Part shown: positions 1 to 64,000 of the stretch, piece after piece
How positions within the stretch are numbered: the first letter of the stretch is position 1
Layout: each line of letters begins with the position of its first letter
Origin: Paraburkholderia phenazinium
Lineage (GTDB): Bacteria > Pseudomonadota > Gammaproteobacteria > Burkholderiales > Burkholderiaceae
NCBI RefSeq assembly: GCF_900141745.1
Contig: NZ_FSRM01000001.1
Location: 558,001-622,000, forward strand
Length of the DNA stretch: 64,000 bases
Reading direction: 5' to 3'
Program-made: the position numbers and the translations under genes
Notes under the pieces: model-generated
The model's input: the letters and a program-made list of their open reading frames with translations, nothing else
Database searches by the model: none
Told to the model about the DNA's origin: nothing

Positions 1-173
1 TTCCAGTCGGAGATCACGAAGTCGTACTTGCCGCTACGCAGACGCGCGAGACCCGCCTGGCCATCTTCCGCCTCGTCGACGTTCGAATAGCCCAGCTCCT
101 TCAACAGATTGCGGACGATCCGGCGCATCGTCGGAAAGTCATCTACGACCAGAATCTTCATTCCCTTATCCAT
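1..173 (-). CDS. cheY: CheY chemotaxis response regulator (partial, C-terminus outside window)
   Basis: The reverse strand from an ATG at 173 encodes [18 protein letters not shown] and runs off the window edge after 57 residues. The acidic pair D11-D12 and the phospho-acceptor context DFVISDW (D56) are those of enterobacterial-type CheY, the diffusible regulator that CheA phosphorylates and that binds the flagellar switch. It is the last gene seen of the minus-strand che block, 113 bp downstream of cheB. That gap has no obvious terminator, so cotranscription is likely. A cheZ would be expected beyond the edge but cannot be seen. Confidence 0.93.
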
Positions 174-286
174 TTCAATTCCCTTTCCCTAAACCCAGAT
201 GGTGCAGCGAGTGTGTCGACTGGAGTCCGCGTTTCAGCGCTGACTCAGGTCCCATGCAAGACGCCTGCGTTCTGACCCGGCGCGCA

Positions 287-1396
287 TCATACCCGCTGGA
301 CGCGTTCACCCATTGACGAAAGACGCGCCATGACGCGCCGGCTCATCTCGGGCAGCGAGGTGATTTCGTCGGCAGCGCCGAGTGCGATCGCCTCGCGCGG
401 CATGCCGAACACAATGCAACTCGCTTCGTCCTGCGCAAGCGTATACGCGCCTGCTTTTTTCATCTCCAGCAGTCCAGCCGCACCGTCGCGGCCCATTCCC
501 GTGAGAATCACGCCCACCGCATTCTTGCCGGCGTGCTGCGCAGCGGAGCGGAACAACACGTCGACAGACGGACGGTGCCGATTTACCGGCGGGTCGTCGG
601 AGAGGTGTGCAATATAGTTCGCGCCGCTACGTGCTAGCAACAGGTGAGCGTGACCGGGGGCAATATACGCGTGTCCCGGCAGCACACGTTCGCCGTGCTC
701 TGCCTCTTTAACGGTAATTCTGCACAAGCCATTAAGGCGTTGAGCAAAAGATTTTGTAAACCCTGGCGGCATATGCTGTGCGATCAGCACCGCGGGGGCG
801 TCTGGCGGCAGCGGCACGAGCACTTCGCGGATCGCTTCGGTGCCACCCGTCGAGGCGCCGACGATGATCAGCTTTTCCGTACTCAGCAGCGGGTTGTTGA
901 AGTTCGGCGCCGGCGTCGCAGCCTGGGCACCCGCCGCGTGGCCGGCCGCCGTGCCGGCGTGATGCACCGGAGCGGCCTGGCGCACGCGGGCGCGCGCAGC
1001 GGCTCGGACCTTGTCGGCGAGCTTCTCCGAGTAGTCGAGCATGCCGTCGCGGATCCCGACCTTCGGCTTGGTCACGAAATCGACCGCGCCCAGTTCCAGC
1101 GCGCGCAGCGTGATTTCGTTGCCGCGCTCGGTCAGCGACGACACCATCACCACTGGCATCGGCCGCAGACGCATCAGCTTCTCGAGGAAGTCGAGACCGT
1201 CCATGCGCGGCATTTCAACGTCGAGCGTCAACACGTCCGGGTTGTGCTGCTTGATGAGTTCGCGCGCGACCAGCGGGTCGGGCGCGGTTGCGACGACGGT
1301 CATGTCCGGCTGGCCATTGATGATTTCGGTCATCAGGCTACGGATCAGCGCCGAATCGTCGACGCACAATACCTTGATCTTTTGCACAGCTCTCAC
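287..1396 (-). CDS. cheB: CheB protein-glutamate methylesterase/deamidase response regulator
   Basis: 369 residues. The N-terminal receiver domain has D13-D14 and phospho-acceptor D59 in [11 protein letters not shown]. An Ala-rich linker (about 130-170) leads to the C-terminal esterase with the catalytic triad contexts GASTGGTE (S182), AQHMPPGF (H208) and GMGRDGAAG (D304). It removes methyl groups from chemoreceptors and deamidates them, working with CheA for adaptation. The GTG at 1396 overlaps the cheD stop as GTGA. A second in-frame GTG four codons on is better spaced from the GAGGAGG upstream, so the exact start is ambiguous. Confidence 0.96.
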
Positions 1397-2172
1397 GCCT
1401 CCTCGGCAGTTCTGGCGTTGTTTGAATTATTCGGACGCGGGCTCGCGCCAAATAGCTCGATGCGCGGCTTCGCAGCCGGGGCGCCCGTCCCTGAACCAGC
1501 AGCGGCCCTTGCACCAAACAGTTCGATCTTTGGCCGGCCGCCAGCCGGCGCGGCAAACAGTTCGACGCGTTCGCGGGCCTTTGCGAGACGCTCGGCGCGC
1601 TGCTCGGAGGTCTGCCGGGCAAGCGCCTGTTCGCGCTCGGCCACCCCGGCTTCCTGCTGCAGGCGCAGTTTTTTCACCATCACCTGGCCGGTGCGCGGCA
1701 TGAAGGCGACCTTGCGCGGATGGCCGCCTTGCAGATCCTCGGCGGTGATGCGGATTTTTTCGAGCGCCAGATAACGGCGCACGAATTCCGAATTGCGATC
1801 GCCGATGTTCATCGTCGTCATGCCGGCCAGCACCGCGGCGCCGCCGAATACCTTGGCTTCGAAACGTTCGCGCCGGCCGCCCGCCTTGATGAGCTCGTTG
1901 ATGAGCACTTCCATCGCATAGGCGCCGTAACGCATCGAATCCGAGGCGGCCTGGCCGACGTCAGCGCCGTCGTCCGGCAGCATGAAGTGATTCATGCCGC
2001 CGATGCCCGCCGTGTGGTCGCGGATGCAGGCGGCCACGCACGAGCCGAGCACGGTAACAAGCACCATGTCGTCGTGGGTCGTATAGAACTCGTTCGGCAA
2101 CAACTTCACGCCGGGGCGCTGGAAGTGATTGTCGAAGTACAGATTGGTGGCGATCGGCAGGGCGCTACTCAT
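1393..2172 (-). CDS. cheD: CheD receptor glutamine deamidase with long repeat-bearing tail
   Basis: 259 residues. The core (about 20-170) has the CheD signature [11 protein letters not shown], where C45 is the expected catalytic cysteine, and GGMNHFMLP with H62. CheD deamidates chemoreceptor glutamines. The C-terminal 90 residues are an extension beyond the core: a charged helix (170-200), then three copies of a short motif, RVELFAA (202-208), KIELFGA (215-221) and RIELFGA (237-243), separated by Ala/Gly/Pro linkers. The gene overlaps cheR upstream and cheB downstream by 4 bp, so translation is probably coupled. Confidence 0.95.
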
Positions 2173-3116
2173 ACAGTCACCCCGCTAGTCGACGAGTGAG
2201 CCGGTTGGGTCTGGCTGCGTTGGCCGGCGCGCGCTGCGCCGCCGTCGCGGGTCAGTTCGTAAACAGTCTGGCCACGCAGGCGGAATGCCTGGGTCACGTA
2301 GGTGAAGTTCTCCGAGTGACCGGCGAACAGCAGGCCACCGCCCTTCATCAGCGGCTCGAAGCGCGACAGCACCTGCGACTGGGTCGGCTTGTCGAAGTAG
2401 ATCATCACGTTGCGGCAGAAGATCGCATCGAACTGCGAGCGCAAACCGTAGTCGCGGTCGGTCAGGTTCAGCTGCTGGAAACGGATCATCGCGCGCACTT
2501 CCGGGCGCACTTTCACCATGCCCGCGTGCGCGCCGGTGCCCTTCAGGAAGAAACGCTTGAGCCGTTCCTGCGAGAGGTGCTTGACCTGATCGAACTGGTA
2601 CATGCCTGCTTCACCCTTGGCGAGCACCTGGGTGTCGATGTCCGTGGCGAGCACCGTGGCCTGGCGCGCGGCGCTGTCGCCGAGCGCTTCGATTAGCGTC
2701 ATCGCGATCGAATACGGCTCTTCACCGGTCGAAGCCGCCGAGCACCACACCGACACGGGTCCCTGACGGCGTGCGACGAATTCAGCGAGGATCGGGAAAT
2801 GGTGCGCCTCGCGAAAGAACGCGGTCAGGTTGGTGGTCAACGCATTGGTGAACGCCTCCCACTCGGCCGGATCGTTCTCCGACTCGAGCAGATCGAGGTA
2901 TTCGCGGAAGCTGTCGAGACCGCGCGCACGCAAACGACGCGCGAGCCGGCTATACGCCATGTCGCGCTTATGGTCCGACAGCGAAATGCCGGCGCCGCGG
3001 TGGATCAGTTCGCGAATGCGAGCGAAATCCGCCGAGGTGAATTCGAAATCACGTCCCGGGTCAGCGGCTTTTGCCGGTTCGACCTTGTCGGGACGAAGCT
3101 GTGCGCGCGTTACCAT
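2169..3116 (-). CDS. cheR: CheR chemoreceptor methyltransferase
   Basis: 315 residues from the ATG at 3116 (an AGGA lies 9 nt upstream; a TTG two codons earlier is also possible). The N-terminal alpha-helical CheR domain is followed by the SAM-binding domain with [14 protein letters not shown] and [11 protein letters not shown]. It methylates receptor glutamates using S-adenosylmethionine. The tail (about 285-315) is low in complexity. The stop overlaps the cheD ATG as ATGA. The neighbouring receptor ends in DWETF, a match to the CheR-docking pentapeptide of enterobacterial receptors, so the two probably interact. Confidence 0.95.
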
Positions 3117-3320
3117 TATCAAAGTTCCTGCCTGCGATACGAAGCGTCGCTCGCGGCCTCAGGGGAATTCCCTGCGGGGCGAGTGATGTGCATCGCGGGG
3201 TCGCGCCTGCCCGCGAATGTTTCCTGACCGACGGCTCGAACCACGCCTTGCGAGCGTGCTTCAATGAATCGCCCGTACTGCGGCGAGGAGCCGAAAGCCT
3301 GCATAACTAACCATCTTCCC

Positions 3321-5195
3321 TTAGAACGTTTCCCAATCTGCATCCGGGCCTGCCGCGGATGCGCCTGTTGCGGCCGGCCGTGCTGCGGGCGCCGCGGCGC
3401 TGGCCGAGGTCTTCGGCCGGAGAGCGGGTTCGGTACGTGCCGGTGCGCTCGCGCGCGGTGCGTCGTGCTTGATGTCCTGCTTCGCGTCGTGCTTTGTATC
3501 GTGCTTCGCGTCGTGTCTGGCTGCCGCTGCCGGCGCATGGCCTGACGCTGCGGCCGCCTTCGGTGCGGCTGCCACAGGTTGAGCTGCCGCGCGCGGCGCG
3601 GCTTTGCTGCGTGCCGCAGCAGCGCCGGCGGCGCGTTGTCCGCCTTCCACGCGCCAGCCGCCCACCACGCTGCGCAATTGCCGCGTCTGCTCTTCGAGCG
3701 ACGCCGCCGCTGCGGCCGCCTGTTCGACGAGCGCTGCATTCTGTTGCGTGACTTCGTCCATCTGCACCACGGCGCGGTTGACCTGTTCGATGCCGGTCGA
3801 CTGCTCTTCCGACGCCGCGCTGATCTCGCCCATGATGTCGGTCACGCGACGCACGGCCTGGACGATCTCTTCCATCGTCGAGCCTGCGCGGCCCACCAGG
3901 GCCGAGCCGCTTTGCACCTTGTCGACCGAGTCGCCGATCAGTTCCTTGATTTCCTTGGCGGCGCTGGCGCTGCGCTGCGCGAGGTTGCGCACTTCGCCGG
4001 CCACCACTGCGAAGCCGCGGCCCTGCTCACCCGCGCGAGCTGCTTCCACAGCAGCGTTCAGCGCGAGGATGTTGGTCTGAAAGGCGATCCCTTCGATCAC
4101 GCTGATGATGTCCACCACCTTGTTCGAGCTGGTGGCGATGTCCTGCATCGTATGCACGACCTGGCCCACTACGTCGCCGCCACGCGTCGCGATGTCCGAC
4201 GCGTTGACCGCGAGCTGGCTCGCCTGGCGGGCGTTCTCGGCGTTCTGCCGCACGGTGCCCGTCAGTTGCTCCATGCTCGATGCGGTCTGCTGCAACGAAG
4301 CGGCCTGCTGCTCGGTGCGCTGCGACAGATCCGTGTTGCCCATGGCAATTTCGCGCGCACCGGTGTCGATCGATTCGGTGCTGCCGTGCACGCCTTTGAG
4401 CATCGTCGAGAGGCTGTCCTGCATCTGCTTGATGCCGCGGAACAGGCGTCCGATTTCGTTGGTGCTGGACACCGTTACCGCGTGCGTCAGGTCGCCTGCG
4501 GCGATCCGCTCGAAACACTCGGTGGCGTCCATGAGCGGCTGCACGATCAGGCCGCGCAGCGCGATGCGGATCACCACCACCAGCACCAGCGCGAACACGC
4601 CCACCGCGATGATCAGCGAGGTCATCAGCGTGACGTTCGACTGCGCCGCCGTCTGCTGATCGGCCGCGCGTTGCTGCAGTGCCTTCACAACCGCCGAGGC
4701 GGAGTTGTCGTAGGCGATAAAGAGCGGGCTGATTTTCGTATCGGCAATGGCGTGAAAGGCGGCCTGGTCGCCTGCGTGCAGCGCTGCGAACTCCGGCTCC
4801 ACGCCGTCGTGCATCACGGTTGCGCGGCGCGCCAGCAGGTCGTCGAGCAAGGCCTGATCGATGCCGGATTTGGGCGCATCGAGAAACGTCTGCCAGCTCT
4901 CATTGCCCTTGCCGAGCAGCTCCTGGCCACGGTCCAGTACCTTTTTCGCTTCGTCGGCATTGCCGGCGGCAGTGAGCGTGTTGTACCGGTCGACCGCAAC
5001 GCGCGAGCGCAACAGATACGACGAGGCATCGTCGAGTGCGTGAATAGCCACCAGATCGCCGCGCGCAATGCCGTCGAGCGACTGGCTGGCGCGGCTGAGC
5101 GCGGTCAGGCCGAGCGCGCCGACTACGAGCGTGAGCGCCACCAGAACGATCCCGACCACGGTCAACGAGGTTCGAATCGACCACCTGCTTAGCAT
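3321..5195 (-). CDS. Methyl-accepting chemotaxis protein (Tsr/Tar type)
   Basis: 624 residues from an ATG with a GGGAG 8 nt upstream. TM1 is about residues 10-32. A helical periplasmic sensor domain (about 35-190) follows, then TM2 (about 193-218), HAMP, and the cytoplasmic signalling hairpin with the conserved tip [20 protein letters not shown]. The extreme C-terminus is DWETF, a CheR/CheB docking pentapeptide. Between hairpin and pentapeptide lies a tether of about 100 residues rich in Ala, His, Lys and Asp, with tandem [20 protein letters not shown] tetrapeptides. Placed between cheW and cheR, this is probably the major receptor of the main che operon. The ligand is unknown. Confidence 0.95.
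3460..3530 (-). repeat. 12-bp tandem repeat inside chemoreceptor gene
   Basis: Degenerate 12-bp units (GCGAAGCACGAT-like on the coding strand) repeat about five times. They encode successive tetrapeptides of the HDAK type in the C-terminal tether of the receptor. All units keep frame, so gain or loss of a unit would change tether length without a frameshift. Confidence 0.75.
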
Positions 5196-5238
5196 CTTGA
5201 TGCTCCCTAATGTCCCGTCACATGCATGCCGATCGCGG

Positions 5239-5754
5239 TTATCCGCCGATCGTTTCGATCAAAGCCATTTCGCGGCTGGTCATGAGCTTTTCGATGTCCA
5301 TCAGGATCAGCATGCGGCCGTCGACCGTACCGAGACCCGTCAGGTATTCAGTGGTCAGCGTCGCGCCGAATTCGGGAGCCGGCATGATCTGGTCCACCTG
5401 CAACGTCAGCACGTCCGACACGCCGTCCACCACCATTCCGACCACGCGATGCGCGACGTTCAGGATGATCACCACCGTCTGGTGGTCGTACTCTACGCGG
5501 CCCAGATGAAACTTGATGCGCATGTCGACGATCGGCACGATGATGCCGCGCAGATTGATGACGCCCTTGATGAAGTCCGGTGCGTTCGCGATGCGCGTCA
5601 CGCTGTCATAGCCACGAATTTCCTGCACCTTCAGGATGTCGATGCCGTACTCTTCGGCACCGAGCGTGAAGACGAGAAACTCCTGGCCGCCAGCGTCTGC
5701 CTGCAGCGCATCGCGGCGGCTGACGCTCGAATTGATGGATTGGACTTCTGCCAC
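5239..5754 (-). CDS. cheW: CheW chemotaxis coupling protein
   Basis: 171 residues from the GTG at 5754 ([12 protein letters not shown]), which has a G-rich ribosome binding site about 6 nt upstream; a TTG four codons earlier is less likely. The single CheW domain shows [18 protein letters not shown] and [14 protein letters not shown]. It couples receptors to CheA in the signalling array. It sits between cheA (64 bp upstream) and the receptor gene (43 bp downstream) and is probably cotranscribed with both. Confidence 0.96.
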
Positions 5755-5818
5755 GTTAGCCCCCAAACGGTTGGGATGAAATAAGTTAAGTAAAAAGTTG
5801 CCCGAGGTTGCCCGAGGC

Positions 5819-8125
5819 CTATGCGAGACTCATTGCGCCGTGCGCGTTGCGCGTCTCGCGGTTCAGCGCCGCCACGTCCACGATCAGCGCGACACTGCCG
5901 TCGCCGAGAATGGTCGCGGCGGAAATGCCGTGCACCTTGCGGTAATTCGTTTCCAGATTCTTCACGACCACCTGTTGCTGGCCGACCAGTTCGTCGATCA
6001 GCATGGCGAAGCGCCGTCCTTCGGTCTGCATGATCGTGACGATGCCTTGGGTCGGCTCCTTCTTGGCGTCTTCCACCGAGAACACTTCGTGCAGCGCGAC
6101 GAGCGGCAGGTATTCACCGCGCACGCGCACCACGCGTTCGCCGGCGGCCACCGTGTAAATGTCTTCTGCCTGCGGCTGCAGCGACTCCATCACGAAGTTC
6201 AGCGGCAGAATGAAAATCTCGTTGCCGACCTTCACCGACATGCCGTCGAGAATCGCCAGCGTGAGCGGCAACACGATGCGCGTGGTGCTGCCCTTGCCTG
6301 CCTGCGAGCTGATCTCGACGTGACCGCCCATCGCCTGGATGTTGCGCTTCACCACGTCCATGCCGACGCCGCGGCCCGACACATCGGTCACCTGTTCGGC
6401 GGTCGAGAAGCCCGGCAGGAAAATCAGGTTCCAGACTTCGTCGTCGGTCATGCTTTCGCTGACCTGCATGCCCTGCTTGGCCGCCTTGGCGAGAATCTTG
6501 TCGCGGCGCAGACCGGCGCCGTCGTCGCTCACTTCGATCACGATGTTGCCGCCGTGATGCGCGGCCGACAGCACCAGCTGGCCGGTCGAATCCTTGCCCG
6601 CCGCGCGCCGTGCTTCCACCGTTTCGATACCGTGATCGAGACTGTTGCGCACGAGGTGGGTCAACGGGTCGATGATCCGCTCGATGAGGCTCTTGTCGAG
6701 TTCGGTCGCCTGACCGAAGGTGACGAGTTCGACTTCCTTGCCGAGCTTCGCCGCCAGATCGCGCACCAGACGCGGGAAGCGGCTGAACACGTAATCCATC
6801 GGCATCATGCGGATGGACATCACCGCTTCCTGCAGATCGCGGGCATTGCGCTCCAGTTGCGCCATGCCGTTGAAGAGACGGTCGTGCAAGGCCGGATCGA
6901 AGGTGCTGGTGGTCTCGGCCAGCATGGCCTGGGTGATCACCAGTTCGCCGACCAGGTTGATCAACTGGTCGACCTTCTCGACGCCGACCCGGATCGAACT
7001 GCCTTCGGCCGCGGCCGCAGCCGCCGGACGCCCACTCTTGCGGTCGGATTCGCCTGCGCCCGCTGCTGCCGCGGCCGGTGCCGGCGCGGGAGCAGGGGCC
7101 GGTGCGACCGCCGCCGGCGTGGGCGCCGGAGCCGCAGCCGGTGCTGCCTGCGCCGGCGCTTCGAACAATCCGTGCGTCGGCGCTGCTGTGCTTGCCTGCG
7201 GCGCGGCAACCGGCGCGGGGGCCGGTGCCGGTGCAGGCGCCGGTGCATGCTCCGCAGCGGCAGGCGTTCCAGGTTCGCCTTGCTGCGATTCATCCACCGG
7301 TGCTGTGCCGCGGCCAATCGAGATCTGACTGTCGTCGATCACGAAACAGCACACGGCGATGATGTCGTCGGACGTGACATCGGTCTGCAGCCACAGCGTG
7401 AAATCGCCGCCCGCCTTGACCTGCCCAACGATATGCCCCAGGTTGCCGAGCTCTTCGGCCAGCAGTTCCTGGTCCTTCTCACCTACACCCCGTAGCGTGA
7501 TTTTCAGATGCGGGCCGCTGTCTTCGGCGGCGGTCCCGGTTGTTGCTGTTGTTGCTGTTGTTGTTGCGCCGGTCTGGGCCGGTTCAATGCCTGATATCTC
7601 GCTCGCCACGTCGACGGCCTGATCGACCACGTGCGACGGCGGCGGGCCGTCATCGGCCTCGACGACTGCCGAAGCCGACACAGCCACTTCCGGTGCTGCC
7701 GCAGCGGCCGGTGCCGGCTCGCTCTCGCCGCGGATGCTTTCCGCGTAGAGATGTTCGAGCTTGGCGCAGATCGCTTTCGCCACCGCCGCGTCCGGCTCGG
7801 CGCTCGCGCGGTAGTCGGCGAGCTGGCCGGACAGCACGTCCTTGGTCTCGAGGAACGTGTCGATCATGTCCTTGCGCAGCACGAGTTCGTTGTTGCGCGC
7901 GCGATCGAGCAGCGATTCGAGGATGTGGGTCGTTTCGGTCAGTGCCGTAAAGCCGAAGGTCGCTGCGCCGCCCTTGATCGAGTGCGCCGCACGGAAAATC
8001 GCTGCGAGGTCTTCCGGATCCGGATGGCCAATGTCCAGATTGAGCAGCAACTGCTCCATCTGCGCGAGCAGTTCGTCCGCTTCGTCGAAGAACGTCTGAT
8101 AGAACTGAGTGATATCGAGTGTCAT
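5819..8125 (-). CDS. cheA: CheA chemotaxis histidine kinase
   Basis: 768 residues, longer than the roughly 650 of the enterobacterial protein. The HPt domain has the phosphorylated histidine in [10 protein letters not shown] (H48). A CheY-binding P2-like segment lies near 205-275. The long linkers around it are rich in Ala, Pro and Thr (about 130-205 and 275-375). Dimerisation, ATPase ([27 protein letters not shown]) and CheW-like regulatory domains follow. It autophosphorylates in receptor arrays and passes phosphate to CheY and CheB. The extra length lies in the linkers, so the catalytic core looks complete. Confidence 0.97.
7539..7569 (-). repeat. Trinucleotide microsatellite in cheA linker
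   Basis: A run of GTT/GCT triplets on the plus strand (GTTGTTGCT units) encodes alternating Thr/Ala in the linker before the CheA P2 segment. Because the unit is three bases, slippage would alter linker length without breaking the frame. Confidence 0.7.
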
Positions 8126-8208
8126 GCCTGGGTCACCGCGAGAGATCCTGTCTGGGCTTTGGCAGCCGTGCCGCTTGTCTAAAGGCGCTGTTTAAAAAGT
8201 TGTGTGGC

Positions 8209-8586
8209 TCAGGCCTCGCCGGGCTCGGCAAGCGCCGCGACCAGCTCGGTCAACATGTCCGGGTCGAGCGGTTTTTCAATCCAGCCGGTCGCCCCCGCCG
8301 CTCGCGCCGCCTCCTTGAAAGGTTCGCCGGATTCCGTCGTAAGGACGAGGATCGGCGTCGCCTGGTAAGCCGGGTTGCCGCGCAGCGCGGCGATCAGATC
8401 GAGGCCGGTTCTGCGCGGCATATGCTGGTCCGTCAATACGAGGTCAAACGACATCGCGAGCGCATTCTCGAGGCCCTCTTCGCCGTCCGCGGCGAGCGTC
8501 ACCTCATAGCCGGCCGTCGTCAGCGTGGCGGAGAGAATCTGCCGCATCGATGCCGAGTCGTCGATTGCCAGAATGTGCCTGATCAT
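8209..8586 (-). CDS. CheY-like single-domain response regulator
   Basis: 125 residues, a receiver domain only: acidic pair D9-D10, phospho-acceptor D53 in LTDQHMPRRTG, and the conserved lysine in WIEKPLDPDM. It lies directly upstream of cheA and downstream of motB. It is a second regulator distinct from the truncated cheY at the other end of the operon. It may compete for CheA phosphate or act as a phosphate sink, but sequence alone does not show whether it binds the motor. Confidence 0.92.
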   Translation of the reverse strand: MIRHILAIDDSASMRQILSATLTTAGYEVTLAADGEEGLENALAMSFDLVLTDQHMPRRTGLDLIAALRGNPAYQATPILVLTTESGEPFKEAARAAGATGWIEKPLDPDMLTELVAALAEPGEA

Positions 8587-8664
8587 TAAATCCTCGCTGC
8601 GCTCACTATGAATCGCCTGACTGTGCCGCGGATGCGCGGCGGCACGGACAGGCCATCGTGTCTT

Positions 8665-9672
8665 TCAATGCGGCGCCACGGTGGGCGCCTTCGGTGCAAC
8701 CGTCGGCGGTTGCGCAATCTGTTGCAGCAGGGGCGCCTGCCCCGAACCGGCGGCATCGTCCGACAAGGTGGTCGTGGTCGAGTCGTCGTGCATCATGGCG
8801 TCCTCGGACTTCTTGTTCAGAACCAGAATGCTGATCCGGCGGTTTTCGGGGTCGAGCGGATCGCTCTTGTTCAGGTTCTGCGACGACGCCATGCCGATCA
8901 CGCGCATCACCTTCGCTTCGTCCATGCCGCCCGCGATCAGCTCGCGGCGCGAAGCGTTCGCACGGTCCGCCGACAACTCCCAGTTGCTGTAACCCTTCTC
9001 GCCGCCGGCGTACTGCACGGCGTCTGTGTGACCTTGCACGACGATGCGGTTCGGCACGTCGTTCAGCGTGTTGCCGATGGCGCGCAGGATGTCGCGCATA
9101 TACGGCTGGACCTCGTCGCTGGCGGTGTCGAACATCGGCCGCTTCTGCGAGTCGACGATCTCGATGCGCAGCCCCGTCAAGGTCGAATCGATACGGATCT
9201 GCTGCTTGAACTGACGCAGCACCGGATTGGCTTCGATCGCGGCCATCAGCTTGACCTGCAGATCGTGCAGGCGGGCCTGCTCCTGGCGCTCGAGTTGCCC
9301 CTGCGCCTGGTTCACCGCTTCGTCGTCGCTATGCGCGACGGTATGCTGCGCGCGCGCGGTCGTGCCGTCGCTCTGACGCGTGATGCCCTGCGAGTCGGTC
9401 GAAATATCGCGGCCGCCGCCCTTCAGGACGCTCGAATCTTCGGCGCTGCGGTCACCGCCCCACAGCGTGATCTTCAGCGGCTGGTTGAAATAGTCCGCGA
9501 TACCGCGCAACTGCACCGTGGTCGCCGAACTGAGCAGCCACATCAGCAGGAAGAACGCCATCATCGCGGTCATGAAGTCCGCGTAGGCGAGTTTCCAGGC
9601 GCCGCCGTGGTGCCCCGCCTTCTTCGGCGCGGAACGCTTGACGACAATTGCGCGGTCTTTATCCTTGCTCAT
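8665..9672 (-). CDS. motB: MotB flagellar stator protein
   Basis: 335 residues. A basic cytoplasmic start precedes a single membrane span (about 31-50) carrying the proton-channel aspartate D32 in KLAYADFMTAMM, the same position as in enterobacterial MotB. The C-terminal OmpA-like peptidoglycan-binding domain includes IVVQGHTDAVQY and NWELSADRANASRR. With MotA it forms the proton-driven stator. The last 60 residues are a low-complexity tail with no known role. The start codon lies 24 bp after the motA stop. Confidence 0.97.
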   Translation of the reverse strand: MSKDKDRAIVVKRSAPKKAGHHGGAWKLAYADFMTAMMAFFLLMWLLSSATTVQLRGIADYFNQPLKITLWGGDRSAEDSSVLKGGGRDISTDSQGITRQSDGTTARAQHTVAHSDDEAVNQAQGQLERQEQARLHDLQVKLMAAIEANPVLRQFKQQIRIDSTLTGLRIEIVDSQKRPMFDTASDEVQPYMRDILRAIGNTLNDVPNRIVVQGHTDAVQYAGGEKGYSNWELSADRANASRRELIAGGMDEAKVMRVIGMASSQNLNKSDPLDPENRRISILVLNKKSEDAMMHDDSTTTTLSDDAAGSGQAPLLQQIAQPPTVAPKAPTVAPH

Positions 9673-9696
9673 CGAGTCAGCCCCTGGTCCGCGCGG

Positions 9697-10557
9697 TTAC
9701 TTGGCTTTCACGCGGCGCACGTGCTCTTCCAGCTCACTGAACGACGGGCGTTCAGTCGAGAAGAGCACCTTGCGGCCGAATTCGACGGCGATCGCCGGCG
9801 CGTAGCCATTCAGGCTCGCGAGGATCGTCACCTTGATGCACTGGAACATCTTGGTCGACTCGGCGACGCGCTGTTCCGCGACGCTCGAGAGCGGCCCGAT
9901 CAGACCGTACGAAAGCAGAATGCCGAGGAAGGTGCCGACCAGCGCCTGGGCAATCATCTCGCCGAGCACCGCAGGCGGTTTGTCGGCGGAGGCCATGGTG
10001 TGCACCACGCCCATCACCGCCGCGACGATGCCGAACGCCGGCATGGCGTCGCCGACCTTGGCAAGTGCATGCGCCGGGGCTTCGCCTTCGGTGTGATGGG
10101 TTTCGATTTCCTCGTCCATCAGGCTTTCGATTTCGAAGGCGTTCATGTTGCCGCCGACCATCAGACGCAGGTAGTCGGTCAGGAATTCGATGATGTGCTT
10201 GTCGGCGAGGATCTTCGGATACTGCGTGAAGATCGGGCTCTTCGACGGATCGTCGATATCGGCTTCAAGCGTCAGCGTGCCTTCCTTGCGCGCTTTCGCC
10301 AGCAGGACGTAGAGGAGCGCCATCAGCTCCATATAGACGTCCTTGTTGTATTTGGACCCCTTGAAGAGGGTCGGAAGCACGCCCAGCGTCGACTTGATGG
10401 TTTTCATCCCGTTGCCGAGAACGAACGCGCCGACGCCGGCGCCCCCGATCATCAGCAGTTCGACTGGCTGCATCAGCGCGCCCAAGTGTCCGCCTTCCAG
10501 CGCATAACCGCCGAAAACGGACAACAGCGTCACGAGTGTTCCCACGAAAATCAGCAC
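9697..10557 (-). CDS. motA: MotA flagellar stator protein
   Basis: 286 residues from a GTG with GAGGG 7 nt upstream. Four membrane spans are visible: about 1-21, about 30-50, and a pair near 168-225. The large cytoplasmic loop between the pairs carries the charged residues that contact FliG. It is the proton-conducting partner of MotB. It heads the mot-che operon and has its own sigma-28-type promoter about 50 bp upstream. Confidence 0.97.
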   Translation of the reverse strand: MLIFVGTLVTLLSVFGGYALEGGHLGALMQPVELLMIGGAGVGAFVLGNGMKTIKSTLGVLPTLFKGSKYNKDVYMELMALLYVLLAKARKEGTLTLEADIDDPSKSPIFTQYPKILADKHIIEFLTDYLRLMVGGNMNAFEIESLMDEEIETHHTEGEAPAHALAKVGDAMPAFGIVAAVMGVVHTMASADKPPAVLGEMIAQALVGTFLGILLSYGLIGPLSSVAEQRVAESTKMFQCIKVTILASLNGYAPAIAVEFGRKVLFSTERPSFSELEEHVRRVKAK

Positions 10558-10602
10558 AGCCGAGCCCTCACAAGGAAGCGACGGAGACCGTCGTTAGACT
10601 GG

Positions 10603-10629
10603 TTTACGGCAACCGGGCGGAAAACTTTG
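10603..10629 (-). promoter_or_regulatory. Sigma-28 (FliA) promoter of motA operon
   Basis: On the minus strand CAAAGTTT (-35, 10629-10622) is followed by 11 nt and then GCCGTAAA (-10, 10610-10603). The enterobacterial FliA consensus is TAAAGTTT-N11-GCCGATAA, so spacing is exact and most bases match. It lies between flhC and motA, as in class III mot-che operons. Confidence 0.82.
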
Positions 10630-10736
10630 GTGGAAAAGCAAGTTGGCGAGGCGGTGTAAACCACAGGCGGGGGGCGCGAGCGCGAGGCGGACGCCTGGGC
10701 TGCGATGCAAGCGGGGCGGGCCTGCCCGCCCGCGCC

Positions 10737-11312
10737 TCAAACTTCCAGTTCAGCGTCCAGTTCGGCGAGCTGGTTCGCGCGTACTTTCGCTTCGGCAACT
10801 TTCTTTGTCTTACCGGCGCGGGACGGCGGCTGGCACAGTCCGCAGACAAATCCGTGCTGGGGATCGTGCGCATGGGCGACGAACTGGCCGCCGCAGCGGC
10901 AGCACGAGGTCATCTGCAGCATGCCGGAGTCGAAAAAGCGCACCAGAGTCCATGCGCGGGTCAGGCTGAGGACCGGCTCGTCGTCGTGCAGATGGACGTG
11001 TTCCTGATACAGCCGGTAGCTCTTGACGATCGACTGGATCGTCTCGCAACCGCCATGGTCCGCCATGAAGCGGTAGATGTTATAGAACAGCGAGGAATGA
11101 AAGTTCGGCTGCCAGGTCATGAACCAGTCCGTCGAGAACGGCAGCATGCCCTTGGGCGGCGAAACCCCCTTCAATTCCTTGTAAAGCTTGATCAGCCGGT
11201 CGCGTGACAGGCTGGTCTCGGCCTCGAGCAATTGCAGACGCGCGCCGAGTTCGATCAATTCGATCGCCAGGGTAATTTCCCTGACTTCGAGTACTACGCT
11301 TTTAGTGGCCAT
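10737..11312 (-). CDS. flhC: FlhC flagellar master regulator subunit
   Basis: 191 residues, close to the 192 of the enterobacterial protein. Four cysteines near the C-terminus in CCRCGGQFV and FVCGLCQ fit the zinc site of FlhC. With FlhD it forms the activator of class II flagellar operons. It lies 60 bp downstream of flhD and upstream of motA. The C-terminus is rich in Lys and Ala. Confidence 0.96.
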   Translation of the reverse strand: MATKSVVLEVREITLAIELIELGARLQLLEAETSLSRDRLIKLYKELKGVSPPKGMLPFSTDWFMTWQPNFHSSLFYNIYRFMADHGGCETIQSIVKSYRLYQEHVHLHDDEPVLSLTRAWTLVRFFDSGMLQMTSCCRCGGQFVAHAHDPQHGFVCGLCQPPSRAGKTKKVAEAKVRANQLAELDAELEV

Positions 11313-11372
11313 GCGCTGCGCTTCCCGCGTCCTGGTGTTGCTGGTCGGTTTTGCCGCCGTAGAATGCCGGCC

Positions 11373-11696
11373 TCAGCCGATCTGTTCCACGGGCTGGCTT
11401 GCCATCAAGATCGCGGTATGCGCCTGAGCAACGGCGCTGCTGGTCTTGCCCTTGTCCGCAAGTGCGGACAGGACGGCGTGATCGTCGAAGCGAAAGCGGC
11501 AGAGAACCTGGCTGGATGCAGCCAGCTTGACGGTCTGTGCCAGAGACAGATTGGCAATCACATCGGCCAACTGATCCGATATACCCATGCGGAACATCCC
11601 CATGGGCTTGTCCTCACGCAGCAGACGCTGAGCGAGCAGGAGATAGGAGAGGTTCACTTCTCGTATCTCATTGAGCATGTCACTAGTGGTGCTCAT
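11373..11696 (-). CDS. flhD: FlhD flagellar master regulator subunit
   Basis: 107 residues beginning MSTTSDMLNEIREVNLSYL, the conserved N-terminal helix of FlhD, from an ATG with GGGGGA 4 nt upstream. It is the partner of FlhC in the DNA-binding activator complex at the top of the flagellar hierarchy. The 711-bp non-coding stretch upstream must contain its promoter and leader. Confidence 0.96.
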   Translation of the reverse strand: MSTTSDMLNEIREVNLSYLLLAQRLLREDKPMGMFRMGISDQLADVIANLSLAQTVKLAASSQVLCRFRFDDHAVLSALADKGKTSSAVAQAHTAILMASQPVEQIG

Positions 11697-12407
11697 GATT
11701 CCCCCGAGTCGATCTGGCTGGTCAGGCCGTTACGGAAACGTTTGCTCGAACGCGCGCACCGCACACCGCACGAACGGCTCGTTTATGGTCTTGCAAGCAT
11801 TGTGTCTAAATGTAACTGCGACTGAAATCGGACAGACACCCCGTCTGATTGCCGGAATGTTCCATAAATTGTGTAGGAATTTTTCCTACAAAACGCGTAG
11901 CGCGGATGGGATGAAAGGTGAGTGACAGCTTTTGGGGATCGATCGGTGCGCGACCCCGCGCGGTTTTTTGCACCGTTACAGGTGCGAGCAAATTATAGAT
12001 CTTTTTCACGCTGCGGCAACAATCGCTCGCTATTCGCGACGCATCGCGCCGCCTTTCAGGCCGGGGCACAAGGCGCGGCACGGTGCTTGCTGAGGGGTGT
12101 CGTGCCGGCTATGCTGCACCCCGGTCTCACCTGTTACGCACGGTGTTTCGCGCTGTAACAACATTAAGCGTTTGAAAAATAACTCGAATTGCGCCGGTCG
12201 ATCCCGATAATGGCCTTAAGGGATAACCCGATGCAGTGCCGGGTTGCCACCGGGCGGCGGCCTACCGCGTCCGTCCGTCCGAAAGGTATTCGCTCTTCGC
12301 CCGATCCGGGCAGATTTTGCGAACGCCGTTACGAACCGCAACTTATGTTGCATGGGCTGGAGTGTTTGCTCTTAAGGGCCGACTCCAGCCGTCACAGGAG
12401 AGTACGC
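11697..12407. promoter_or_regulatory. flhDC upstream region / divergent glycosyltransferase leader
   Basis: 711 bp with no supported gene; it must hold the flhDC promoter (minus) and the promoter of the glycosyltransferase (plus). Visible elements are a small hairpin GCGCG-ACCC-CGCGC followed by GGTTTTTT (11948-11969), a GCACC-GTTACA-GGTGC inverted repeat (11970-11985), and a TGTTAC/GTAACA inverted repeat (12132-12160). The GTTAC core recurs several times. I could not place a convincing -35/-10 pair. An in-frame upstream extension of the glycosyltransferase frame is not credible coding. Confidence 0.5.
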
Positions 12408-13472
12408 ATGCGAATCGCACAAATAGCGCCCCTATACGAAGCCGTCCCGCCCAAGTTCTATGGCGGCACTGAGCGCGTCGTGTCGTACCTGACCGAGGCT
12501 CTGGTCGAGCTCGGTCACGACGTGACGCTGTTCGCGAGCGGCGATTCGGTCACCTCCGCCAAACTCGAGGCCGCCTGGCCGCGCGCGCTGCGCCTCGACC
12601 CGACGGTGCGCGACGCCATGGCGCCGCACGTCCTGCTGATGGAACGGGTGCGCAGCATCGCCCATGAGTTCGACGTACTGCACTTCCACCTCGACTATCT
12701 GCCTTTCCCGCTGTTCTCGACGATGGACACGCCGTTCGTGACCACCCTGCACGGCCGTCTCGACCTGCCCGAACTGCAGCCGATCTTCGATACGTTCTCG
12801 CAGGCGCCGGTGGTGTCGATTTCGGACTCGCAGCGTCTGCCGCTCAAGCAGGCCAACTGGCTCAACACCATTTACCACGGTCTGCCGGAAAATCTGCTCA
12901 CGCCGCAGACGCACAAGAAGCCCGAATATCTGGCGTTCCTCGGCCGTATCTGTCCGGAGAAGCGCGTCGATACAGCCATCAAGATCGCTGCACAAAGCGG
13001 TCTGCCGCTGAAGATCGCCGCCAAGGTGGATAAGGTCGACCAGGAATACTTCAAGACGGAAATCGAACCGCTGCTGTCGCAGGCACACGTCGAATTCGTC
13101 GGTGAGATCAACGAAGCGCAAAAGCCGGAGTTTCTGTCGGGCGCCAAGGCGCTGCTGTTCCCGATCGACTGGTCGGAGCCGTTTGGTCTCGTGATGATCG
13201 AATCAATGGCCTGCGGCACGCCGGTGATCGCCTTCAACCGCGGTTCGGTGCCGGAAGTGATCGACCACGGCGTAACCGGCTTCGTGGTTGAGGACGTGCA
13301 AGGTGCGGTCGCGGCGCTGCAGCGGCTGGGCGACCTGTCGCGTACGGAAATCCGCGCCCAGTTCGAACGCCGCTTTAGCGCGAAGACAATGGCGCAGAAC
13401 TATCTCGACGGCTATACGGCGCTTATCGAAGCTGAACGCCGTCCGATGTTGCGCCAGGTAGCCGTAGGCTGA
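12408..13472 (+). CDS. GT4-family glycosyltransferase
   Basis: 354 residues from the ATG at 12408, which has CAGGAGAG upstream and starts at the conserved MRIAQIAPLYEAVPP; the frame is open further upstream but looks non-coding. The GT-B fold is indicated by the Gly-rich loop FYGGTERVV near the N-terminus and the donor-site motif EPFGLVMIESMACGTPVI (EX7E) near the C-terminus. Enzymes of this group transfer sugars to exopolysaccharide, lipid or metabolite acceptors. The acceptor is not evident. It stands alone, ending at a strong terminator, and nothing ties it to the flagellar genes. Confidence 0.88.
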   Translation: MRIAQIAPLYEAVPPKFYGGTERVVSYLTEALVELGHDVTLFASGDSVTSAKLEAAWPRALRLDPTVRDAMAPHVLLMERVRSIAHEFDVLHFHLDYLPFPLFSTMDTPFVTTLHGRLDLPELQPIFDTFSQAPVVSISDSQRLPLKQANWLNTIYHGLPENLLTPQTHKKPEYLAFLGRICPEKRVDTAIKIAAQSGLPLKIAAKVDKVDQEYFKTEIEPLLSQAHVEFVGEINEAQKPEFLSGAKALLFPIDWSEPFGLVMIESMACGTPVIAFNRGSVPEVIDHGVTGFVVEDVQGAVAALQRLGDLSRTEIRAQFERRFSAKTMAQNYLDGYTALIEAERRPMLRQVAVG

Positions 13473-13567
13473 ACGGCCTATGCATCTGATGCCGGCTAAA
13501 TACGCGAAAAACACCGTGTGAATCGTTTGCGCGAGCGGAACCGCGTCGATTAGCCGCTCATCTTCAT

Positions 13568-13596
13568 AAAAGCCGCCTCTCAAAGGCGGCTTTTTT
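13568..13596. terminator. Intrinsic terminator (bidirectional)
   Basis: An 11-bp stem AAAAGCCGCCT/AGGCGGCTTTT with a 5-nt loop and T-runs on both strands, between the convergent glycosyltransferase and H-NS-type genes. Confidence 0.9.
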
Positions 13597-13699
13597 ACCG
13601 CCCAATTCCAGCACAAATCTGATACATATTTCGCCGCTTAAGCTTCCCGAATGCCATTAACCTTCAGGAAGCTTTCGCCGTGACAATTAACCGCCGCGA

Positions 13700-14002
13700 C
13701 TAAACCTGTTCGATCAGAAAGCGTTCGCGATTCTTGCCGGAAATCCACTTGGGCGGCTTGCCTCGTCCGCTCCACGTATTACCGGACTTCGGATCCTGAT
13801 ACTTGGGCGGCAGCGGCGCCTTCTTGGGCGGGCGTCCGCGCCGGGCGGCAACCGCAAAACCCAGGTCCTGGGCAGTCAATCCATACTCGGCAATCTTGCC
13901 GCGGATCTCCTCGATTACATTGCCGAGTTCAGTGCGTCGTGCTTCGTCCGCCTGAGCCTGCAGTCTGGCGATCTGCGCCTTAAGTTCTGCATATTGCGAC
14001 AT
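13700..14002 (-). CDS. H-NS family nucleoid-associated protein
   Basis: 100 residues. The N-terminal half is a coiled-coil oligomerisation helix (about 2-45). The C-terminal half carries the DNA-binding signature TWSGRGKPPKWI preceded by the basic RRGRPPKK, an AT-hook-like motif. The short form is typical of beta-proteobacterial H-NS paralogues of the Bv3F/HvrA type, which silence AT-rich DNA. The upstream region (14003-14170) is notably AT-rich, which would suit autoregulation. Confidence 0.92.
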   Translation of the reverse strand: MSQYAELKAQIARLQAQADEARRTELGNVIEEIRGKIAEYGLTAQDLGFAVAARRGRPPKKAPLPPKYQDPKSGNTWSGRGKPPKWISGKNRERFLIEQV

Positions 14003-14295
14003 TTCCCTACTCCCTTTTTGTAGAACTCATTGTGACGCAGACTAGCCGTAATTACCGAATTTCGCAATGGACAGTAATACTCACAATTGAGGTATCGTCT
14101 GATAATTATTAAAGAGCGATGAATTGTTAAATCGATTCGGACTTTATCGGTAAATAATCCAAACTGCCTACGGCGACATTGACAATTCTTGACACCCGAT
14201 TCGCCGATATTTCCCTAGAATTTGGCGCTCGGAGGTGGGTACCCGAATACCCATGTACCGCCTCCAGCAAGTCAAACTTTTTAGGATTCCATATC
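14003..14295. promoter_or_regulatory. AT-rich divergent region between H-NS-type gene and aqpZ
   Basis: 293 bp, AT-rich in its left half (14040-14165), serving as promoter for the H-NS-type gene on the minus strand and aqpZ on the plus strand. An open frame continues upstream of aqpZ but lacks a ribosome site at its start, so it is treated as non-coding. Confidence 0.5.
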
Positions 14296-15039
14296 ATGCA
14301 GTTGTCAAAGCGCCTCGCTGCCGAGCTGTTCGGCACATTCTGGCTCGTCCTCGGGGGCTGCGGCAGCGCGGTCCTCGCCGCCAATTTCGCCGGTCCGGTC
14401 CATGGGCTGGGCATCGGCTTTGTCGGTGTCGCGTTTGCATTCGGCCTCACGGTGCTGACCATGGCCTACGCCATCGGCCATATCTCGGGCTGTCACCTGA
14501 ATCCGGCGGTGAGCGTCGGCCTGACCGTGGCGGGCCGCTTTCCGGCACGTGACCTCGTACCGTATATCGTTGCCCAGGTGGTCGGCGCCGTACTCGGCGC
14601 CTTCGTGCTGTCGTTGATTGCCAGCGGCAAACCGGGCTTCGACCTCGTGTCGAGCGGCTTCGCCAGCAATGGCTACGGCGATCGCTCGCCCGGCCACTAC
14701 TCGCTGATGGCGGCGTTTATCTGCGAAGTGGTCATGACTGGCTTCTTCCTGTTCGTGATTCTCGGCGCCACCGACAAGCGCGCGCCGGCTGGCTTCGCGC
14801 CGATCGCCATCGGACTGTGCCTGACGCTGATCCACCTGATCTCGATTCCAGTCACCAATACCTCGGTCAATCCGGCCCGCTCGACGGGTCCGGCGCTGTT
14901 CGTGGGTGGCGCAGCTGTCGACCAGCTCTGGTTGTTCTGGGTCGCGCCGATCCTCGGCGCTGTGATTGCCGGTCTCGTGTATCCGGTTGTCGCGGCAAGC
15001 CGTGCGCCGCTCGAGTCGCGCTCTGCGCTGGCGGATTGA
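14296..15039 (+). CDS. aqpZ: Aquaporin Z-type water channel
   Basis: 247 residues from the ATG at 14296 ([21 protein letters not shown]), matching the conserved family start. Six spans and both NPA half-helices are present: [11 protein letters not shown] and [15 protein letters not shown]. Arg after the second NPA and the His/Cys-containing filter are as in water-selective AqpZ. It permits osmotic water flow across the inner membrane. The gene is monocistronic, with a strong hairpin downstream. Confidence 0.96.
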
Positions 15040-15074
15040 CGAATCCGTAGCGCCAAAGGGCGAATCTATCTGCA

Positions 15075-15098
15075 AAGCGGGCGCTGTGGCGCCCGCTT
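15075..15098 (+). terminator. Hairpin terminator after aqpZ
   Basis: A perfect 10-bp stem AAGCGGGCGC/GCGCCCGCTT with a TGTG loop, 35 bp after the aqpZ stop. The T-run is interrupted (CTGCTTT), so termination may be partial. Confidence 0.75.
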
Positions 15099-15213
15099 CT
15101 GCTTTACGGACGGCCTTACGCACAGGCGGCCCTCAGTGCGAGCGACGCGCGGCAAGGCGTAGCGCCACTGCTAGAATCGTCCGACTTTCACACGGCTCGC
15201 AAAGAGGCTCCCG

Positions 15214-15903
15214 ATGAACCGTTCCCGTCGATTCCTGCAAGGCGTCGCATTCTGGCTCGCGGCCTCGTGTGGCACCGCCATGTTGCCCGTCACCGCGCAT
15301 GCGGCCAGCAGCCAGGCGGCCGGCACCGCCGTTGAAACGCTGGTGTTTGTCCGTCACGGCGAGAAGCCCGCGCAAGGGCTCGGTCAGCTCAATTGCCAAG
15401 GTCTTAACCGGGCGCTAGCGTTGCCCGCGGTAATCGCCGCCAAGTTCGGCAAACCTGACGCGATCTTCGCGCCGGATCCGGGCGAGCAGAAAAACGACGG
15501 TGGCCATCCTTATTACTATGTGCGCCCGCTGGCCACCATCGAACCCACCGCCATCCAATTCCAGATGCCGGTGCAAACGCCTTATGGCCTGACGCAGATA
15601 GACCGGCTCGGCGCCACGCTGATCGATCCGGCATATCGCAACAAGCTGGTGGTGGTGGCATGGGAGCACAAACTGATCGAGAAGCTGGTGCGCCAGATGG
15701 TGAGCGCTCATGGCGGCAACGCCGCAGACGTGCCGAAGTGGCACAGCGACGATTTCGACAGTATTTATATCGTGAAGCTCGACTGGCAGGGCGGCTCGCC
15801 GCGTGCGAGCTTCCAGCATAGCGAAGAAGGGCTGAATGGGCGGTCTACGGATTGCCCATGCGCGGCGTTGGCGCCCGCGGCGGCTTCAGATGCAGTGCAT
15901 TAG
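15214..15903 (+). CDS. Exported histidine-phosphatase-like protein
   Basis: 229 residues with a Sec signal peptide (about 1-30, cleavage near AHAAS). The RHG motif of the histidine phosphatase superfamily is in LVFVRHGEKPA, and a plausible second catalytic histidine is in VVAWEHKLIEKL. Probably a periplasmic phosphatase of unknown substrate. The last codons overlap the 3' end of the convergent HAD gene by 4 bp. Confidence 0.8.
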   Translation: MNRSRRFLQGVAFWLAASCGTAMLPVTAHAASSQAAGTAVETLVFVRHGEKPAQGLGQLNCQGLNRALALPAVIAAKFGKPDAIFAPDPGEQKNDGGHPYYYVRPLATIEPTAIQFQMPVQTPYGLTQIDRLGATLIDPAYRNKLVVVAWEHKLIEKLVRQMVSAHGGNAADVPKWHSDDFDSIYIVKLDWQGGSPRASFQHSEEGLNGRSTDCPCAALAPAAASDAVH

Positions 15904-16718
15904 GCAAGCTCATCGTCCATGGCGAACAGCTTGCGCAGGTGACGAGCGACGCCTGCTTCGAAGTTGTTGCCGATTCGCGGCACGTTCGGCAAGCGTGTGA
16001 TCAGATCCGGGTTGGCGTTTTTCATCATGAACGGATGGCCAGCGGTTTCGAGCAGGTCGATGTCGTTCATGTTGTCGCCGAAGGCGATACAGCGGCCGGT
16101 CTCTACGCCGAGGCGGTCGAGCACGAACTTCAGCGCGCGGCCCTTCGACACGTTCGATGTCATGACCTCAAGGCAATCGGGCAGCGAGTAGGTGACATAG
16201 AGGGTGTCGCCGAACTCGCGTTGCAGATTGGCCGCGACCGGTGCGAGATCGGCCGGCTCGCCAATATAGAGCGCCTTTGCAATGCCCTCGCCGTGATGCC
16301 GCCGCAGGTCGGTCACTTCGTAGCTAAAGCCCGAATCCTTATGTAGACGCAAAAGTTCTGGCGCGTCCCGGTCGATGAGCCAATCGTGATCTGCAAACAG
16401 ATTGACGATCACCCGCCCATGCGCGCCCGCGATTTCCGGCTGCACGAGCCGGTGCACGGTGGCGGGCGGAAGATCGTCCCCGTAGATCATGGTGTCGTCC
16501 GGCGCATGCACGCGCGCGCCGTTTGACGTGACCAGGTACGGCCGGATGCCCAGCAGATCGCGGATGCCCGCCGCGTCGCGGTAATGGCGGCCGGTTGCAA
16601 TGATGAATTGCAGGCCGTCCGCCTCCAGCCGCCGAACCGTGGCAACGGTGAATGGGTCGAGTTGATGGTCTCCGTCGAGCAGGGTGCCGTCGAGATCGGT
16701 GGCAATGACTTGGTACAT
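15900..16718 (-). CDS. Cof-type HAD phosphatase (YidA-like)
   Basis: 272 residues from the internal Met at 16718 (MYQVIATDLDGTLLDG), preferred because family members start here; an ATG 11 codons upstream is possible, and neither has a good ribosome site. The HAD motif I is DLDGTLLD, with a C2 cap domain and motif IV GDNMNDIDLLETAG. Such enzymes dephosphorylate sugar phosphates and cofactor phosphates. It follows the BadF-type kinase by 63 bp and may be cotranscribed with it. Confidence 0.9.
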   Translation of the reverse strand: MYQVIATDLDGTLLDGDHQLDPFTVATVRRLEADGLQFIIATGRHYRDAAGIRDLLGIRPYLVTSNGARVHAPDDTMIYGDDLPPATVHRLVQPEIAGAHGRVIVNLFADHDWLIDRDAPELLRLHKDSGFSYEVTDLRRHHGEGIAKALYIGEPADLAPVAANLQREFGDTLYVTYSLPDCLEVMTSNVSKGRALKFVLDRLGVETGRCIAFGDNMNDIDLLETAGHPFMMKNANPDLITRLPNVPRIGNNFEAGVARHLRKLFAMDDELA

Positions 16719-16781
16719 GGTGTGAGCAGCCGGCAGCATCGAAGGCGCCATTTTATCGTTGCTTGCGACGCTTTCCCCGGA

Positions 16782-17675
16782 TTAGCCCGCCAGATTCAAA
16801 CCGAGCCGCGCGGCTTCCTGCTGCGCAAGCTGCCACGCACCGTGCGCCGAATCGCCCAGCGGCGCGCGCAGCCGGGCCTGTAAATGCTGCGGTACGTAGT
16901 CGCGCAACGGTTGGCCGAGGCCACCGCACAAGGCCACCGGCAGCTCTCCGGACGCGTCTAGCGCTGTAATCATCTTGCCAATTTCTTCTCCGGCCTCTTT
17001 GAGCAGGCGCGCGGCGAAGGGATGGCTGGCATGCGCGATGACGATGGGCGCGAGACTCGCGTAGGCGGTCTGATTGGCGTTGCAAAGCCAGACAATCAGG
17101 CCGTCGCGATCTTGCGCGCCCACCCGTTCGAGCAGTGCTTGGGCCAGTTCATCCAGCGGCGCGCGGCCATCCAGCGCCTGCTGCGCGTACACGACTATGC
17201 GCAAGCCGAGCCAGGCACCACTTGCCTCATCACCAGACGGGAAGCCGAAACCGCTGGCGATCCGGTACTCGCCGACACCATCTGCCGCGGCAGCCACGCT
17301 GCCTGTGCCAAGCGCCACGATGACACCGTGCGCCCCGCCGTGCGCGCCGAGCAGGGTCGTGTAGGCATCGTGTTCCACGGCGAGACCCGCTAGCTTCGGC
17401 GCCTGGGCGTGAAACGCAGCAAGCCAGTCGGGGTTGTTGAATCCCGCCAGTCCGCAGCCCAGTACGCAACGCTCCCATTGCGGGGCGACCCCGGCCTGCC
17501 GGAAAGCCTCGGTGCAACCTGCCAGGATGGCCTGCCAGGCACGCTCGATACCGAGGCCCAGGCCGGACGGGCCACTAGCCGCCAGAGCCAGTTCGCGGCC
17601 GTGGGCGTCACCGAGTACGACACGCGTGCCGCTGCCGCCGCCGTCGACGCCGATCAGAAAGAGGTCTGTATTCAT
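16782..17675 (-). CDS. BadF/BadG/BcrA-family kinase, likely N-acetylglucosamine kinase
   Basis: 297 residues from the ATG at 17675 (MNTDLFLIGVDGGGSGTR); the open frame extends further but the family start is here. An ASKHA ATPase fold is shown by the phosphate-1 loop VDGGGSGTR, the GTGSVAAAADG phosphate-2 segment and the C-terminal ALCGGLGQPL. The family includes eukaryote-like N-acetylglucosamine kinases. A role in amino-sugar or cell-wall sugar recycling is plausible but not proven. Confidence 0.85.
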   Translation of the reverse strand: MNTDLFLIGVDGGGSGTRVVLGDAHGRELALAASGPSGLGLGIERAWQAILAGCTEAFRQAGVAPQWERCVLGCGLAGFNNPDWLAAFHAQAPKLAGLAVEHDAYTTLLGAHGGAHGVIVALGTGSVAAAADGVGEYRIASGFGFPSGDEASGAWLGLRIVVYAQQALDGRAPLDELAQALLERVGAQDRDGLIVWLCNANQTAYASLAPIVIAHASHPFAARLLKEAGEEIGKMITALDASGELPVALCGGLGQPLRDYVPQHLQARLRAPLGDSAHGAWQLAQQEAARLGLNLAG

Positions 17676-17847
17676 CAAGTGAGTGTGGGTGAAAAGAGTT
17701 GCCGAACCGGAATGCCGCATAGCGTGGCAGACCAGCGTGAATCCGGCAACTGGCCGAACGGCCGGCTTGCGATGCGCGGGCGTTCCGCTATGCTGGCAAA
17801 GCCCGGACGCGCCGGGATTTCGACACATCAAATGCAGGAGCCGGAAC

Positions 17848-18444
17848 GTGACACAGCGATGCAACTGGGTATCGAGCGAAGCGCTCGCACACTACCACGA
17901 CATCGAGTGGGGTGTCCCTTCGCGCGACGATCAACATCTCTTTGAAATGCTGGTACTGGAGGGCGCGCAGGCCGGTCTGTCATGGTCCACGATCCTCAAC
18001 AAACGCAGCGGCTACCGTCGGGGATTCGCCAACTTCGATATCGACAAGGTGGCCCGCTTCACGCCAAAGCATGTCGACGCGCTGGTCGCCGATGAATCGA
18101 TCGTACGGCATCGCGGCAAGATCGAAGCGGCCATTACCAACGCGCGCGCCGTGCAACAGATCCAGGCGGAACACGGGTCGCTGGCGCAGTTCATCTGGTC
18201 TTTCGTTAATGACACGCCCATCCAGAACGAATGGACCTCGTACCAGCACGCGCCGGCCTCAACGGAGATTTCCGACGCGCTGAGCAAGGGACTCAAGCGC
18301 TACGGCTGCAAGTTCGTCGGTTCGACGATCTGCTATGCATTTATGCAGGCTGTCGGCATGGTGAACGACCATCAGACCGACTGCGATTGCTACGCCCGCT
18401 GCGCCGCCCTCGGCAAAAAGGGGCGCAAGCGGAAGGCCGGCTGA
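17848..18444 (+). CDS. tag: DNA-3-methyladenine glycosylase I
   Basis: 198 residues from the GTG at 17848 with CAGGAG 7 nt upstream, giving MTQRCNWVSSEALAHYHD, the Tag family start. It has the zinc ligands of Tag (C4, H17-region, and DHQTDCDCYARC near 170-180) and the core EGAQAGLSWSTIL. It excises 3-methyladenine from alkylated DNA. It is divergent from the BadF-type kinase, across about 170 bp. Confidence 0.95.
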   Translation: MTQRCNWVSSEALAHYHDIEWGVPSRDDQHLFEMLVLEGAQAGLSWSTILNKRSGYRRGFANFDIDKVARFTPKHVDALVADESIVRHRGKIEAAITNARAVQQIQAEHGSLAQFIWSFVNDTPIQNEWTSYQHAPASTEISDALSKGLKRYGCKFVGSTICYAFMQAVGMVNDHQTDCDCYARCAALGKKGRKRKAG

Positions 18445-18787
18445 GGCGCATCCGCGAGTTCCGGGGCCGAAGGTACGCCAGGCGCGTCGCCGGTCTCGGA
18501 TCTGCGCCCCGGCCTCGTGTGGTTTTCGCCACACTTCGGACGCAAAACCCAGCGTCTGCGGGAAAGTCCTGAGCGCGCCCGTGCCGCCCCCTCACAGCCT
18601 TACCCAGCTTGGCTTTGCGGGCACTCCACCACCTGCAGATCTCTCGAATCGTGTCAAAATTGCGGACTTGCGCGCTGCACCGCTACGTTTTTACCTGATT
18701 CAGTCGTTATAACGATTGAAGGGACAACAACTGCGCTTGAACCACCCATGAATGACCGCTGCGCGTAGACGCAGGGGGAGAACAACC
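18445..18787 (+). promoter_or_regulatory. Intergenic region with 12-bp palindrome upstream of small conserved protein
   Basis: 343 bp without a supported gene. A perfect palindrome TCGTTATAACGA lies at 18704-18715, about 72 bp before the next start codon, where an operator could sit. An ATG in frame (18752) has no ribosome site; the ATG at 18788 follows AGGGGGAG. Confidence 0.45.
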
Positions 18788-19213
18788 ATGAAAAATCCAA
18801 ACTTCCTGACGTATCAGGAGATATTCGACAAAGCCGTCAGCCATCTTGACGGTCAGGGGCGCGCCGCACTTCTGCCGCGTGGCGGCGGAGCCTATCGGGG
18901 TTACTGCGGTGGCTGCCCGGTCGGCAGCTTTATCAAGCCGCGCGACTATATGACGGCAATGGAAGGCATTCCGGTGCGCTATATCGGCAAAACCCCGATC
19001 GAAGTGCCTGCCTATATGGATGTCGGAGTGGCCGCACTCAAGAAAGCGCTGCTGCGAGCCCATATCAATATCTTCGACCCCGCCACCATCGACCTGCTAA
19101 GTTGCCTACAAAACGTGCACGACGTATTCGGCACGTGGGAATGGCAGGAACGGCTGGTTTCGATTGCCCGTCAGTTCGGCTTGTCCACAGCGCAGCTGAA
19201 AACCGCCGCCTGA
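18788..19213 (+). CDS. Conserved hypothetical protein (141 aa)
   Basis: 141 residues, MKNPNFLTYQEIFDKAVSHL at the start, no signal peptide or membrane span. A glycine/cysteine-rich stretch YRGYCGGCPVGSFI (about 38-52) has a CGGC dicysteine, and another Cys lies in LLSCLQNVHD. I do not recognise a family. A CXXC-type pair could bind metal or be redox active. Good ribosome site and codon usage support expression. Confidence 0.75.
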   Translation: MKNPNFLTYQEIFDKAVSHLDGQGRAALLPRGGGAYRGYCGGCPVGSFIKPRDYMTAMEGIPVRYIGKTPIEVPAYMDVGVAALKKALLRAHINIFDPATIDLLSCLQNVHDVFGTWEWQERLVSIARQFGLSTAQLKTAA

Positions 19214-19277
19214 GCCGCCATAAGGCTTCCCAGAAACATCCTCGGAAGCCTCGCTGGAATTGCTCGCCCAAATACAA

Positions 19278-19316
19278 AACGGCGGTGTGGCTTCTTGCGA
19301 AGCTCACACCGCCGTT
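19278..19316. terminator. Long hairpin between convergent genes
   Basis: A 12-bp stem AACGGCGGTGTG/CACACCGCCGTT is extended by GCTTC/GAAGC across a one-base bulge, with a 4-nt loop. It lies between the 3' end of the 141-aa gene and the 3' end of rpsU, so it can serve both, although T-runs are poor. Confidence 0.7.
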
Positions 19317-19338
19317 CGGCTGTGCTTGAAAAGCGTGC

Positions 19339-19551
19339 TTAGTGCAGCTTTTTCGGCAGTTGCTGGCTACGCAGGCGCTTGTGCAGGCGCTTCACAGCAG
19401 CGGCCTTCTTGCGCTTGCGAGCCGTCGTCGGCTTTTCGTACGATTGGCGTTCACGCAGTTCTGCGATCAGGCCATTCTTTTCGATTGCGCGACGAAAGCG
19501 GCGGATCGCCACTTCGAACGGCTCGTTTTCCTTCAGAAGAATCGTCGTCAT
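19339..19551 (-). CDS. rpsU: 30S ribosomal protein S21
   Basis: 70 residues from the ATG at 19551, [21 protein letters not shown], the universal bS21 start, ending in a Lys/Arg-rich tail. The frame continues upstream for 18 codons but family length sets the start. bS21 sits near the 3' end of 16S rRNA and helps initiation. It is a stand-alone gene here. Confidence 0.97.
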
Positions 19552-19788
19552 GTAATTCCTAACTAAATCGCTGGATACGGGTAATTGCGCAGTGGTGTGT
19601 GCCACGTACGCGCCGGCCTCCGGTCATTTCGCAACATGGCCAATAACAGGCAAACGAAACCATGAACGAAACGAAAGGCAAAGCGGCCACGGAGGCCGGA
19701 AAAGAGAGGTGGGGAGTTCACCACGAAACAGGCAAAGATCTCAATTCACTCCCGATGATATCAGGAAAATACCGTGCCTACCACCATT

Positions 19789-20742
19789 TTAGCCATTCCG
19801 CCAGGCACTTGCGTCATCCAGCAGACGCATGTCCGAGCCGGTCAGCATCAGGTGGACTGACGCCGCAAGGCTCTCGAGTTGTTGCACGGAAGTCGCGCTG
19901 GCGATCGGCGCCGTCACGCTGGGACGGGCGATCAGCCATGCCAGCGCCACCGTGGCGGGCGTGGTGCCGTGCTGGTCGGCCACGGTATCGAGCGCATCGA
20001 GGATGCGCGTGCCGCGTTCGTTCAGATACTTTTTGATGCCGCCGCCACGCGCGCTTTTCGCCAGGTCCGCGGACGAACGGTACTTGCCCGACAGAAAGCC
20101 ACTTGCAAGGCTGTAATACACGACCGCACTGAGGTGCTCTTCCAGAATGACCGGTTCGAGATCGGTTTCATAAGCCTCGCGGTCGTACAGATTATATTCG
20201 GGCTGAATAATCTGGTATTCCGGCAGACCGTGCTGCCGCGACACCGCCAGCGCCTCGCGGATACGCGCGCCGCTGTAGTTCGACGCCCCGATCACCCGCA
20301 CCTTGCCGGCCTCGATCAGGCGCTGATAGGCGCCCAGCGTCTCGGCGAGCGGGGTATCGGCCGCGTCCTTATGCGAAAAATACACGTCGATGTAATCGGT
20401 TTGCAGACGCCGCAGCGAATCTTCAACGGCCGCCTGGATGTTGCCGGCGCTCAAACCCTTGCGCTCCGGGTGGTTGCCCACCTTCGTAGCCAGCACGATC
20501 TGGTCGCGCTTGCCGCTGCGGCGAAACCACTTGCCGAGAATTGTCTCCGACTCCCCGCCCCGATTGCCAGGCACCCAGGCGGAATAAACGTCGGCGGTGT
20601 CGATAAAGTCGAGACCGGCGTCGACGAAGGCATCGAGGATCGCGAACGAGGTCGCCTCATCGGCGGTCCAGCCAAATACATTGCCGCCGAACATGACCGG
20701 CGCCACCTGCAATTCCGAATTGCCAATCCTGCGTCTTTGCAT
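19789..20742 (-). CDS. Aldo/keto reductase
   Basis: 317 residues from the ATG at 20742 (MQRRRIGNSELQVAP), which has CTGGAG upstream; the longer frame lacks a ribosome site. The catalytic tetrad is visible: D and Y in DFIDTADVYSAW, K in VLATKVGNHP, H in VYFSHKDAADT. This is an NADPH-dependent TIM-barrel oxidoreductase of the YdhF/YajO-like group; the substrate is not known. It is divergent from fliC. Confidence 0.93.
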   Translation of the reverse strand: MQRRRIGNSELQVAPVMFGGNVFGWTADEATSFAILDAFVDAGLDFIDTADVYSAWVPGNRGGESETILGKWFRRSGKRDQIVLATKVGNHPERKGLSAGNIQAAVEDSLRRLQTDYIDVYFSHKDAADTPLAETLGAYQRLIEAGKVRVIGASNYSGARIREALAVSRQHGLPEYQIIQPEYNLYDREAYETDLEPVILEEHLSAVVYYSLASGFLSGKYRSSADLAKSARGGGIKKYLNERGTRILDALDTVADQHGTTPATVALAWLIARPSVTAPIASATSVQQLESLAASVHLMLTGSDMRLLDDASAWRNG

Positions 20743-20905
20743 GATTTCTCCAGGGAATGCGATTTGGAAAGAAAAAGAATACGCCGACTTTTCAACCTCC
20801 GTCGTCGGCGCCAACAGCCTGCCAACAGGCCGCTTAAACCGGCTTTCGACCGTCCGGCACCGTAATTCCTGGTAAGACAATTAGGTCCGAGTTGAACAAA
20901 GTCCC

Positions 20906-20932
20906 TCAAGTTTTTTTTTCTCACGCCGACAT
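20906..20932 (+). promoter_or_regulatory. Sigma-28 (FliA) promoter of fliC
   Basis: TCAAGTTT (-35) then 11 nt and GCCGACAT (-10), matching the FliA consensus TAAAGTTT-N11-GCCGATAA in spacing and at most positions. The spacer includes part of a nine-T run. The start codon of fliC is about 90 bp downstream. Confidence 0.9.
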
Positions 20933-21021
20933 CCTGCTCAGAGGCGGCCAGCAATGAACGAGTGCACCGCCCATGTCAACGTGGCAGTAACTTTAGGGCA
21001 ACAGCCTCTTGGGAGATTTTC

Positions 21022-22494
21022 ATGCTCAGCATTAACAGTAATATCAGCTCGCTGGTGGCTCAGGAAAACCTGAACAGCTCGGGCGATGCGCTCCAGCAAG
21101 CTATTACTCGCCTCTCGTCGGGTAAGCGTATCAACAGCGCGGCAGATGACGCTGCTGGCCTGGCGATTTCTACAACGCTGCAAACGGCAATCAACGGCCT
21201 GAACCAAGGCGTGTCGAATGCAAACGACGGCGTGTCGATGGTGGAAACGGCTTCGACCGGTTTGAGCCAGATCACGCAAAGCCTGCAAACGATCCGCTCG
21301 CTCGCCAACGAGGCAGCAGGTGGCTCGCTGTCGTCGACCAACCAGGCAGCCCTGCAACAGGAAGTGGCGCAGCAAGTTGCTGAAGTGAACCGCCTGGCTT
21401 CGCAAACGACGTACAACGGTATCAACCTGCTGAACGGTTCGGCTGGCCTGATCAACGTTCAAGTCGGCTCCAACGTCGGGCAGACCGTTGCCCTCGACCT
21501 GAGCCAAGGTGTGTCGGCTGCTTCGCTGGGTGGTGGTTTCGTGCAAGCCGGCAACACGCTCGGCACGATCACGGGTCTCGACCTGACCTCGACCGGCGCA
21601 GAAAACACCAGCGGTGCTGCTGGCGCGATCACGCAAATCAACGTGGTGTCGAACGGCACGGGCGGCTTCACGTTCACGGACCAGAACAACCAGGCTTTGT
21701 CGAGCACGGCTGTTTCGAACCTGTTCGTGACCACGACGTCGAGCAGCGGTATTCAGTCGCTTTCGCTGGCAACCAGCGCCGCCGCAACCAACGGCCTGAG
21801 CCTGACCGGCGAAATGACCGGCATTCAGACTGCTGCGGCTGCTTCGTCGTCGACGACGGCGGCTGGCACGGTGTTCGGCACGATTTCGGGCATTGACGTC
21901 GATCCGGACACGGGCCTTGACGCTGCAGCTGGCACGGCTAACGCAATCACCTCGGTTACGGTCGAAGCAAACGGCAACGGCGGCATCGAGTTCGTCGACC
22001 AGAACGGCAACCAGTTGACGACGGGTGCGACGGCCGGCCTGTTCACCACCAGCGGCACGGGCATCTCGTTCGCCACCACGCCGACCAGCACGTTCGGCAG
22101 CACGGCTTCGGGTACGGGTGTCGGCGGCGGTCAAACGTCCGGTACGCTGCTGTACAGCGTCAACGTCAACAACGCACCGACGTCGGTTTCGGCGATCAAC
22201 ATCAGCACGACGCAAGGCGCCAACCTGGCGATGGAAACGGTCGACAACGCACTGGCTACCATCAGCAACATTCAGGCAACGCTGGGTGCAGCACAGAACC
22301 GCTTCACCGGCATCTCGACGTCGCAGCAAGATGAGTCCACCGACCTGTCGAGCGCACAATCGCAGATCACCGATGCGGACTTCGCGCAAGAAACGGCTAA
22401 CCTGAGCAAGGCACAGGTGCTGCAACAAGCGGGTATCTCGGTGCTGGCACAAGCCAACTCCAACCCGCAGCAAGTTCTGAAGCTGCTGCAGTAA
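21022..22494 (+). CDS. fliC: Flagellin
   Basis: 490 residues from the ATG at 21022 (MLSINSNISSLVAQENLN), with GGGAG 7 nt upstream. The D0/D1 N-terminal helices run to about 175, the variable D2/D3 region covers about 180-400, and the conserved C-terminal D1/D0 ends QANSNPQQVLKLLQ. The variable part has two diverged copies of a flagellin-IN-like module (about 181-251 and 286-356), each starting GTI-G-D and ending near SL/SFAT. It is the filament subunit, exported through the flagellar type III system. Ser/Thr-rich D2 surfaces are possible glycosylation targets. Confidence 0.97.
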   Translation: MLSINSNISSLVAQENLNSSGDALQQAITRLSSGKRINSAADDAAGLAISTTLQTAINGLNQGVSNANDGVSMVETASTGLSQITQSLQTIRSLANEAAGGSLSSTNQAALQQEVAQQVAEVNRLASQTTYNGINLLNGSAGLINVQVGSNVGQTVALDLSQGVSAASLGGGFVQAGNTLGTITGLDLTSTGAENTSGAAGAITQINVVSNGTGGFTFTDQNNQALSSTAVSNLFVTTTSSSGIQSLSLATSAAATNGLSLTGEMTGIQTAAAASSSTTAAGTVFGTISGIDVDPDTGLDAAAGTANAITSVTVEANGNGGIEFVDQNGNQLTTGATAGLFTTSGTGISFATTPTSTFGSTASGTGVGGGQTSGTLLYSVNVNNAPTSVSAINISTTQGANLAMETVDNALATISNIQATLGAAQNRFTGISTSQQDESTDLSSAQSQITDADFAQETANLSKAQVLQQAGISVLAQANSNPQQVLKLLQ

Positions 22495-22525
22495 TCGGTA
22501 AGTTAGCAATAGCGTGAGCAGTAGA

Positions 22526-22565
22526 CGCGGGTGAGCCGGTCGTTACACCAACCGGCTCATCCGCG
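22526..22565 (+). terminator. Stem-loop after fliC
   Basis: A 15-bp stem (22526-22540 with 22551-22565, one G-T wobble) with a 10-nt loop. It lies 32 bp after the fliC stop. There is no T-run, so it may protect the 3' end or terminate weakly. A second small hairpin GGGAGG/CCTCCC follows at 22580-22596. Confidence 0.7.
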
Positions 22566-22668
22566 AAAGCATTTGAAACGGGAGGCTTGTCCTCCCGCCT
22601 CGCATACGGACCCGACACCTTAGACACGACACCAGTCGCGTGGTCCACGCCACGTACGGAGTTTATTC

Positions 22669-24186
22669 ATGTCAACTATTTCGAGCGCGACGTCTAGCGC
22701 ATCCGCCGCCGCCTCCGCGGCCCTGGCAGAAGCGGGACAGTCGCTCATTTCCGGTTCGACGGGCAATTCCTCGCTGGATGTCAACTCACTCGTGTCGACA
22801 CTCGTCAACGCGAAGGTTGCGGGTCAGACAGCAGCGCTGGAAACCGAATCGGCAAACGACACAGCTCAGCTGTCCGCGATCGGATCGCTCTCGGCCGTGT
22901 TGTCGGAACTGCAGATCGGTCTCGCGCCGCTCTTCAACGGCTCGCTGCAGTCAAGCTTTACCGCGACCGCTAGCGGCACGGGCATCACGGCAACTGCCGG
23001 CACCGGCGCCGCGGCCGGCACATACACAATGATCGTGTCGCAGGTCGCAGCCTCGCAGAGCATGTCGTCAGGCGCCTTCAGCACCGACCAGGCAGCGGCC
23101 ATGGGCACCGGGACGCTGGCCGTGTCGATCGGCGGCAAGTCGATGAACGTCAATATCACCTCATCGGACGATTCGTTGAGCGGCATCGCTGCCGCCATCA
23201 ACAGTCAGGCCTCGACCTCGGGCGTCGCCGTCTCGGCCTCCGTCGTCACCGGCTCGAACGGTTCCCACCTGGTGCTCAGTTCGACGGCGACGGGCGCATC
23301 GAACGTCATCAACGTCAGCGTCAGCAACGTGTCCGGCGACAATGGGATATCGAGCCTCGGCGTCACGTCGACCGCGGGCAACGACTCGGGTACCTCGTCG
23401 TCGATCACCTCCGCGGGCAGCATCGCATGGACCCAGAACACATCAGCAGCAGACGCCGAGTTCACGATCAATGGGACCGCGGCCACTAGCGCCAGCAATT
23501 CGATCACGTCGGCCCTGTCCGGTGTGACGATCAATCTGACGGCCGCCGCAGCCGAGTCGGCTAACTCGACGCAAACAATCACCGTCGCAACGGACACGTC
23601 GACCCAGATAAGCGATATCGAGAACTTCGTCACGGAGTACAACAACGTCGTAAGCGCCATGTCGTCGCTGTCGTCGTTCTCGTCGGCCGGATCGAGCGCG
23701 AACGGGGCACTGGTGGGCGACTCGATGCTCACCACGATCCAGACCACGCTGGGCAATATCGTGAGCGGCACCACCGGGGGCTCGACGCTGGGCGCACTGG
23801 GCATTTCGCTGCAATCGGACGGCCAGTTGACGATCGACACGACCACGCTCACCAACGCGGTCACCAACGATCCCGCGCAGGTTGCGTCGGTTTTCAACGG
23901 GACGAACGGCATCGCCGAGCAGTTGAACACCAGCATCAACGCGTTCACGGGGACGAACGGCGTTATTGCCGACCGTTCGACCGAGCTCAGCGACGACATG
24001 ACGAGCGTTCAGACCCAGCAGACGGCGTTGGCGGCTTACACGGCGCAATTGACCTCGCAGTACAACAACGAGTTCACCGCGCTGAACAACCTGATGGCGA
24101 CGACCAACTCGGATTCGGAATACCTGACCCAGTTGTTCGGCGGTGCTAACAGCGCGGGCGCCATGGCGACCGCAAGCTCGGAGTAA
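22669..24186 (+). CDS. fliD: Flagellar filament cap protein FliD (HAP2)
   Basis: 505 residues. The N-terminal FliD domain has SSLDVNSLVSTLVNAKVAGQ, the middle is Ser/Thr-rich with a flagellin-IN-like stretch, and the C-terminal domain has FVTEYNNVVSAMSSL and TLGNIVSGTTGGSTLGALGI. It caps the filament and catalyses flagellin folding. It lies 174 bp after fliC and is followed 12 bp later by the fliT-like gene. Confidence 0.95.
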   Translation: MSTISSATSSASAAASAALAEAGQSLISGSTGNSSLDVNSLVSTLVNAKVAGQTAALETESANDTAQLSAIGSLSAVLSELQIGLAPLFNGSLQSSFTATASGTGITATAGTGAAAGTYTMIVSQVAASQSMSSGAFSTDQAAAMGTGTLAVSIGGKSMNVNITSSDDSLSGIAAAINSQASTSGVAVSASVVTGSNGSHLVLSSTATGASNVINVSVSNVSGDNGISSLGVTSTAGNDSGTSSSITSAGSIAWTQNTSAADAEFTINGTAATSASNSITSALSGVTINLTAAAAESANSTQTITVATDTSTQISDIENFVTEYNNVVSAMSSLSSFSSAGSSANGALVGDSMLTTIQTTLGNIVSGTTGGSTLGALGISLQSDGQLTIDTTTLTNAVTNDPAQVASVFNGTNGIAEQLNTSINAFTGTNGVIADRSTELSDDMTSVQTQQTALAAYTAQLTSQYNNEFTALNNLMATTNSDSEYLTQLFGGANSAGAMATASSE

Positions 24187-24198
24187 AGGAGCCCTTAA

Positions 24199-24525
24199 AT
24201 GACGGCAGAACGCAACGATATGGACCAGACCCAGCTCGTCGAGCGGGTCTACGAACTGACTCTCGCTATCGGCCATGCAGCGAGCCTCGCCGACTGGCAG
24301 GAAGCATCGCGTCTGGCCGACGTGCGCTCGCCGTTGTTGATGTCGATCCGCGCACAGCAGACCACGGCTTCGCTCGAACTGATCCGCCGGATCCAGTCTC
24401 TCGACAACGCACTGATGCAAGACGCCAGGTCATCGCGAGACGAAATGGAAACGGAATATCACGCGGCGATACAGCGCAGCCGTTCGGCGAGCCAGTATCA
24501 ACGGATGGCGCTGCTGCGGAGATAG
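24199..24525 (+). CDS. fliT: FliT-like flagellar chaperone
   Basis: 108 residues, all helical and without signal or membrane segments. It is placed directly after fliD with AAAGGA upstream, the usual location of fliT. FliT chaperones FliD and regulates FlhDC in enterobacteria. Sequence conservation is weak in this family, so the assignment rests largely on size, helical pattern and position. Confidence 0.75.
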   Translation: MTAERNDMDQTQLVERVYELTLAIGHAASLADWQEASRLADVRSPLLMSIRAQQTTASLELIRRIQSLDNALMQDARSSRDEMETEYHAAIQRSRSASQYQRMALLRR

Positions 24526-24603
24526 AACAGCCGCTGTTCCTTAGGGTTTTCCATCACAGAATAACAACAACACGCTGTCGTTCAGGCGTGCTCGTTCGCC
24601 TCA

Positions 24604-24628
24604 AGCCCGCTTCGCGCGGGCTTTTTTT
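24604..24628 (+). terminator. Intrinsic terminator after fliD-fliT
   Basis: Stem AGCCCGC/GCGGGCT with a 5-nt loop and seven Ts. It ends the fliD operon and separates it from the glycosylation genes. Confidence 0.92.
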
Positions 24629-24781
24629 CGTCCTCCGTCAGCACGGCTGAAACAGGCGGGACCAGGCGCGAAAAGCGGGCAAATCTGCCCTTTACTCGCC
24701 GGATCGCAGAAACCGAAGATCTCTAGACTCTCTACATCAAGATCGCCGTACGACTGTTCGGACGCGCCAGAAAGGGAAACA

Positions 24782-27649
24782 ATGAGTACCGATGTCGACT
24801 TGCAGATAGCGGTGGTCCACCATCGAGCAGAGCAGTTCCCGGAAGCGGAACAGCTCTATCGCGCCATCCTCAAGACCCAGCCGAACCATCCGGAGGTGAA
24901 CCATAACCTCGGGATTCTCGTCGTCCAGCTGAAGCGGCCCGCGGAGGGCCTGCGTTTCCTCGAAACCGCAGTTGCCCTGTGCCCTGAACGGCGCGACTAC
25001 TGGGCCGCCTATGCCGATGCGCTGGTTCTCGCAGGACAACGCGAGCGGGCAGCTCAGGTGCTTGAATCGGCGCGGGAGCATGGTCTGGTATTCGACGCCA
25101 TTGCCGCCGCCCCGGAGCAGTCTGGGGGTGAACCGGCCGCCGAACCGATGGATGCGGTCGCAAACGAATTCATTGCGACGCTCGAAACGCTTTCCGCAAA
25201 GGGACTCAACGACAGCTTCGAGCAACTCGCGCAACAGATGGTGCAGTTGCTGCCAGAGCACGGCTACGGCTGGAAAACGCTCGCTTATGCGCACCTGCGA
25301 CGAGGCGATCTCGCCGGGGCACTGTTGCCGCTTACCAGAGCGACTTCCCTCCTGCCGTACGACGACGAACTCAAACGCTACCATCGGGCGGCCGCCGCGA
25401 TGGAGGAAGGCCTGGCGCTCGACGCGAAGCGGGACTTCGTCAATGCCGGCAAATCCTTGCAGGAAGTACTCGCCGTCTATCCCGATCATCCGGATGCCAA
25501 TCACAAGCTGGGCGTCATCGCCATCCGGCTGGGGCAAGCCGAGGCTGCTGTGCCTTACCTCGAGCGCGCGTTGGGAAGCGACCCGAACAAGATGCAGTAT
25601 TGGGCCAATTACGTCGACGCCCTGGTGCAGGCCGGGCAGATGAAGGCGGCCTGGATGGCGTTGCAGATGGGACAGCAGCGAGGGCTGAGCGGCCCTGCAG
25701 TGGATCAGCTGATTGCGATCATGACGGCGATGTCGACGACGGGTTCCTACAAGATCCGGCCGACGCAGCCCTCCACGAATGCGGACACGGCTCCGGCTGC
25801 AGATGCCGCACCGGAATCCGGACCCACGCCCGAAGCCGCCTCGTCCTCAGCGCCGGAGGCTGTGCCAGACAGAAAAGAACTCGAGGGCTATGCCGCGCTC
25901 TACAACACCGGACGCACCGACGAAGCGCTCATCGCCGCGCGAGGACTCGTCAAACGCTATCCCAGCCACGGATTCGGCTGGAAGCTGCTGACCCTGATCC
26001 TGTACAGCCTCGGCAAGTACAACGAAACGATGGAATACATGCCCACGGCTCTCAAGCTGTGGCCAGACGACATCGATCTTCTGCAAGCGTCGGCCGCGAT
26101 CCATGAGTCGAGAGGTAAGCACGTCGAAGCTGAAGCAGCATTGAGAAGCCTGTTAAAGCTGGACCCGAATCATCTGGAAGGGCTTCGCGTGCTGAGCATC
26201 GTGCTGATGTCTCTCTCGCGCGTGCTGGAAGCGGAAGAGGTCTGTCTCAAGGCGATGCAGGTAGCGCCGAAATCCGCGCTTGCCCATTGCACGCTCGGCG
26301 TGCTCTATATCAAGCTCGGTCGACTCGTCGAAGCGAGCGACTGTTTCCGCCGTGCCATCAAGCTCGATCCGGATCACGATCTTTCGTACAACAATCTGGC
26401 GTTCTGTTACACCGCGCGGGAAGATGTCACGCCTGCCGAAGTATTTGCCGAACACATCCGCTTCGGCGACCACTTCGAGCGGCCGCTCAAGCCTCATTGG
26501 CCACAGCACGACAATTCGAAAGACCCCGATCGGCAACTTCGGGTCGGCTTTATCTCCGGTGACTTCTGTCACCACGCGGTCGCCAATTTTATCGAGCCGT
26601 TACTGATACACCTTTCCAAAGACCCGAGTCTCTCGCTGTACGCGTACTCGAATACGCCGCGACGCGACCATGTCACGGAACGGATTTGCACACTCTTTGG
26701 CACCTGGTACGACCTCTTCGGTCAGAAAGACGATTACGTGACGGATCTGATTCGCGGGGATCAGATCGATATCCTTATCGATCTGTCCGGACACACGGCG
26801 AATAACAAGCTGCTCACGCTCGCACGCAAGCCAGCGCCCGTTCAGGTCTGCTGGATCGGCTATCCGGGCACAACGGGCCTGAGCGCGGTGGATTACTTCC
26901 TCGCCGACCGGTTCTGGGTACCCTCCGAGCAGTTCAGAAACCAGTTCACCGAGAAGATCGTGTATCTTCCCGCGGTCGCGCCGTTTCTGGCGGACCAGAT
27001 GAGCCCGCCGCCCAACCTGCTGCCGGCGATGTACAAAGGGTATGTCACGTTCGGCAGCTTCAACCGTGTGGACAAGATTCGCCGCGAGGTGATCTCCCTG
27101 TGGTCCGAATTGCTTCACGCCGTACCCAACTCCCGGATGATGATCGGCGGTATGCCGGGCGACGGCAGCCGCGGCAAGTTCACCGAATGGTTCGCTGAGG
27201 ACGGCATTGCGGCTGAGCGCGTCGAGTACCAGGCGCGTGCAAGTGTGCCGGTCTATCTTCAGCAGCATCATCATGTGGATATCTGTCTCGACAGCTTCCC
27301 GTACTCTGGCCTCACCACCGTCCTTCACTCGCTATGGATGGGTGTACCGACACTCACAATGCCCGGCCAGACCGTACCCGGTCGCAGCGGACTGACGGCA
27401 ATGTCTCACGTCGGACTCGAAAACTTCATCGCGACCGACAAGCAGGACTATGTACGCCGCGGTGTCGCGCTGGCCTCGGATGTCGCGGCACTCGCCGTGC
27501 TGCGTTCGGGCCTGCGCGCGCGCTGCCAGCAATCGCCGATGTTCCAGCCGCAGATCATCGCCGAAAGTGCCACACGGGCACTGCGTGTGATGTGGCGGCG
27601 GTGGTGCGCCGGCCTGCCCGCGGAATCCTTCGACGTGTCCAACGTCTGA
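24782..27649 (+). CDS. Large TPR / O-GlcNAc-transferase-like (GT41) glycosyltransferase
   Basis: 955 residues. The N-terminal half (about 1-560) is TPR repeats, including two similar TPR modules of about 200 residues (near 1-105 and 215-320, each ending with a YWA(A/N)Y-DALV-AGQ segment), separated by an acidic Pro/Ala linker (330-365). The C-terminal half (about 575-945) is the SPINDLY/OGT catalytic region: LRVGFISGDFCHHAVANF, DILIDLSGHTANNKL, QVCWIGYPGTTGL, VTFGSFNRVDKI and a DSFPYSGLTT. Such proteins glycosylate Ser/Thr of partner proteins. Lying between fliC/fliD and sugar-nucleotide genes, flagellin is the likely substrate. Confidence 0.93.
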   Translation: MSTDVDLQIAVVHHRAEQFPEAEQLYRAILKTQPNHPEVNHNLGILVVQLKRPAEGLRFLETAVALCPERRDYWAAYADALVLAGQRERAAQVLESAREHGLVFDAIAAAPEQSGGEPAAEPMDAVANEFIATLETLSAKGLNDSFEQLAQQMVQLLPEHGYGWKTLAYAHLRRGDLAGALLPLTRATSLLPYDDELKRYHRAAAAMEEGLALDAKRDFVNAGKSLQEVLAVYPDHPDANHKLGVIAIRLGQAEAAVPYLERALGSDPNKMQYWANYVDALVQAGQMKAAWMALQMGQQRGLSGPAVDQLIAIMTAMSTTGSYKIRPTQPSTNADTAPAADAAPESGPTPEAASSSAPEAVPDRKELEGYAALYNTGRTDEALIAARGLVKRYPSHGFGWKLLTLILYSLGKYNETMEYMPTALKLWPDDIDLLQASAAIHESRGKHVEAEAALRSLLKLDPNHLEGLRVLSIVLMSLSRVLEAEEVCLKAMQVAPKSALAHCTLGVLYIKLGRLVEASDCFRRAIKLDPDHDLSYNNLAFCYTAREDVTPAEVFAEHIRFGDHFERPLKPHWPQHDNSKDPDRQLRVGFISGDFCHHAVANFIEPLLIHLSKDPSLSLYAYSNTPRRDHVTERICTLFGTWYDLFGQKDDYVTDLIRGDQIDILIDLSGHTANNKLLTLARKPAPVQVCWIGYPGTTGLSAVDYFLADRFWVPSEQFRNQFTEKIVYLPAVAPFLADQMSPPPNLLPAMYKGYVTFGSFNRVDKIRREVISLWSELLHAVPNSRMMIGGMPGDGSRGKFTEWFAEDGIAAERVEYQARASVPVYLQQHHHVDICLDSFPYSGLTTVLHSLWMGVPTLTMPGQTVPGRSGLTAMSHVGLENFIATDKQDYVRRGVALASDVAALAVLRSGLRARCQQSPMFQPQIIAESATRALRVMWRRWCAGLPAESFDVSNV

Positions 27650-27655
27650 CGCACG

Positions 27656-28546
27656 ATGATCAAAGTCGCAATCACCGGCGCCACAGGATTTGTCGGCCGA
27701 CACGTACTCACCGCACTCGCCGCGCATGACATCGAAGTCGTCGCGACAGTTCGAGGCGAGCGCCCGGATACGCCACAGATCCGCAACGTCAGATGGGTGA
27801 CACTCGACGTCGCGTCGGCGCCGCCCAATGCATTTGAATTGCTTGGGAAGCCTGACGTATTGATTCACCTCGCGTGGGGCGGTCTGCCGAACTATCGCGC
27901 GCTGCGTCATTTCGAAGTGGAGCTCCCGGCGCACTATGCATTCCTTCGGCAACTGAGCGCGGCCGGCCTGAAGTCGTTGCTGGTTGCCGGCACGTGCCTC
28001 GAATATGGATTGCGCAGCGGCGCACTCAGCGAGACGGACCCGACATCGCCCATCACGCCGTATGGATTCGCCAAAGATGCGCTGCGTCGGCAGCTCGAAT
28101 ATCTGCAGCGCAATGGCGAGTCCAGCTTCGCGCTAACGTGGGCCCGTCTGTTCTTCATGCATGGCGAAGGGCAAGCCGCTACGTCCCTGCTTCCGCAACT
28201 CGAGAAAGCCGTTGCGCAAGGTGAAGCAAGCTTCAGGATGTCGGGTGGCGAACAGTTGCGCGACTACCTTCCCGTGAATGAGGTCGCGGCAAAACTGGTC
28301 GCACTGGCGCTCAGGCAGCAGAACGTCGGAATCGTCAACGTCTGTTCCGGCACACCGCGTTCCGTGCGCAGCCTCGTCGAGCAATTCCTGCAGGAGCGCC
28401 AAGCGAAGATTGCGCTCGAACTCGGCCACTATCCTTACCCTGACTACGAGCCCATGGCTTTCTGGGGCGCGCGAGACAAACTCGAGCGCGCACTGAAGGA
28501 CTCAGGTACGGCTCAATCGTCATTCTCATCAAGCGAACCAACATGA
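27656..28546 (+). CDS. NAD-dependent epimerase/dehydratase (SDR), likely sugar-nucleotide reductase
   Basis: 296 residues, extended SDR fold. [15 protein letters not shown] binds the nucleotide, and a [13 protein letters not shown] segment provides the YxxxK-type catalytic pair. It starts 6 bp after the OGT-like gene and its stop overlaps the next start (ATGA), so it is part of the operon. Probably reduces or epimerises the 4-keto sugar made by the downstream enzymes; which is not determinable from sequence. Confidence 0.88.
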
Positions 28547-29319
28547 AAGTCGTGATTCTCGCTGGCGGGCTCGGCTCGCGACTGTCCGAAGAGACGCAGT
28601 CCCGGCCCAAGCCGATGGTAACCGTCGGCGACCGGCCGATTCTCTGGCACATCATGAAGATCTACGCCTCACATGGCATGACGGACTTCATCATCTGCTG
28701 CGGCTACAAGGGCTATGTCATCAAGGAGTATTTCGCCAACTACTTCCTGCATTCGTCCGACGTCACCTTCGACCTTGCGAACAACAGCATGGAGGTACAC
28801 CAGCGCTACGCCGAACCATGGCGCGTCACGCTGCTCGACACCGGCGAACACTCGATGACAGGCGGCCGTCTGAAACGCGCATCGCACCTGCTGCGGGACG
28901 AGCAGGCGTTCTGCTTTACATACGGCGACGGCGTAGGCGACGTCAACATCACCGAACTGGTGCAGTTCCACAAGCGCCACGGCCGTCTCGCGACCGTGAC
29001 CGGCGTGCAACCGCCGGGACGTTATGGTGTCCTGCAGTTCGCAGAAGACGAAAACGCCGTAGTCGGCTTCGCGGAAAAGCCGCAGGATGGCTCTTCGTGG
29101 ATCAACGGCGGCTACTTCGTGGTTTCGCCGCGCGTACTCGACTTCATCGAAGGCGACTCGATGCCCTGGGAAGACAAGCCGATGCAACAACTCGCCTCAG
29201 CGGGCGAACTGCAGACGTATCGGCACGACGGCTTCTGGCAACCGATGGATACGCTGCGCGACAAGATGCAACTCGACGCGATCTGGGCGACCGGCAACGC
29301 GCCATGGAAGACCTGGTGA
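28543..29319 (+). CDS. rfbF: Glucose-1-phosphate cytidylyltransferase
   Basis: 258 residues. The nucleotidyltransferase signature is [23 protein letters not shown], followed by [16 protein letters not shown] and [13 protein letters not shown], diagnostic of RfbF. It makes CDP-glucose from CTP and glucose-1-phosphate. Its start overlaps the upstream stop by 4 bp and its stop overlaps the rfbG start by 1 bp. Confidence 0.96.
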
Positions 29320-30446
29320 TGATGACGCCGAGTTTCTGGTCCGGACGCAGGGTCTTCGTGACCGGCCATACCGGATTCAAGGGAAGCTGGCTGTGCCTCT
29401 GGTTGCAGCGGCTTGGCGCGCAGGTGACCGGGTTCTCGCTCGATGCGCCGACGCAGCCGTCCCTGTTCGAAGAGGCCGAAGTCGCGCGTGAAATCCAACA
29501 CATTGTGGGCGACGTGCGCGATGCGGCTGCGCTGCGCAACGCGATACAGCATGCGCGCCCTGAGGTCGTCTTCCACCTCGCCGCGCAGTCGCTGGTCCGG
29601 CAATCGTATGCGGACCCGGTCGAAACCTATTCGACGAATGTGATGGGCACCGTCCACGTGCTCGATGCCGCGCGTCATGTCGAGAGCGTGCGCGCCGTGG
29701 TCAACGTCACAACGGACAAATGCTACGAGAATCTCGAGACGCGCCGCGCGTATATTGAAAGCGACACGCTCGGCGGCCGCGATCCGTATAGCAACAGCAA
29801 GGCCTGCTCGGAACTCGTGACAGCGGCGTTCCGGCAATCGTTTTTCGCACACGGCCACGGCCACAGTGACGGCACTGCAACGCGCGCTGGAATCGCTAGT
29901 GCACGGGCCGGCAATGTCATCGGCGGCGGCGATTGGGCAGTCGACCGGCTGGTGCCGGATCTGCTGCGCGCGTTCGACCGTGGCGAACCGGCTATCGTGC
30001 GCCGCCCTCACGCAGTGAGGCCGTGGCAGCACGTGCTTGAACCGCTTGCAGGATATCTGGCGCTTGCCGAACGTCTGCATGCTCAGCCTGAGCACTACTC
30101 GGGCGCGTGGAATTTCGGGCCGCGTCCCGACGATATGCGAGCCGTCGACGAGATCGCCGAGGCATTGACCTCCGCGCTCGGCGAAGGCGCGAGTTTCGTC
30201 GTACAGCAAGAAGCCGACGCTCCGCACGAAGCCGGCCTCCTGCTGCTTGACGCCAGCAAGGCGCGCGGCGAGCTCGGTTGGGAGTCGCTGCTCAAACTGG
30301 AAGAAGCGCTCGTCTGGATTGCGCAGTGGCACCGCGCGCGGCAACGCGGCGAAAGCGTGCGACACATCACGCTCGAACAGATCGGGCAATACGAAGCCAG
30401 GATCGGCAGGATGACGGCCCATGGGGCCACGTTCGCTGCCGGGTAA
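29319..30446 (+). CDS. rfbG: CDP-glucose 4,6-dehydratase
   Basis: 375 residues from the ATG at 29319 ([20 protein letters not shown]), sharing one base with the rfbF stop; a start at 29304 is also open. The NAD motif is TGHTGFKGSW, and GGRDPYSNSKACSEL gives the YxxxK pair. It converts CDP-glucose to CDP-4-keto-6-deoxyglucose, the branch point for CDP-linked deoxysugars. There is no RfbH-type 3-dehydrase nearby, so a 3,6-dideoxy product is unlikely. Confidence 0.96.
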   Translation: MMTPSFWSGRRVFVTGHTGFKGSWLCLWLQRLGAQVTGFSLDAPTQPSLFEEAEVAREIQHIVGDVRDAAALRNAIQHARPEVVFHLAAQSLVRQSYADPVETYSTNVMGTVHVLDAARHVESVRAVVNVTTDKCYENLETRRAYIESDTLGGRDPYSNSKACSELVTAAFRQSFFAHGHGHSDGTATRAGIASARAGNVIGGGDWAVDRLVPDLLRAFDRGEPAIVRRPHAVRPWQHVLEPLAGYLALAERLHAQPEHYSGAWNFGPRPDDMRAVDEIAEALTSALGEGASFVVQQEADAPHEAGLLLLDASKARGELGWESLLKLEEALVWIAQWHRARQRGESVRHITLEQIGQYEARIGRMTAHGATFAAG

Positions 30447-30463
30447 TTGCGAGGATTGAAGTC

Positions 30464-31687
30464 TTGAACTGCCGCCACTGTGGTCAACCCCTTACGTTCC
30501 CGTTTCTCGATCTCGGCTTCGCACCGCCTTCGAATGCCTATCTGACCGAGGCCGATCTGACGCGGCCGGAACGCTACTATCCGCTCAAGCTTTTTGTCTG
30601 CGATGCCTGCTGGCTCGTGCAGACGGAAGATTACGCCGCGCGCGAGGCGCTGTTCGATGCGGACTATGCGTACTTCTCTTCGGTATCGGAAAGCTGGCTG
30701 GCGCATGCGCGGCACTACGCTGCGTCGATCACCGAAGAGCTGTCGCTCGGCCGCGACTCGTTTGTGATCGAGGTGGCGTCGAACGACGGCTACCTGTTGC
30801 GCAATTTCGTCGCAGCGCAGATCCCTTGTCTGGGCATCGAACCGACCGCGAGTACAGCGGCACGCGCGGAGGAACTCGGCGTTCCGGTGCTACGCGAATT
30901 CTTTGGCGAGCAACTGTCGCGTACGTTGGTCGAACGTGGTCAACTGGCGGATCTGATCGTTGGCAACAACGTGTTCGCCCATGTGCCGGATGTCAACGAC
31001 TTCACCAAGGGTCTGAAGACTGTGCTGAAACCCGGCGGCACCATCACGCTGGAGTTTCCGCATCTCGTCAACCTGATCGACGAAGTGCAGTTCGATACCG
31101 TTTATCACGAGCACTTTTCGTATTTTTCGCTGCAGGCCGTCGAACATATTTTCCACGCGGCGGGCCTGCGCGTCTGCCGCGCCGATCAGCTGAAAACGCA
31201 CGGCGGAAGTCTGCGCGTATTCGGTTGTCATGCTGACGATCCACGCGTGGATGACGTTTCCGTCGAACGCATTCGCGCGCTCGAACAGGAGCGCGGCATC
31301 ACGCGGCTCGACACCTATCGGGATTTCCAGCAACGCGTCGACGAAGCCAAGAACGGTCTGCTACGCTTTCTGCTCGACTGCAAGGATGCAGGGACCAAAG
31401 TCGGCGCCTATGGAGCAGCAGCGAAGGGCAACACGTTCCTCAACTATGCCGGCGTAAAACCGGATCTGCTGCCTTATGTGTGCGATGCGGCACCGTCCAA
31501 GCAGGGCAAATTCATGCCCGGCAGCCACATCCCGATCATCTCGCCGGCAGAACTCGCCCGTGCGAAACCGGAAGTGGTATTGATCCTGCCGTGGAATATC
31601 TCGGATGAGGTCGTCGCACAACAGAAGCCGGTGCTCGGTTCAGAGGTGCGATTCGCGGTAGCGTTGCCTCGCGTCAGGTATCTGTGA
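30464..31687 (+). CDS. Sugar C-methyltransferase (NDP-hexose type)
   Basis: 407 residues from the TTG at 30464, with GAGGA 8 nt upstream; an upstream frame is open but lies in rfbG. The N-terminal zinc motif is LNCRHCG with a second pair FVCDACW (methyltransferase-13 region). The SAM site is VIEVASNDGYLLRNF, and the C-terminal methyltransferase-14 region has GAYGAAAKGNTFLNYAG. This architecture is that of TylC3/NovU-type C-methyltransferases acting on 4-keto-6-deoxy sugars. It follows rfbG in the same operon. Confidence 0.9.
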   Translation: MNCRHCGQPLTFPFLDLGFAPPSNAYLTEADLTRPERYYPLKLFVCDACWLVQTEDYAAREALFDADYAYFSSVSESWLAHARHYAASITEELSLGRDSFVIEVASNDGYLLRNFVAAQIPCLGIEPTASTAARAEELGVPVLREFFGEQLSRTLVERGQLADLIVGNNVFAHVPDVNDFTKGLKTVLKPGGTITLEFPHLVNLIDEVQFDTVYHEHFSYFSLQAVEHIFHAAGLRVCRADQLKTHGGSLRVFGCHADDPRVDDVSVERIRALEQERGITRLDTYRDFQQRVDEAKNGLLRFLLDCKDAGTKVGAYGAAAKGNTFLNYAGVKPDLLPYVCDAAPSKQGKFMPGSHIPIISPAELARAKPEVVLILPWNISDEVVAQQKPVLGSEVRFAVALPRVRYL

Positions 31688-31705
31688 CGCGAACGGTGCG
31701 GCGGC

Positions 31706-32266
31706 TTAGCCCGCCGCCTGACCGAATAACGTCTGCACCGTTGGCAGCGCGCGATCCCGATCCGACAGCAGCGTCACCTCGCGTGGCCATGCAATGGCGA
31801 GTTGAGGATCATCGAAGGCAACGCCCCGCTCGGCCGCCGGCTTGTAAAAGGCGGTGTGCAGATACAGCAGGCGGCTGTCGGGCTCGAGGCTCTGAAAGCC
31901 ATGTGCGCATCCTTCCGGAATGAACACGGCCCGGCAATTCTCCGGGGACAATTCCACGGCTTCCCATTGCATAAACGTGGCGCTGTCGGGGCGGAGATCG
32001 ACGATCACGTCCCACACGCGGCCTTCTACGCACCGAACCCACTTCGCATCCGCGTCGGCACCGTGCTGAAAATGCAATCCCCTCACCGTGCCGGCCAGGG
32101 CCGTGTGCGACCAGTTGATCTGTACGATCTGCCGCGCACCGTGAGCCTCTGCGAAATCGTTCGCACAGAATAGCCGCATGAAGCTGCCGCGGGCGTCGCC
32201 CCTCGGCGTGCTTTGGGCTACAAATGCGCCCGCTATGGACAGTGCGCTTAACGGGTTATCTGCCAT
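31706..32266 (-). CDS. dTDP-4-dehydrorhamnose 3,5-epimerase-like protein (RfbC family)
   Basis: 186 residues, RmlC-like cupin. Conserved landmarks are DARGSFMRLFC, QINWSHTALAGTVRGLHFQ (catalytic histidine region), VWDVIVDLR and IPEGCAHGFQSL. It epimerises 4-keto sugars at C3 and/or C5. Convergent with the methyltransferase with only 18 bp between stops. With the rfbF/rfbG genes it probably acts on the CDP-linked intermediate, or on its C-methylated form. Confidence 0.9.
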   Translation of the reverse strand: MADNPLSALSIAGAFVAQSTPRGDARGSFMRLFCANDFAEAHGARQIVQINWSHTALAGTVRGLHFQHGADADAKWVRCVEGRVWDVIVDLRPDSATFMQWEAVELSPENCRAVFIPEGCAHGFQSLEPDSRLLYLHTAFYKPAAERGVAFDDPQLAIAWPREVTLLSDRDRALPTVQTLFGQAAG

Positions 32267-32309
32267 ACGTATGGTCTGAAAAAGTGGCCGGGGGTTCGTT
32301 CTATCTGTT

Positions 32310-33992
32310 TCAAGCCACGTGCATGGTGCGGCGATCGCCAGTCACCAGGTTGAGCTGGCCAATGAACTTCTGCTCCCAGACCTTTGCGTCGTAGGTCGCG
32401 GTGAGATGCTTCAACAGAAGGTAGCTACCTAGCCGTTCTGCGCAAAACGCCCAGGCGCGCGCCTGGTAACCCGGCCGCTTTCCAGGAAAGCGTGCGAAGC
32501 ATGCCCGCACGACCGATTCGATCGACGTCATGGTGCGTACCCAGAAATCCATGGGAAAAACGCCCAGCTCGATGCCGCCTACGATGAACACCTCGCCATT
32601 AACGAACTTCGGCACATCGACCGGCTGCAGCACGCCGAGTTCCACCGCCTCTGCCGCAAAACGCAGGAAGTCCTGCACGAGGTGAAATTTGTTGTACTGG
32701 TTCAGGCATCCGCCTTCGAGCAACGCTGGCCTCACAAGGAGGAAGTCGCGCTCGCCGGGCGCCATGAGTTCGGCAAGCGGCACATCGTCAAGCGCGTGAC
32801 AGTCCCAGCTATCGCCCACCTGAATAGCCTTGCCAGGTGTCGCGTCGATCCGCGTCGCAGTGACAAATTTCCGGTACTGGCAAATGCCGACATGCCGCGC
32901 CTGAATCTGATTTTCGACGATATAGTTTTTCAGCGCGAAGCTGCCGGCGACTCCGCCTAGTTGCGGGTGATACGGTTCCCACTCGGGCGCGAGATCGCGC
33001 AGATTGGTCTTACCTGGCCCCTGAGCTCCGCCCAGAGAAAACGTCGAAACATACGAAGGGTACTCAACCGGCTTCGCCACGTGAGTGAAGCAGACATACA
33101 GCATATCGTGCGAAGCCCGCAGCGGGGTTTCCAGAAACCCGTCCTTCGCCCGTGCCAGCCGTTTGCCCTCGCACACCTGCAGGACAGCCCCTCGAAGTGC
33201 GTAGAAACTGTCCAGCCGACTTTTCTCCGGTGCCGACTGATACTGCACCTTCAGATCGTTGAGAAACACCAGTTGATCGTCATAGGTCCGATAGACGGGA
33301 TTCGACGAGGGCATCAGATTCGCGTCGTAGGCGCAAACCTTGATGTCTGGACACAATGTCAGCACAAGAGACGCGATCCGCTCGAGGAGCAGCACCTGCA
33401 TCGCAACCTGCGGGCGATTCGGCACACGCGCACGGAATTGCGCGCGGAACGTGGCGTCGTCGCCTTCGAAAAGGTCGTAGAGCTTTTCCGTGAGCGCAAA
33501 CCATGTCCGCCAAAAGGACGGCCTGGCGACGAAATAATTGAAATGCACCGTGGAGCGGGAATCCATCGACAGCGTTCGCAGATCAACGTCAAGGCCCACG
33601 GCCTGCAGATAGATTTCGGCCGCCTCGACGAGACCCGGGTAAAGACGATTACCCTGCTCGAACACATTCAGATAGCACGCGCTGTCCTGAAGGGATGGCG
33701 AAAAGGTGTACACCTCCCCATCAGGATTGCTGCTGATAAATTCATGCACGCCCTGTGCGGTGAGTCCGGTTTTATCGGCGAAGTCCGGCGAAAGGAAACC
33801 GTAGAGTTCGTTCTCATCTACGGCGCGGTTCAGGAAGAAATCGCGAATGGCCGAGTACTCGCGCCATTCCGGCTTGAGACTCGCGCTATTGTCCAGTTCG
33901 CTGAAACCATGATCCAGCCGTTGACGCTCAGACTCGTCATGGAAGACCTGAAAAATATTCGCGTTCATCTCCACCTGACCGTTCGTCGTCAT
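32310..33992 (-). CDS. Large putative glycosyltransferase/hypothetical protein (DUF4422-like C-terminus)
   Basis: 560 residues from the ATG at 33992, which has GGGGAG about 6 nt upstream; a TTG five codons earlier is less likely. No signal or membrane span. The C-terminal third has HVGICQYRKFVTATR, GGCLNQYNKFH, NGEVFIVGG and RAWAFCAERLGSYLLLKHL, which resemble DUF4422 glycosyltransferases. The N-terminal 300 residues (EWREYSAIRDFFLN, GEVYTFSPSLQDSACY) I do not recognise. It is likely cotranscribed with the rfbC-like gene, and a role in the same glycan is inferred. Confidence 0.6.
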   Translation of the reverse strand: MTTNGQVEMNANIFQVFHDESERQRLDHGFSELDNSASLKPEWREYSAIRDFFLNRAVDENELYGFLSPDFADKTGLTAQGVHEFISSNPDGEVYTFSPSLQDSACYLNVFEQGNRLYPGLVEAAEIYLQAVGLDVDLRTLSMDSRSTVHFNYFVARPSFWRTWFALTEKLYDLFEGDDATFRAQFRARVPNRPQVAMQVLLLERIASLVLTLCPDIKVCAYDANLMPSSNPVYRTYDDQLVFLNDLKVQYQSAPEKSRLDSFYALRGAVLQVCEGKRLARAKDGFLETPLRASHDMLYVCFTHVAKPVEYPSYVSTFSLGGAQGPGKTNLRDLAPEWEPYHPQLGGVAGSFALKNYIVENQIQARHVGICQYRKFVTATRIDATPGKAIQVGDSWDCHALDDVPLAELMAPGERDFLLVRPALLEGGCLNQYNKFHLVQDFLRFAAEAVELGVLQPVDVPKFVNGEVFIVGGIELGVFPMDFWVRTMTSIESVVRACFARFPGKRPGYQARAWAFCAERLGSYLLLKHLTATYDAKVWEQKFIGQLNLVTGDRRTMHVA

Positions 33993-34088
33993 TGTTGCTC
34001 CCCGCAACTCAATCAGCGACCGCTAACTGGAGCTTCCGCCCACGCGTCGCCAGCCCATACCAATCTGCATTCTCCGTAGTATGGCCGA

Positions 34089-34132
34089 GACCCAGGCGCT
34101 GCCAGTCGTCAAACTGACGGCAGATTTGGGTC
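34089..34132 (-). terminator. Imperfect inverted repeat, possible terminator
   Basis: GACCCA/TGGGTC outer and CTGCC/GGCAG inner arms flank a 15-nt centre. It sits downstream of the minus-strand channel gene (ends 34260) and upstream of the glycosyltransferase gene. There is no T-run. The rest of 34008-34259 shows nothing identifiable. Confidence 0.35.
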
Positions 34133-34259
34133 TAATTTGGGCGATGAGACGAGAACGGGGGTGCTCTCCGATACGCCTTGCTGACGGGCGCAAATCATCG
34201 TGGTTCGAGGCCCAGTCGTGCCCGGTCTGGATGTGGCGTACCGGCCCGCGGCGCCCCCC

Positions 34260-35237
34260 CTACTGGAACGTGGCATTCAACGACAATTCCACGGAATTCC
34301 CCTTCGGCCGGTTGCTCACATTGAATTCATTCACCCAGCGCAGCGTCGCGCCGACCGGGGTTTTGCTGATCTTGCCGTTCCACGTGACCATCGGCCCGAT
34401 GCCCACCGAATGCCCTTCGGCCCCGCCCACGAAGTCCGCGATCCCGCCGCTGTCGTGACCGAACTGCTGGATATAGCCACCCACCACGCCGACACCCCAG
34501 CCCGAACCGAAGCGCTTGAGCGCCAGCAGATCGAGCACGCTGATCGGTGCGTTGTGATATTGCGTCTGGTCATTGACGGTGTAGAACTCGACCCCGTAAT
34601 TCAACGACAGCTCGATGTTCTCTTTCGGCAGCAACCTGGTGTACGCGAAGGTCGGCGTGAACGTCCACGTATTCTGCCCGGCGTTGGCGAGCCGGCTGGT
34701 GTTGTACGCCCCGGTGGGCGCATAGATCTGCACGCTCAACGCGATGTGGTCGGTCTTGGTCAGGTGATAACCAGCCACCACCGGAGTAAAGAAGATATCG
34801 GCAAACTGCGTGGCGTGGTCATCGGGCAAGCGGCCGTGAAAGGAAGAAACATCGGTGTACTGCAGCGGCACGCCAAACGACGACGCAAAATTCCACCCCC
34901 CTGCGGTGATCCCCCAGGTCTTGATCGCGTTCACGATGTTGTACGAGATGTGGTAGTCGAGGCCGGCCGTGACCTTCCCGGCGATCGGCAACGTCTTGCT
35001 CGCGCCAAGCGAGCCCTCGTAGTAGATCGAGGTGACCGAGATGATCCAGTCGTCCGTGGGTGGCACGATACCGGCATACGGCGCGATCTGCATGCCGGTG
35101 ATGGGGCGTCCGACACCGCCTTCAGTCGCCAGCGCCCGCGGTGAAAAAGCCAGGCCGGCGGCGGCGACAGCAAACGCGCCAGCAGAAAACCGCGCGGCAA
35201 GATAACCACCGCGAAACACGAGACGACGCTTATTCAT
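34260..35237 (-). CDS. Outer-membrane channel, MetA-pathway/SphA-like family
   Basis: 325 residues from the ATG at 35237 (MNKRRLVFRGG); the upstream extension is not credible. Signal peptide about 1-38 (cleavage after RALA). The rest is beta-strand-rich with aromatic strand ends and terminates in F-Q after SLNATF, a barrel-like C-terminus. It resembles the family named putative MetA-pathway of phenol degradation. It ends a minus-strand group with two DUF1254 proteins and another barrel protein. Confidence 0.8.
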   Translation of the reverse strand: MNKRRLVFRGGYLAARFSAGAFAVAAAGLAFSPRALATEGGVGRPITGMQIAPYAGIVPPTDDWIISVTSIYYEGSLGASKTLPIAGKVTAGLDYHISYNIVNAIKTWGITAGGWNFASSFGVPLQYTDVSSFHGRLPDDHATQFADIFFTPVVAGYHLTKTDHIALSVQIYAPTGAYNTSRLANAGQNTWTFTPTFAYTRLLPKENIELSLNYGVEFYTVNDQTQYHNAPISVLDLLALKRFGSGWGVGVVGGYIQQFGHDSGGIADFVGGAEGHSVGIGPMVTWNGKISKTPVGATLRWVNEFNVSNRPKGNSVELSLNATFQ

Positions 35238-35344
35238 GGCGATCCTCACAAATTTCGCCTGACCTCCCGTGGCCAGGACAGTTGCCCGCATCGTTATTGT
35301 TTACTTCGTATCCCTTATGTCATTTCCAACTTAAACCCGATCTA

Positions 35345-36820
35345 CTACTGTGCTTCGTGCACAACGCCGGGTGGCGTCCACGTGCCATCCAGCGCCGCCG
35401 GTTCCGGCCAATAGGCCCGCACGTAAAGCGAGAAATCTTCGTTGGCCGGCGCTGGCAGCCAGTTGCCTTCCTTGCCGGCGCCCGGCGTCGAACTCTGCAC
35501 GTAGATCGTCAGCGAGCCGTCGTCGTTGTATTGCAGGTTCTTGTTCTTGGTGCCCAGTGAATAGCGCTTCTGATCGTTCGGCGAGAAGAAGTGATGCGCG
35601 TTGTACAGCGTCAAGGACCAGAAGCCCTTGACCGGCGGCAGTTGCCCCTTCGGGAAAGTGACCGTATAGCGCTGCGCGCCGTTGAGGCGCGCGCCGGATG
35701 CGTCGGAGTCGGCATAGAAGTATTTCGTCTCGTTGGGCTTGTTGACGAAAATGTTCGACTTCGCCACCGCCGTGCGCGTGAAATAGTCCGTACCGAATTC
35801 CGCACCGTTGCTGATGGTGTTCCAGTGCGCAGGCAAAGGCTTGCCGAACGTGTTGAAATTGAAGAGCGGCGCGACCAGCCTGGCGTCCGTCTGCGCAGCC
35901 TCGTCCACGATCGCGGACTTGATGGCAGGATCTTTCTGCGCGGCAGCCAGCAGCGCTTTCGCCTGGGCATACAACGCCTCCTCGCCAGGTTGCGGCGGGG
36001 TCTGCTCGAGCACCGTCGGCAGTTCGTCCCAGAACTTTGCAGGGTCGACCCATTTGATCTCTTCGGCACTCGCGTCACCCGAGCCGAAGCTCGGCAGCTT
36101 CGACCAGTCGGTCACCTTCATCTTGCCGTCGTACTCGCTCAGCGGGTACAGACCCACCTTGCTGATGACCGCCTGAACGGCCACCCGGTCTTCCGGTGTG
36201 TCGTCCATGAATACGCGCGGAATGAAGCTGCCCACCGCCGTGCCGGAGCGAAACACCTGGCGGATGCCCTTGGGCACCTGTCCATGCCAGTCAGGCCCGA
36301 CGAACAGATAGAAGCCCGGCTTCGTACCGTACAGCTTGCCGAGACTGGCGAAGCCATCGGTACGCAAGTCAACGGCCTGATATACCCAGAAGCGCTCGCC
36401 GAAATCCGGTACCTGCACCACTACGGGCGTCTGGTTCAGATCGAAGATGGCCGAGCCGTACACCACATCCTGATTCGGACACGCGACGAAGCGCTCCTGC
36501 GGCTCGATATAGTCGTGCAGCATCGACAGGTGGTTAGGCGGCGCAACCGGCACGATTCCGCCATTCAGGCCCGACTGCGGCACCTTCTGCATGGCCAGCA
36601 GACGGTTGTAGACGTTGACCATCGGCCACGCCCAGAAGTAGGTCTGGCGCGCCACCAGCCGGGCGTAGGCCTCCGAGACGGCATAGCCTGGAACCGGGCC
36701 CGGAACTGAGAGCGCGCTTGCAGCCTGCGCCTGCGAACCGCTCGGCGCTCGCGCCAGGATCGGGCTAGCGAGCGACGCCAGCACCGCCGCGGTGACCCAC
36801 GTTGCAGCTTTCTTATTCAT
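35345..36820 (-). CDS. Exported DUF1254/DUF1214 protein
   Basis: 491 residues from the ATG at 36820 (MNKKAATWVTAAVLASLASP). Signal peptide about 1-25. The N-terminal DUF1254 segment contains QTYFWAWPMVNVYNR and NQDVVYGSAIFDLNQTP, and the C-terminal DUF1214 region has GFWSLTLYNAHHFF and YNDDGSLTIYVQSSTPG. The domain pair is widespread but without an established activity. A paralogue follows 27 bp upstream in the same orientation. Confidence 0.88.
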   Translation of the reverse strand: MNKKAATWVTAAVLASLASPILARAPSGSQAQAASALSVPGPVPGYAVSEAYARLVARQTYFWAWPMVNVYNRLLAMQKVPQSGLNGGIVPVAPPNHLSMLHDYIEPQERFVACPNQDVVYGSAIFDLNQTPVVVQVPDFGERFWVYQAVDLRTDGFASLGKLYGTKPGFYLFVGPDWHGQVPKGIRQVFRSGTAVGSFIPRVFMDDTPEDRVAVQAVISKVGLYPLSEYDGKMKVTDWSKLPSFGSGDASAEEIKWVDPAKFWDELPTVLEQTPPQPGEEALYAQAKALLAAAQKDPAIKSAIVDEAAQTDARLVAPLFNFNTFGKPLPAHWNTISNGAEFGTDYFTRTAVAKSNIFVNKPNETKYFYADSDASGARLNGAQRYTVTFPKGQLPPVKGFWSLTLYNAHHFFSPNDQKRYSLGTKNKNLQYNDDGSLTIYVQSSTPGAGKEGNWLPAPANEDFSLYVRAYWPEPAALDGTWTPPGVVHEAQ

Positions 36821-36847
36821 GTCGGGCTCCGACTCGTCCATTTGAGT

Positions 36848-38263
36848 TCATCGCTTTTGCGGTGCCGGGAATTTCCAGGTACCGTCGAATACCGACGCGT
36901 CCGGTCCATAGATGCGCGCAATCACGTTGTAGGCACCCTCGGGAGCGGGCAACCAGTTGGACTCCTTATCAGCACCGGGCGTGGTGTGCTGGACGTAGAT
37001 ATCGAGCGAACCGTCGGGGTTGTATCTGATGCCCTTGGTACGGTCGCCGATCGAATAGCGGTTGATCGGGTTCGCCACCAGATGGCGCCCCGGCAGGTCG
37101 TACATCGTCATCGACCAGAAGAACTTCGCCGGCGGCAGGTCTTTCTTGTCGAAGTGGATAAGGTAAGGTTGCGAGCCCAGCAATTGCTCGTGATCGGCAT
37201 TAACACGTGTGCCGACGTAGACCGCTTCTTCTTTCGTGTTGCCGTAAATGCCCATCCCGGCGGCTACCGCGCGTTTCATGTAATCGCCGTTCAGATCCTG
37301 CCGGCTGCCGAAGAGATCGTAAGAGCTGGTCGTGTGTTTCTCGGCGTCGGCCAGCGCCGCTTTGCCGTCGGCGACGCCCTGTTCGATGGCCTCGCGCGTC
37401 GCGGCAGGTAGCGCGGCGGGATCGAACGGCTCTCCCGGTGCGATGCCGATCTTCGCGAAGCGCTGCATCAGATCCACTTCAGATGGCGCCGTCGGCTGCG
37501 TGAACTGCAGCATGAAATTCAGGTACGAGATGAAATCGATCGAGGTCGCTTTCGCCTCATCCCACTTCGGGAACGTGACCTTCGGCGCGGGCGGCGGTGC
37601 GCTCGTATGTTCGAACGCGGAAAGCGGCGTGAGCTGGTATTGCTTCTGGATCGCCTGGACATTCTTCACATCGGCTGGGCCATTCAAGGCAGTGCGGCCC
37701 AGGGTGAGGATGATGTCAGTCTCCGAGCGGAACACCTTGTCGATGCCCTTCGGGGTATCGCCGTGCCAGTCGGGGCCTGCAAACAGGTAATGACCCGCGC
37801 CGTTGCCCGTGGCCCGCGAGCCGACATAGGCAAAGTTATACGTGAACAGGTCGATCCACTGGAACACATAGTAGCGGTCGTCCTTCACTGCCGGCACCGT
37901 CAGCACCCAGGGCTCGCGACGCAGATCGAGCCACGCCCACGAGTACGGCGTGTCGTTGTTCGGCGTGACGATCTCCTTGTTCTCGGGACCGTACGGATGG
38001 GAATAGTTGCGGAATTTACCGAAGCCGCCTACGTAAGACTTAGAACCGGGATCGAGTACCTGCTCGTACAGCGTCTGGTAGTTGAACAGCATCGGGTAGG
38101 CGTAGATGTACGCATCTTTGGCGATGCCGCGCGCCTCCTCGGGTGATGCGATTATCGTCGCTGCAGCGGTGCTCGCCTGAGCACCGGCGTACTGGTGCGA
38201 CAGCGTCATGAGCGTCATCCCTGCCGATATCGCGCCAAGGCGCAGGAGCCTGGATATTTTCAT
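36848..38263 (-). CDS. Exported DUF1254/DUF1214 protein (paralogue)
   Basis: 471 residues with a signal peptide (about 1-30, ending QYAGAQA). It has the same layout as its neighbour: DAYIYAYPMLFNYQTLY, TPNNDTPYSWAWLDLRREPW, and C-terminal FFWSMTMYDLPGRHLV and YNPDGSLDIYVQHTTPG. The two share these motifs but are clearly diverged. Both are presumably periplasmic. They are enclosed by two barrel proteins. Confidence 0.88.
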   Translation of the reverse strand: MKISRLLRLGAISAGMTLMTLSHQYAGAQASTAAATIIASPEEARGIAKDAYIYAYPMLFNYQTLYEQVLDPGSKSYVGGFGKFRNYSHPYGPENKEIVTPNNDTPYSWAWLDLRREPWVLTVPAVKDDRYYVFQWIDLFTYNFAYVGSRATGNGAGHYLFAGPDWHGDTPKGIDKVFRSETDIILTLGRTALNGPADVKNVQAIQKQYQLTPLSAFEHTSAPPPAPKVTFPKWDEAKATSIDFISYLNFMLQFTQPTAPSEVDLMQRFAKIGIAPGEPFDPAALPAATREAIEQGVADGKAALADAEKHTTSSYDLFGSRQDLNGDYMKRAVAAGMGIYGNTKEEAVYVGTRVNADHEQLLGSQPYLIHFDKKDLPPAKFFWSMTMYDLPGRHLVANPINRYSIGDRTKGIRYNPDGSLDIYVQHTTPGADKESNWLPAPEGAYNVIARIYGPDASVFDGTWKFPAPQKR

Positions 38264-38290
38264 GGATAGGCATCTCGCAGAGGAGGTTGG

Positions 38291-39085
38291 CTACTTGCCG
38301 AACGTCAGGTTGATTCCGGCAAAAATCGTCACTTGCGGCAGGCCCGCACCGGAATGGGCGACGGAATACTGCGGTTCGATGAACGCGTTGTAGATGGTCG
38401 AACCGCTCTTCCATGCCTTGCCCGCGCCAAGGCCGACGGGGATGTAGTACGTGCCGTGCTGCAGGTCGAAGCTCCAGATACCGGTGGAACGGATGTACCA
38501 GCCGCCGGGCAGGTTGAAGATGGCGAACGGCTGCGCAGTAAGCGACTGGGTAGTCGGCCGGCCGCTTTGACCGGCAAACGAGTGTTGCCACTGAACCAGC
38601 GCGCCGAGCAGATGCGCGGGGGTCGCATTGACGGCGACCGCTGCCAGACCGCCCTGCCACTTGCCGGTGCCGAGACTGGGGTCGGTGGCCGTGGGCGCGG
38701 TGATCAGTGGACCGACGCCAATCTGCACGTCCGATTGCGACAGCAGAAAGATGTCGAACAGGTTGATGTCGCCGAGGCCCGTGTTGTAGCCGCCGGTCGG
38801 GTCCGGGCGCGTGCTGATCGGCACCGTGGCGCGGAAAATCTCCGGCACTCCGATCGGTCCGAGCGGCCCCACCGGAACGGTCGGCCGCAGCAGCAGGTCG
38901 TTGGTGTGACCGCCGACGCCGAACAGGCTCGGGGTGTAGTAGTCCTGGATGTTGAATGAGGGCGCCAGATTCAGCGGGTTATTGCTCTTGTTGGCGTCGT
39001 CTGCCGAAGCCTGCGCATAAGCGCCTGACGAGAATGCCGCCGCCCACAACACCGTACTCGCTGCAAGACATCGCTTCGTGGTCAT
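38291..39085 (-). CDS. Exported beta-barrel-like protein (outer-membrane)
   Basis: 264 residues from the ATG at 39085 (MTTKRCLAASTVLWAAAF), signal peptide about 1-24 (SGAYAQA). The mature part is beta-rich with DINLFDIFLLSQSD and WYIRSTGIWSFDLQHGTYYIPVG, ending GINLTFGK. It probably belongs to the transporter/neuromodulation-like barrel group common in beta-proteobacteria. It is the first gene of the minus-strand four-gene group. Confidence 0.75.
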   Translation of the reverse strand: MTTKRCLAASTVLWAAAFSSGAYAQASADDANKSNNPLNLAPSFNIQDYYTPSLFGVGGHTNDLLLRPTVPVGPLGPIGVPEIFRATVPISTRPDPTGGYNTGLGDINLFDIFLLSQSDVQIGVGPLITAPTATDPSLGTGKWQGGLAAVAVNATPAHLLGALVQWQHSFAGQSGRPTTQSLTAQPFAIFNLPGGWYIRSTGIWSFDLQHGTYYIPVGLGAGKAWKSGSTIYNAFIEPQYSVAHSGAGLPQVTIFAGINLTFGK

Positions 39086-39673
39086 TGGATTTCCCGGCTT
39101 TACGGCAATGGACAAACGAGCGTATCCATTTGCATGACGCAAATAGAAGTCTGACTATTAAATCGGGTAATCGGTTAATGCTGGATCAAGCGCTGATGGC
39201 CCCTTCTCACTTGCGCGTGGGGGAATGGCCTGAAAGCCAAAGCACGCCCCGGACGAGTCTCGCGGGGGCCAAAAATAGATGCCATGAGTTGTAGTCAATC
39301 ACTGTCATCGCCTGAAAATACTAGCAAACGTTTTCAAAAAATATGGAAATAAATTTGTAACACGAACGAAAGCCTGTCTTTCCAGTTTTTATTATGCTTA
39401 AAACGGTCAAAACAAATCTCCTTTTGAAATAGCGACATCAATTTCAAGGAATTGATTCGAATATAAAAACAATTTTTCCCGGAGCGTGTCGTGACCCGGC
39501 CAGGGCTGGCGAACCAAGGTCTGAACTCGGCGCACAGGTGTCCACCGCCCCCCGGCGCCGGCAAAATACGTGGCAAACCGTTAAATAAACGCGCCGGATG
39601 TGCTATCTAGTAGGCGCGAAAAGACTAGCGGCGCACCGAGCGCCGCACGACATCACATACTCACGAGGCTTTC
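39086..39673. promoter_or_regulatory. 588-bp divergent intergenic region, AT-rich
   Basis: No supported gene. It contains an ATTTGC-N5-GCAAAT inverted repeat (39128-39144) about 43 bp upstream of the minus-strand barrel gene, a candidate operator. An AT-rich tract (about 39300-39475) unlike the surrounding GC-rich DNA could attract H-NS-type silencing. The promoter for the plus-strand HAD gene must lie at the right end. Confidence 0.5.
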
Positions 39674-40735
39674 ATGATTGGCTTGATGCGCAGATCCTGG
39701 ATCGGCTTGACCGTCGTCGTTCTCTGCGCGTGCACGACCACGCCCCACACGGGCGGGACGCAAGGGTCGCGTCCCGCCCGCGCGCCTTCCAGCAATTCGA
39801 CCATGGCATCGTGGAACGATACGCCGGCGGAGCGTTCGATCATCGATTTCGTCACCCGCGTGACGACGCCCGAATCGAAGGATTTCGTGCCGCGCGCCGA
39901 GCGGATTGCAGTGTTCAATCTGGACGGCACGCTCTGGGTCGAACAGCCGGCCTCCGTGCAACTCGTCTTCACCTTGCAACAGGTGAAGACGCTTGCGCCG
40001 CATCACCCTGAGTGGAAGCGCCAGGAGCCGTTCCGGTCGATTCTGCGCGGTAATCTGAAACCGGTAGCAAGCAGCGGCAACGCCGGCGCGATGAAGCTGC
40101 TGGCTGCCACCCACGCGGGTATGACGACGGACAGTTTCGCCTCGATGGTGCACGACTGGTTCGACACCGCGAGCGACCCACGCTTCAACCGGCCCTATAC
40201 GGCGCTCGCGTATCAGCCGATGGTCGAGTTGCTCGCTTACCTGCGAGCCAATGGCTTCCGAACGTACATCGTCTCGGCCGACAGTGTCGAATTCGTTCGC
40301 ACGATCTCGCAGAGCATGTACGGCGTGCCGCCTGAAGACGTGATCGGCAGCACGGTTCGTTATCAGTACGGGCTGACGAACGGCACGGCGACACTGACAC
40401 GGCTCGCGCAGGTCGACACGCTCAACGACGGTGCGATGAAAGCGCAGACCATTCAGGCCGTGATCGGGCGCCGGCCGCTAATGGCGTTCGGCAATGCCGA
40501 CGGCGACCTGCCGATGCTCGAATGGACCACCTCCGGCAACGGTCCGCGTTTTGCGGCGCTGCTGCATCACACCGACGCGCAGCGCGAATACGCCTACGAT
40601 CAGACGGCACGCAGCGGGAAGCTGGATAAGGGACTGCAGGAAGCGAATGTGAAGGGCTGGCTGCTGATCGATATGAAGGACGACTGGCGGACCATGTTCA
40701 AGGGCGATGCGGACGCGGCGGCAACGGGTAAATGA
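39674..40735 (+). CDS. HAD-superfamily phosphatase-like lipoprotein with Asn at nucleophile position
   Basis: 353 residues. The N-terminus MRRSWIGLTVVVLCACTTTP is a hydrophobic stretch ending in a possible lipobox (LCAC). HAD motif I reads AVFNLDGTLW, where family members have F-D-x-D-G-T, so the nucleophilic aspartate is asparagine. Motif II is TYIVSADS and motif IV is AFGNADGDLPML. The fold looks complete but phosphatase activity through an aspartyl intermediate would be lost or would need deamidation. Monocistronic; convergent with the rraA-like gene. Confidence 0.82.
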   Translation: MIGLMRRSWIGLTVVVLCACTTTPHTGGTQGSRPARAPSSNSTMASWNDTPAERSIIDFVTRVTTPESKDFVPRAERIAVFNLDGTLWVEQPASVQLVFTLQQVKTLAPHHPEWKRQEPFRSILRGNLKPVASSGNAGAMKLLAATHAGMTTDSFASMVHDWFDTASDPRFNRPYTALAYQPMVELLAYLRANGFRTYIVSADSVEFVRTISQSMYGVPPEDVIGSTVRYQYGLTNGTATLTRLAQVDTLNDGAMKAQTIQAVIGRRPLMAFGNADGDLPMLEWTTSGNGPRFAALLHHTDAQREYAYDQTARSGKLDKGLQEANVKGWLLIDMKDDWRTMFKGDADAAATGK

Positions 40736-40859
40736 AGGGACGGTGATGGGCGGCGCCACGCGCCGTACCCTACGCGGTGCCGTACGCAGTGACGCACCGG
40801 CGCGCACGCGGCCTGACCTGCCCGCCGCCGCGCCGCGTGCCGGGCGGTTTTTCCAAAGC

Positions 40860-41531
40860 TCAGCCGCCCATCATCCGCGTTTCATGCGGAACGACCCACG
40901 AGCGGTCGAACTCACCTCTCGCGATAGATTGCAGGGCCGCAGCCTCCTTCTCCCCCTGCTTCTTCGCCCCAGCAATCACCGCCTCGACTTCGGCGACCGG
41001 GATCGCCAGCACACCGTCTTCATCGCCGACGATGATGTCGCCGGGATGCACGACCATGCCACCCACCGACACCGGCACATTGATCTCACCAGGCCCGTTC
41101 TTGTACGGACCGCGGTGTGTCACGCCACGCGCATACACGGGGAAATCGCCCTGCCGAAGCGCGCCGACGTCGCGAATGGCACCGTCGATCACCAGACCTT
41201 GAACCCCCAGGCTCTCGGCAAAGCTAGACATGATCTCGCCCATCAGCGCCTGCGAAAGGTCGCCGCCGCCGTCGATCACCAGCACATCGCCCGGCCGGCA
41301 AAAATCGAAAGCGCGATGAATCGCGAGGTTGTCGCCACCGCGCGTGCGGACCGTCACTGCGGTTCCAGCCATCGGCTTGGGCCGGTGATAGGGCTGCAGC
41401 CCGACTGTGCCGCTCGCGCGCGCCATGTTGTCGCTCAGCAGCGAAACGGCCAGGCCACGCAACGTCTCGAGAATCTGCGGGCTGGCTTGCGGCGCGGATT
41501 CGTTGTGGTGCCATCCAATGGGGTTCGTCAC
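40860..41531 (-). CDS. RraA-family 4-carboxy-4-hydroxy-2-oxoadipate / HMG aldolase
   Basis: 223 residues. The fold matches RraA/HMG-CHA aldolases: RAFDFCRPGDVLVIDGGGD, GLVIDGAIRDV (the conserved Arg-Asp) and GGMVVHPGDIIVGDEDGV. In protocatechuate 4,5-cleavage and gallate pathways this enzyme cleaves CHA to pyruvate and oxaloacetate. It follows a LigJ-type hydratase by 12 bp, which supports aldolase rather than RNase-regulator function. Confidence 0.9.
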   Translation of the reverse strand: MTNPIGWHHNESAPQASPQILETLRGLAVSLLSDNMARASGTVGLQPYHRPKPMAGTAVTVRTRGGDNLAIHRAFDFCRPGDVLVIDGGGDLSQALMGEIMSSFAESLGVQGLVIDGAIRDVGALRQGDFPVYARGVTHRGPYKNGPGEINVPVSVGGMVVHPGDIIVGDEDGVLAIPVAEVEAVIAGAKKQGEKEAAALQSIARGEFDRSWVVPHETRMMGG

Positions 41532-41543
41532 AGGAGTCTCCTT

Positions 41544-42566
41544 TCAGGAAAGCTGGCGTTCGAGTTGACTGGACAGGCGCCCATACACCGCGCGCGCGTT
41601 GTCCTCGAAGATGCGTTGCCGGTCCGCGGGCGTGAGCCACGGAATCGCGTCGATATAGCGCCGCGTGTCGTCGTAGTAGTGCCCCGTCTCGGGATCGATG
41701 CCCTGCACGGCTCCGATCGTCTCCGAGGCAAACAGGATGTTCCCGACCGGAATCACCTTGGCGAGAAGCTCGGCGCCTGGCTGGTGATAGACGCACGTGT
41801 CGAAGAACACGTTTTTCATCAGGTATTCGGTGAGAAGCGGCCGCTTCATGTCCTGAGCAAGGCCGCGATAGCGTCCCCAGTGATACGGAACCGCGCCGCC
41901 GCCGTGCGGGATGATGAAGCGCAGCGTCGGGAAATCGGCGAACAGATCGGCGCTCAGCAACTGCATGAAGACGGAGGTATCGCCATTGATGTAGTGCGCG
42001 CCCGTAGCGTGAAAATTCGGGTTGCACGATGACGACACGTGAATCATCGCCGGCACGTCGAGCTGAACCATCGCTTCATACAGCGGGTACCACGAGCGGT
42101 CGGTCATCGGTAAGCCGTTCCAGTGACCACCCGATGGATCGGGGTTGAGATTGCAGCCGATAAAGCCCAGTTCCTCCACACACCGACGCAACTCGGCGAT
42201 GCAATTCGCCGGCGCTGCACCGACCGCTTGCGGCAACTGGCAGACACCGACAAAGTTGCGCGGAAACAATCCGCACACGCGATGGATCAGGTCGTTGCAT
42301 TCCTGCGACCAGCGCGCATTCGCGTCTTCCGTGCCCAGATGGTGGCCCATCCCGGCTGCGCGCGGCGAGAAGATGGTGAGGTCCGTGCCACGTTCGCGCT
42401 GAACGCGCAGCTGTCCGCGCTCGATGCTCTCGCGAATCTGTTCATCCGTGATGACCGGACGGGGCGGCACCGACGTACCGTCCTTCAAGGCTGCGATCTG
42501 TTTGGCGCGCCATGCTTCGTGCTCGGGCGGCGAGGTGGTGTAATGGCCGTGGCAATCGATGATCAT
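41544..42566 (-). CDS. ligJ: 4-oxalomesaconate hydratase (LigJ-type amidohydrolase)
   Basis: 340 residues from the ATG at 42566 (MIIDCHGHYTTSPPEHEAW). Amidohydrolase-2 fold: metal-binding DCHGH at the N-terminus, MIHVSSSCNP, RFIIPHGGGAVPYH and LFASETIGAV. LigJ hydrates 4-oxalomesaconate to CHA, the substrate of the adjacent aldolase. The upstream MFS gene ends 7 bp before the start. No ring-cleavage dioxygenase is present in this window. Confidence 0.9.
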   Translation of the reverse strand: MIIDCHGHYTTSPPEHEAWRAKQIAALKDGTSVPPRPVITDEQIRESIERGQLRVQRERGTDLTIFSPRAAGMGHHLGTEDANARWSQECNDLIHRVCGLFPRNFVGVCQLPQAVGAAPANCIAELRRCVEELGFIGCNLNPDPSGGHWNGLPMTDRSWYPLYEAMVQLDVPAMIHVSSSCNPNFHATGAHYINGDTSVFMQLLSADLFADFPTLRFIIPHGGGAVPYHWGRYRGLAQDMKRPLLTEYLMKNVFFDTCVYHQPGAELLAKVIPVGNILFASETIGAVQGIDPETGHYYDDTRRYIDAIPWLTPADRQRIFEDNARAVYGRLSSQLERQLS

Positions 42567-42573
42567 TGCGGTT

Positions 42574-43932
42574 TTAAGTGTTGCGGCTGATGGGGAGATT
42601 TTCGGGGTGCGTGTCGCTGGGCGGCACCGAATCCAGATCGCTTTCACGCGGCGTCACGCGCATCACCAACGCGATGATCGTGGCGATCACGAGAAACGCG
42701 GCAATCGTCAGGAGTGCGAGATCGAATTTGCCCGTCGCGTTTCGCACGAGCCCAATGCTCCACGGACCGACCAGGCCGCCGACCTGCGCTACGGTGTTGA
42801 TCAGCGCGATCGTCGCGGCGCCCGCGGCGCCGGAGCGGAACGACGAGGCGAGACTCCAGAACAGCGGATTACCCGCGTAAATGAAGAGTCCGGTTACGCA
42901 AAGCAGTATGTAGGCAATCACCGGATTCGGCGCATAGGCACTGCCGGCGATGGCGAGCGCGCTCATTCCGTACACGAAGGCCAGATGCTTCTTCCGGTCG
43001 CCGGTGCGATCGGAGCTACGGCTAATGAGGAAAGTGCCCAGTACGCCAAGGAGCGGCGGGACGGCGGACAGAAAGCCGACTTCGATATTGCTCAGGTGTC
43101 CGAGGCTTTTGACGATCTGCGGCAACCACAGGAACAGGCCGTAAATTCCGACGAGCGCGCAGCCGAACAGGCATGCGAGACTCCAGACGCGGATATCCCC
43201 GGCCACACGCAGAAAGGAAAAATGCGTCTGTCCGCCGAGCGCTTCGCGCTCCGCTTCCAGCGTGGATTCGAGCCACTGTTTCTGTTCAGGTCTGAGCCAC
43301 GCCGCCTCGGCGGGGCGCTCGGTCATGATGCGCAGCGTCAGCAGACCGAGCAGCATGGCTGGCACGCCCTCGAGAATGAACATCCACTGCCAGCCGTTGA
43401 GCCCGAGAATGCCGTTGCCGTAGGTCATCAGCGTGGTGGAGATGGGACCGCCCAGCACGGCAGAGAACGAGCCGGCAATGATGTATCCGCCCACCGCCCG
43501 GGCCCGGTAGCGCACCGGAAACCACTTGGTCAGATACACCGCCACTCCGGGCAGAAAGCCCGCCTCCATGACGCCCAGCAGGAAGCGCAGGATGTAAAAG
43601 CTGGAGTCGTTGAAAACAAATGCGGTGGCGGCCGCTACGGCGCCCCAGGTCAGCAGAATGCGCGCTATCCAGCGACGGGCGCCGACGCGATGCAGCAGCA
43701 GGTTGCTCGGAACCTCGAGCAGCATGTAGCCGAAGAAAAAGATGCTTCCGGCGAAACCGAACACGGCCGGGCTAAAGCCCAACTGCTTGTTCATGTCGAG
43801 CGCGGCGAAGCCGATATTGATCCGGTCCAGGTAGTTGAAGAACATCATCGCAAACAATAGGGGCATCAGCCGCCTATAGACTTTGCGCATGGTCTCCGCT
43901 TCGATCGCATCGGTCATCATCGTCTCCATCAT
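42574..43932 (-). CDS. MFS transporter (anion:cation symporter type)
   Basis: 452 residues from the ATG at 43932; the frame opens at a TTG 13 codons earlier, and the cluster of Met codons leaves the start uncertain. Twelve membrane spans; signature MFFNYLDRINIGFAALDMN after TM1 and GVMEAGFLPGVAVYLTKWF are typical of the ACS family, which imports phthalate, tartrate, hexuronates and similar carboxylates. Within the LigJ/aldolase operon it probably imports an aromatic or carboxylic acid. Confidence 0.9.
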   Translation of the reverse strand: MMETMMTDAIEAETMRKVYRRLMPLLFAMMFFNYLDRINIGFAALDMNKQLGFSPAVFGFAGSIFFFGYMLLEVPSNLLLHRVGARRWIARILLTWGAVAAATAFVFNDSSFYILRFLLGVMEAGFLPGVAVYLTKWFPVRYRARAVGGYIIAGSFSAVLGGPISTTLMTYGNGILGLNGWQWMFILEGVPAMLLGLLTLRIMTERPAEAAWLRPEQKQWLESTLEAEREALGGQTHFSFLRVAGDIRVWSLACLFGCALVGIYGLFLWLPQIVKSLGHLSNIEVGFLSAVPPLLGVLGTFLISRSSDRTGDRKKHLAFVYGMSALAIAGSAYAPNPVIAYILLCVTGLFIYAGNPLFWSLASSFRSGAAGAATIALINTVAQVGGLVGPWSIGLVRNATGKFDLALLTIAAFLVIATIIALVMRVTPRESDLDSVPPSDTHPENLPISRNT

Positions 43933-44063
43933 GTTTCTGCGCGCCTGTTTATTCAGGCGTCGGTCGAACAACAGTACTACTTTGACGCGAGTCCAATCCC
44001 ATCATAAGGAACCGGGCCAACGGGCGTCCAAGACGTGTTCCTTATTCTTGTATAAGTCTTTTC

Positions 44064-44969
44064 TTATAGTGCGACGTTTTCCTTGCTGTCGCACTCGGGC
44101 AGGCAATCGAGGAAAGCGCGCAGATGCGGCGAGGTGTCGTCCGTGCGAAAGCGTGCGGTGAGCGTGGTGATCTGCGACGAGACCGGCCCGTCAAGGTGAC
44201 GATAGACCACGTCGGAGCGGCCATGCCGCGCGACGGATTCACCGATAAAGGTCACGCCGAGTCCTGCGGCAACGAGCGCGATGGCCGTCTGAATCTCGTA
44301 CGCCCGATAGCCAACCGGCGGCGTAATGCCGGCGTCGCGGTACAACGATTCGACGAACCGCGAGAACTGCGCGTGCGGGTACTTCGGATACAGGATCAGC
44401 GGGGTGTCGGCGAGATCGGCGATGCGCACGGTTTCTGATGCGGCCAGCGGATGCTCGGGTGCAAGCGCGACCACTACGCGCTCATGCAGTAGCGGCAACG
44501 TTGTACATCCGGGGAGCACGGTGGCCTGTCTGCCGATTCCGATGTGAATCCTCTGATCGCGCAGCGCGTCGCCTTGCTCCTCGGTCAGCATTTCGAAGAG
44601 CTTGAGCTCGACCTGGGGATAGGCCTGGTGAAACGCTTTCAGCGCAGGCGGAAGCACGCTGTACATCGTCGAACGCGTGAAGCCGATGCTGAGCCAGCCA
44701 CGCGACCCAAGGCCAATTTCGCGAGTGCCAAGCGCGACCTGCTCACAGGATGCGAGGATCTGCCGCGCCTCGGTGCATAGATAGCTGCCGGCTTCGGTCA
44801 GGCGTAGCGGCCGGCTGCCCCGGTCGACGAGCTGCGCGCCCAGTCGCTCCTCGAGGCTGCGAATCTGCTGGCTCAACGCGGGCTGTGCCACATGCAATCG
44901 CTCCGCCGCCCGGCTGAAATTCAACTCCTCCGCGAGGACGACAAAATATTGCAGGGCTCGGAGATTCAT
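44064..44969 (-). CDS. LysR-family regulator of the LigJ/aldolase operon
   Basis: 301 residues from the ATG at 44969 (MNLRALQYFVVLAEELNFSR). N-terminal winged helix-turn-helix (AAERLHVAQPALSQQIRSLE) and periplasmic-binding-like effector domain. It lies upstream of the MFS/ligJ/aldolase genes in the same orientation, not divergent. Control of that operon is inferred from position. The effector is unknown. Confidence 0.92.
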   Translation of the reverse strand: MNLRALQYFVVLAEELNFSRAAERLHVAQPALSQQIRSLEERLGAQLVDRGSRPLRLTEAGSYLCTEARQILASCEQVALGTREIGLGSRGWLSIGFTRSTMYSVLPPALKAFHQAYPQVELKLFEMLTEEQGDALRDQRIHIGIGRQATVLPGCTTLPLLHERVVVALAPEHPLAASETVRIADLADTPLILYPKYPHAQFSRFVESLYRDAGITPPVGYRAYEIQTAIALVAAGLGVTFIGESVARHGRSDVVYRHLDGPVSSQITTLTARFRTDDTSPHLRAFLDCLPECDSKENVAL

Positions 44970-45202
44970 GGCGTAGGTATTCCTGTCCGGTTGGTCCGGC
45001 CCACGAACGCGGGTGAATGGTGCACCGCGCAACGGGCGGATGATTCTGGCCCAGTTTGGCATAGCGGCTCTTGAACGGTTTGGGCCGCTATGCCCAGAGC
45101 GGAGTTCAAATCACCGCCCTCTTGCAAAATGCTACTCTGCGACGTCCTATACCTGCGGCCACGGCTGAACAGGGCCGAACCGCTTCAGCAACTTTGACTA
45201 CA

Positions 45203-46093
45203 GTGAAATTCGACACGACGACAGTCCGGCTGATCCTGGCCATCGCGGATGAAGGCAGCATTTCCCGGGCCGCCGACAAACTCAGCCTTGCGGTGGCTGC
45301 TGCGTCCCGGCGCGTGTCGGATCTCGAGGCGCAACTGGGCATCAAACTGTTCCAGCGCGTGCCGCATGGCGTTGAGATCACCGAGTCCGGTACCAAGCTG
45401 CTGGACTACATCCGGCAGATCGACAACCTCATCGACCGACTTGAAGGCGATGCAGGGGCACTCAACGAAGGGCTCGACGGACGCATTATCATCGGCGCGC
45501 CCAAGGCGGTCGTCATCCAGTTTCTTGCTCGTGAGATTGCTGCGATCCAGCGCAAATTCCCGCGCATCTCGCTGAAGGTTGTCGAAGAAAACAGCAAGAT
45601 CGTGCAACAGCTGCTGCGCGACAAGGTGATCGACGTGGGGATCTACGAGAACAAAAGCGGGTTCCTGGATCTGCCGAAGTTTCCGTACCGGGAGGACCGG
45701 CTGGTTTTGGTCTATAGCCGCGCGCATTTCCGGTTTCGTGACGCGCCAGTTAGCATCGACGAGTTTCTCGATTTGCCCGTTGTGAGCCTCGGCAAGGGGT
45801 CCGCTGTGTTGTCCGCCGTGCAGCGCGCGTATCGCAGCCGCGGGCGCGAGTTTCCCAACAATTTCACCGTCACCGGCTTCGACACTATGCTGGCGCTTGT
45901 GCGCAACGGGCTCGGTGTGGGATTGATGCCACCTGACGTATTGCGCAGTTTTCATCCTGAAGAGGCGCTGGCGTCGGTGGAACTTGTCGGCGACTGGCAT
46001 CAGCGCAACTACGTTCTGTCCTGTCTCGAAGGGCATGCGCAACAGCAAACCCTGCACAACGTCATGGACGAGCTTCTTCGCAAACCGGCGTAG
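45203..46093 (+). CDS. LysR-family regulator
   Basis: 296 residues from the GTG at 45203 (MKFDTTTVRLILAIADEGSI); several in-frame starts upstream exist (first ATG 45071) so the start is uncertain. The HTH is SRAADKLSLAVAAASRRVSDLE, and the effector domain ends near LLRKPA. It is divergent from the other LysR gene and upstream of the CoA-transferase operon on the same strand, which it probably controls. Confidence 0.9.
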   Translation: MKFDTTTVRLILAIADEGSISRAADKLSLAVAAASRRVSDLEAQLGIKLFQRVPHGVEITESGTKLLDYIRQIDNLIDRLEGDAGALNEGLDGRIIIGAPKAVVIQFLAREIAAIQRKFPRISLKVVEENSKIVQQLLRDKVIDVGIYENKSGFLDLPKFPYREDRLVLVYSRAHFRFRDAPVSIDEFLDLPVVSLGKGSAVLSAVQRAYRSRGREFPNNFTVTGFDTMLALVRNGLGVGLMPPDVLRSFHPEEALASVELVGDWHQRNYVLSCLEGHAQQQTLHNVMDELLRKPA

Positions 46094-46360
46094 TGCCACC
46101 TCTCCGGTTTCGCGAGGCGCGAAACCAGACATGATTCCCTCATCCTTGCGGCGGCTCCCCCGGTAGGCGACAGTGATCGCATAACGACTACCTGGAGACG
46201 AGATGCCATTGCGCGTCCTCATTGCGGCTATCGCCGCTGCCCAAACCTCTTTCTGATCCCTTATTGCAGCTGTGGCTGACGCTATGCGTGCCGCCGGGTT
46301 GCTGCTCTGCGCGGCTTTAACGCCGTACCTCCACTGAACTTTTTTCCGAGGAAACATGAG

Positions 46361-47527
46361 ATGACGCAATCGACGCATCTACCGCTGCAAGGCATCCGCG
46401 TGCTGGACGTCAGCCAGGTCATGGCGGGACCGTTTTCCTGCATGCTGCTCGCGGACATGGGCGCTGACGTGATCAAGGTGGAACCCCTCGAAGGCGACCA
46501 GACGCGCGGCGCGATGGGCTTCAAGATGAAGGGGCCAGACAGCATGGGCTTCCTGAACATGAACCGCAACAAGCGCTCGCTGACGCTGGATCTCAAGAGC
46601 GACGAAGGACGCGAGTTCTTCTACGAGCTCGCCAAGACCGCCGACGTGATCGTGGAAAACTACCGGCCAGGTGTCGTGCAGCGGCTGCGCATCGACTACG
46701 AGACGATCAGGGAGATCAATCCCAAGATCGTGTACGCCAGCATTTCAGGCTTCGGTCAGAGCGGACCGTGGGCATCGCGACCGGGTTTCGATCTGATGGC
46801 GCAGGCCATGTCGGGCGTGATGAGCGTGACCGGCTACAAGGGTGAAAAACCGGTTAAGGCGGGCGTGCCGGTGGCGGACATCGGCTGTGCGCTGTTTGCT
46901 GTGTACGGGGTGCTTTCGGCGTACATAGGCGCTCAGAAGACGGGCGTGGGACAGCATATCGACGCCTCACTGTTCGATTCGGTAATGGCGTTCTCAATCT
47001 GGGACATGTCGGAATACTGGGGCACCGGTGTGCCGCCGACCCCGCTCGGCACCAGCAACAAGATGAGCGCCCCCTATCAGGCCGTGAAGGCACGCGACGA
47101 CTACTTCGTGATGGGCGCGACCAACCAGAAACTGTGGAAGAAGCTGTGCGAGTTACTGGAGCGCCCTGATCTTGTCAGTCATCCTGACTATGCGAGCGTG
47201 TCGTTACGATTGAAGAATCGCGAGGCGTTGATCGAAGCGCTGGAGCAGGAATTCGGCAAGCGCGACAGCGCGGAGTGGGTCGACGTCATGCTTGCCGCCG
47301 GCATTCCGGCCGGCCCGATTCTGTCTTATCCAGAGGCGTTCGAGAGCGAGCACGCCGCGCATCGCCGCATGTGCATGGAGATCGATCATCCGAACGAAGG
47401 CAAGGTCAAGAACATCGGGTTTGCCGTCAAGATGCTCGGCACGCCACAGACGGTGCGTCGTCATCCGCCGCTGCTAGGCGAGCACAACGACGAGATCTAC
47501 GCCGAAATCAACGGGACCAAGCCATGA
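46361..47527 (+). CDS. CaiB/BaiF family CoA-transferase
   Basis: 388 residues, with GAGGA upstream. Family III CoA-transferase: GIRVLDVSQVMAGPFSCMLL, DMGADVIKVE with the likely catalytic Asp further on in the YGVLSAYIGAQKTG region, and GFGQSGPWASRPGFDL. It moves CoA between acyl donors and a carboxylic acid, activating it for beta-oxidation-like breakdown. Its stop overlaps the enoyl-CoA hydratase start (ATGA). Confidence 0.93.
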   Translation: MTQSTHLPLQGIRVLDVSQVMAGPFSCMLLADMGADVIKVEPLEGDQTRGAMGFKMKGPDSMGFLNMNRNKRSLTLDLKSDEGREFFYELAKTADVIVENYRPGVVQRLRIDYETIREINPKIVYASISGFGQSGPWASRPGFDLMAQAMSGVMSVTGYKGEKPVKAGVPVADIGCALFAVYGVLSAYIGAQKTGVGQHIDASLFDSVMAFSIWDMSEYWGTGVPPTPLGTSNKMSAPYQAVKARDDYFVMGATNQKLWKKLCELLERPDLVSHPDYASVSLRLKNREALIEALEQEFGKRDSAEWVDVMLAAGIPAGPILSYPEAFESEHAAHRRMCMEIDHPNEGKVKNIGFAVKMLGTPQTVRRHPPLLGEHNDEIYAEINGTKP

Positions 47528-48285
47528 ACGAACCCGTCAGATTGACCGTCCATGAGTCGGGGGCGGCTGAGATTGTGATTGACCGGCCTGAACGGCATAA
47601 CGCGATGACGATCGCGATGTACGAATCGCTGCTGGCGTTGGTCAGCGAGTGCGAAAGCGACGATGCCGTGCGCTGCATTCTGTTCCGTGGCGCGGGTGGC
47701 AAGTCGTTTATTTCGGGCACCGATATCTCGTACTTCAAGGACTTCCGCGATGGACGCGATGGCGTCGCTTATGAGGCGCTTGTCGAGCGGGTCATCGATG
47801 CGGTGGAGCGGATCCCGGTCCCTACGGTTGCTGTGATCGATGGGTGGGCCGTGGGCGGCGGCCTCGCGCTGGCGACGGCTTGCGACTTTCGCGTGTGCAG
47901 CGGTGCCTCGCGGTTTGGCGCGCCTATCGCCAAGACGCTTTCCAACACGCTGTCGTCGCGCAATATTGCGCGGTTGCACGCGGCTTTTGGCGTGCCCAGG
48001 GTCAAGAAGATGTTGATGCTCGCCGACTATCTCTCGGCTGAGGAAGCCTTGGCGTGCGGGTACGTCTATGACGTTTGCGGACAGGATGAACTGGGCAACG
48101 CTGCGCATGCGTTAGCGGAGCGGCTCATTGCGTTGTCGCCGGTTACGCAGAAAGCGGTAAAGGAGAGCCTGCGGCGCATTGTCGTCGAACAACGGCTCGA
48201 TGATGAAGACCTGATCGAAGAGGTTTACGGCAGCGCCCGCTTCAGGGACGCCGTGGTCGCTTTCACCTCGGGCTCAAAGAAATAA
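47524..48285 (+). CDS. Enoyl-CoA hydratase/isomerase family protein
   Basis: 253 residues from the ATG overlapping the upstream stop. Crotonase fold: RPERHNAM, GGKSFISGTDISYF (oxyanion region), IDGWAVGGGLALATACDFRV. It hydrates or isomerises an acyl-CoA, the expected step after the CoA-transferase. One of the two usual catalytic glutamates is not obvious in the SNTLSSRNIARL region, so the precise reaction is open. Confidence 0.9.
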   Translation: MNEPVRLTVHESGAAEIVIDRPERHNAMTIAMYESLLALVSECESDDAVRCILFRGAGGKSFISGTDISYFKDFRDGRDGVAYEALVERVIDAVERIPVPTVAVIDGWAVGGGLALATACDFRVCSGASRFGAPIAKTLSNTLSSRNIARLHAAFGVPRVKKMLMLADYLSAEEALACGYVYDVCGQDELGNAAHALAERLIALSPVTQKAVKESLRRIVVEQRLDDEDLIEEVYGSARFRDAVVAFTSGSKK

Positions 48286-48311
48286 CGACACGGAAACGTG
48301 AGGAGACCGAC

Positions 48312-49616
48312 ATGAAACGATTCCAGCTCAAGGCGACCACCACCGTCCTTGTGATGCTGTGCCTGATGTACTTCATCACCTACGTCGACCGCGTCAACAT
48401 AAGTACCGCTGCCGGGCAGTTCAAGTCTGAACTGGGGCTCAGCAACACGCAGTTGGGCTTCGTCTTTTCGGCGTTTGCGTATCCGTATGTGGTGTTTCAG
48501 TTTATCGGCGGGTGGGTTAGCGATCGGTTTGGGGCCAAGCGGACGTTGATCGCCTGCGCTTTGATCTGGGCTGTGGCGACAACGCTGACTGGATTGGCGG
48601 GTGGGTTCGGGACACTTGTTGCGGCGCGGTTGCTGTTGGGGCTCGGCGAAGGGGCTACGTTTCCGGCGTCTACGAGTGCGATGGCTTCGTGGGTGACGCG
48701 CGACAGACGCGGGTTGGCTCAAGGGATTACTCACTCGTCGGCGCGGTTAGGGAACGCGGTGGCGCCGATGCTCGTGCTCGCGTTGATGACCGCGTTTAAC
48801 TGGAGGTTTTCGTTTTATCTGCTCGGTGCGCTTAGCGCTGGGTGGTTGGTGCTTTGGTATGTGACTTATACCGAGAAGCCTGGGGATCATCCGCGGATTA
48901 CTGCGGAGGAAATTAGCAGCTTGCCGCCGCCGACGGTTCGGCCCGCGGAAGTACCAGGGACGTGGTTGCGGTTGTATCGGCGCTTGCTGCCGGTATCTGG
49001 GGTCTACTTTTGCTACAACTGGATTCTCTGGTTGATGCTCGACTGGATGCCGCTTTACTTCATGCATAGCTTCCATCTCAACATCAAGAAGGCGGTGCTG
49101 TTTACTTCCGGGGTGTTCGTTGCGGGGGTGTTTGGGGATCTGGTGGGTGGGTTGGTCAGCGACCGGTTGCTAAGGCGTACTGGAAATCTGAAGCTGGCGC
49201 GCAGTTATATGGTTTCGGTTTGTATGTCGTTGACGGGGTTGTCGTTGCTGCCCGTGCTGCTGATACACGATCCGATGTATTCGCTGGTTTTTCTCGCTGC
49301 GGCGATGTTCTTCAATGAGATGAATATCGGGCCTATGTGGGCTGTGCCGATGGATATCGCTTATGACCGGTCTGGGACAGCGAGCGGGATTATGAGTGGG
49401 ACGGGGTTCACGGCGGCGATTGTTAGTCCGGTTGTGGCGGGGTATCTGGTTGATCGGTTGGGGAGCTGGGATGTGACTTTTTTGCTTTCTATCGGGGTGA
49501 TGGTTTGTGGGGTGGGGATGACGTTTTTTATGCGGCCGGGGGTGGTGTTTGGGACGCAGCGCAGGAACGCGGGGCGAGTGGAGAGACGTGCTGCGCTGCC
49601 GCTTGTGGATGAGTAA
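48312..49616 (+). CDS. MFS transporter (ACS family)
   Basis: 434 residues, GAGGAGACC upstream. Twelve spans, with MYFITYVDRVNISTAAG after TM1 and GLGEGATFPASTSAMASW. Probably imports the acid degraded by the CoA-transferase and hydratase upstream. The second half of the gene shows a striking use of G- and T-ending codons (GGG, GTT, TTG), unlike the C-ending preference of most genes in the window. Confidence 0.92.
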   Translation: MKRFQLKATTTVLVMLCLMYFITYVDRVNISTAAGQFKSELGLSNTQLGFVFSAFAYPYVVFQFIGGWVSDRFGAKRTLIACALIWAVATTLTGLAGGFGTLVAARLLLGLGEGATFPASTSAMASWVTRDRRGLAQGITHSSARLGNAVAPMLVLALMTAFNWRFSFYLLGALSAGWLVLWYVTYTEKPGDHPRITAEEISSLPPPTVRPAEVPGTWLRLYRRLLPVSGVYFCYNWILWLMLDWMPLYFMHSFHLNIKKAVLFTSGVFVAGVFGDLVGGLVSDRLLRRTGNLKLARSYMVSVCMSLTGLSLLPVLLIHDPMYSLVFLAAAMFFNEMNIGPMWAVPMDIAYDRSGTASGIMSGTGFTAAIVSPVVAGYLVDRLGSWDVTFLLSIGVMVCGVGMTFFMRPGVVFGTQRRNAGRVERRAALPLVDE

Positions 49617-50068
49617 TGAGAGGGGGGCGATGTGAGTCGCCGCCTTGTTTGGCTGAACCCTGCATACGCTGAAAGGACTTAAAAAAACACTGTCGGGTTC
49701 TGAGCACTTGCGCCTGTCTCGCGGCTGTCTATCACGGATATCGCCCGCTCCTGCTATGCCTGAAAGGCATGTCCCCCTGCCCACAAGGTCTTTGTTGCGC
49801 CTTCTGCGGAAACCTATAGTCCTTGCACGGCCACCGGTTAAAGGTGGCGCTACAAAGCTCTTTGCCTGATTGCTGGAACCCTCGCAGACGAATGCCGTAC
49901 TGCCGTCGACGTTTAAAGCGTACGAAGGTGGCTTTCGTCGATCGCTGCGATGGTGCGGAGCCAGGAAGATACTCGTTCTAAAAGTGCTCCGGGCAAAGAT
50001 AACGGGCAATGAATCGTCAACCGAATCAGTGACGCGATGAATCGCGTACGGACTCCTTAGGAAATGAC
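49617..50068. other. 452-bp intergenic region without recognised gene
   Basis: No supported ORF on either strand; the reverse-strand frame across it is a shadow of the MFS gene. Short elements seen are a TGCCTGAAAGGCA palindrome near 49758 and a run of seven As at 49682. A ribosome site (CCTTAGGA) and presumably a promoter for the SDR gene lie at its right end. Confidence 0.45.
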
Positions 50069-50809
50069 ATGTCTAACTTAGCTCACAAAGTGGCCCTCGT
50101 TACCGGCGGTTCACGCGGTATTGGTGCGGCAATTGCGAAACGCCTCGCCGCGGATGGGGCGAGCGTGGCGCTCACATACGCGAAGGACGCGAACGCGGCT
50201 TCGGCCGTGGTCAAAGAGATCGAACTCAGCGGCGGGAAGGCTATTGCGATTCAGGCCGACGCTGCTGATGTTAACGCTGTCGAGGCTGCGGTTGAAAAGA
50301 CCTTTACGACCTTCGGCCGGCTTGATGTGCTGGTGAACAATGCCGGTACAGCCATTCCGAAAACGTTCGAAGACACGACGCTGGAGGAGATGGATAAAGT
50401 GATCGACATCAACATCCGCGGCGTATTCGCTACGACCAAGGCTGCGCTGAAGCGTTTGAGTGACGGTGGTCGCATCATCATGATCGGTTCGGCGGTGGGC
50501 GAGCGGGCTATTACGCCTGGGTTGGTGCCTTACGCGGCTACCAAAGCGGCTGTCAGGATGTTCACTCAGGCGCTTTCTAGAGAGGTTGGGGGCCGGGGTA
50601 TTACGGTCAACAACGTTCAACCGGGGCCGATTGATACGGACCTGAATCCCGCTTCGGGCGATTGGGCTGTGCCGCAGAAGGCTGCCACGGCGCTTGATCG
50701 ATATGGGCGCGCTGAGGAGATTGCTGCGATGGTGGCGTTCGTTGCTGGGCCGGAGGGGTCGTACGTTACCGGGACGAATCTTACGGTCGATGGGGGGATG
50801 AATGCTTGA
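50069..50809 (+). CDS. Short-chain dehydrogenase/reductase (FabG-like)
   Basis: 246 residues. Classical SDR: KVALVTGGSRGIGAAIAKRL, LDVLVNNAGTA, catalytic Ser and YAATKAAVRMF (YxxxK), and PGPIDTDLNP. NAD(P)-dependent oxidoreductase, possibly for a hydroxyacyl or alcohol substrate. It may belong functionally with the CoA-transferase genes but is separated by 450 bp and is probably transcribed separately. Confidence 0.92.
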   Translation: MSNLAHKVALVTGGSRGIGAAIAKRLAADGASVALTYAKDANAASAVVKEIELSGGKAIAIQADAADVNAVEAAVEKTFTTFGRLDVLVNNAGTAIPKTFEDTTLEEMDKVIDINIRGVFATTKAALKRLSDGGRIIMIGSAVGERAITPGLVPYAATKAAVRMFTQALSREVGGRGITVNNVQPGPIDTDLNPASGDWAVPQKAATALDRYGRAEEIAAMVAFVAGPEGSYVTGTNLTVDGGMNA

Positions 50810-51212
50810 GGTGGGGTAAGTGTTCAATGTCCGGGTTTGGGCAGCGTGATGGCCGTGTGGGCGGGATGGCGAGTCGATGGACCAACGGAGTCGGCTCCTC
50901 TCGGCGAGCGACCGCCGACAACACAAGCGGTTATCGAATGCAGCAGCCATTGCAGGCTGCAGTCAACTTATGTGCAAGGCATATTCAGCCCATTGCCATC
51001 ATTCGATTCGCCTGCGCACACCCGCCCTAAAAACTCTATGATTGTTTGCTCATGCAAGGTCGGCCGCGGCCTCTCGGGCAGAGGGGACGAGCGTGGCAGA
51101 ATGAATCAGGCGTAATTGCCCGTTATCGACAGGTGTGCGGCGCATTGGCACTCGCGACGGGTTATATCGTTGCAAACGGGTTACGGAGATTACGCAGCAC
51201 TGGGGAAAGGAC
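50810..51212. other. 403-bp intergenic region before the HEPN-like gene
   Basis: No supported gene. The open frames here start without ribosome sites and have no recognisable product. The upstream part is GC-rich; nearer the HEPN-like gene base composition falls, the first sign of the foreign segment. Confidence 0.4.
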
Positions 51213-51773
51213 GTGAAAGAGGATTCTGATCCATCGTTTTCCCAAGAACTTGCTGGCCTAGCCGAGTGGGATCGAGCTTTTTGGCTCTCGCGCGCGTTCC
51301 TCGAAGCGAGTCGATGCTTGTGCGAAAGCATGTCCGAAGGTGGTTTCAGTTCTCAGTATTCCTCGAGTCGAGTCATATTGCACCTAGCTCGCCAAGGCGT
51401 TGAGTTGTTCCTGAAAGGAGCGATTGCCGCTGTTTCTGGGCAAGGCTCAGCGCCGAAGACCCACGACTTAAGCAGACTCTTCCTCGACTATCGTCGCCTT
51501 TATCCCGAGTTAAGGTTTTCTTTCAAAGTCCCACCCCGCTTCAGCGTCAGCCTAAACTTCGACCTATTTCCGGACGATCAGGAGCGGTTCCATTCGACAT
51601 TGGATCAGCGCCATAGATATCCCTCGGATCGAAAGGGCAACACGTTTGCCACCAGGGAGGTGTTTGATCCGATAGAGACGTTGAAGGAACTCGAAGAACT
51701 TGATCGCGAGTTGAAAGTCTTGGAGTGGGCACGCATTCGACCGCATTTACGTGGCGAACCCGAGATCAAGTAG
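51213..51773 (+). CDS. HEPN-like domain protein
   Basis: 186 residues if the GTG at 51213 (GGGGAAAGGA upstream) is the start; the frame is open from an ATG at 51135. Helical, with SSRVILHLARQGVELFLKGAI and KTHDLSRLFLDYRRL, the layout of HEPN proteins (helix bundle with a Lys-Thr-His-Asp-Leu segment). HEPN domains include RNases of toxin and defence systems and also inactive scaffolds. There is no partner nucleotidyltransferase nearby. It lies just left of the island boundary. Confidence 0.6.
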   Translation: MKEDSDPSFSQELAGLAEWDRAFWLSRAFLEASRCLCESMSEGGFSSQYSSSRVILHLARQGVELFLKGAIAAVSGQGSAPKTHDLSRLFLDYRRLYPELRFSFKVPPRFSVSLNFDLFPDDQERFHSTLDQRHRYPSDRKGNTFATREVFDPIETLKELEELDRELKVLEWARIRPHLRGEPEIK

Positions 51774-51934
51774 GAATCGTGTTGCGCGGCCAGCGACTTT
51801 GGGTTAACAGGCGAGACGTCGCAGCCATGCGTATCGCAGGGCACAGTGCTGCCGCTGCGGATACGCGGACCGGCACTCTGGTCGTCTCAACACTGGCGTT
51901 CCCTGGACGAAAAAATCCCGCAACGCCTTCTCTG

Positions 51935-51946
51935 GCGGTGATTTTC
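51935..51946. other. Candidate hairpin area between HEPN-like gene and att remnant
   Basis: The stretch 51918-51949 reads AAAATC ... CGCC, a short loop, GGCG ... GATTTT, an imperfect stem-loop with AT arms that could terminate the HEPN-like transcript before the tRNA remnant. Confidence 0.3.
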
Positions 51947-51978
51947 AGGATTTGAGCGAATTTCAGCGGGAATCGAGA

Positions 51979-52023
51979 TGGTGCGCCCGGCTGGGATCGA
52001 ATCAGCAACCATTGCCTTCAGAG
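51979..52023 (-). repeat. Displaced 3' end of tRNA-Arg (att repeat of genomic island)
   Basis: On the minus strand these 45 nt match the 3' part of the tRNA-Arg gene at 57783-57827 in 41 positions, including 23 consecutive identical bases covering CCA, the acceptor 3' strand and part of the T-arm. The repeat is direct. The 5' half of the tRNA is absent (the anticodon stem cannot form), so it is a remnant and not a gene. This is the expected structure of the far end of an element integrated at a tRNA 3' end. Confidence 0.85.
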
Positions 52024-52280
52024 TTTTACCAGCGCACCACGATCCCCTATAAATCAATGTCTTGCGCAACTTGCAAACTGCAAAACCAAGGCTAAACAAG
52101 GTCAATCAAGGCCATCCAAGGCCGCCCCAACTGTATTTTCACTGTACAGACCGTTCGGCAATCAAGACCAGCAACCTGCCCGATCGCATCAAGGTAGCGC
52201 TTCACAACGTGTCTTTCGCGCACCCATTCCTGATATCCTTGCGCTATCAACGCACGTTTAACGCAGGCTGGGCCACTTCG

Positions 52281-53075
52281 ATGGGCATCATCTATAAGAA
52301 TCCGTCTCTCGTGGAAGTGATATGCGAGCTTCATTGGGAACTTACGCCCGTCGCGATTCCGCCTAACATGGGCGTGGACCCGTTCCTAGATGTGATCCGA
52401 GCCGACCTGACCCCACGCTTAAATGCGGCAGGATTCGTGAATTCGCAGGAATTGGCGCACCCGCAAGTGCCCCGGCAATTTCTGGCGTGGCAACCGATAG
52501 TGCGCTTCGCGCCAGCGCCGGATACATGGCCCAAAATCCAGCTCGGACCAGGCATCTTCACCGTTAACATGGCCGGCCCGAACTACACGGGTTGGCCGGA
52601 CTTTCAGCCAGCAGTCGATTCAGCCGTCGGAGCACTGATTGAATCGTTCCCCACGCCAGAGAAATTTCTGCGACTCAAATCGTTGCAGCTTAAATATCTC
52701 AATGCATTCACTAACAAGCATGACTACCAAACTTACGCACAATTTGCGTCTACATATTTGGGATTGAAATCCGTATTGCCTAGTGCTTTTATTGAACGAA
52801 TTGGTGTGACGGCGGCTGAAATTTCGACAAACTCGCAAACTAAGCTGCCTATCTCAACGCCAAGTGATTCTTATATAACAGTTCAAGTTTCAGAAGGATT
52901 GGTCAATCAAACGCCTGGATGCGTATTGCAGCTCGCAGTCGAGAAGACTTCCAAAACAGAGCCGAAGCAAATAATGCCTTGGTTCCGCGAAGCCAACATT
53001 GCTGCGCGCGAAGCATTTCAATCCCTTGCGACACCTCGCCTAATTGAGTTGATGCGCCCTGAGGAGAAGAGATGA
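52281..53075 (+). CDS. TIGR04255-like protein, first gene of island cassette
   Basis: 264 residues from the ATG at 52281 (MGIIYKNPSLVEVICELHW); the frame is open 73 codons further but those lack a ribosome site and look non-coding. The NPSLVEVICELHW start and the overall size resemble TIGR04255, a sporadically distributed family of unknown function. No membrane span or nuclease motif is seen. Lower GC and codon use differ from the core genes. The stop overlaps the next gene by 4 bp (ATGA). Confidence 0.72.
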   Translation: MGIIYKNPSLVEVICELHWELTPVAIPPNMGVDPFLDVIRADLTPRLNAAGFVNSQELAHPQVPRQFLAWQPIVRFAPAPDTWPKIQLGPGIFTVNMAGPNYTGWPDFQPAVDSAVGALIESFPTPEKFLRLKSLQLKYLNAFTNKHDYQTYAQFASTYLGLKSVLPSAFIERIGVTAAEISTNSQTKLPISTPSDSYITVQVSEGLVNQTPGCVLQLAVEKTSKTEPKQIMPWFREANIAAREAFQSLATPRLIELMRPEEKR

Positions 53076-53659
53076 CTGCGACCACATATAATTCCACGTT
53101 TCACCAGACCCGCGCCATCACGTGGCCGTTTTCGTCGTCGACGGATACGACATTAGAAGGATTTCCGGTCATTGAGATAGAGCGACAACCTTCCTCTGCT
53201 TACAGTATGCCGATGGGTACTGTGATAGGTGGTTCAATTTTTTCAATGAAAATCGATATTACAAGCTCCGCGACAGGTGCTGAAATAATCGTGGAAACTC
53301 GTCCTGCAGACAGAGCGCGCGAGAAACTACTCCTCGAACGACAGATCCTCACTTTCCTCAATCTTGACGGCCTTGAGGACGAGGAAGCGAAGAATCTGCT
53401 AACCCAAGCTGTCCCAGAGGCACTCGTGTTCATAGGGGAGCTTCCGCAAGAGATACCGCTACCGAAGGCTACTATCGCTTTCGACGGCATCGTCACGCTG
53501 GAATGGCAAGACGGCTTAAAGAGAGCTGCCGCAATGTTCGAAGGTGACGACGATTATGGATACGCATACTTCCGTAACGGAACATACGTTCCTGGAAAGT
53601 CCGTTGCGGTCGCAGGAAACGGGATTCCCGAAGACTTGACGAGTTATCTTACTGCCTAA
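53072..53659 (+). CDS. Hypothetical protein, second gene of island cassette
   Basis: 195 residues, overlapping its upstream neighbour. I do not recognise a family. Acidic overall, with no signal or membrane segment; a central helical charged segment (about 85-120, RAREKLLLERQILTFLNL) is followed by an Ile/Pro-rich beta region. Translational coupling suggests a complex with the TIGR04255-like product. Confidence 0.72.
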   Translation: MTATTYNSTFHQTRAITWPFSSSTDTTLEGFPVIEIERQPSSAYSMPMGTVIGGSIFSMKIDITSSATGAEIIVETRPADRAREKLLLERQILTFLNLDGLEDEEAKNLLTQAVPEALVFIGELPQEIPLPKATIAFDGIVTLEWQDGLKRAAAMFEGDDDYGYAYFRNGTYVPGKSVAVAGNGIPEDLTSYLTA

Positions 53660-53669
53660 TTTTCAAGCG

Positions 53670-54323
53670 ATGGCTGACACTAATACCGAGCATAAGCCGG
53701 ATGACTCAGAAATTTCGCCCGGGGAGGTTTTCGACGAAGAAGATATCCTCTTAGCAGCGGTGGAGCCAATGAATTGGCAGGATGGCGTATTCAACGGCCA
53801 GGCGTTTCAAAAGAAATATCTAAAAGCACGCCAACAATCGGTAGCGAGGCAATGTTATTCGTCGCCCGCGCGGCTGAAATTTTTTGTTTTTGACCAACTT
53901 CTTCTTAATAAGCCCGAGCGTAAAGTCAAGGGCACGCAACGCTTCAATAGTCGAGCGCTTAGAGATTTGAAATCGGATGACGGCACGAAACAATTTGTAG
54001 TCATCGATGCGCCCCTTGCGGTGAGAAACAAAATCGACTTCGCCCACGCTCACATCGGGTTTACTGATAAAGTCAACCGAGGCGGGAACAGTGCCCAAGC
54101 CGCGGCAATCCTAAATCTGCGTGACCTGCTCAAGCGGAGCGGTGGCGTTAAATGGGTATGGTTACAATTTCCGCCGCCACCGCTCATTTATCTGCGTCCG
54201 TCCGAGTTTCGACTGGCGCGACACCGGTTGCGCCTTCGGAGAGAAGGCATAGATAAGGAATTTCTGAAAGCAGAGGCAGAACGCCAAAAAGCGGCAGAGG
54301 ACTCCACAAAGGCGCGTACCTAA
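53670..54323 (+). CDS. Hypothetical protein, third gene of island cassette
   Basis: 217 residues starting 11 bp after the previous stop. No known domain. The N-terminus is acidic (about 1-30), the core has ARLKFFVFDQLLLN, KQFVVIDAPLAVRNKIDFAH and AHIGFTDKVNRGGNSAQAA, and the C-terminus is a Lys/Arg/Glu-rich helix (about 180-217). The Asp/Asn/His residues in the core could be catalytic but this is speculation. Confidence 0.7.
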   Translation: MADTNTEHKPDDSEISPGEVFDEEDILLAAVEPMNWQDGVFNGQAFQKKYLKARQQSVARQCYSSPARLKFFVFDQLLLNKPERKVKGTQRFNSRALRDLKSDDGTKQFVVIDAPLAVRNKIDFAHAHIGFTDKVNRGGNSAQAAAILNLRDLLKRSGGVKWVWLQFPPPPLIYLRPSEFRLARHRLRLRREGIDKEFLKAEAERQKAAEDSTKART

Positions 54324-54824
54324 GTATTTGCGTTGGCCGGCGTCGAAGTGCGTCTAAACGCATCACTCCTTCGGGCGACGAACCAAGTTGCTAATCGGCG
54401 CCGCAAGGCGCTTGTCGCCACGTGGCCCGATGCATTAAAACCACCCAGCCAAGCGATGCCCGCAGGCGCGGAGGGGACTGCAAAAAAGCAGAGCTATTTT
54501 TGAGCGATGGTGGCCGGACCCTTCGGACCAACGATACGGTCACGAGCCCTTGAGCGCTACGCCGATCCAGCAACACCGATCACCTTGGTCATCCGACCTC
54601 CAGCCAACTTGATGGAGCCAAAGGCCGCAGTGCCTCAAAAACGTCCCCTCCGCTCCCGACGAGGTGACGGGCCGAAATAGGTAGGCTACGGCGCTTCACA
54701 TTCCGCAGCAGCTGGCGCTTTTTTGGAGAGTTGCAATCCGCGAATGCCGCGACTATCGTGGCCTTGTCTCCTCTCCATATCGCCTGCTGATATGGAATTG
54801 CCCGTCCTTGAGGCGGGCGTTTTT
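54324..54824 (+). ncRNA. Candidate structured non-coding RNA region
   Basis: 501 bp with no convincing ORF. Nested stem GGCGAC/GTCGCC (54374-54379, 54414-54419) encloses GCGCC-GCAA-GGCGC (54398-54411), a GNRA-type hairpin. An 11-bp inverted repeat GCGGAGGGGAC/GTCCCCTCCGC (54468-54478, 54643-54653) brackets 164 nt. CCATATC/GATATGG (54775-54795) follows, and then a terminator at 54800-54826. This could also be the remains of a displaced gene. No family was recognised and no promoter was placed. Confidence 0.3.
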
Positions 54825-54826
54825 TT
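54800..54826 (+). terminator. Intrinsic terminator (plus strand)
   Basis: Stem GCCCGTC/GGCGGGC (one G-T wobble), 5-nt loop, then seven Ts. It overlaps the 3' end of the minus-strand response regulator. It would end transcription of the cassette or of any RNA from the preceding non-coding region. Confidence 0.85.
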
Positions 54827-55214
54827 ACAGGCTTTCGTCTGCACCGTCGGGATCCGTTAGAGGGCGCGTGCACAAGTCGCTAACGGTTGTAAGAAAGAGC
54901 GCCACGGCCACTGGCTTCTTTAAGCAGAGATCCCAGCCGGGCTGGAGAAAATCCGGTGGTGGCGTGGCTGACTGTCCGAGAATCGGGATATGTGCGAGAT
55001 CGGGTCGAGCCCGAATCGCGTGGCTTAGGGTCAGCCCGTCCATCAATGGCATTATCCAGTCGGTGACAATGAGGTCGGGCACGTCGTGTTTGAGGCATTC
55101 GAGCGCCTCGATGCCATTGCTCGCGCAAGTCACCCTGTATCCTTCGTTGACAAGGATCAGTGACCAGACGGTGAGAAGCTGCGGCTCATCATCCACGAGC
55201 AAGATAGAGTACAT
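54825..55214 (-). CDS. Single-domain response regulator (island copy 1)
   Basis: 129 residues from the ATG at 55214 (MYSILLVDDEPQLLTVWSL); the frame extends upstream but the receiver begins here. D8-D9 acidic pair, phospho-acceptor D52 in IVTDWIMP, conserved lysine in LCLKKPVAVAL. No output domain. It is similar to the regulator 220 bp upstream (LLTVWSLIL versus LLTIWSLLL), so the two arose by duplication. A partner histidine kinase is not in the island. Confidence 0.88.
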   Translation of the reverse strand: MYSILLVDDEPQLLTVWSLILVNEGYRVTCASNGIEALECLKHDVPDLIVTDWIMPLMDGLTLSHAIRARPDLAHIPILGQSATPPPDFLQPGWDLCLKKPVAVALFLTTVSDLCTRPLTDPDGADESL

Positions 55215-55433
55215 CTGTGGCCACCGATTGGTCAGTTTTCGTTTTTCGCTGCCGCCACGTTGCGCAAGAAACGGTCCCAAGGAGCGCTCGCCGCCACAGC
55301 GTTTGTTTGTCTTCTCGCGAGTACCTTTATGCGAGACGCGTGCAAACATAGGTGCTTACTTTGGGACGCTCGGCACGTGGTAGGGTCGCGAGCGATCAAT
55401 CGACCAATTCATGCCCTCGCCAGGGGCCCAGGC

Positions 55434-55784
55434 TCAAGGCAGCATTTTCTCGATGATTGGAAGCAGCATGTCGAGTGAGAGAGGCTTGCGGCAATAGGCG
55501 ATCACGGGATTGGGCTGTCGCGGTATGTCAACGGCTGCGCTGCAAAGGATTATCGGGATTGACCGCAGGTCCGGATCTGCGAAGAGGGCAGCGCATAGCT
55601 CTGGGCCGGACATGACTGGCATCATGCAGTCACTGAGAATGAGGTCCGGCCGGGCCTTGCGGATCAGCTCAAGCGCGACCGCACCGTCGGGCGCTGTCAT
55701 GACGGCATAGCCGACCTGTTCGAGCAGCAGGCTCCAGATAGTCAGAAGATCGAACTCATCATCCACGACCATGATCGTTTTCAT
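55434..55784 (-). CDS. Single-domain response regulator (island copy 2)
   Basis: 116 residues, MKTIMVVDDEFDLLTIWSLLLEQ start, phospho-acceptor D52 in ILSDCMMPVMSG, lysine in AYCRKPLSL. No output domain. It starts 6 bp after the KaiC-like gene stop, so it is cotranscribed with it. It is a paralogue of the downstream regulator. Confidence 0.9.
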   Translation of the reverse strand: MKTIMVVDDEFDLLTIWSLLLEQVGYAVMTAPDGAVALELIRKARPDLILSDCMMPVMSGPELCAALFADPDLRSIPIILCSAAVDIPRQPNPVIAYCRKPLSLDMLLPIIEKMLP

Positions 55785-55790
55785 GGCGCG

Positions 55791-57266
55791 TCAACTGTCG
55801 AGCCGGCCAACAATCCCTGCGGCGGCCCCGCGGCCACCGAGCAAACTCGCCGCACCCGGAAAAGCGTCGACAACATCGAGTCCTTTCTCGGTAATGACGA
55901 GCTCCCGAAGCGAAGAATCGTGCGCGCTTTCGCGCTGTTTGACCACGGAGATCATTCGATGCAGACCAGTGTCGGTTTCCGCATAGCGCAGCAAAATGAG
56001 ATTTTCAGTCATGGCCGAGAGACGCATCCCGCGCATAACGGAGGGATCGGAATTGAACGGCACTTCTTCTGTGAGAAGCGTTGTCACCCCTGCGGCGCGT
56101 AACTGATGAGTCAATGCGTTGAGGAACAGACCAAACCGGCCAGTGCGCATTGCTGAATCACGAAACCCGTCGATACCGTCAAGCACAAGGCGCGTCGCGC
56201 CGGTCTGCTTTACCGTAGCGAGAGCGGTAGCTGCCAGTTCGTCTATTGCCAGTTCAATGGCCGGTTGCCACTGGACGGTCAGCCGCCCGTCGTCGCACGC
56301 CGCCTGCAACGGAATTGAAACGGATTCAGCCTTGCCGATGAGCCGTTGCGGCGACTCGTAAAAGCCAAGATAGACGGACTTTTCGCCGCGTTGCGCACCG
56401 GCCGATAGAAACTGCAGCCCAAGCAGCGTCTTGCCGATTCCTGATGCGCCCATCAGCGTGGTCGTGGAGCCCTTTATAAACCCTCCGCCGAGCAACTCAT
56501 CAAGACGTGGAATACCCGATCCGAGGCGCGCCTTGAGATCGGCCGGTCCAGGCTGCTCCGCACATCGTGCTTCCAGCCGTGGAAACATGACATGGCCGCT
56601 GTCCGTTATACGAAAAAAATGCTTGCCGAGCATGTGATCGCGAGCACGCATCTTGTGGACTTCAATTTCGCGTGTGCGGCGCATGCCATCGCTGTAACGG
56701 TTGAGCTCAATCAGGCCGTCGACGAGCGTATGTTCGGGATGCGGCTCATTACCCGACAAAGGAGCCAGCAGCAACGTCGTACAGTTCATGGCAGCAACCA
56801 GCGCGTTCAACTCATGGATGAACTTGGACAGCGAGAGGTCCGTTTCACTGAACTCGCGTGCGCTGCGAAAGCCATCGACGATGAGCAGACCCGGGCGGTA
56901 CTGGTGGAGGCTCAAGGCAACCTGCTTGAGGAAGCCATCAAGTCCGCCCTGCATAAGCGCGTGATAGCCCGAGACGAAAAACATTTTCTCCGCGACCGCT
57001 TTCTCGTCAAAGAAGCTGAGTGCGCTCAAATGCCCGAGGAGTTTGTCGTGCGATTCAGCGATCAAGGTCATATACAGCACCTTCTCGCCCTGGAGGACAC
57101 GATGGAAGCCGATCTGGCTCGACAGAATTGTCTTGCCCGCGCCAGCCATGCCTTCTATCAGGTACAAAGCGCCGCCGACCAGACCTCCGCCGAGAATGGT
57201 ATCGAGGCCCGGTACACCCGTTTCGACGTTCGAATGGCGCGACGCTGGAGATGTGTGAGTTGTCAT
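55791..57266 (-). CDS. KaiC-like double RecA-domain ATPase
   Basis: 491 residues from the ATG at 57266 (MTTHTSPASRHSN); a TTG ten codons earlier is open. Two KaiC-type domains: the first has GVPGLDTILGGG, Walker A EGMAGAGKT and Walker B LLIVDGF; the second has GIPRLDELLGGG, Walker A GASGIGKT and Walker B RLVLDGIDGF. Related proteins act with histidine kinases and response regulators in signalling and stress adaptation outside cyanobacteria. There is no KaiB/KaiA here, so clock function is not implied. It is followed by two receiver proteins, which are likely partners. Confidence 0.92.
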   Translation of the reverse strand: MTTHTSPASRHSNVETGVPGLDTILGGGLVGGALYLIEGMAGAGKTILSSQIGFHRVLQGEKVLYMTLIAESHDKLLGHLSALSFFDEKAVAEKMFFVSGYHALMQGGLDGFLKQVALSLHQYRPGLLIVDGFRSAREFSETDLSLSKFIHELNALVAAMNCTTLLLAPLSGNEPHPEHTLVDGLIELNRYSDGMRRTREIEVHKMRARDHMLGKHFFRITDSGHVMFPRLEARCAEQPGPADLKARLGSGIPRLDELLGGGFIKGSTTTLMGASGIGKTLLGLQFLSAGAQRGEKSVYLGFYESPQRLIGKAESVSIPLQAACDDGRLTVQWQPAIELAIDELAATALATVKQTGATRLVLDGIDGFRDSAMRTGRFGLFLNALTHQLRAAGVTTLLTEEVPFNSDPSVMRGMRLSAMTENLILLRYAETDTGLHRMISVVKQRESAHDSSLRELVITEKGLDVVDAFPGAASLLGGRGAAAGIVGRLDS

Positions 57267-57296
57267 TTTTTGAATCGTCTGCGAAGGTTCAAACAA

Positions 57297-57782
57297 GGGG
57301 CCGCCGCGGAATCAGCAAATCCCCCAATAGAAAGCAAACCGTGTACCTGACTCGCCGCGCCGACAGGAAAGCGCACCCGACAAGGTGCAACGAAATTTTA
57401 CCTTCTCGGTATCGTTTGTGATGGTCGAAGCATGGAGAGATGGAGCCCGAGTCGTTGGCCCACTGGTGCGTTTTGCGCGCGCAGGTCGAGCATCACGACC
57501 GCTTTACATCAAAGCGTGACGGTTGCCTGGACCGACTCAGGGATGGGAAAGGTCGATCAGCTTCAAGGTCGCGGTAACGGTTCGATACGACGCTGGGATT
57601 ATCGATCGCTTCCGAGCAAGCGGGGACGGCTGGCAAACGCGGATGAATGACGGGCTGTGCGACTGGCTCAAGACGCACCGCGTATGACGCACACCCCACG
57701 CCATACGTCAGCGAGTGGGTGTAATTTAGGCGTGGTTCAGGAAAGCAGAAACAGGCAAATTCGCGAGAACCCCTGTCAAAGT
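57297..57782. promoter_or_regulatory. Upstream region of the KaiC-like gene, to the tRNA
   Basis: 486 bp with no supported gene; short frames lack ribosome sites. It must hold the promoter of the KaiC-like operon (minus) and the junction with the tRNA 3' end. No clear promoter elements were found by eye. Confidence 0.4.
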
Positions 57783-57858
57783 TGGTGCGCCCGGCTGGGA
57801 TCGAACCAGCAACCCCTGCCTTCGGAGGGCAGTACTCTATCCATTGAGCTACGGGCGC
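57783..57858 (-). tRNA. tRNA-Arg (anticodon CCG)
   Basis: The minus strand folds as a 76-nt cloverleaf with encoded CCA: acceptor GCGCCCG pairs with CGGGCGC, the anticodon stem CTGCC/GGCAG holds loop CTCCGAA (anticodon CCG, reading CGG), and the T-arm carries GGTTCGATCC. Its 3' end is the island insertion site. Confidence 0.97.
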
Positions 57859-58144
57859 ATTGACACGAAAAGCGCCGTAAAACCGTGAAACCGGCACCAA
57901 ATCGAGACCGAGAGGATACCCGGTTTCAGCCGACCCGTCCACCGACCGCCCGGCGCACGCCACGGGCGATCCAGCCCATATCCCCCAGCCCAAACCGCCG
58001 ATAGGGGTAAACGCCCGCTGAATACCCCCCGCCAGCCCTCGCCGCCGCTGAAACCTTCCGTCTATAATCGCCAGTGGCTATAAAGAATAAGGTCGTTGGC
58101 GTCACGCTGTACCGCTCACAATACCCACGGGAGACGAGACAAGC

Positions 58145-59056
58145 ATGAGCGAAGCACCAAATCACGAAGCCCCGATCAAGACACCCGGGCAGCTCATTGC
58201 CGCCATCATTGCCGGTTTTGCTATTCCGGTCGTCATCATCGTCCTGCTCGCGATCTACGCGGACAACTGGACGCGCACCGGCGCCGGTACCGACAGTCTC
58301 TCCGACGCCGAGGTCAGCGCCCGCATCGCGCCGCTAGCCCAGGTCGACATTCGCGACGCCAACGCGCCGCGCGTCTACAAGACCGGCGAGGAAGTCTACA
58401 AGGCGGTCTGCTCGGCCTGTCACGCCACCGGAGCGGCAGGCGCACCGAAGTTCACCAACACCACGGACTGGGCACCGCGCATCGCGCAAGGCTACGACAC
58501 GCTCGTGCACACCGCCTTGACCGGCACGGGCGCCATGCCCCCCCGCGGCGGCACCAGCCCAGACGACTATAGCGATTTCGAGATTGCCCGCGCCGTCGTC
58601 TATATGGCGAACAATTCCGGCGGCAATTTTGCCCAACCGGCGGCCCCGACAGCAGCGCAAGCGGCCTCAGGCGCTGCCGCGGCGGCTGCACCCGCGTCCG
58701 GCGCCCCGGCTGACGCCAGCGCAGCAGCGGCGTCCCAGGCAGCGGCCGCGCTTGCCTCGATCGCCAGCGCACCCGCAGCCGCGCCTGGCGGAGACGCGGC
58801 GCAAAGCGCGGACGCCTCGCAGGCCGGCAAAGCGCTCTATACGCAGGTTTGCCAGGCGTGTCACGCCGCTGGCGTGCTGAATGCCCCGAAGTTCGGCGAC
58901 AAAGCGGCATGGGCACCGCGTCTCAAGGACCCGATGGACACGATTTACAACTACGCGCTGCACGGCAAGGGGGCGATGCCGCCTAAGGGCGGATCGAACG
59001 CGTCCGATGCCGACGTGAAGGCCGCCGTCGACTACATGGTCAGCGCAGCGAAGTAA
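58145..59056 (+). CDS. Membrane-anchored diheme cytochrome c
   Basis: 303 residues. One membrane span near the N-terminus (about 19-42, IAAIIAGFAIPVVIIVLLAI) anchors a periplasmic part with two cytochrome c domains. Heme sites CSACH (C89-H93) and CQACH (C236-H240), and the axial-Met contexts GAMPPRGG and GAMPPKGG. The two domains are joined by an Ala/Pro/Ser-rich linker of about 60 residues. The internal similarity suggests a tandem duplication of a c5-type domain. Likely an electron carrier to a terminal oxidase. Confidence 0.92.
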   Translation: MSEAPNHEAPIKTPGQLIAAIIAGFAIPVVIIVLLAIYADNWTRTGAGTDSLSDAEVSARIAPLAQVDIRDANAPRVYKTGEEVYKAVCSACHATGAAGAPKFTNTTDWAPRIAQGYDTLVHTALTGTGAMPPRGGTSPDDYSDFEIARAVVYMANNSGGNFAQPAAPTAAQAASGAAAAAAPASGAPADASAAAASQAAAALASIASAPAAAPGGDAAQSADASQAGKALYTQVCQACHAAGVLNAPKFGDKAAWAPRLKDPMDTIYNYALHGKGAMPPKGGSNASDADVKAAVDYMVSAAK

Positions 59057-59107
59057 GCGGTAACCGGTGCGCGGGCCAGGCGCCAGCTAAACAGCAAGAC
59101 CCAAAAG

Positions 59108-59146
59108 AAAAATCCCTGCACCGTGGCAACACGAGCAGAGATTTTT
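59108..59146. terminator. Bidirectional terminator between cytochrome and helicase
   Basis: Stem AAAAATC/GATTTTT extended by CTGC/GCAG across a mismatch, loop about 15 nt. It serves the convergent ends of the cytochrome gene and rep. Confidence 0.75.
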
Positions 59147-59205
59147 TACGTTCAGGCGCTGACTAGCGCTAAGGCACCGGACGCCATAGGGGCAAAAGCC
59201 ACGCC

Positions 59206-61290
59206 TCAAGGCTTCTGCAACAACGCCTTCAAACTCGCCAACCTGTCCTTCGGCGTCATCGGGGCTTCCTCCGCCGTCGGCGGCGGCGCCTCGTCCAGTC
59301 CCATCTCTGGAATAAACCGCGACGGCTCGCACACCACCGTCTCCCGCGCGCGCTTTCTCTTCTTGCACCAGTTCAGATGCAAGCTGCGCTGCGCCCGCGT
59401 AATCGCCACGTACATCAGCCGGCGCTCTTCCTCGATGCGCGCGTCGTCGATTGGCGCGTCGTCCGAGCCGCCGCGGTGCGGCATGATGCCTTCCTCGACG
59501 CCCACCAGAAACACGTGCGGATACTCGAGCCCCTTCGACGCGTGCACCGTCGAAAGCCGCACCGCGTCCGGATCTTCCTCTTTACCTTCGAGCATCGACA
59601 TCAGCGCCACCGTCTGGATCAGGCCCAGCAGGTTCTTGCCGGTATCCGCGAGACCGTCCGCGTTGTCGTAGCCGGTCGCCTCGGAGCCCGCTTCCGGCTC
59701 GGGCTTGGTGCCCTTGCGCTTCAACCACTCCACGAACTCCAGCACGTTCTGCCATTTCGACTGAGCCTGGCGCTCGTCGAACGCGTCGTAAAGGTAGGCC
59801 TCGTAGTGGATCGCGTCCATCAGGTCGTTGAGCACCTCGGTGGCCGGATCTTTTTCAGCGCGGTCGGTGAGGCGCTGCATGAAATCGCAGAAGGTGCGCA
59901 GCGGCTCGACCTGGCGCACCGACAGCCGCGCCTCGATCCCGCCCATATACACCGCCTCGAACAGCGACACCTTCGCCTGACCCGCGAACGATCCAAGCGC
60001 CTCGAGCGTCGTGTTGCCCACGCCGCGCCGCGGCGTAGTAATGGCGCGGATGAAAGCAGGATCGTCGTCGGCGTTGGCGATCAGCCGCAGATACGCGCAG
60101 ATATCCTTGATCTCGGCCTTGTCGAAGAACGACTGCCCGCCCGACAGTACATACGGAATCCGCTCGCGCCGCAGCACCTGCTCGAAGATCCGCGCCTGGA
60201 AATTGCCGCGATACAGGATCGCGTAGTCGCGGAACTGCGCACGCCGTTCGAACTTATGCGCGGACAAGCGAAATACCACGGACTCGGCTTCGTGTTCCTC
60301 GTCATTGCAGCCCGTCACGGTGATCGTGTCGCCCATGCCGTGTTCGGACCACAGTTTCTTCTCGAACAGCTTCGGGTTGTTCGCGATCACGTTGTTGGCG
60401 GCCGTCAGAATCCGCACCGTCGACCGGTAGTTCTGCTCCAGCTTCACCAGATGCAGCTTCGGAAAATCCTTGCCGAGTTGCGCCAGATTCTCCAGGGTCG
60501 CACCGCGCCAGCCGTAGATGGCCTGATCGTCGTCGCCCACCGCCGTGAATGCAGCGCGCGGGCCGGCCAGCTGCTTCAGCAGCTCGTACTGGCACGCATT
60601 GGTGTCCTGGTACTCGTCGATCAGCAGATAGCGCAGCTTGTTCTGCCAGCGGTCGCGCACCGCTTCGTTCTTCGCGAAGAGCTCGGCGGGCAGGCGGATC
60701 AGATCGTCGAAATCCACCGCCTGGTAAGCGTGCAGCGTAGCGACGTAGTTGCGGTAAACAATCGCCGCCTGGTGCTCGTCCTCGTTCGCCGCAATCGCCA
60801 CCGCCTCTTCCGGCATGATCAGGCCGTTTTTCCACAGCGAGATGATCGACTGGATCTTGCGGATGAAACCCTTATCCGTCGAGCCGACCTGTTCCTGGAT
60901 CATGCCGAAGCAGTCGTCCGAATCCATGATCGAGAACTGCGGCTTCAGGCCCACGTGTTCGGCCTCCTGACGCAGAATCTGCACGCCGAGCGAGTGGAAG
61001 GTACACACCGTCAACTGATTGACGGGCACCTTGCGGCCTTCCTTGCCGGGCGTGGTCAGCGTCTTGCCCTCGAGCAGCTTGCCGACGCGCTCGCGCATTT
61101 CCGCCGCCGCCTTGTTCGTGAAGGTAACGGCCGCGATATGGCGCGGCTCGAAGCCTTTGACTTCGATCAGGTGCGCAATTTTCTGCGTAATCACGCGCGT
61201 CTTGCCACTGCCTGCGCCGGCAAGCACAAGACAGGGACCATCGAGGTAGCGCACCGCTTCGTTTTGAGCGGGATTTAGGCCAGCGGACAT
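59206..61290 (-). CDS. rep: Rep-type ATP-dependent DNA helicase
   Basis: 694 residues from the ATG at 61290 (MSAGLNPAQNEAVRYLDG); upstream frame is spurious. UvrD/Rep superfamily: motif I AGAGSGKT, motif II LLIDEYQDTNACQ, GDDDQAIYGWRGA, and the C-terminal STVHASKGLEYPHVFL. Rep unwinds DNA 3'-5' and clears proteins ahead of replication forks. The Rep-versus-UvrD choice rests on length and on GWRGA-type motifs and is not certain. Confidence 0.93.
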   Translation of the reverse strand: MSAGLNPAQNEAVRYLDGPCLVLAGAGSGKTRVITQKIAHLIEVKGFEPRHIAAVTFTNKAAAEMRERVGKLLEGKTLTTPGKEGRKVPVNQLTVCTFHSLGVQILRQEAEHVGLKPQFSIMDSDDCFGMIQEQVGSTDKGFIRKIQSIISLWKNGLIMPEEAVAIAANEDEHQAAIVYRNYVATLHAYQAVDFDDLIRLPAELFAKNEAVRDRWQNKLRYLLIDEYQDTNACQYELLKQLAGPRAAFTAVGDDDQAIYGWRGATLENLAQLGKDFPKLHLVKLEQNYRSTVRILTAANNVIANNPKLFEKKLWSEHGMGDTITVTGCNDEEHEAESVVFRLSAHKFERRAQFRDYAILYRGNFQARIFEQVLRRERIPYVLSGGQSFFDKAEIKDICAYLRLIANADDDPAFIRAITTPRRGVGNTTLEALGSFAGQAKVSLFEAVYMGGIEARLSVRQVEPLRTFCDFMQRLTDRAEKDPATEVLNDLMDAIHYEAYLYDAFDERQAQSKWQNVLEFVEWLKRKGTKPEPEAGSEATGYDNADGLADTGKNLLGLIQTVALMSMLEGKEEDPDAVRLSTVHASKGLEYPHVFLVGVEEGIMPHRGGSDDAPIDDARIEEERRLMYVAITRAQRSLHLNWCKKRKRARETVVCEPSRFIPEMGLDEAPPPTAEEAPMTPKDRLASLKALLQKP

Positions 61291-61435
61291 CGTGTTTGGG
61301 CGGGGGGTGTTGCGGGTTGAGGGTGCGGGCAGGGATGCTAACACGAAGCCGGTGACGGCTCGGACATGCCACAATTACAGGCCGCGCGTCGTCGCCGCGG
61401 TGGCAAAGCGGCGCGCATTCTTGCAGGAAACTCAC

Positions 61436-62488
61436 ATGTCTGCACCGCTGAAAACAGGATTGATGGGTTACGGTTTTGCTGGCGCCACCTTCCACGCGCC
61501 GGTGATCGAGCACTGCGGCCGGGCCACGGTCGCTGCGATCGCGACAAGCAAGCCCGAGCCGGCTCGGGCTGACTGTCCGCACGCCAAAGTCGTGCCCGAT
61601 CTCGATGCGCTGCTCGCGCTCGACGACATCCAATGCGTGGTGATTGCCACGCCAAACGACACCCACTTCGACCTCGCCAAACGCACGCTCGAAGCCGGCA
61701 AGCACGTGGTGGTCGACAAACCGGTCACGCTGACGGCCACGGAGGCGCTCACGCTCGCCAACCTGGCGCTGGCGCGAGGCCTCACCTTCGCGCCGTTCCA
61801 CAACCGTCGCTGGGACGGCGATTTCCTCACCGTTCGCGACCTGCTCGCCAGCGGTGAGCTGGGCCGTATTACCCACTACGAGTCGCATTTCGACCGCTTC
61901 CGTCCGGATGTGCGGCCGCGCTGGCGCGAGGAAGCGTCGCGCGGCGGCGGCCTGCTGTTCGATCTCGGGCCGCATCTGATCGACCAGGCGCTGGCGCTCT
62001 TCGGCACGCCCGCCACGGTGTCGGCCACCGTCAAAACGCATCGCGATGGCGGGGGCGCCACCGACTACGTTCATCTGCAGCTGGGCTACGCGGATCTCGA
62101 AGTCGTGCTGCACGCAACCACCCTCACCGCGCTCGCGCCGCCGCGCTTTGCAATCGACGGCACGCGCGGCAGCTACGTCAAGCGTGAACTCGACACCCAG
62201 GAAGATCAGTTGCGAGCAGGTTTGCGCCCGGGTGACGCCGGTTTTGCTGGCGGCAACCCGGCGGGTCTGCTGCGCGTACTGGACGCGAGCAATCAGGAAA
62301 CTGAACGCGCCCTGCCGACCCGCGACGGCGACTATATCGGCTTCTATCGCTCGTTGGCGGCAGCCATCCTCGATGGCGAGCGTTTCCCGGTTAGTCCTCA
62401 GGACGCCGTCGACGTCATGACGATCATCGAACTGGCCGCGCGCAGCGAAGAGGAAGGCCGGCGCCTGCCCTTCGAGCGAATTCGCTGA
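61436..62488 (+). CDS. Gfo/Idh/MocA-family oxidoreductase
   Basis: 350 residues from the ATG at 61436 (MSAPLKTGLMGYGFAGATF), with CAGGAA upstream. NAD site GYGFAGATFHAP, catalytic Lys in VVVDKPVTLTAT, and a C-terminal domain with GGGLLFDLGPHLIDQAL. It resembles YdgJ-type sugar or inositol dehydrogenases. It is divergent from rep with about 145 bp between. The substrate is unknown. Confidence 0.92.
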   Translation: MSAPLKTGLMGYGFAGATFHAPVIEHCGRATVAAIATSKPEPARADCPHAKVVPDLDALLALDDIQCVVIATPNDTHFDLAKRTLEAGKHVVVDKPVTLTATEALTLANLALARGLTFAPFHNRRWDGDFLTVRDLLASGELGRITHYESHFDRFRPDVRPRWREEASRGGGLLFDLGPHLIDQALALFGTPATVSATVKTHRDGGGATDYVHLQLGYADLEVVLHATTLTALAPPRFAIDGTRGSYVKRELDTQEDQLRAGLRPGDAGFAGGNPAGLLRVLDASNQETERALPTRDGDYIGFYRSLAAAILDGERFPVSPQDAVDVMTIIELAARSEEEGRRLPFERIR

Positions 62489-62717
62489 GATCGCCGCGCA
62501 AGTCGCAGCTTACATGCTGACAACCGCTGCTAACAGTTCCGAAAGGGACGGTCCGTTACAATATGTTTCTGAATTCAGGTCATCGTGTGGCTGCGGCTAG
62601 CCGTTGCTTCACGATATCGATCTAACCGTCGATCAAGACCACGACGACCGCAGGCAACTGCATGGGACCGGAGTAAGCGCTCAAGCGCTAACTCCGACCA
62701 ACAAAAGGAGAGTACGC

Positions 62718-63065
62718 ATGCAACGTTTCACCCGTGCGCTGGCAAGTCTGGCACTGGTTTCTTCGCTGGCCGCCTGTGTGGTCCCGCAACAGGCACCGCC
62801 CCCGGGACCTAACCCGCACGAAATCGCAGTTCAGCGCCTGAATCAGGTTTACGGCCGTGCCGACAACCTGAGCCGCCGCATCGACAATCACGTCAATCAA
62901 GGCTACTACCCGCCCCCGCAAGGTGGCGCGCTGCATCACCGCCTCGACGTGATCCGTCAGGAAGCGCGTGACATGTCTGCCCAGCATGGTGGTGGCCTGT
63001 CGGGCGAAGAGCAACGCGTGCTGAACCAGGAACTCGACGGCGCAGCACACGCAATCGGCGAGTAA
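62718..63065 (+). CDS. Small outer-membrane or periplasmic lipoprotein
   Basis: 115 residues with GGAG 9 nt upstream. Lipobox LAAC in SLALVSSLAACVVPQQ, then a Pro-rich stretch and a helical domain with RADNLSRRIDNHVNQ and GLSGEEQRVLNQELDG. Function unknown. It has a terminator 45 bp downstream and is separate from gcvT. Confidence 0.85.
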   Translation: MQRFTRALASLALVSSLAACVVPQQAPPPGPNPHEIAVQRLNQVYGRADNLSRRIDNHVNQGYYPPPQGGALHHRLDVIRQEARDMSAQHGGGLSGEEQRVLNQELDGAAHAIGE

Positions 63066-63108
63066 GCCGCTCAGTCAATCTGTTCAGCAATTCGCTGTGA
63101 AAGCACAG

Positions 63109-63138
63109 GCGCGGGGGTCATTCCCCGCGCTTTTTTTT
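63109..63138 (+). terminator. Intrinsic terminator after lipoprotein gene
   Basis: Perfect 8-bp stem GCGCGGGG/CCCCGCGC, 6-nt loop, then eight Ts. Confidence 0.95.
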
Positions 63139-63224
63139 GGCGCTCGCGCCGCCCGCTGCACCGCCGCATAGCTCTCCAAAGCCTTCATTTGACAAGCCTC
63201 GGGGCCTCGCGTACATTCGCCGCA

Positions 63225-63320
63225 CGCGTCGGGAGAGAGCGTTGGCCGCCATGTTTTTTGTGGGCCGCGCCGCCGAAGGGGCACACCCACAAACTCTCAG
63301 GCAAAAGGACCGGCTGCGTC
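63225..63320 (+). promoter_or_regulatory. Glycine riboswitch, aptamer 1
   Basis: Contains GGAGAGAGCG near the 5' end, the conserved GCCGAAGGGGCA in the middle, and ACTCTCAGGCAAAAGGACCG at the 3' end, the hallmarks of the glycine-binding aptamer. It is the first of two aptamers in the gcvT leader, where glycine binding turns on glycine cleavage genes. Confidence 0.93.
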
Positions 63321-63375
63321 GAAGAACCCGTCTGATTCCGGCATCGTCCGGGCTTCATCAGGCACCGGTTTTTTG

Positions 63376-63530
63376 CACTCTGGAGAGCGGCAGTAGCCAC
63401 CGGCATCGACCATCGTCGAGCCAGGCAGGCTGCCCACCGAAGGGGCGCGCGCTTCACCGTGATGGCTTGCAGTCACTTGCAAACCCGCACGGCAGCGCAA
63501 TCTCTCAGGTATCGAGGACAGAGGGGTCAT
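63376..63530 (+). promoter_or_regulatory. Glycine riboswitch, aptamer 2
   Basis: TCTGGAGAGCGGC at the 5' side, CACCGAAGGGGCGCGC in the middle and ATCTCTCAGGTATCGAGGACAGAG at the 3' side. The region between the middle and 3' landmarks is longer than in aptamer 1 (about 50 nt more) and holds an extra stem. Tandem aptamers and short linker are as in typical glycine switches. Confidence 0.9.
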
Positions 63531-63554
63531 GCATGGCATCGCTCGCAGGCTTTT

Positions 63555-63586
63555 GGCCGCGAGGAATGAAGCCGCATGGCCTTTTT
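63555..63586 (+). terminator. Possible expression-platform hairpin of glycine riboswitch
   Basis: GGCCGCG pairs with CGC-AT-GGCC around an 11-nt loop, followed by five Ts, 30 bp before the gcvT start. It would suit transcription control by the riboswitch, though the stem is short and bulged. Confidence 0.45.
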
Positions 63587-63615
63587 GTTATCCGTCGAGA
63601 TTGCCTGAGGCCCTG

Positions 63616-64000
63616 ATGACCGAACTCAAACACACCCCGCTTAACGCCACCCATCGCGCGCTGAAGGCCCGCATGGTCGATTTCGGCGGCTGGGACATGC
63701 CCGTCAACTACGGCTCGCAAATCGACGAACACCACGCGGTGCGCACCGACGCCGGTATGTTCGACGTGTCGCACATGTGTGTGGTCGATTTCACCGGTGA
63801 GCGCGTCCGCGCGTTCTTCGAACACGCTATCGCCAACAACGTCGGCAAGCTGCAAACGCCGGGCAAAGCGCTCTACACCTGCCTGCTGAACCCAAACGGC
63901 GGCGTCATCGACGATCTGATCGTCTATTTCTTCTCCGAAACCCACTTCCGCCTGGTGGTCAATGCTGCCACCGCAGAAAAGGACATCGCCTGGTTCGGCA
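63616..64000 (+). CDS. gcvT: Aminomethyltransferase GcvT (partial, 3' end outside window)
   Basis: 128 residues to the window edge from the ATG at 63616 ([20 protein letters not shown]). Conserved landmarks are [31 protein letters not shown] and [21 protein letters not shown]-protein of the glycine cleavage system transfers the aminomethyl carbon to tetrahydrofolate. The tandem glycine riboswitch directly upstream confirms the identity. Confidence 0.97.

Follow-up and report, generated by a model that had tools for sequence, protein, structure and literature searches.

The 5.8-kb island at tRNA-Arg(CCG) in the window (the whole stretch of 64,000 nucleotides from Paraburkholderia phenazinium analyzed here) is, judging from its sequence, very probably the grounded remnant of an AP3-type P2-like temperate phage (Peduoviridae). 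The displaced attachment core, both attachment arms and a cos-proximal stretch are still present. An earlier note on this DNA had considered that the element may be decayed. This description fits: the ends and the cos-proximal match are phage-like, and neither an integrase nor any of the virion genes searched for is left.

Insertion at the 3' end of tRNA-Arg(CCG)

ARAGORN identified a single tRNA in the window, an intact tRNA-Arg(CCG) on the minus strand at 57783-57858. The stretch at 51979-52023 is a displaced 45-nt att core, a copy of the 3' end of this tRNA that is shared with phage attP. The repeat had been reported in the earlier note, and its figures were reproduced: 41 of the 45 positions are identical in the same orientation, with the first 23 exact. 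When the copy was used as a query against its own genome (8.3 Mb in 2 contigs) at E<=0.001, the only matches were the copy itself and tRNA-Arg(CCG). The 4 mismatches of the copy are present in none of the aligned phage or sister cores, and they look like drift after insertion.

To look for the empty site, the left flank with the copy (51885-52023) was used as a query against 144 genomes of the genus, including the genome under study. Among the matches listed, the flank runs straight into an intact tRNA in 9 of the 144 genomes (G107, G050, G076, G118, G101, G097, G128, G060, and G054). The segment at 51891-51978 is thus the core flank that originally adjoined the 3' end of the tRNA gene and has since been displaced. 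Such empty sites in relatives had been named in the earlier note as a check on the insertion at the tRNA 3' end, and they support it. In three genomes (G045, G110, and G010), also among the matches listed, the flank ends at a displaced copy, as it does in the window. The remaining genomes showed no match far into the flank among the matches listed. G118 and G050 have more than one tRNA match each, so a further copy elsewhere in those two genomes is possible.

The genes beside the tRNA were compared in 54 stretches fetched from around the tRNA of 53 relatives. The first cargo gene was found in one of them (G104) and the KaiC gene in none. The near-absence of these two genes beside the tRNA of relatives, together with the empty sites, supports the insertion.

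The GC content is 0.552 in the island and 0.609 in the window. The cargo had been described as low in GC; the value is 0.511 in the three-gene cassette and 0.575 in the KaiC cassette, the latter hardly under the left flank (0.585). The description thus applies mainly to the three-gene cassette.

The conserved gene at 39674-40735 has a homologue in G060 that ends ~300 bp from the tRNA. Between this gene and the tRNA flank, the window therefore has a further ~11 kb (40736-51890) that G060 lacks, possibly a second, older insertion. Just outside the island, an ORF at 51135-51773 shows a HEPN match under the Pfam cut-off (E 0.013). Relatives of this ORF stand in other locations in G002 and G047.

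Phage sequence at the ends and near cos

The left end of the island (51979-52147) matches attP and the adjoining arm in eight records of six phages, Momento, Milagro, Musica, AP3, Mana, and Menos, with 79.8-85.4% identity over 168-171 bp. In a ninth record, Paku, the match is limited to the core. AP3 and Mana belong to Aptresvirus, and Momento, Milagro, Musica, and Menos to Peduoviridae. Beyond the core, this end is a phage attachment arm with CAAGG repeats (52024-52147). Together with the core it is 80-85% identical to AP3-type phages, and it recurs at displaced copies of the tRNA end in sister islands. In AP3-type phages the matched stretch comes immediately after the integrase gene, and the four of them that were aligned share the 45-nt core. 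The tRNA primer printed in the AP3 paper is identical to the 5' end of the window's tRNA (PMC5247547).

Inside the island, 54424-54481 is a cos-proximal phage sequence, which is 84-89% identical over 44-58 nt to Musica, Menos, Momento, Milagro, and KL3; AP3 and Mana showed no match to this stretch. The Milagro match stops at the end of its linear record and the KL3 match is 235 bp from the portal gene. It is on these grounds that the stretch is read as the cos region. The sequence to the right of the match diverges.

At the right end, the 3' remnant of a brnA-type antitoxin gene (57562-57687, plus strand) matches BrnA antitoxin genes of two Bordetella phages. It is followed by the tRNA-side attachment arm (57700-57782), recognized by alignment with the right ends of sister islands, from which the integrase gene is missing. 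The brnA remnant is common to the window, G130, G017, G046, and G067. The remnant and the ~80-bp arm of the window are 92 and 87% identical, respectively, to those of G130. After the remnant, an integrase tail is seen in G017, in G046 and in the older element of G067. The right arm is nearer to G130 and G067 than to the AP3-type phages aligned; thus, two related elements may be joined here, with the two ends of the window's island derived from one each.

Tandem remains were observed in G067 (L141 5213-11007) and G046 (L070 4897-5305). In both, an end with brnA and an integrase tail precedes an att copy and then another element. This tRNA site is used repeatedly.

Probable loss of the integrase and virion genes

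The earlier note had seen no integrase in the island, and none was detected here, either among the 6 ORFs scanned with Pfam and NCBIfam or with AP3 and sister integrase queries. A search of the window with 30 AP3 phage proteins, among them the integrase, gave no match at E<=1e-5; in this search the window showed no integrase, primase, portal, terminase, or late gene of an AP3-type phage. Because no gene for a phage protein remains, the identification as a phage depends on the ends, which are non-coding, on the match near cos and on the sister islands. In one sister island, G106, the integrase has 81-82% identity to those of AP3-type phages.

An integrase remnant in the window was considered and rejected. 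The AP3 integrase gave no match, and sister integrases (tblastn, E below 0.01) matched the tRNA and its copy only, because the query ORF ran into its own tRNA.

Sister islands were compared in 20 fetched stretches, the window among them, in which both the tRNA and a match to the left arm are present. Fifteen were taken from 33 genomes of one search, and G132, G067, G083, G155, and G106 were added. The left-arm or core match is partial in G358, G407, G155, G250, G318, and G328. A full-length AP3-type integrase is present in six stretches (G233, G044, G250, G318, G328, and G106), an integrase of another type in two (G358 and G083), and a broken integrase or its remnant in nine (G104, G231, G284, G375, G067, G155, G407, G003, and G132). 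No integrase was found in three: G335, G353, and the window. G250, G318, and G328 hold ~23 kb, with late genes present. Portal and terminase pieces are kept in G104, G233, G067, G003, and G130, and a portal piece in G407. The same phage type is thus seen in graded decay among the sisters, and no special model of mobility is required to explain the lack of an integrase. The range from ~23 kb with late genes to bare ends represents a route to an integrase-free island at tRNA-Arg(CCG).

The conserved left end had suggested a family of integrase-free islands moving in trans. This possibility was rejected, as 17 of the 20 stretches contain integrase sequence, which is broken in 9 of the 17 and of another type in 2.

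Alternative origins

Cis-mobilizable elements have att sites without an integrase and need a helper integrase in the cell. It is improbable that the island is such an element, or a non-phage genomic island, with the integrase supplied in trans. Both att ends are kept, no integrase was found, and comparable integrase-free stretches exist in G335 and G353, all of which would suit this origin. However, the ends and the cos-proximal stretch are phage sequence, and broken integrases are in place in sister islands. Moreover, a search of the rest of the genome for an AP3-type integrase gave none, only a 60-residue match of 40% identity in another open frame. This result argues against trans mobilization by a resident helper and leaves the corresponding suggestion of the earlier note without support.

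It is very unlikely that the island is a working mini-satellite, excised and packaged by a P2-like helper via att and cos. The att core, the arms and the 58-nt cos-proximal match are present, as this explanation would have it. P4-like satellites, however, carry their own replication and control genes besides cos, and no such gene was recognized among the 6 island ORFs. The divergence to the right of the cos match also stands against a working satellite, as does the genome itself, in which neither an AP3-type integrase nor, in a search without a positive control, an AP3 portal was found.

The 4 mismatches of the copy could suggest a chance repeat or a decayed tandem tRNA with native genes in between, but this is contradicted by the empty sites and has hardly any probability left: the best match in 50 base shuffles of the window was 29/45 against the 41/45 observed, and the next best ungapped 45-mer in the window reaches 26/45. 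Only 46 positions of the full 76-nt tRNA are identical to the sequence at the copy. Thus, 51979-52023 is no second full tRNA, an arrangement that the earlier note had set against insertion.

The KaiC/response-regulator cassette

A KaiC-like ATPase gene (55791-57296, PF06745) and two response regulator genes (54825-55349 and 55434-55784, both PF00072), all on the minus strand, constitute a cassette at 54715-57427. The cassette shows 88% DNA identity to a locus of G106, which is on another contig than the tRNA of G106. KaiC matches at E<=1e-60 were observed in 67 of the 144 genomes of the genus, the genome under study included, some with only 35-41% identity. The genome under study has one KaiC match at this threshold, located within 54715-57427. 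The cassette was rejected as a native neighbor of the tRNA, since it is seen in none of the 54 stretches from relatives. It was probably gained after the loss of the integrase and virion genes.

The three-gene cassette

The other cassette (52281-54323) contains three genes on the plus strand. The first (52281-53075) encodes a TIGR04255 family protein of 264 aa (NCBIfam TIGR04255); its open frame extends from 52062, and its start was set by the length of homologues. The second (53072-53659) and the third (53670-54323) encode proteins of 195 aa and 217 aa, respectively, with no family assigned and no Pfam, NCBIfam, PADLOC, or PHROG match. Ten relatives of the 217-aa protein were found. None of the three proteins matched a known defense family in PADLOC at E<=0.1. 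The two structure models from the cassette are poor (pLDDT 69.7 and 46.5), and that of the 217-aa protein gave no fold match in PDB or BFVD at E<=0.001.

The cassette stands between the attP arm and the cos-proximal stretch, ending 100 bp before the cos-proximal match. The three genes are in identical order in G104 and, away from this tRNA site, in G046 and G151. At the att site of the same tRNA, the G104 cassette comes after the same arm and is itself followed by a weak cos-like match (70% over 50 nt, E 0.002); this arrangement speaks for a phage link of the cassette. The G046 cassette (L153 5570-7637) is located beside two-partner secretion genes, outside any recognizable phage, and no AP3 gene matched there. 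In G151, phage-like genes are near the cassette, the arm match is unclear (E 0.034), and there is no cos match. The setting in G046 and the situation in G151 argue against a strict phage link.

The 195-aa protein was found in 2 of the 398 family genomes drawn, the genome under study and G104. A phage search with the 195-aa and TIGR04255 proteins and a plasmid search with the 195-aa protein gave no match. One viral contig matched, with match values equal to those of G151. In the literature searched, TIGR04255 is not mentioned, and no paper joins Paraburkholderia, prophage, cos site and defense.

The cargo after attP in Milagro consists of a Vsr-type endonuclease, a cytosine methylase and an Eco29kI-type endonuclease; that in Mana differs from it. 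The likeliest predicted role of the cassette is defense against other phages, because its position beside cos is the slot where P2-like phages carry anti-phage systems. The three genes may even be a new phage-carried anti-phage system in the attP-cos slot of AP3-type phages that has outlived its phage, a tentative proposal to which we give slightly less than even weight. The attP-cos stretch of AP3-type phages is a definite place to look for undescribed defense cassettes.

Proposed history of the island

If the island is a phage remnant, recombination by the phage integrase would have taken place between the 45-bp attP core and the 3' end of tRNA-Arg(CCG). From then on the tRNA would have had a 3' end supplied by the phage, with the old 3' end and its flank pushed away. 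A deletion from cos through the portal, terminase, late and integrase genes would then have grounded the element, and the KaiC/response-regulator cassette would have come into the deletion gap. The surviving cargo would be the three-gene cassette, formerly between attP and cos.

Comparison with known systems

The island resembles AP3-type P2-like phages in the 45-bp att core, the left attachment arm and the presence of cargo after attP, and it shares the cos-proximal match with Musica, Menos, Momento, and Milagro. It differs from them in the lack of integrase, primase, portal, terminase, and late genes. AP3 is described as a phage that integrates at tRNA-Arg and has its cos close to the integrase (PMC5247547). 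The Burkholderia myophage phiBP82.2, likened here by its published description, uses the same tRNA and the same attB, the 45-bp 3' end of tRNA-Arg(CCG). It is an intact prophage in which the integrase gene comes first after the tRNA, whereas the island in the window is a remnant (PMC13026187).

In B. cenocepacia, tRNA-Arg is given as the most frequent neighbor of prophages (PMC6024312), and island hotspots in B. pseudomallei include tRNA-Arg (PMC2612704). The tRNA-mediated genomic islands of Burkholderia likewise have a 3' tRNA repeat downstream of the tRNA, with tRNA-Arg as a hotspot, but the island in the window is traced to a phage type (PMC2612704).

P2-like phages of E. coli are reported to carry anti-phage systems in the cos-proximal region. 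As in that hotspot, the cargo in the window is beside cos, between replication and portal genes in the phage order; unlike the systems there, the cassette matches no known defense family and has a candidate function only (PMC9122126). Finally, the examples of grounded or cryptic prophages analyzed in PMC6379469 are from E. coli, but they are comparable to the island in that excision is lost with the recombinase and the region is open to insertions.
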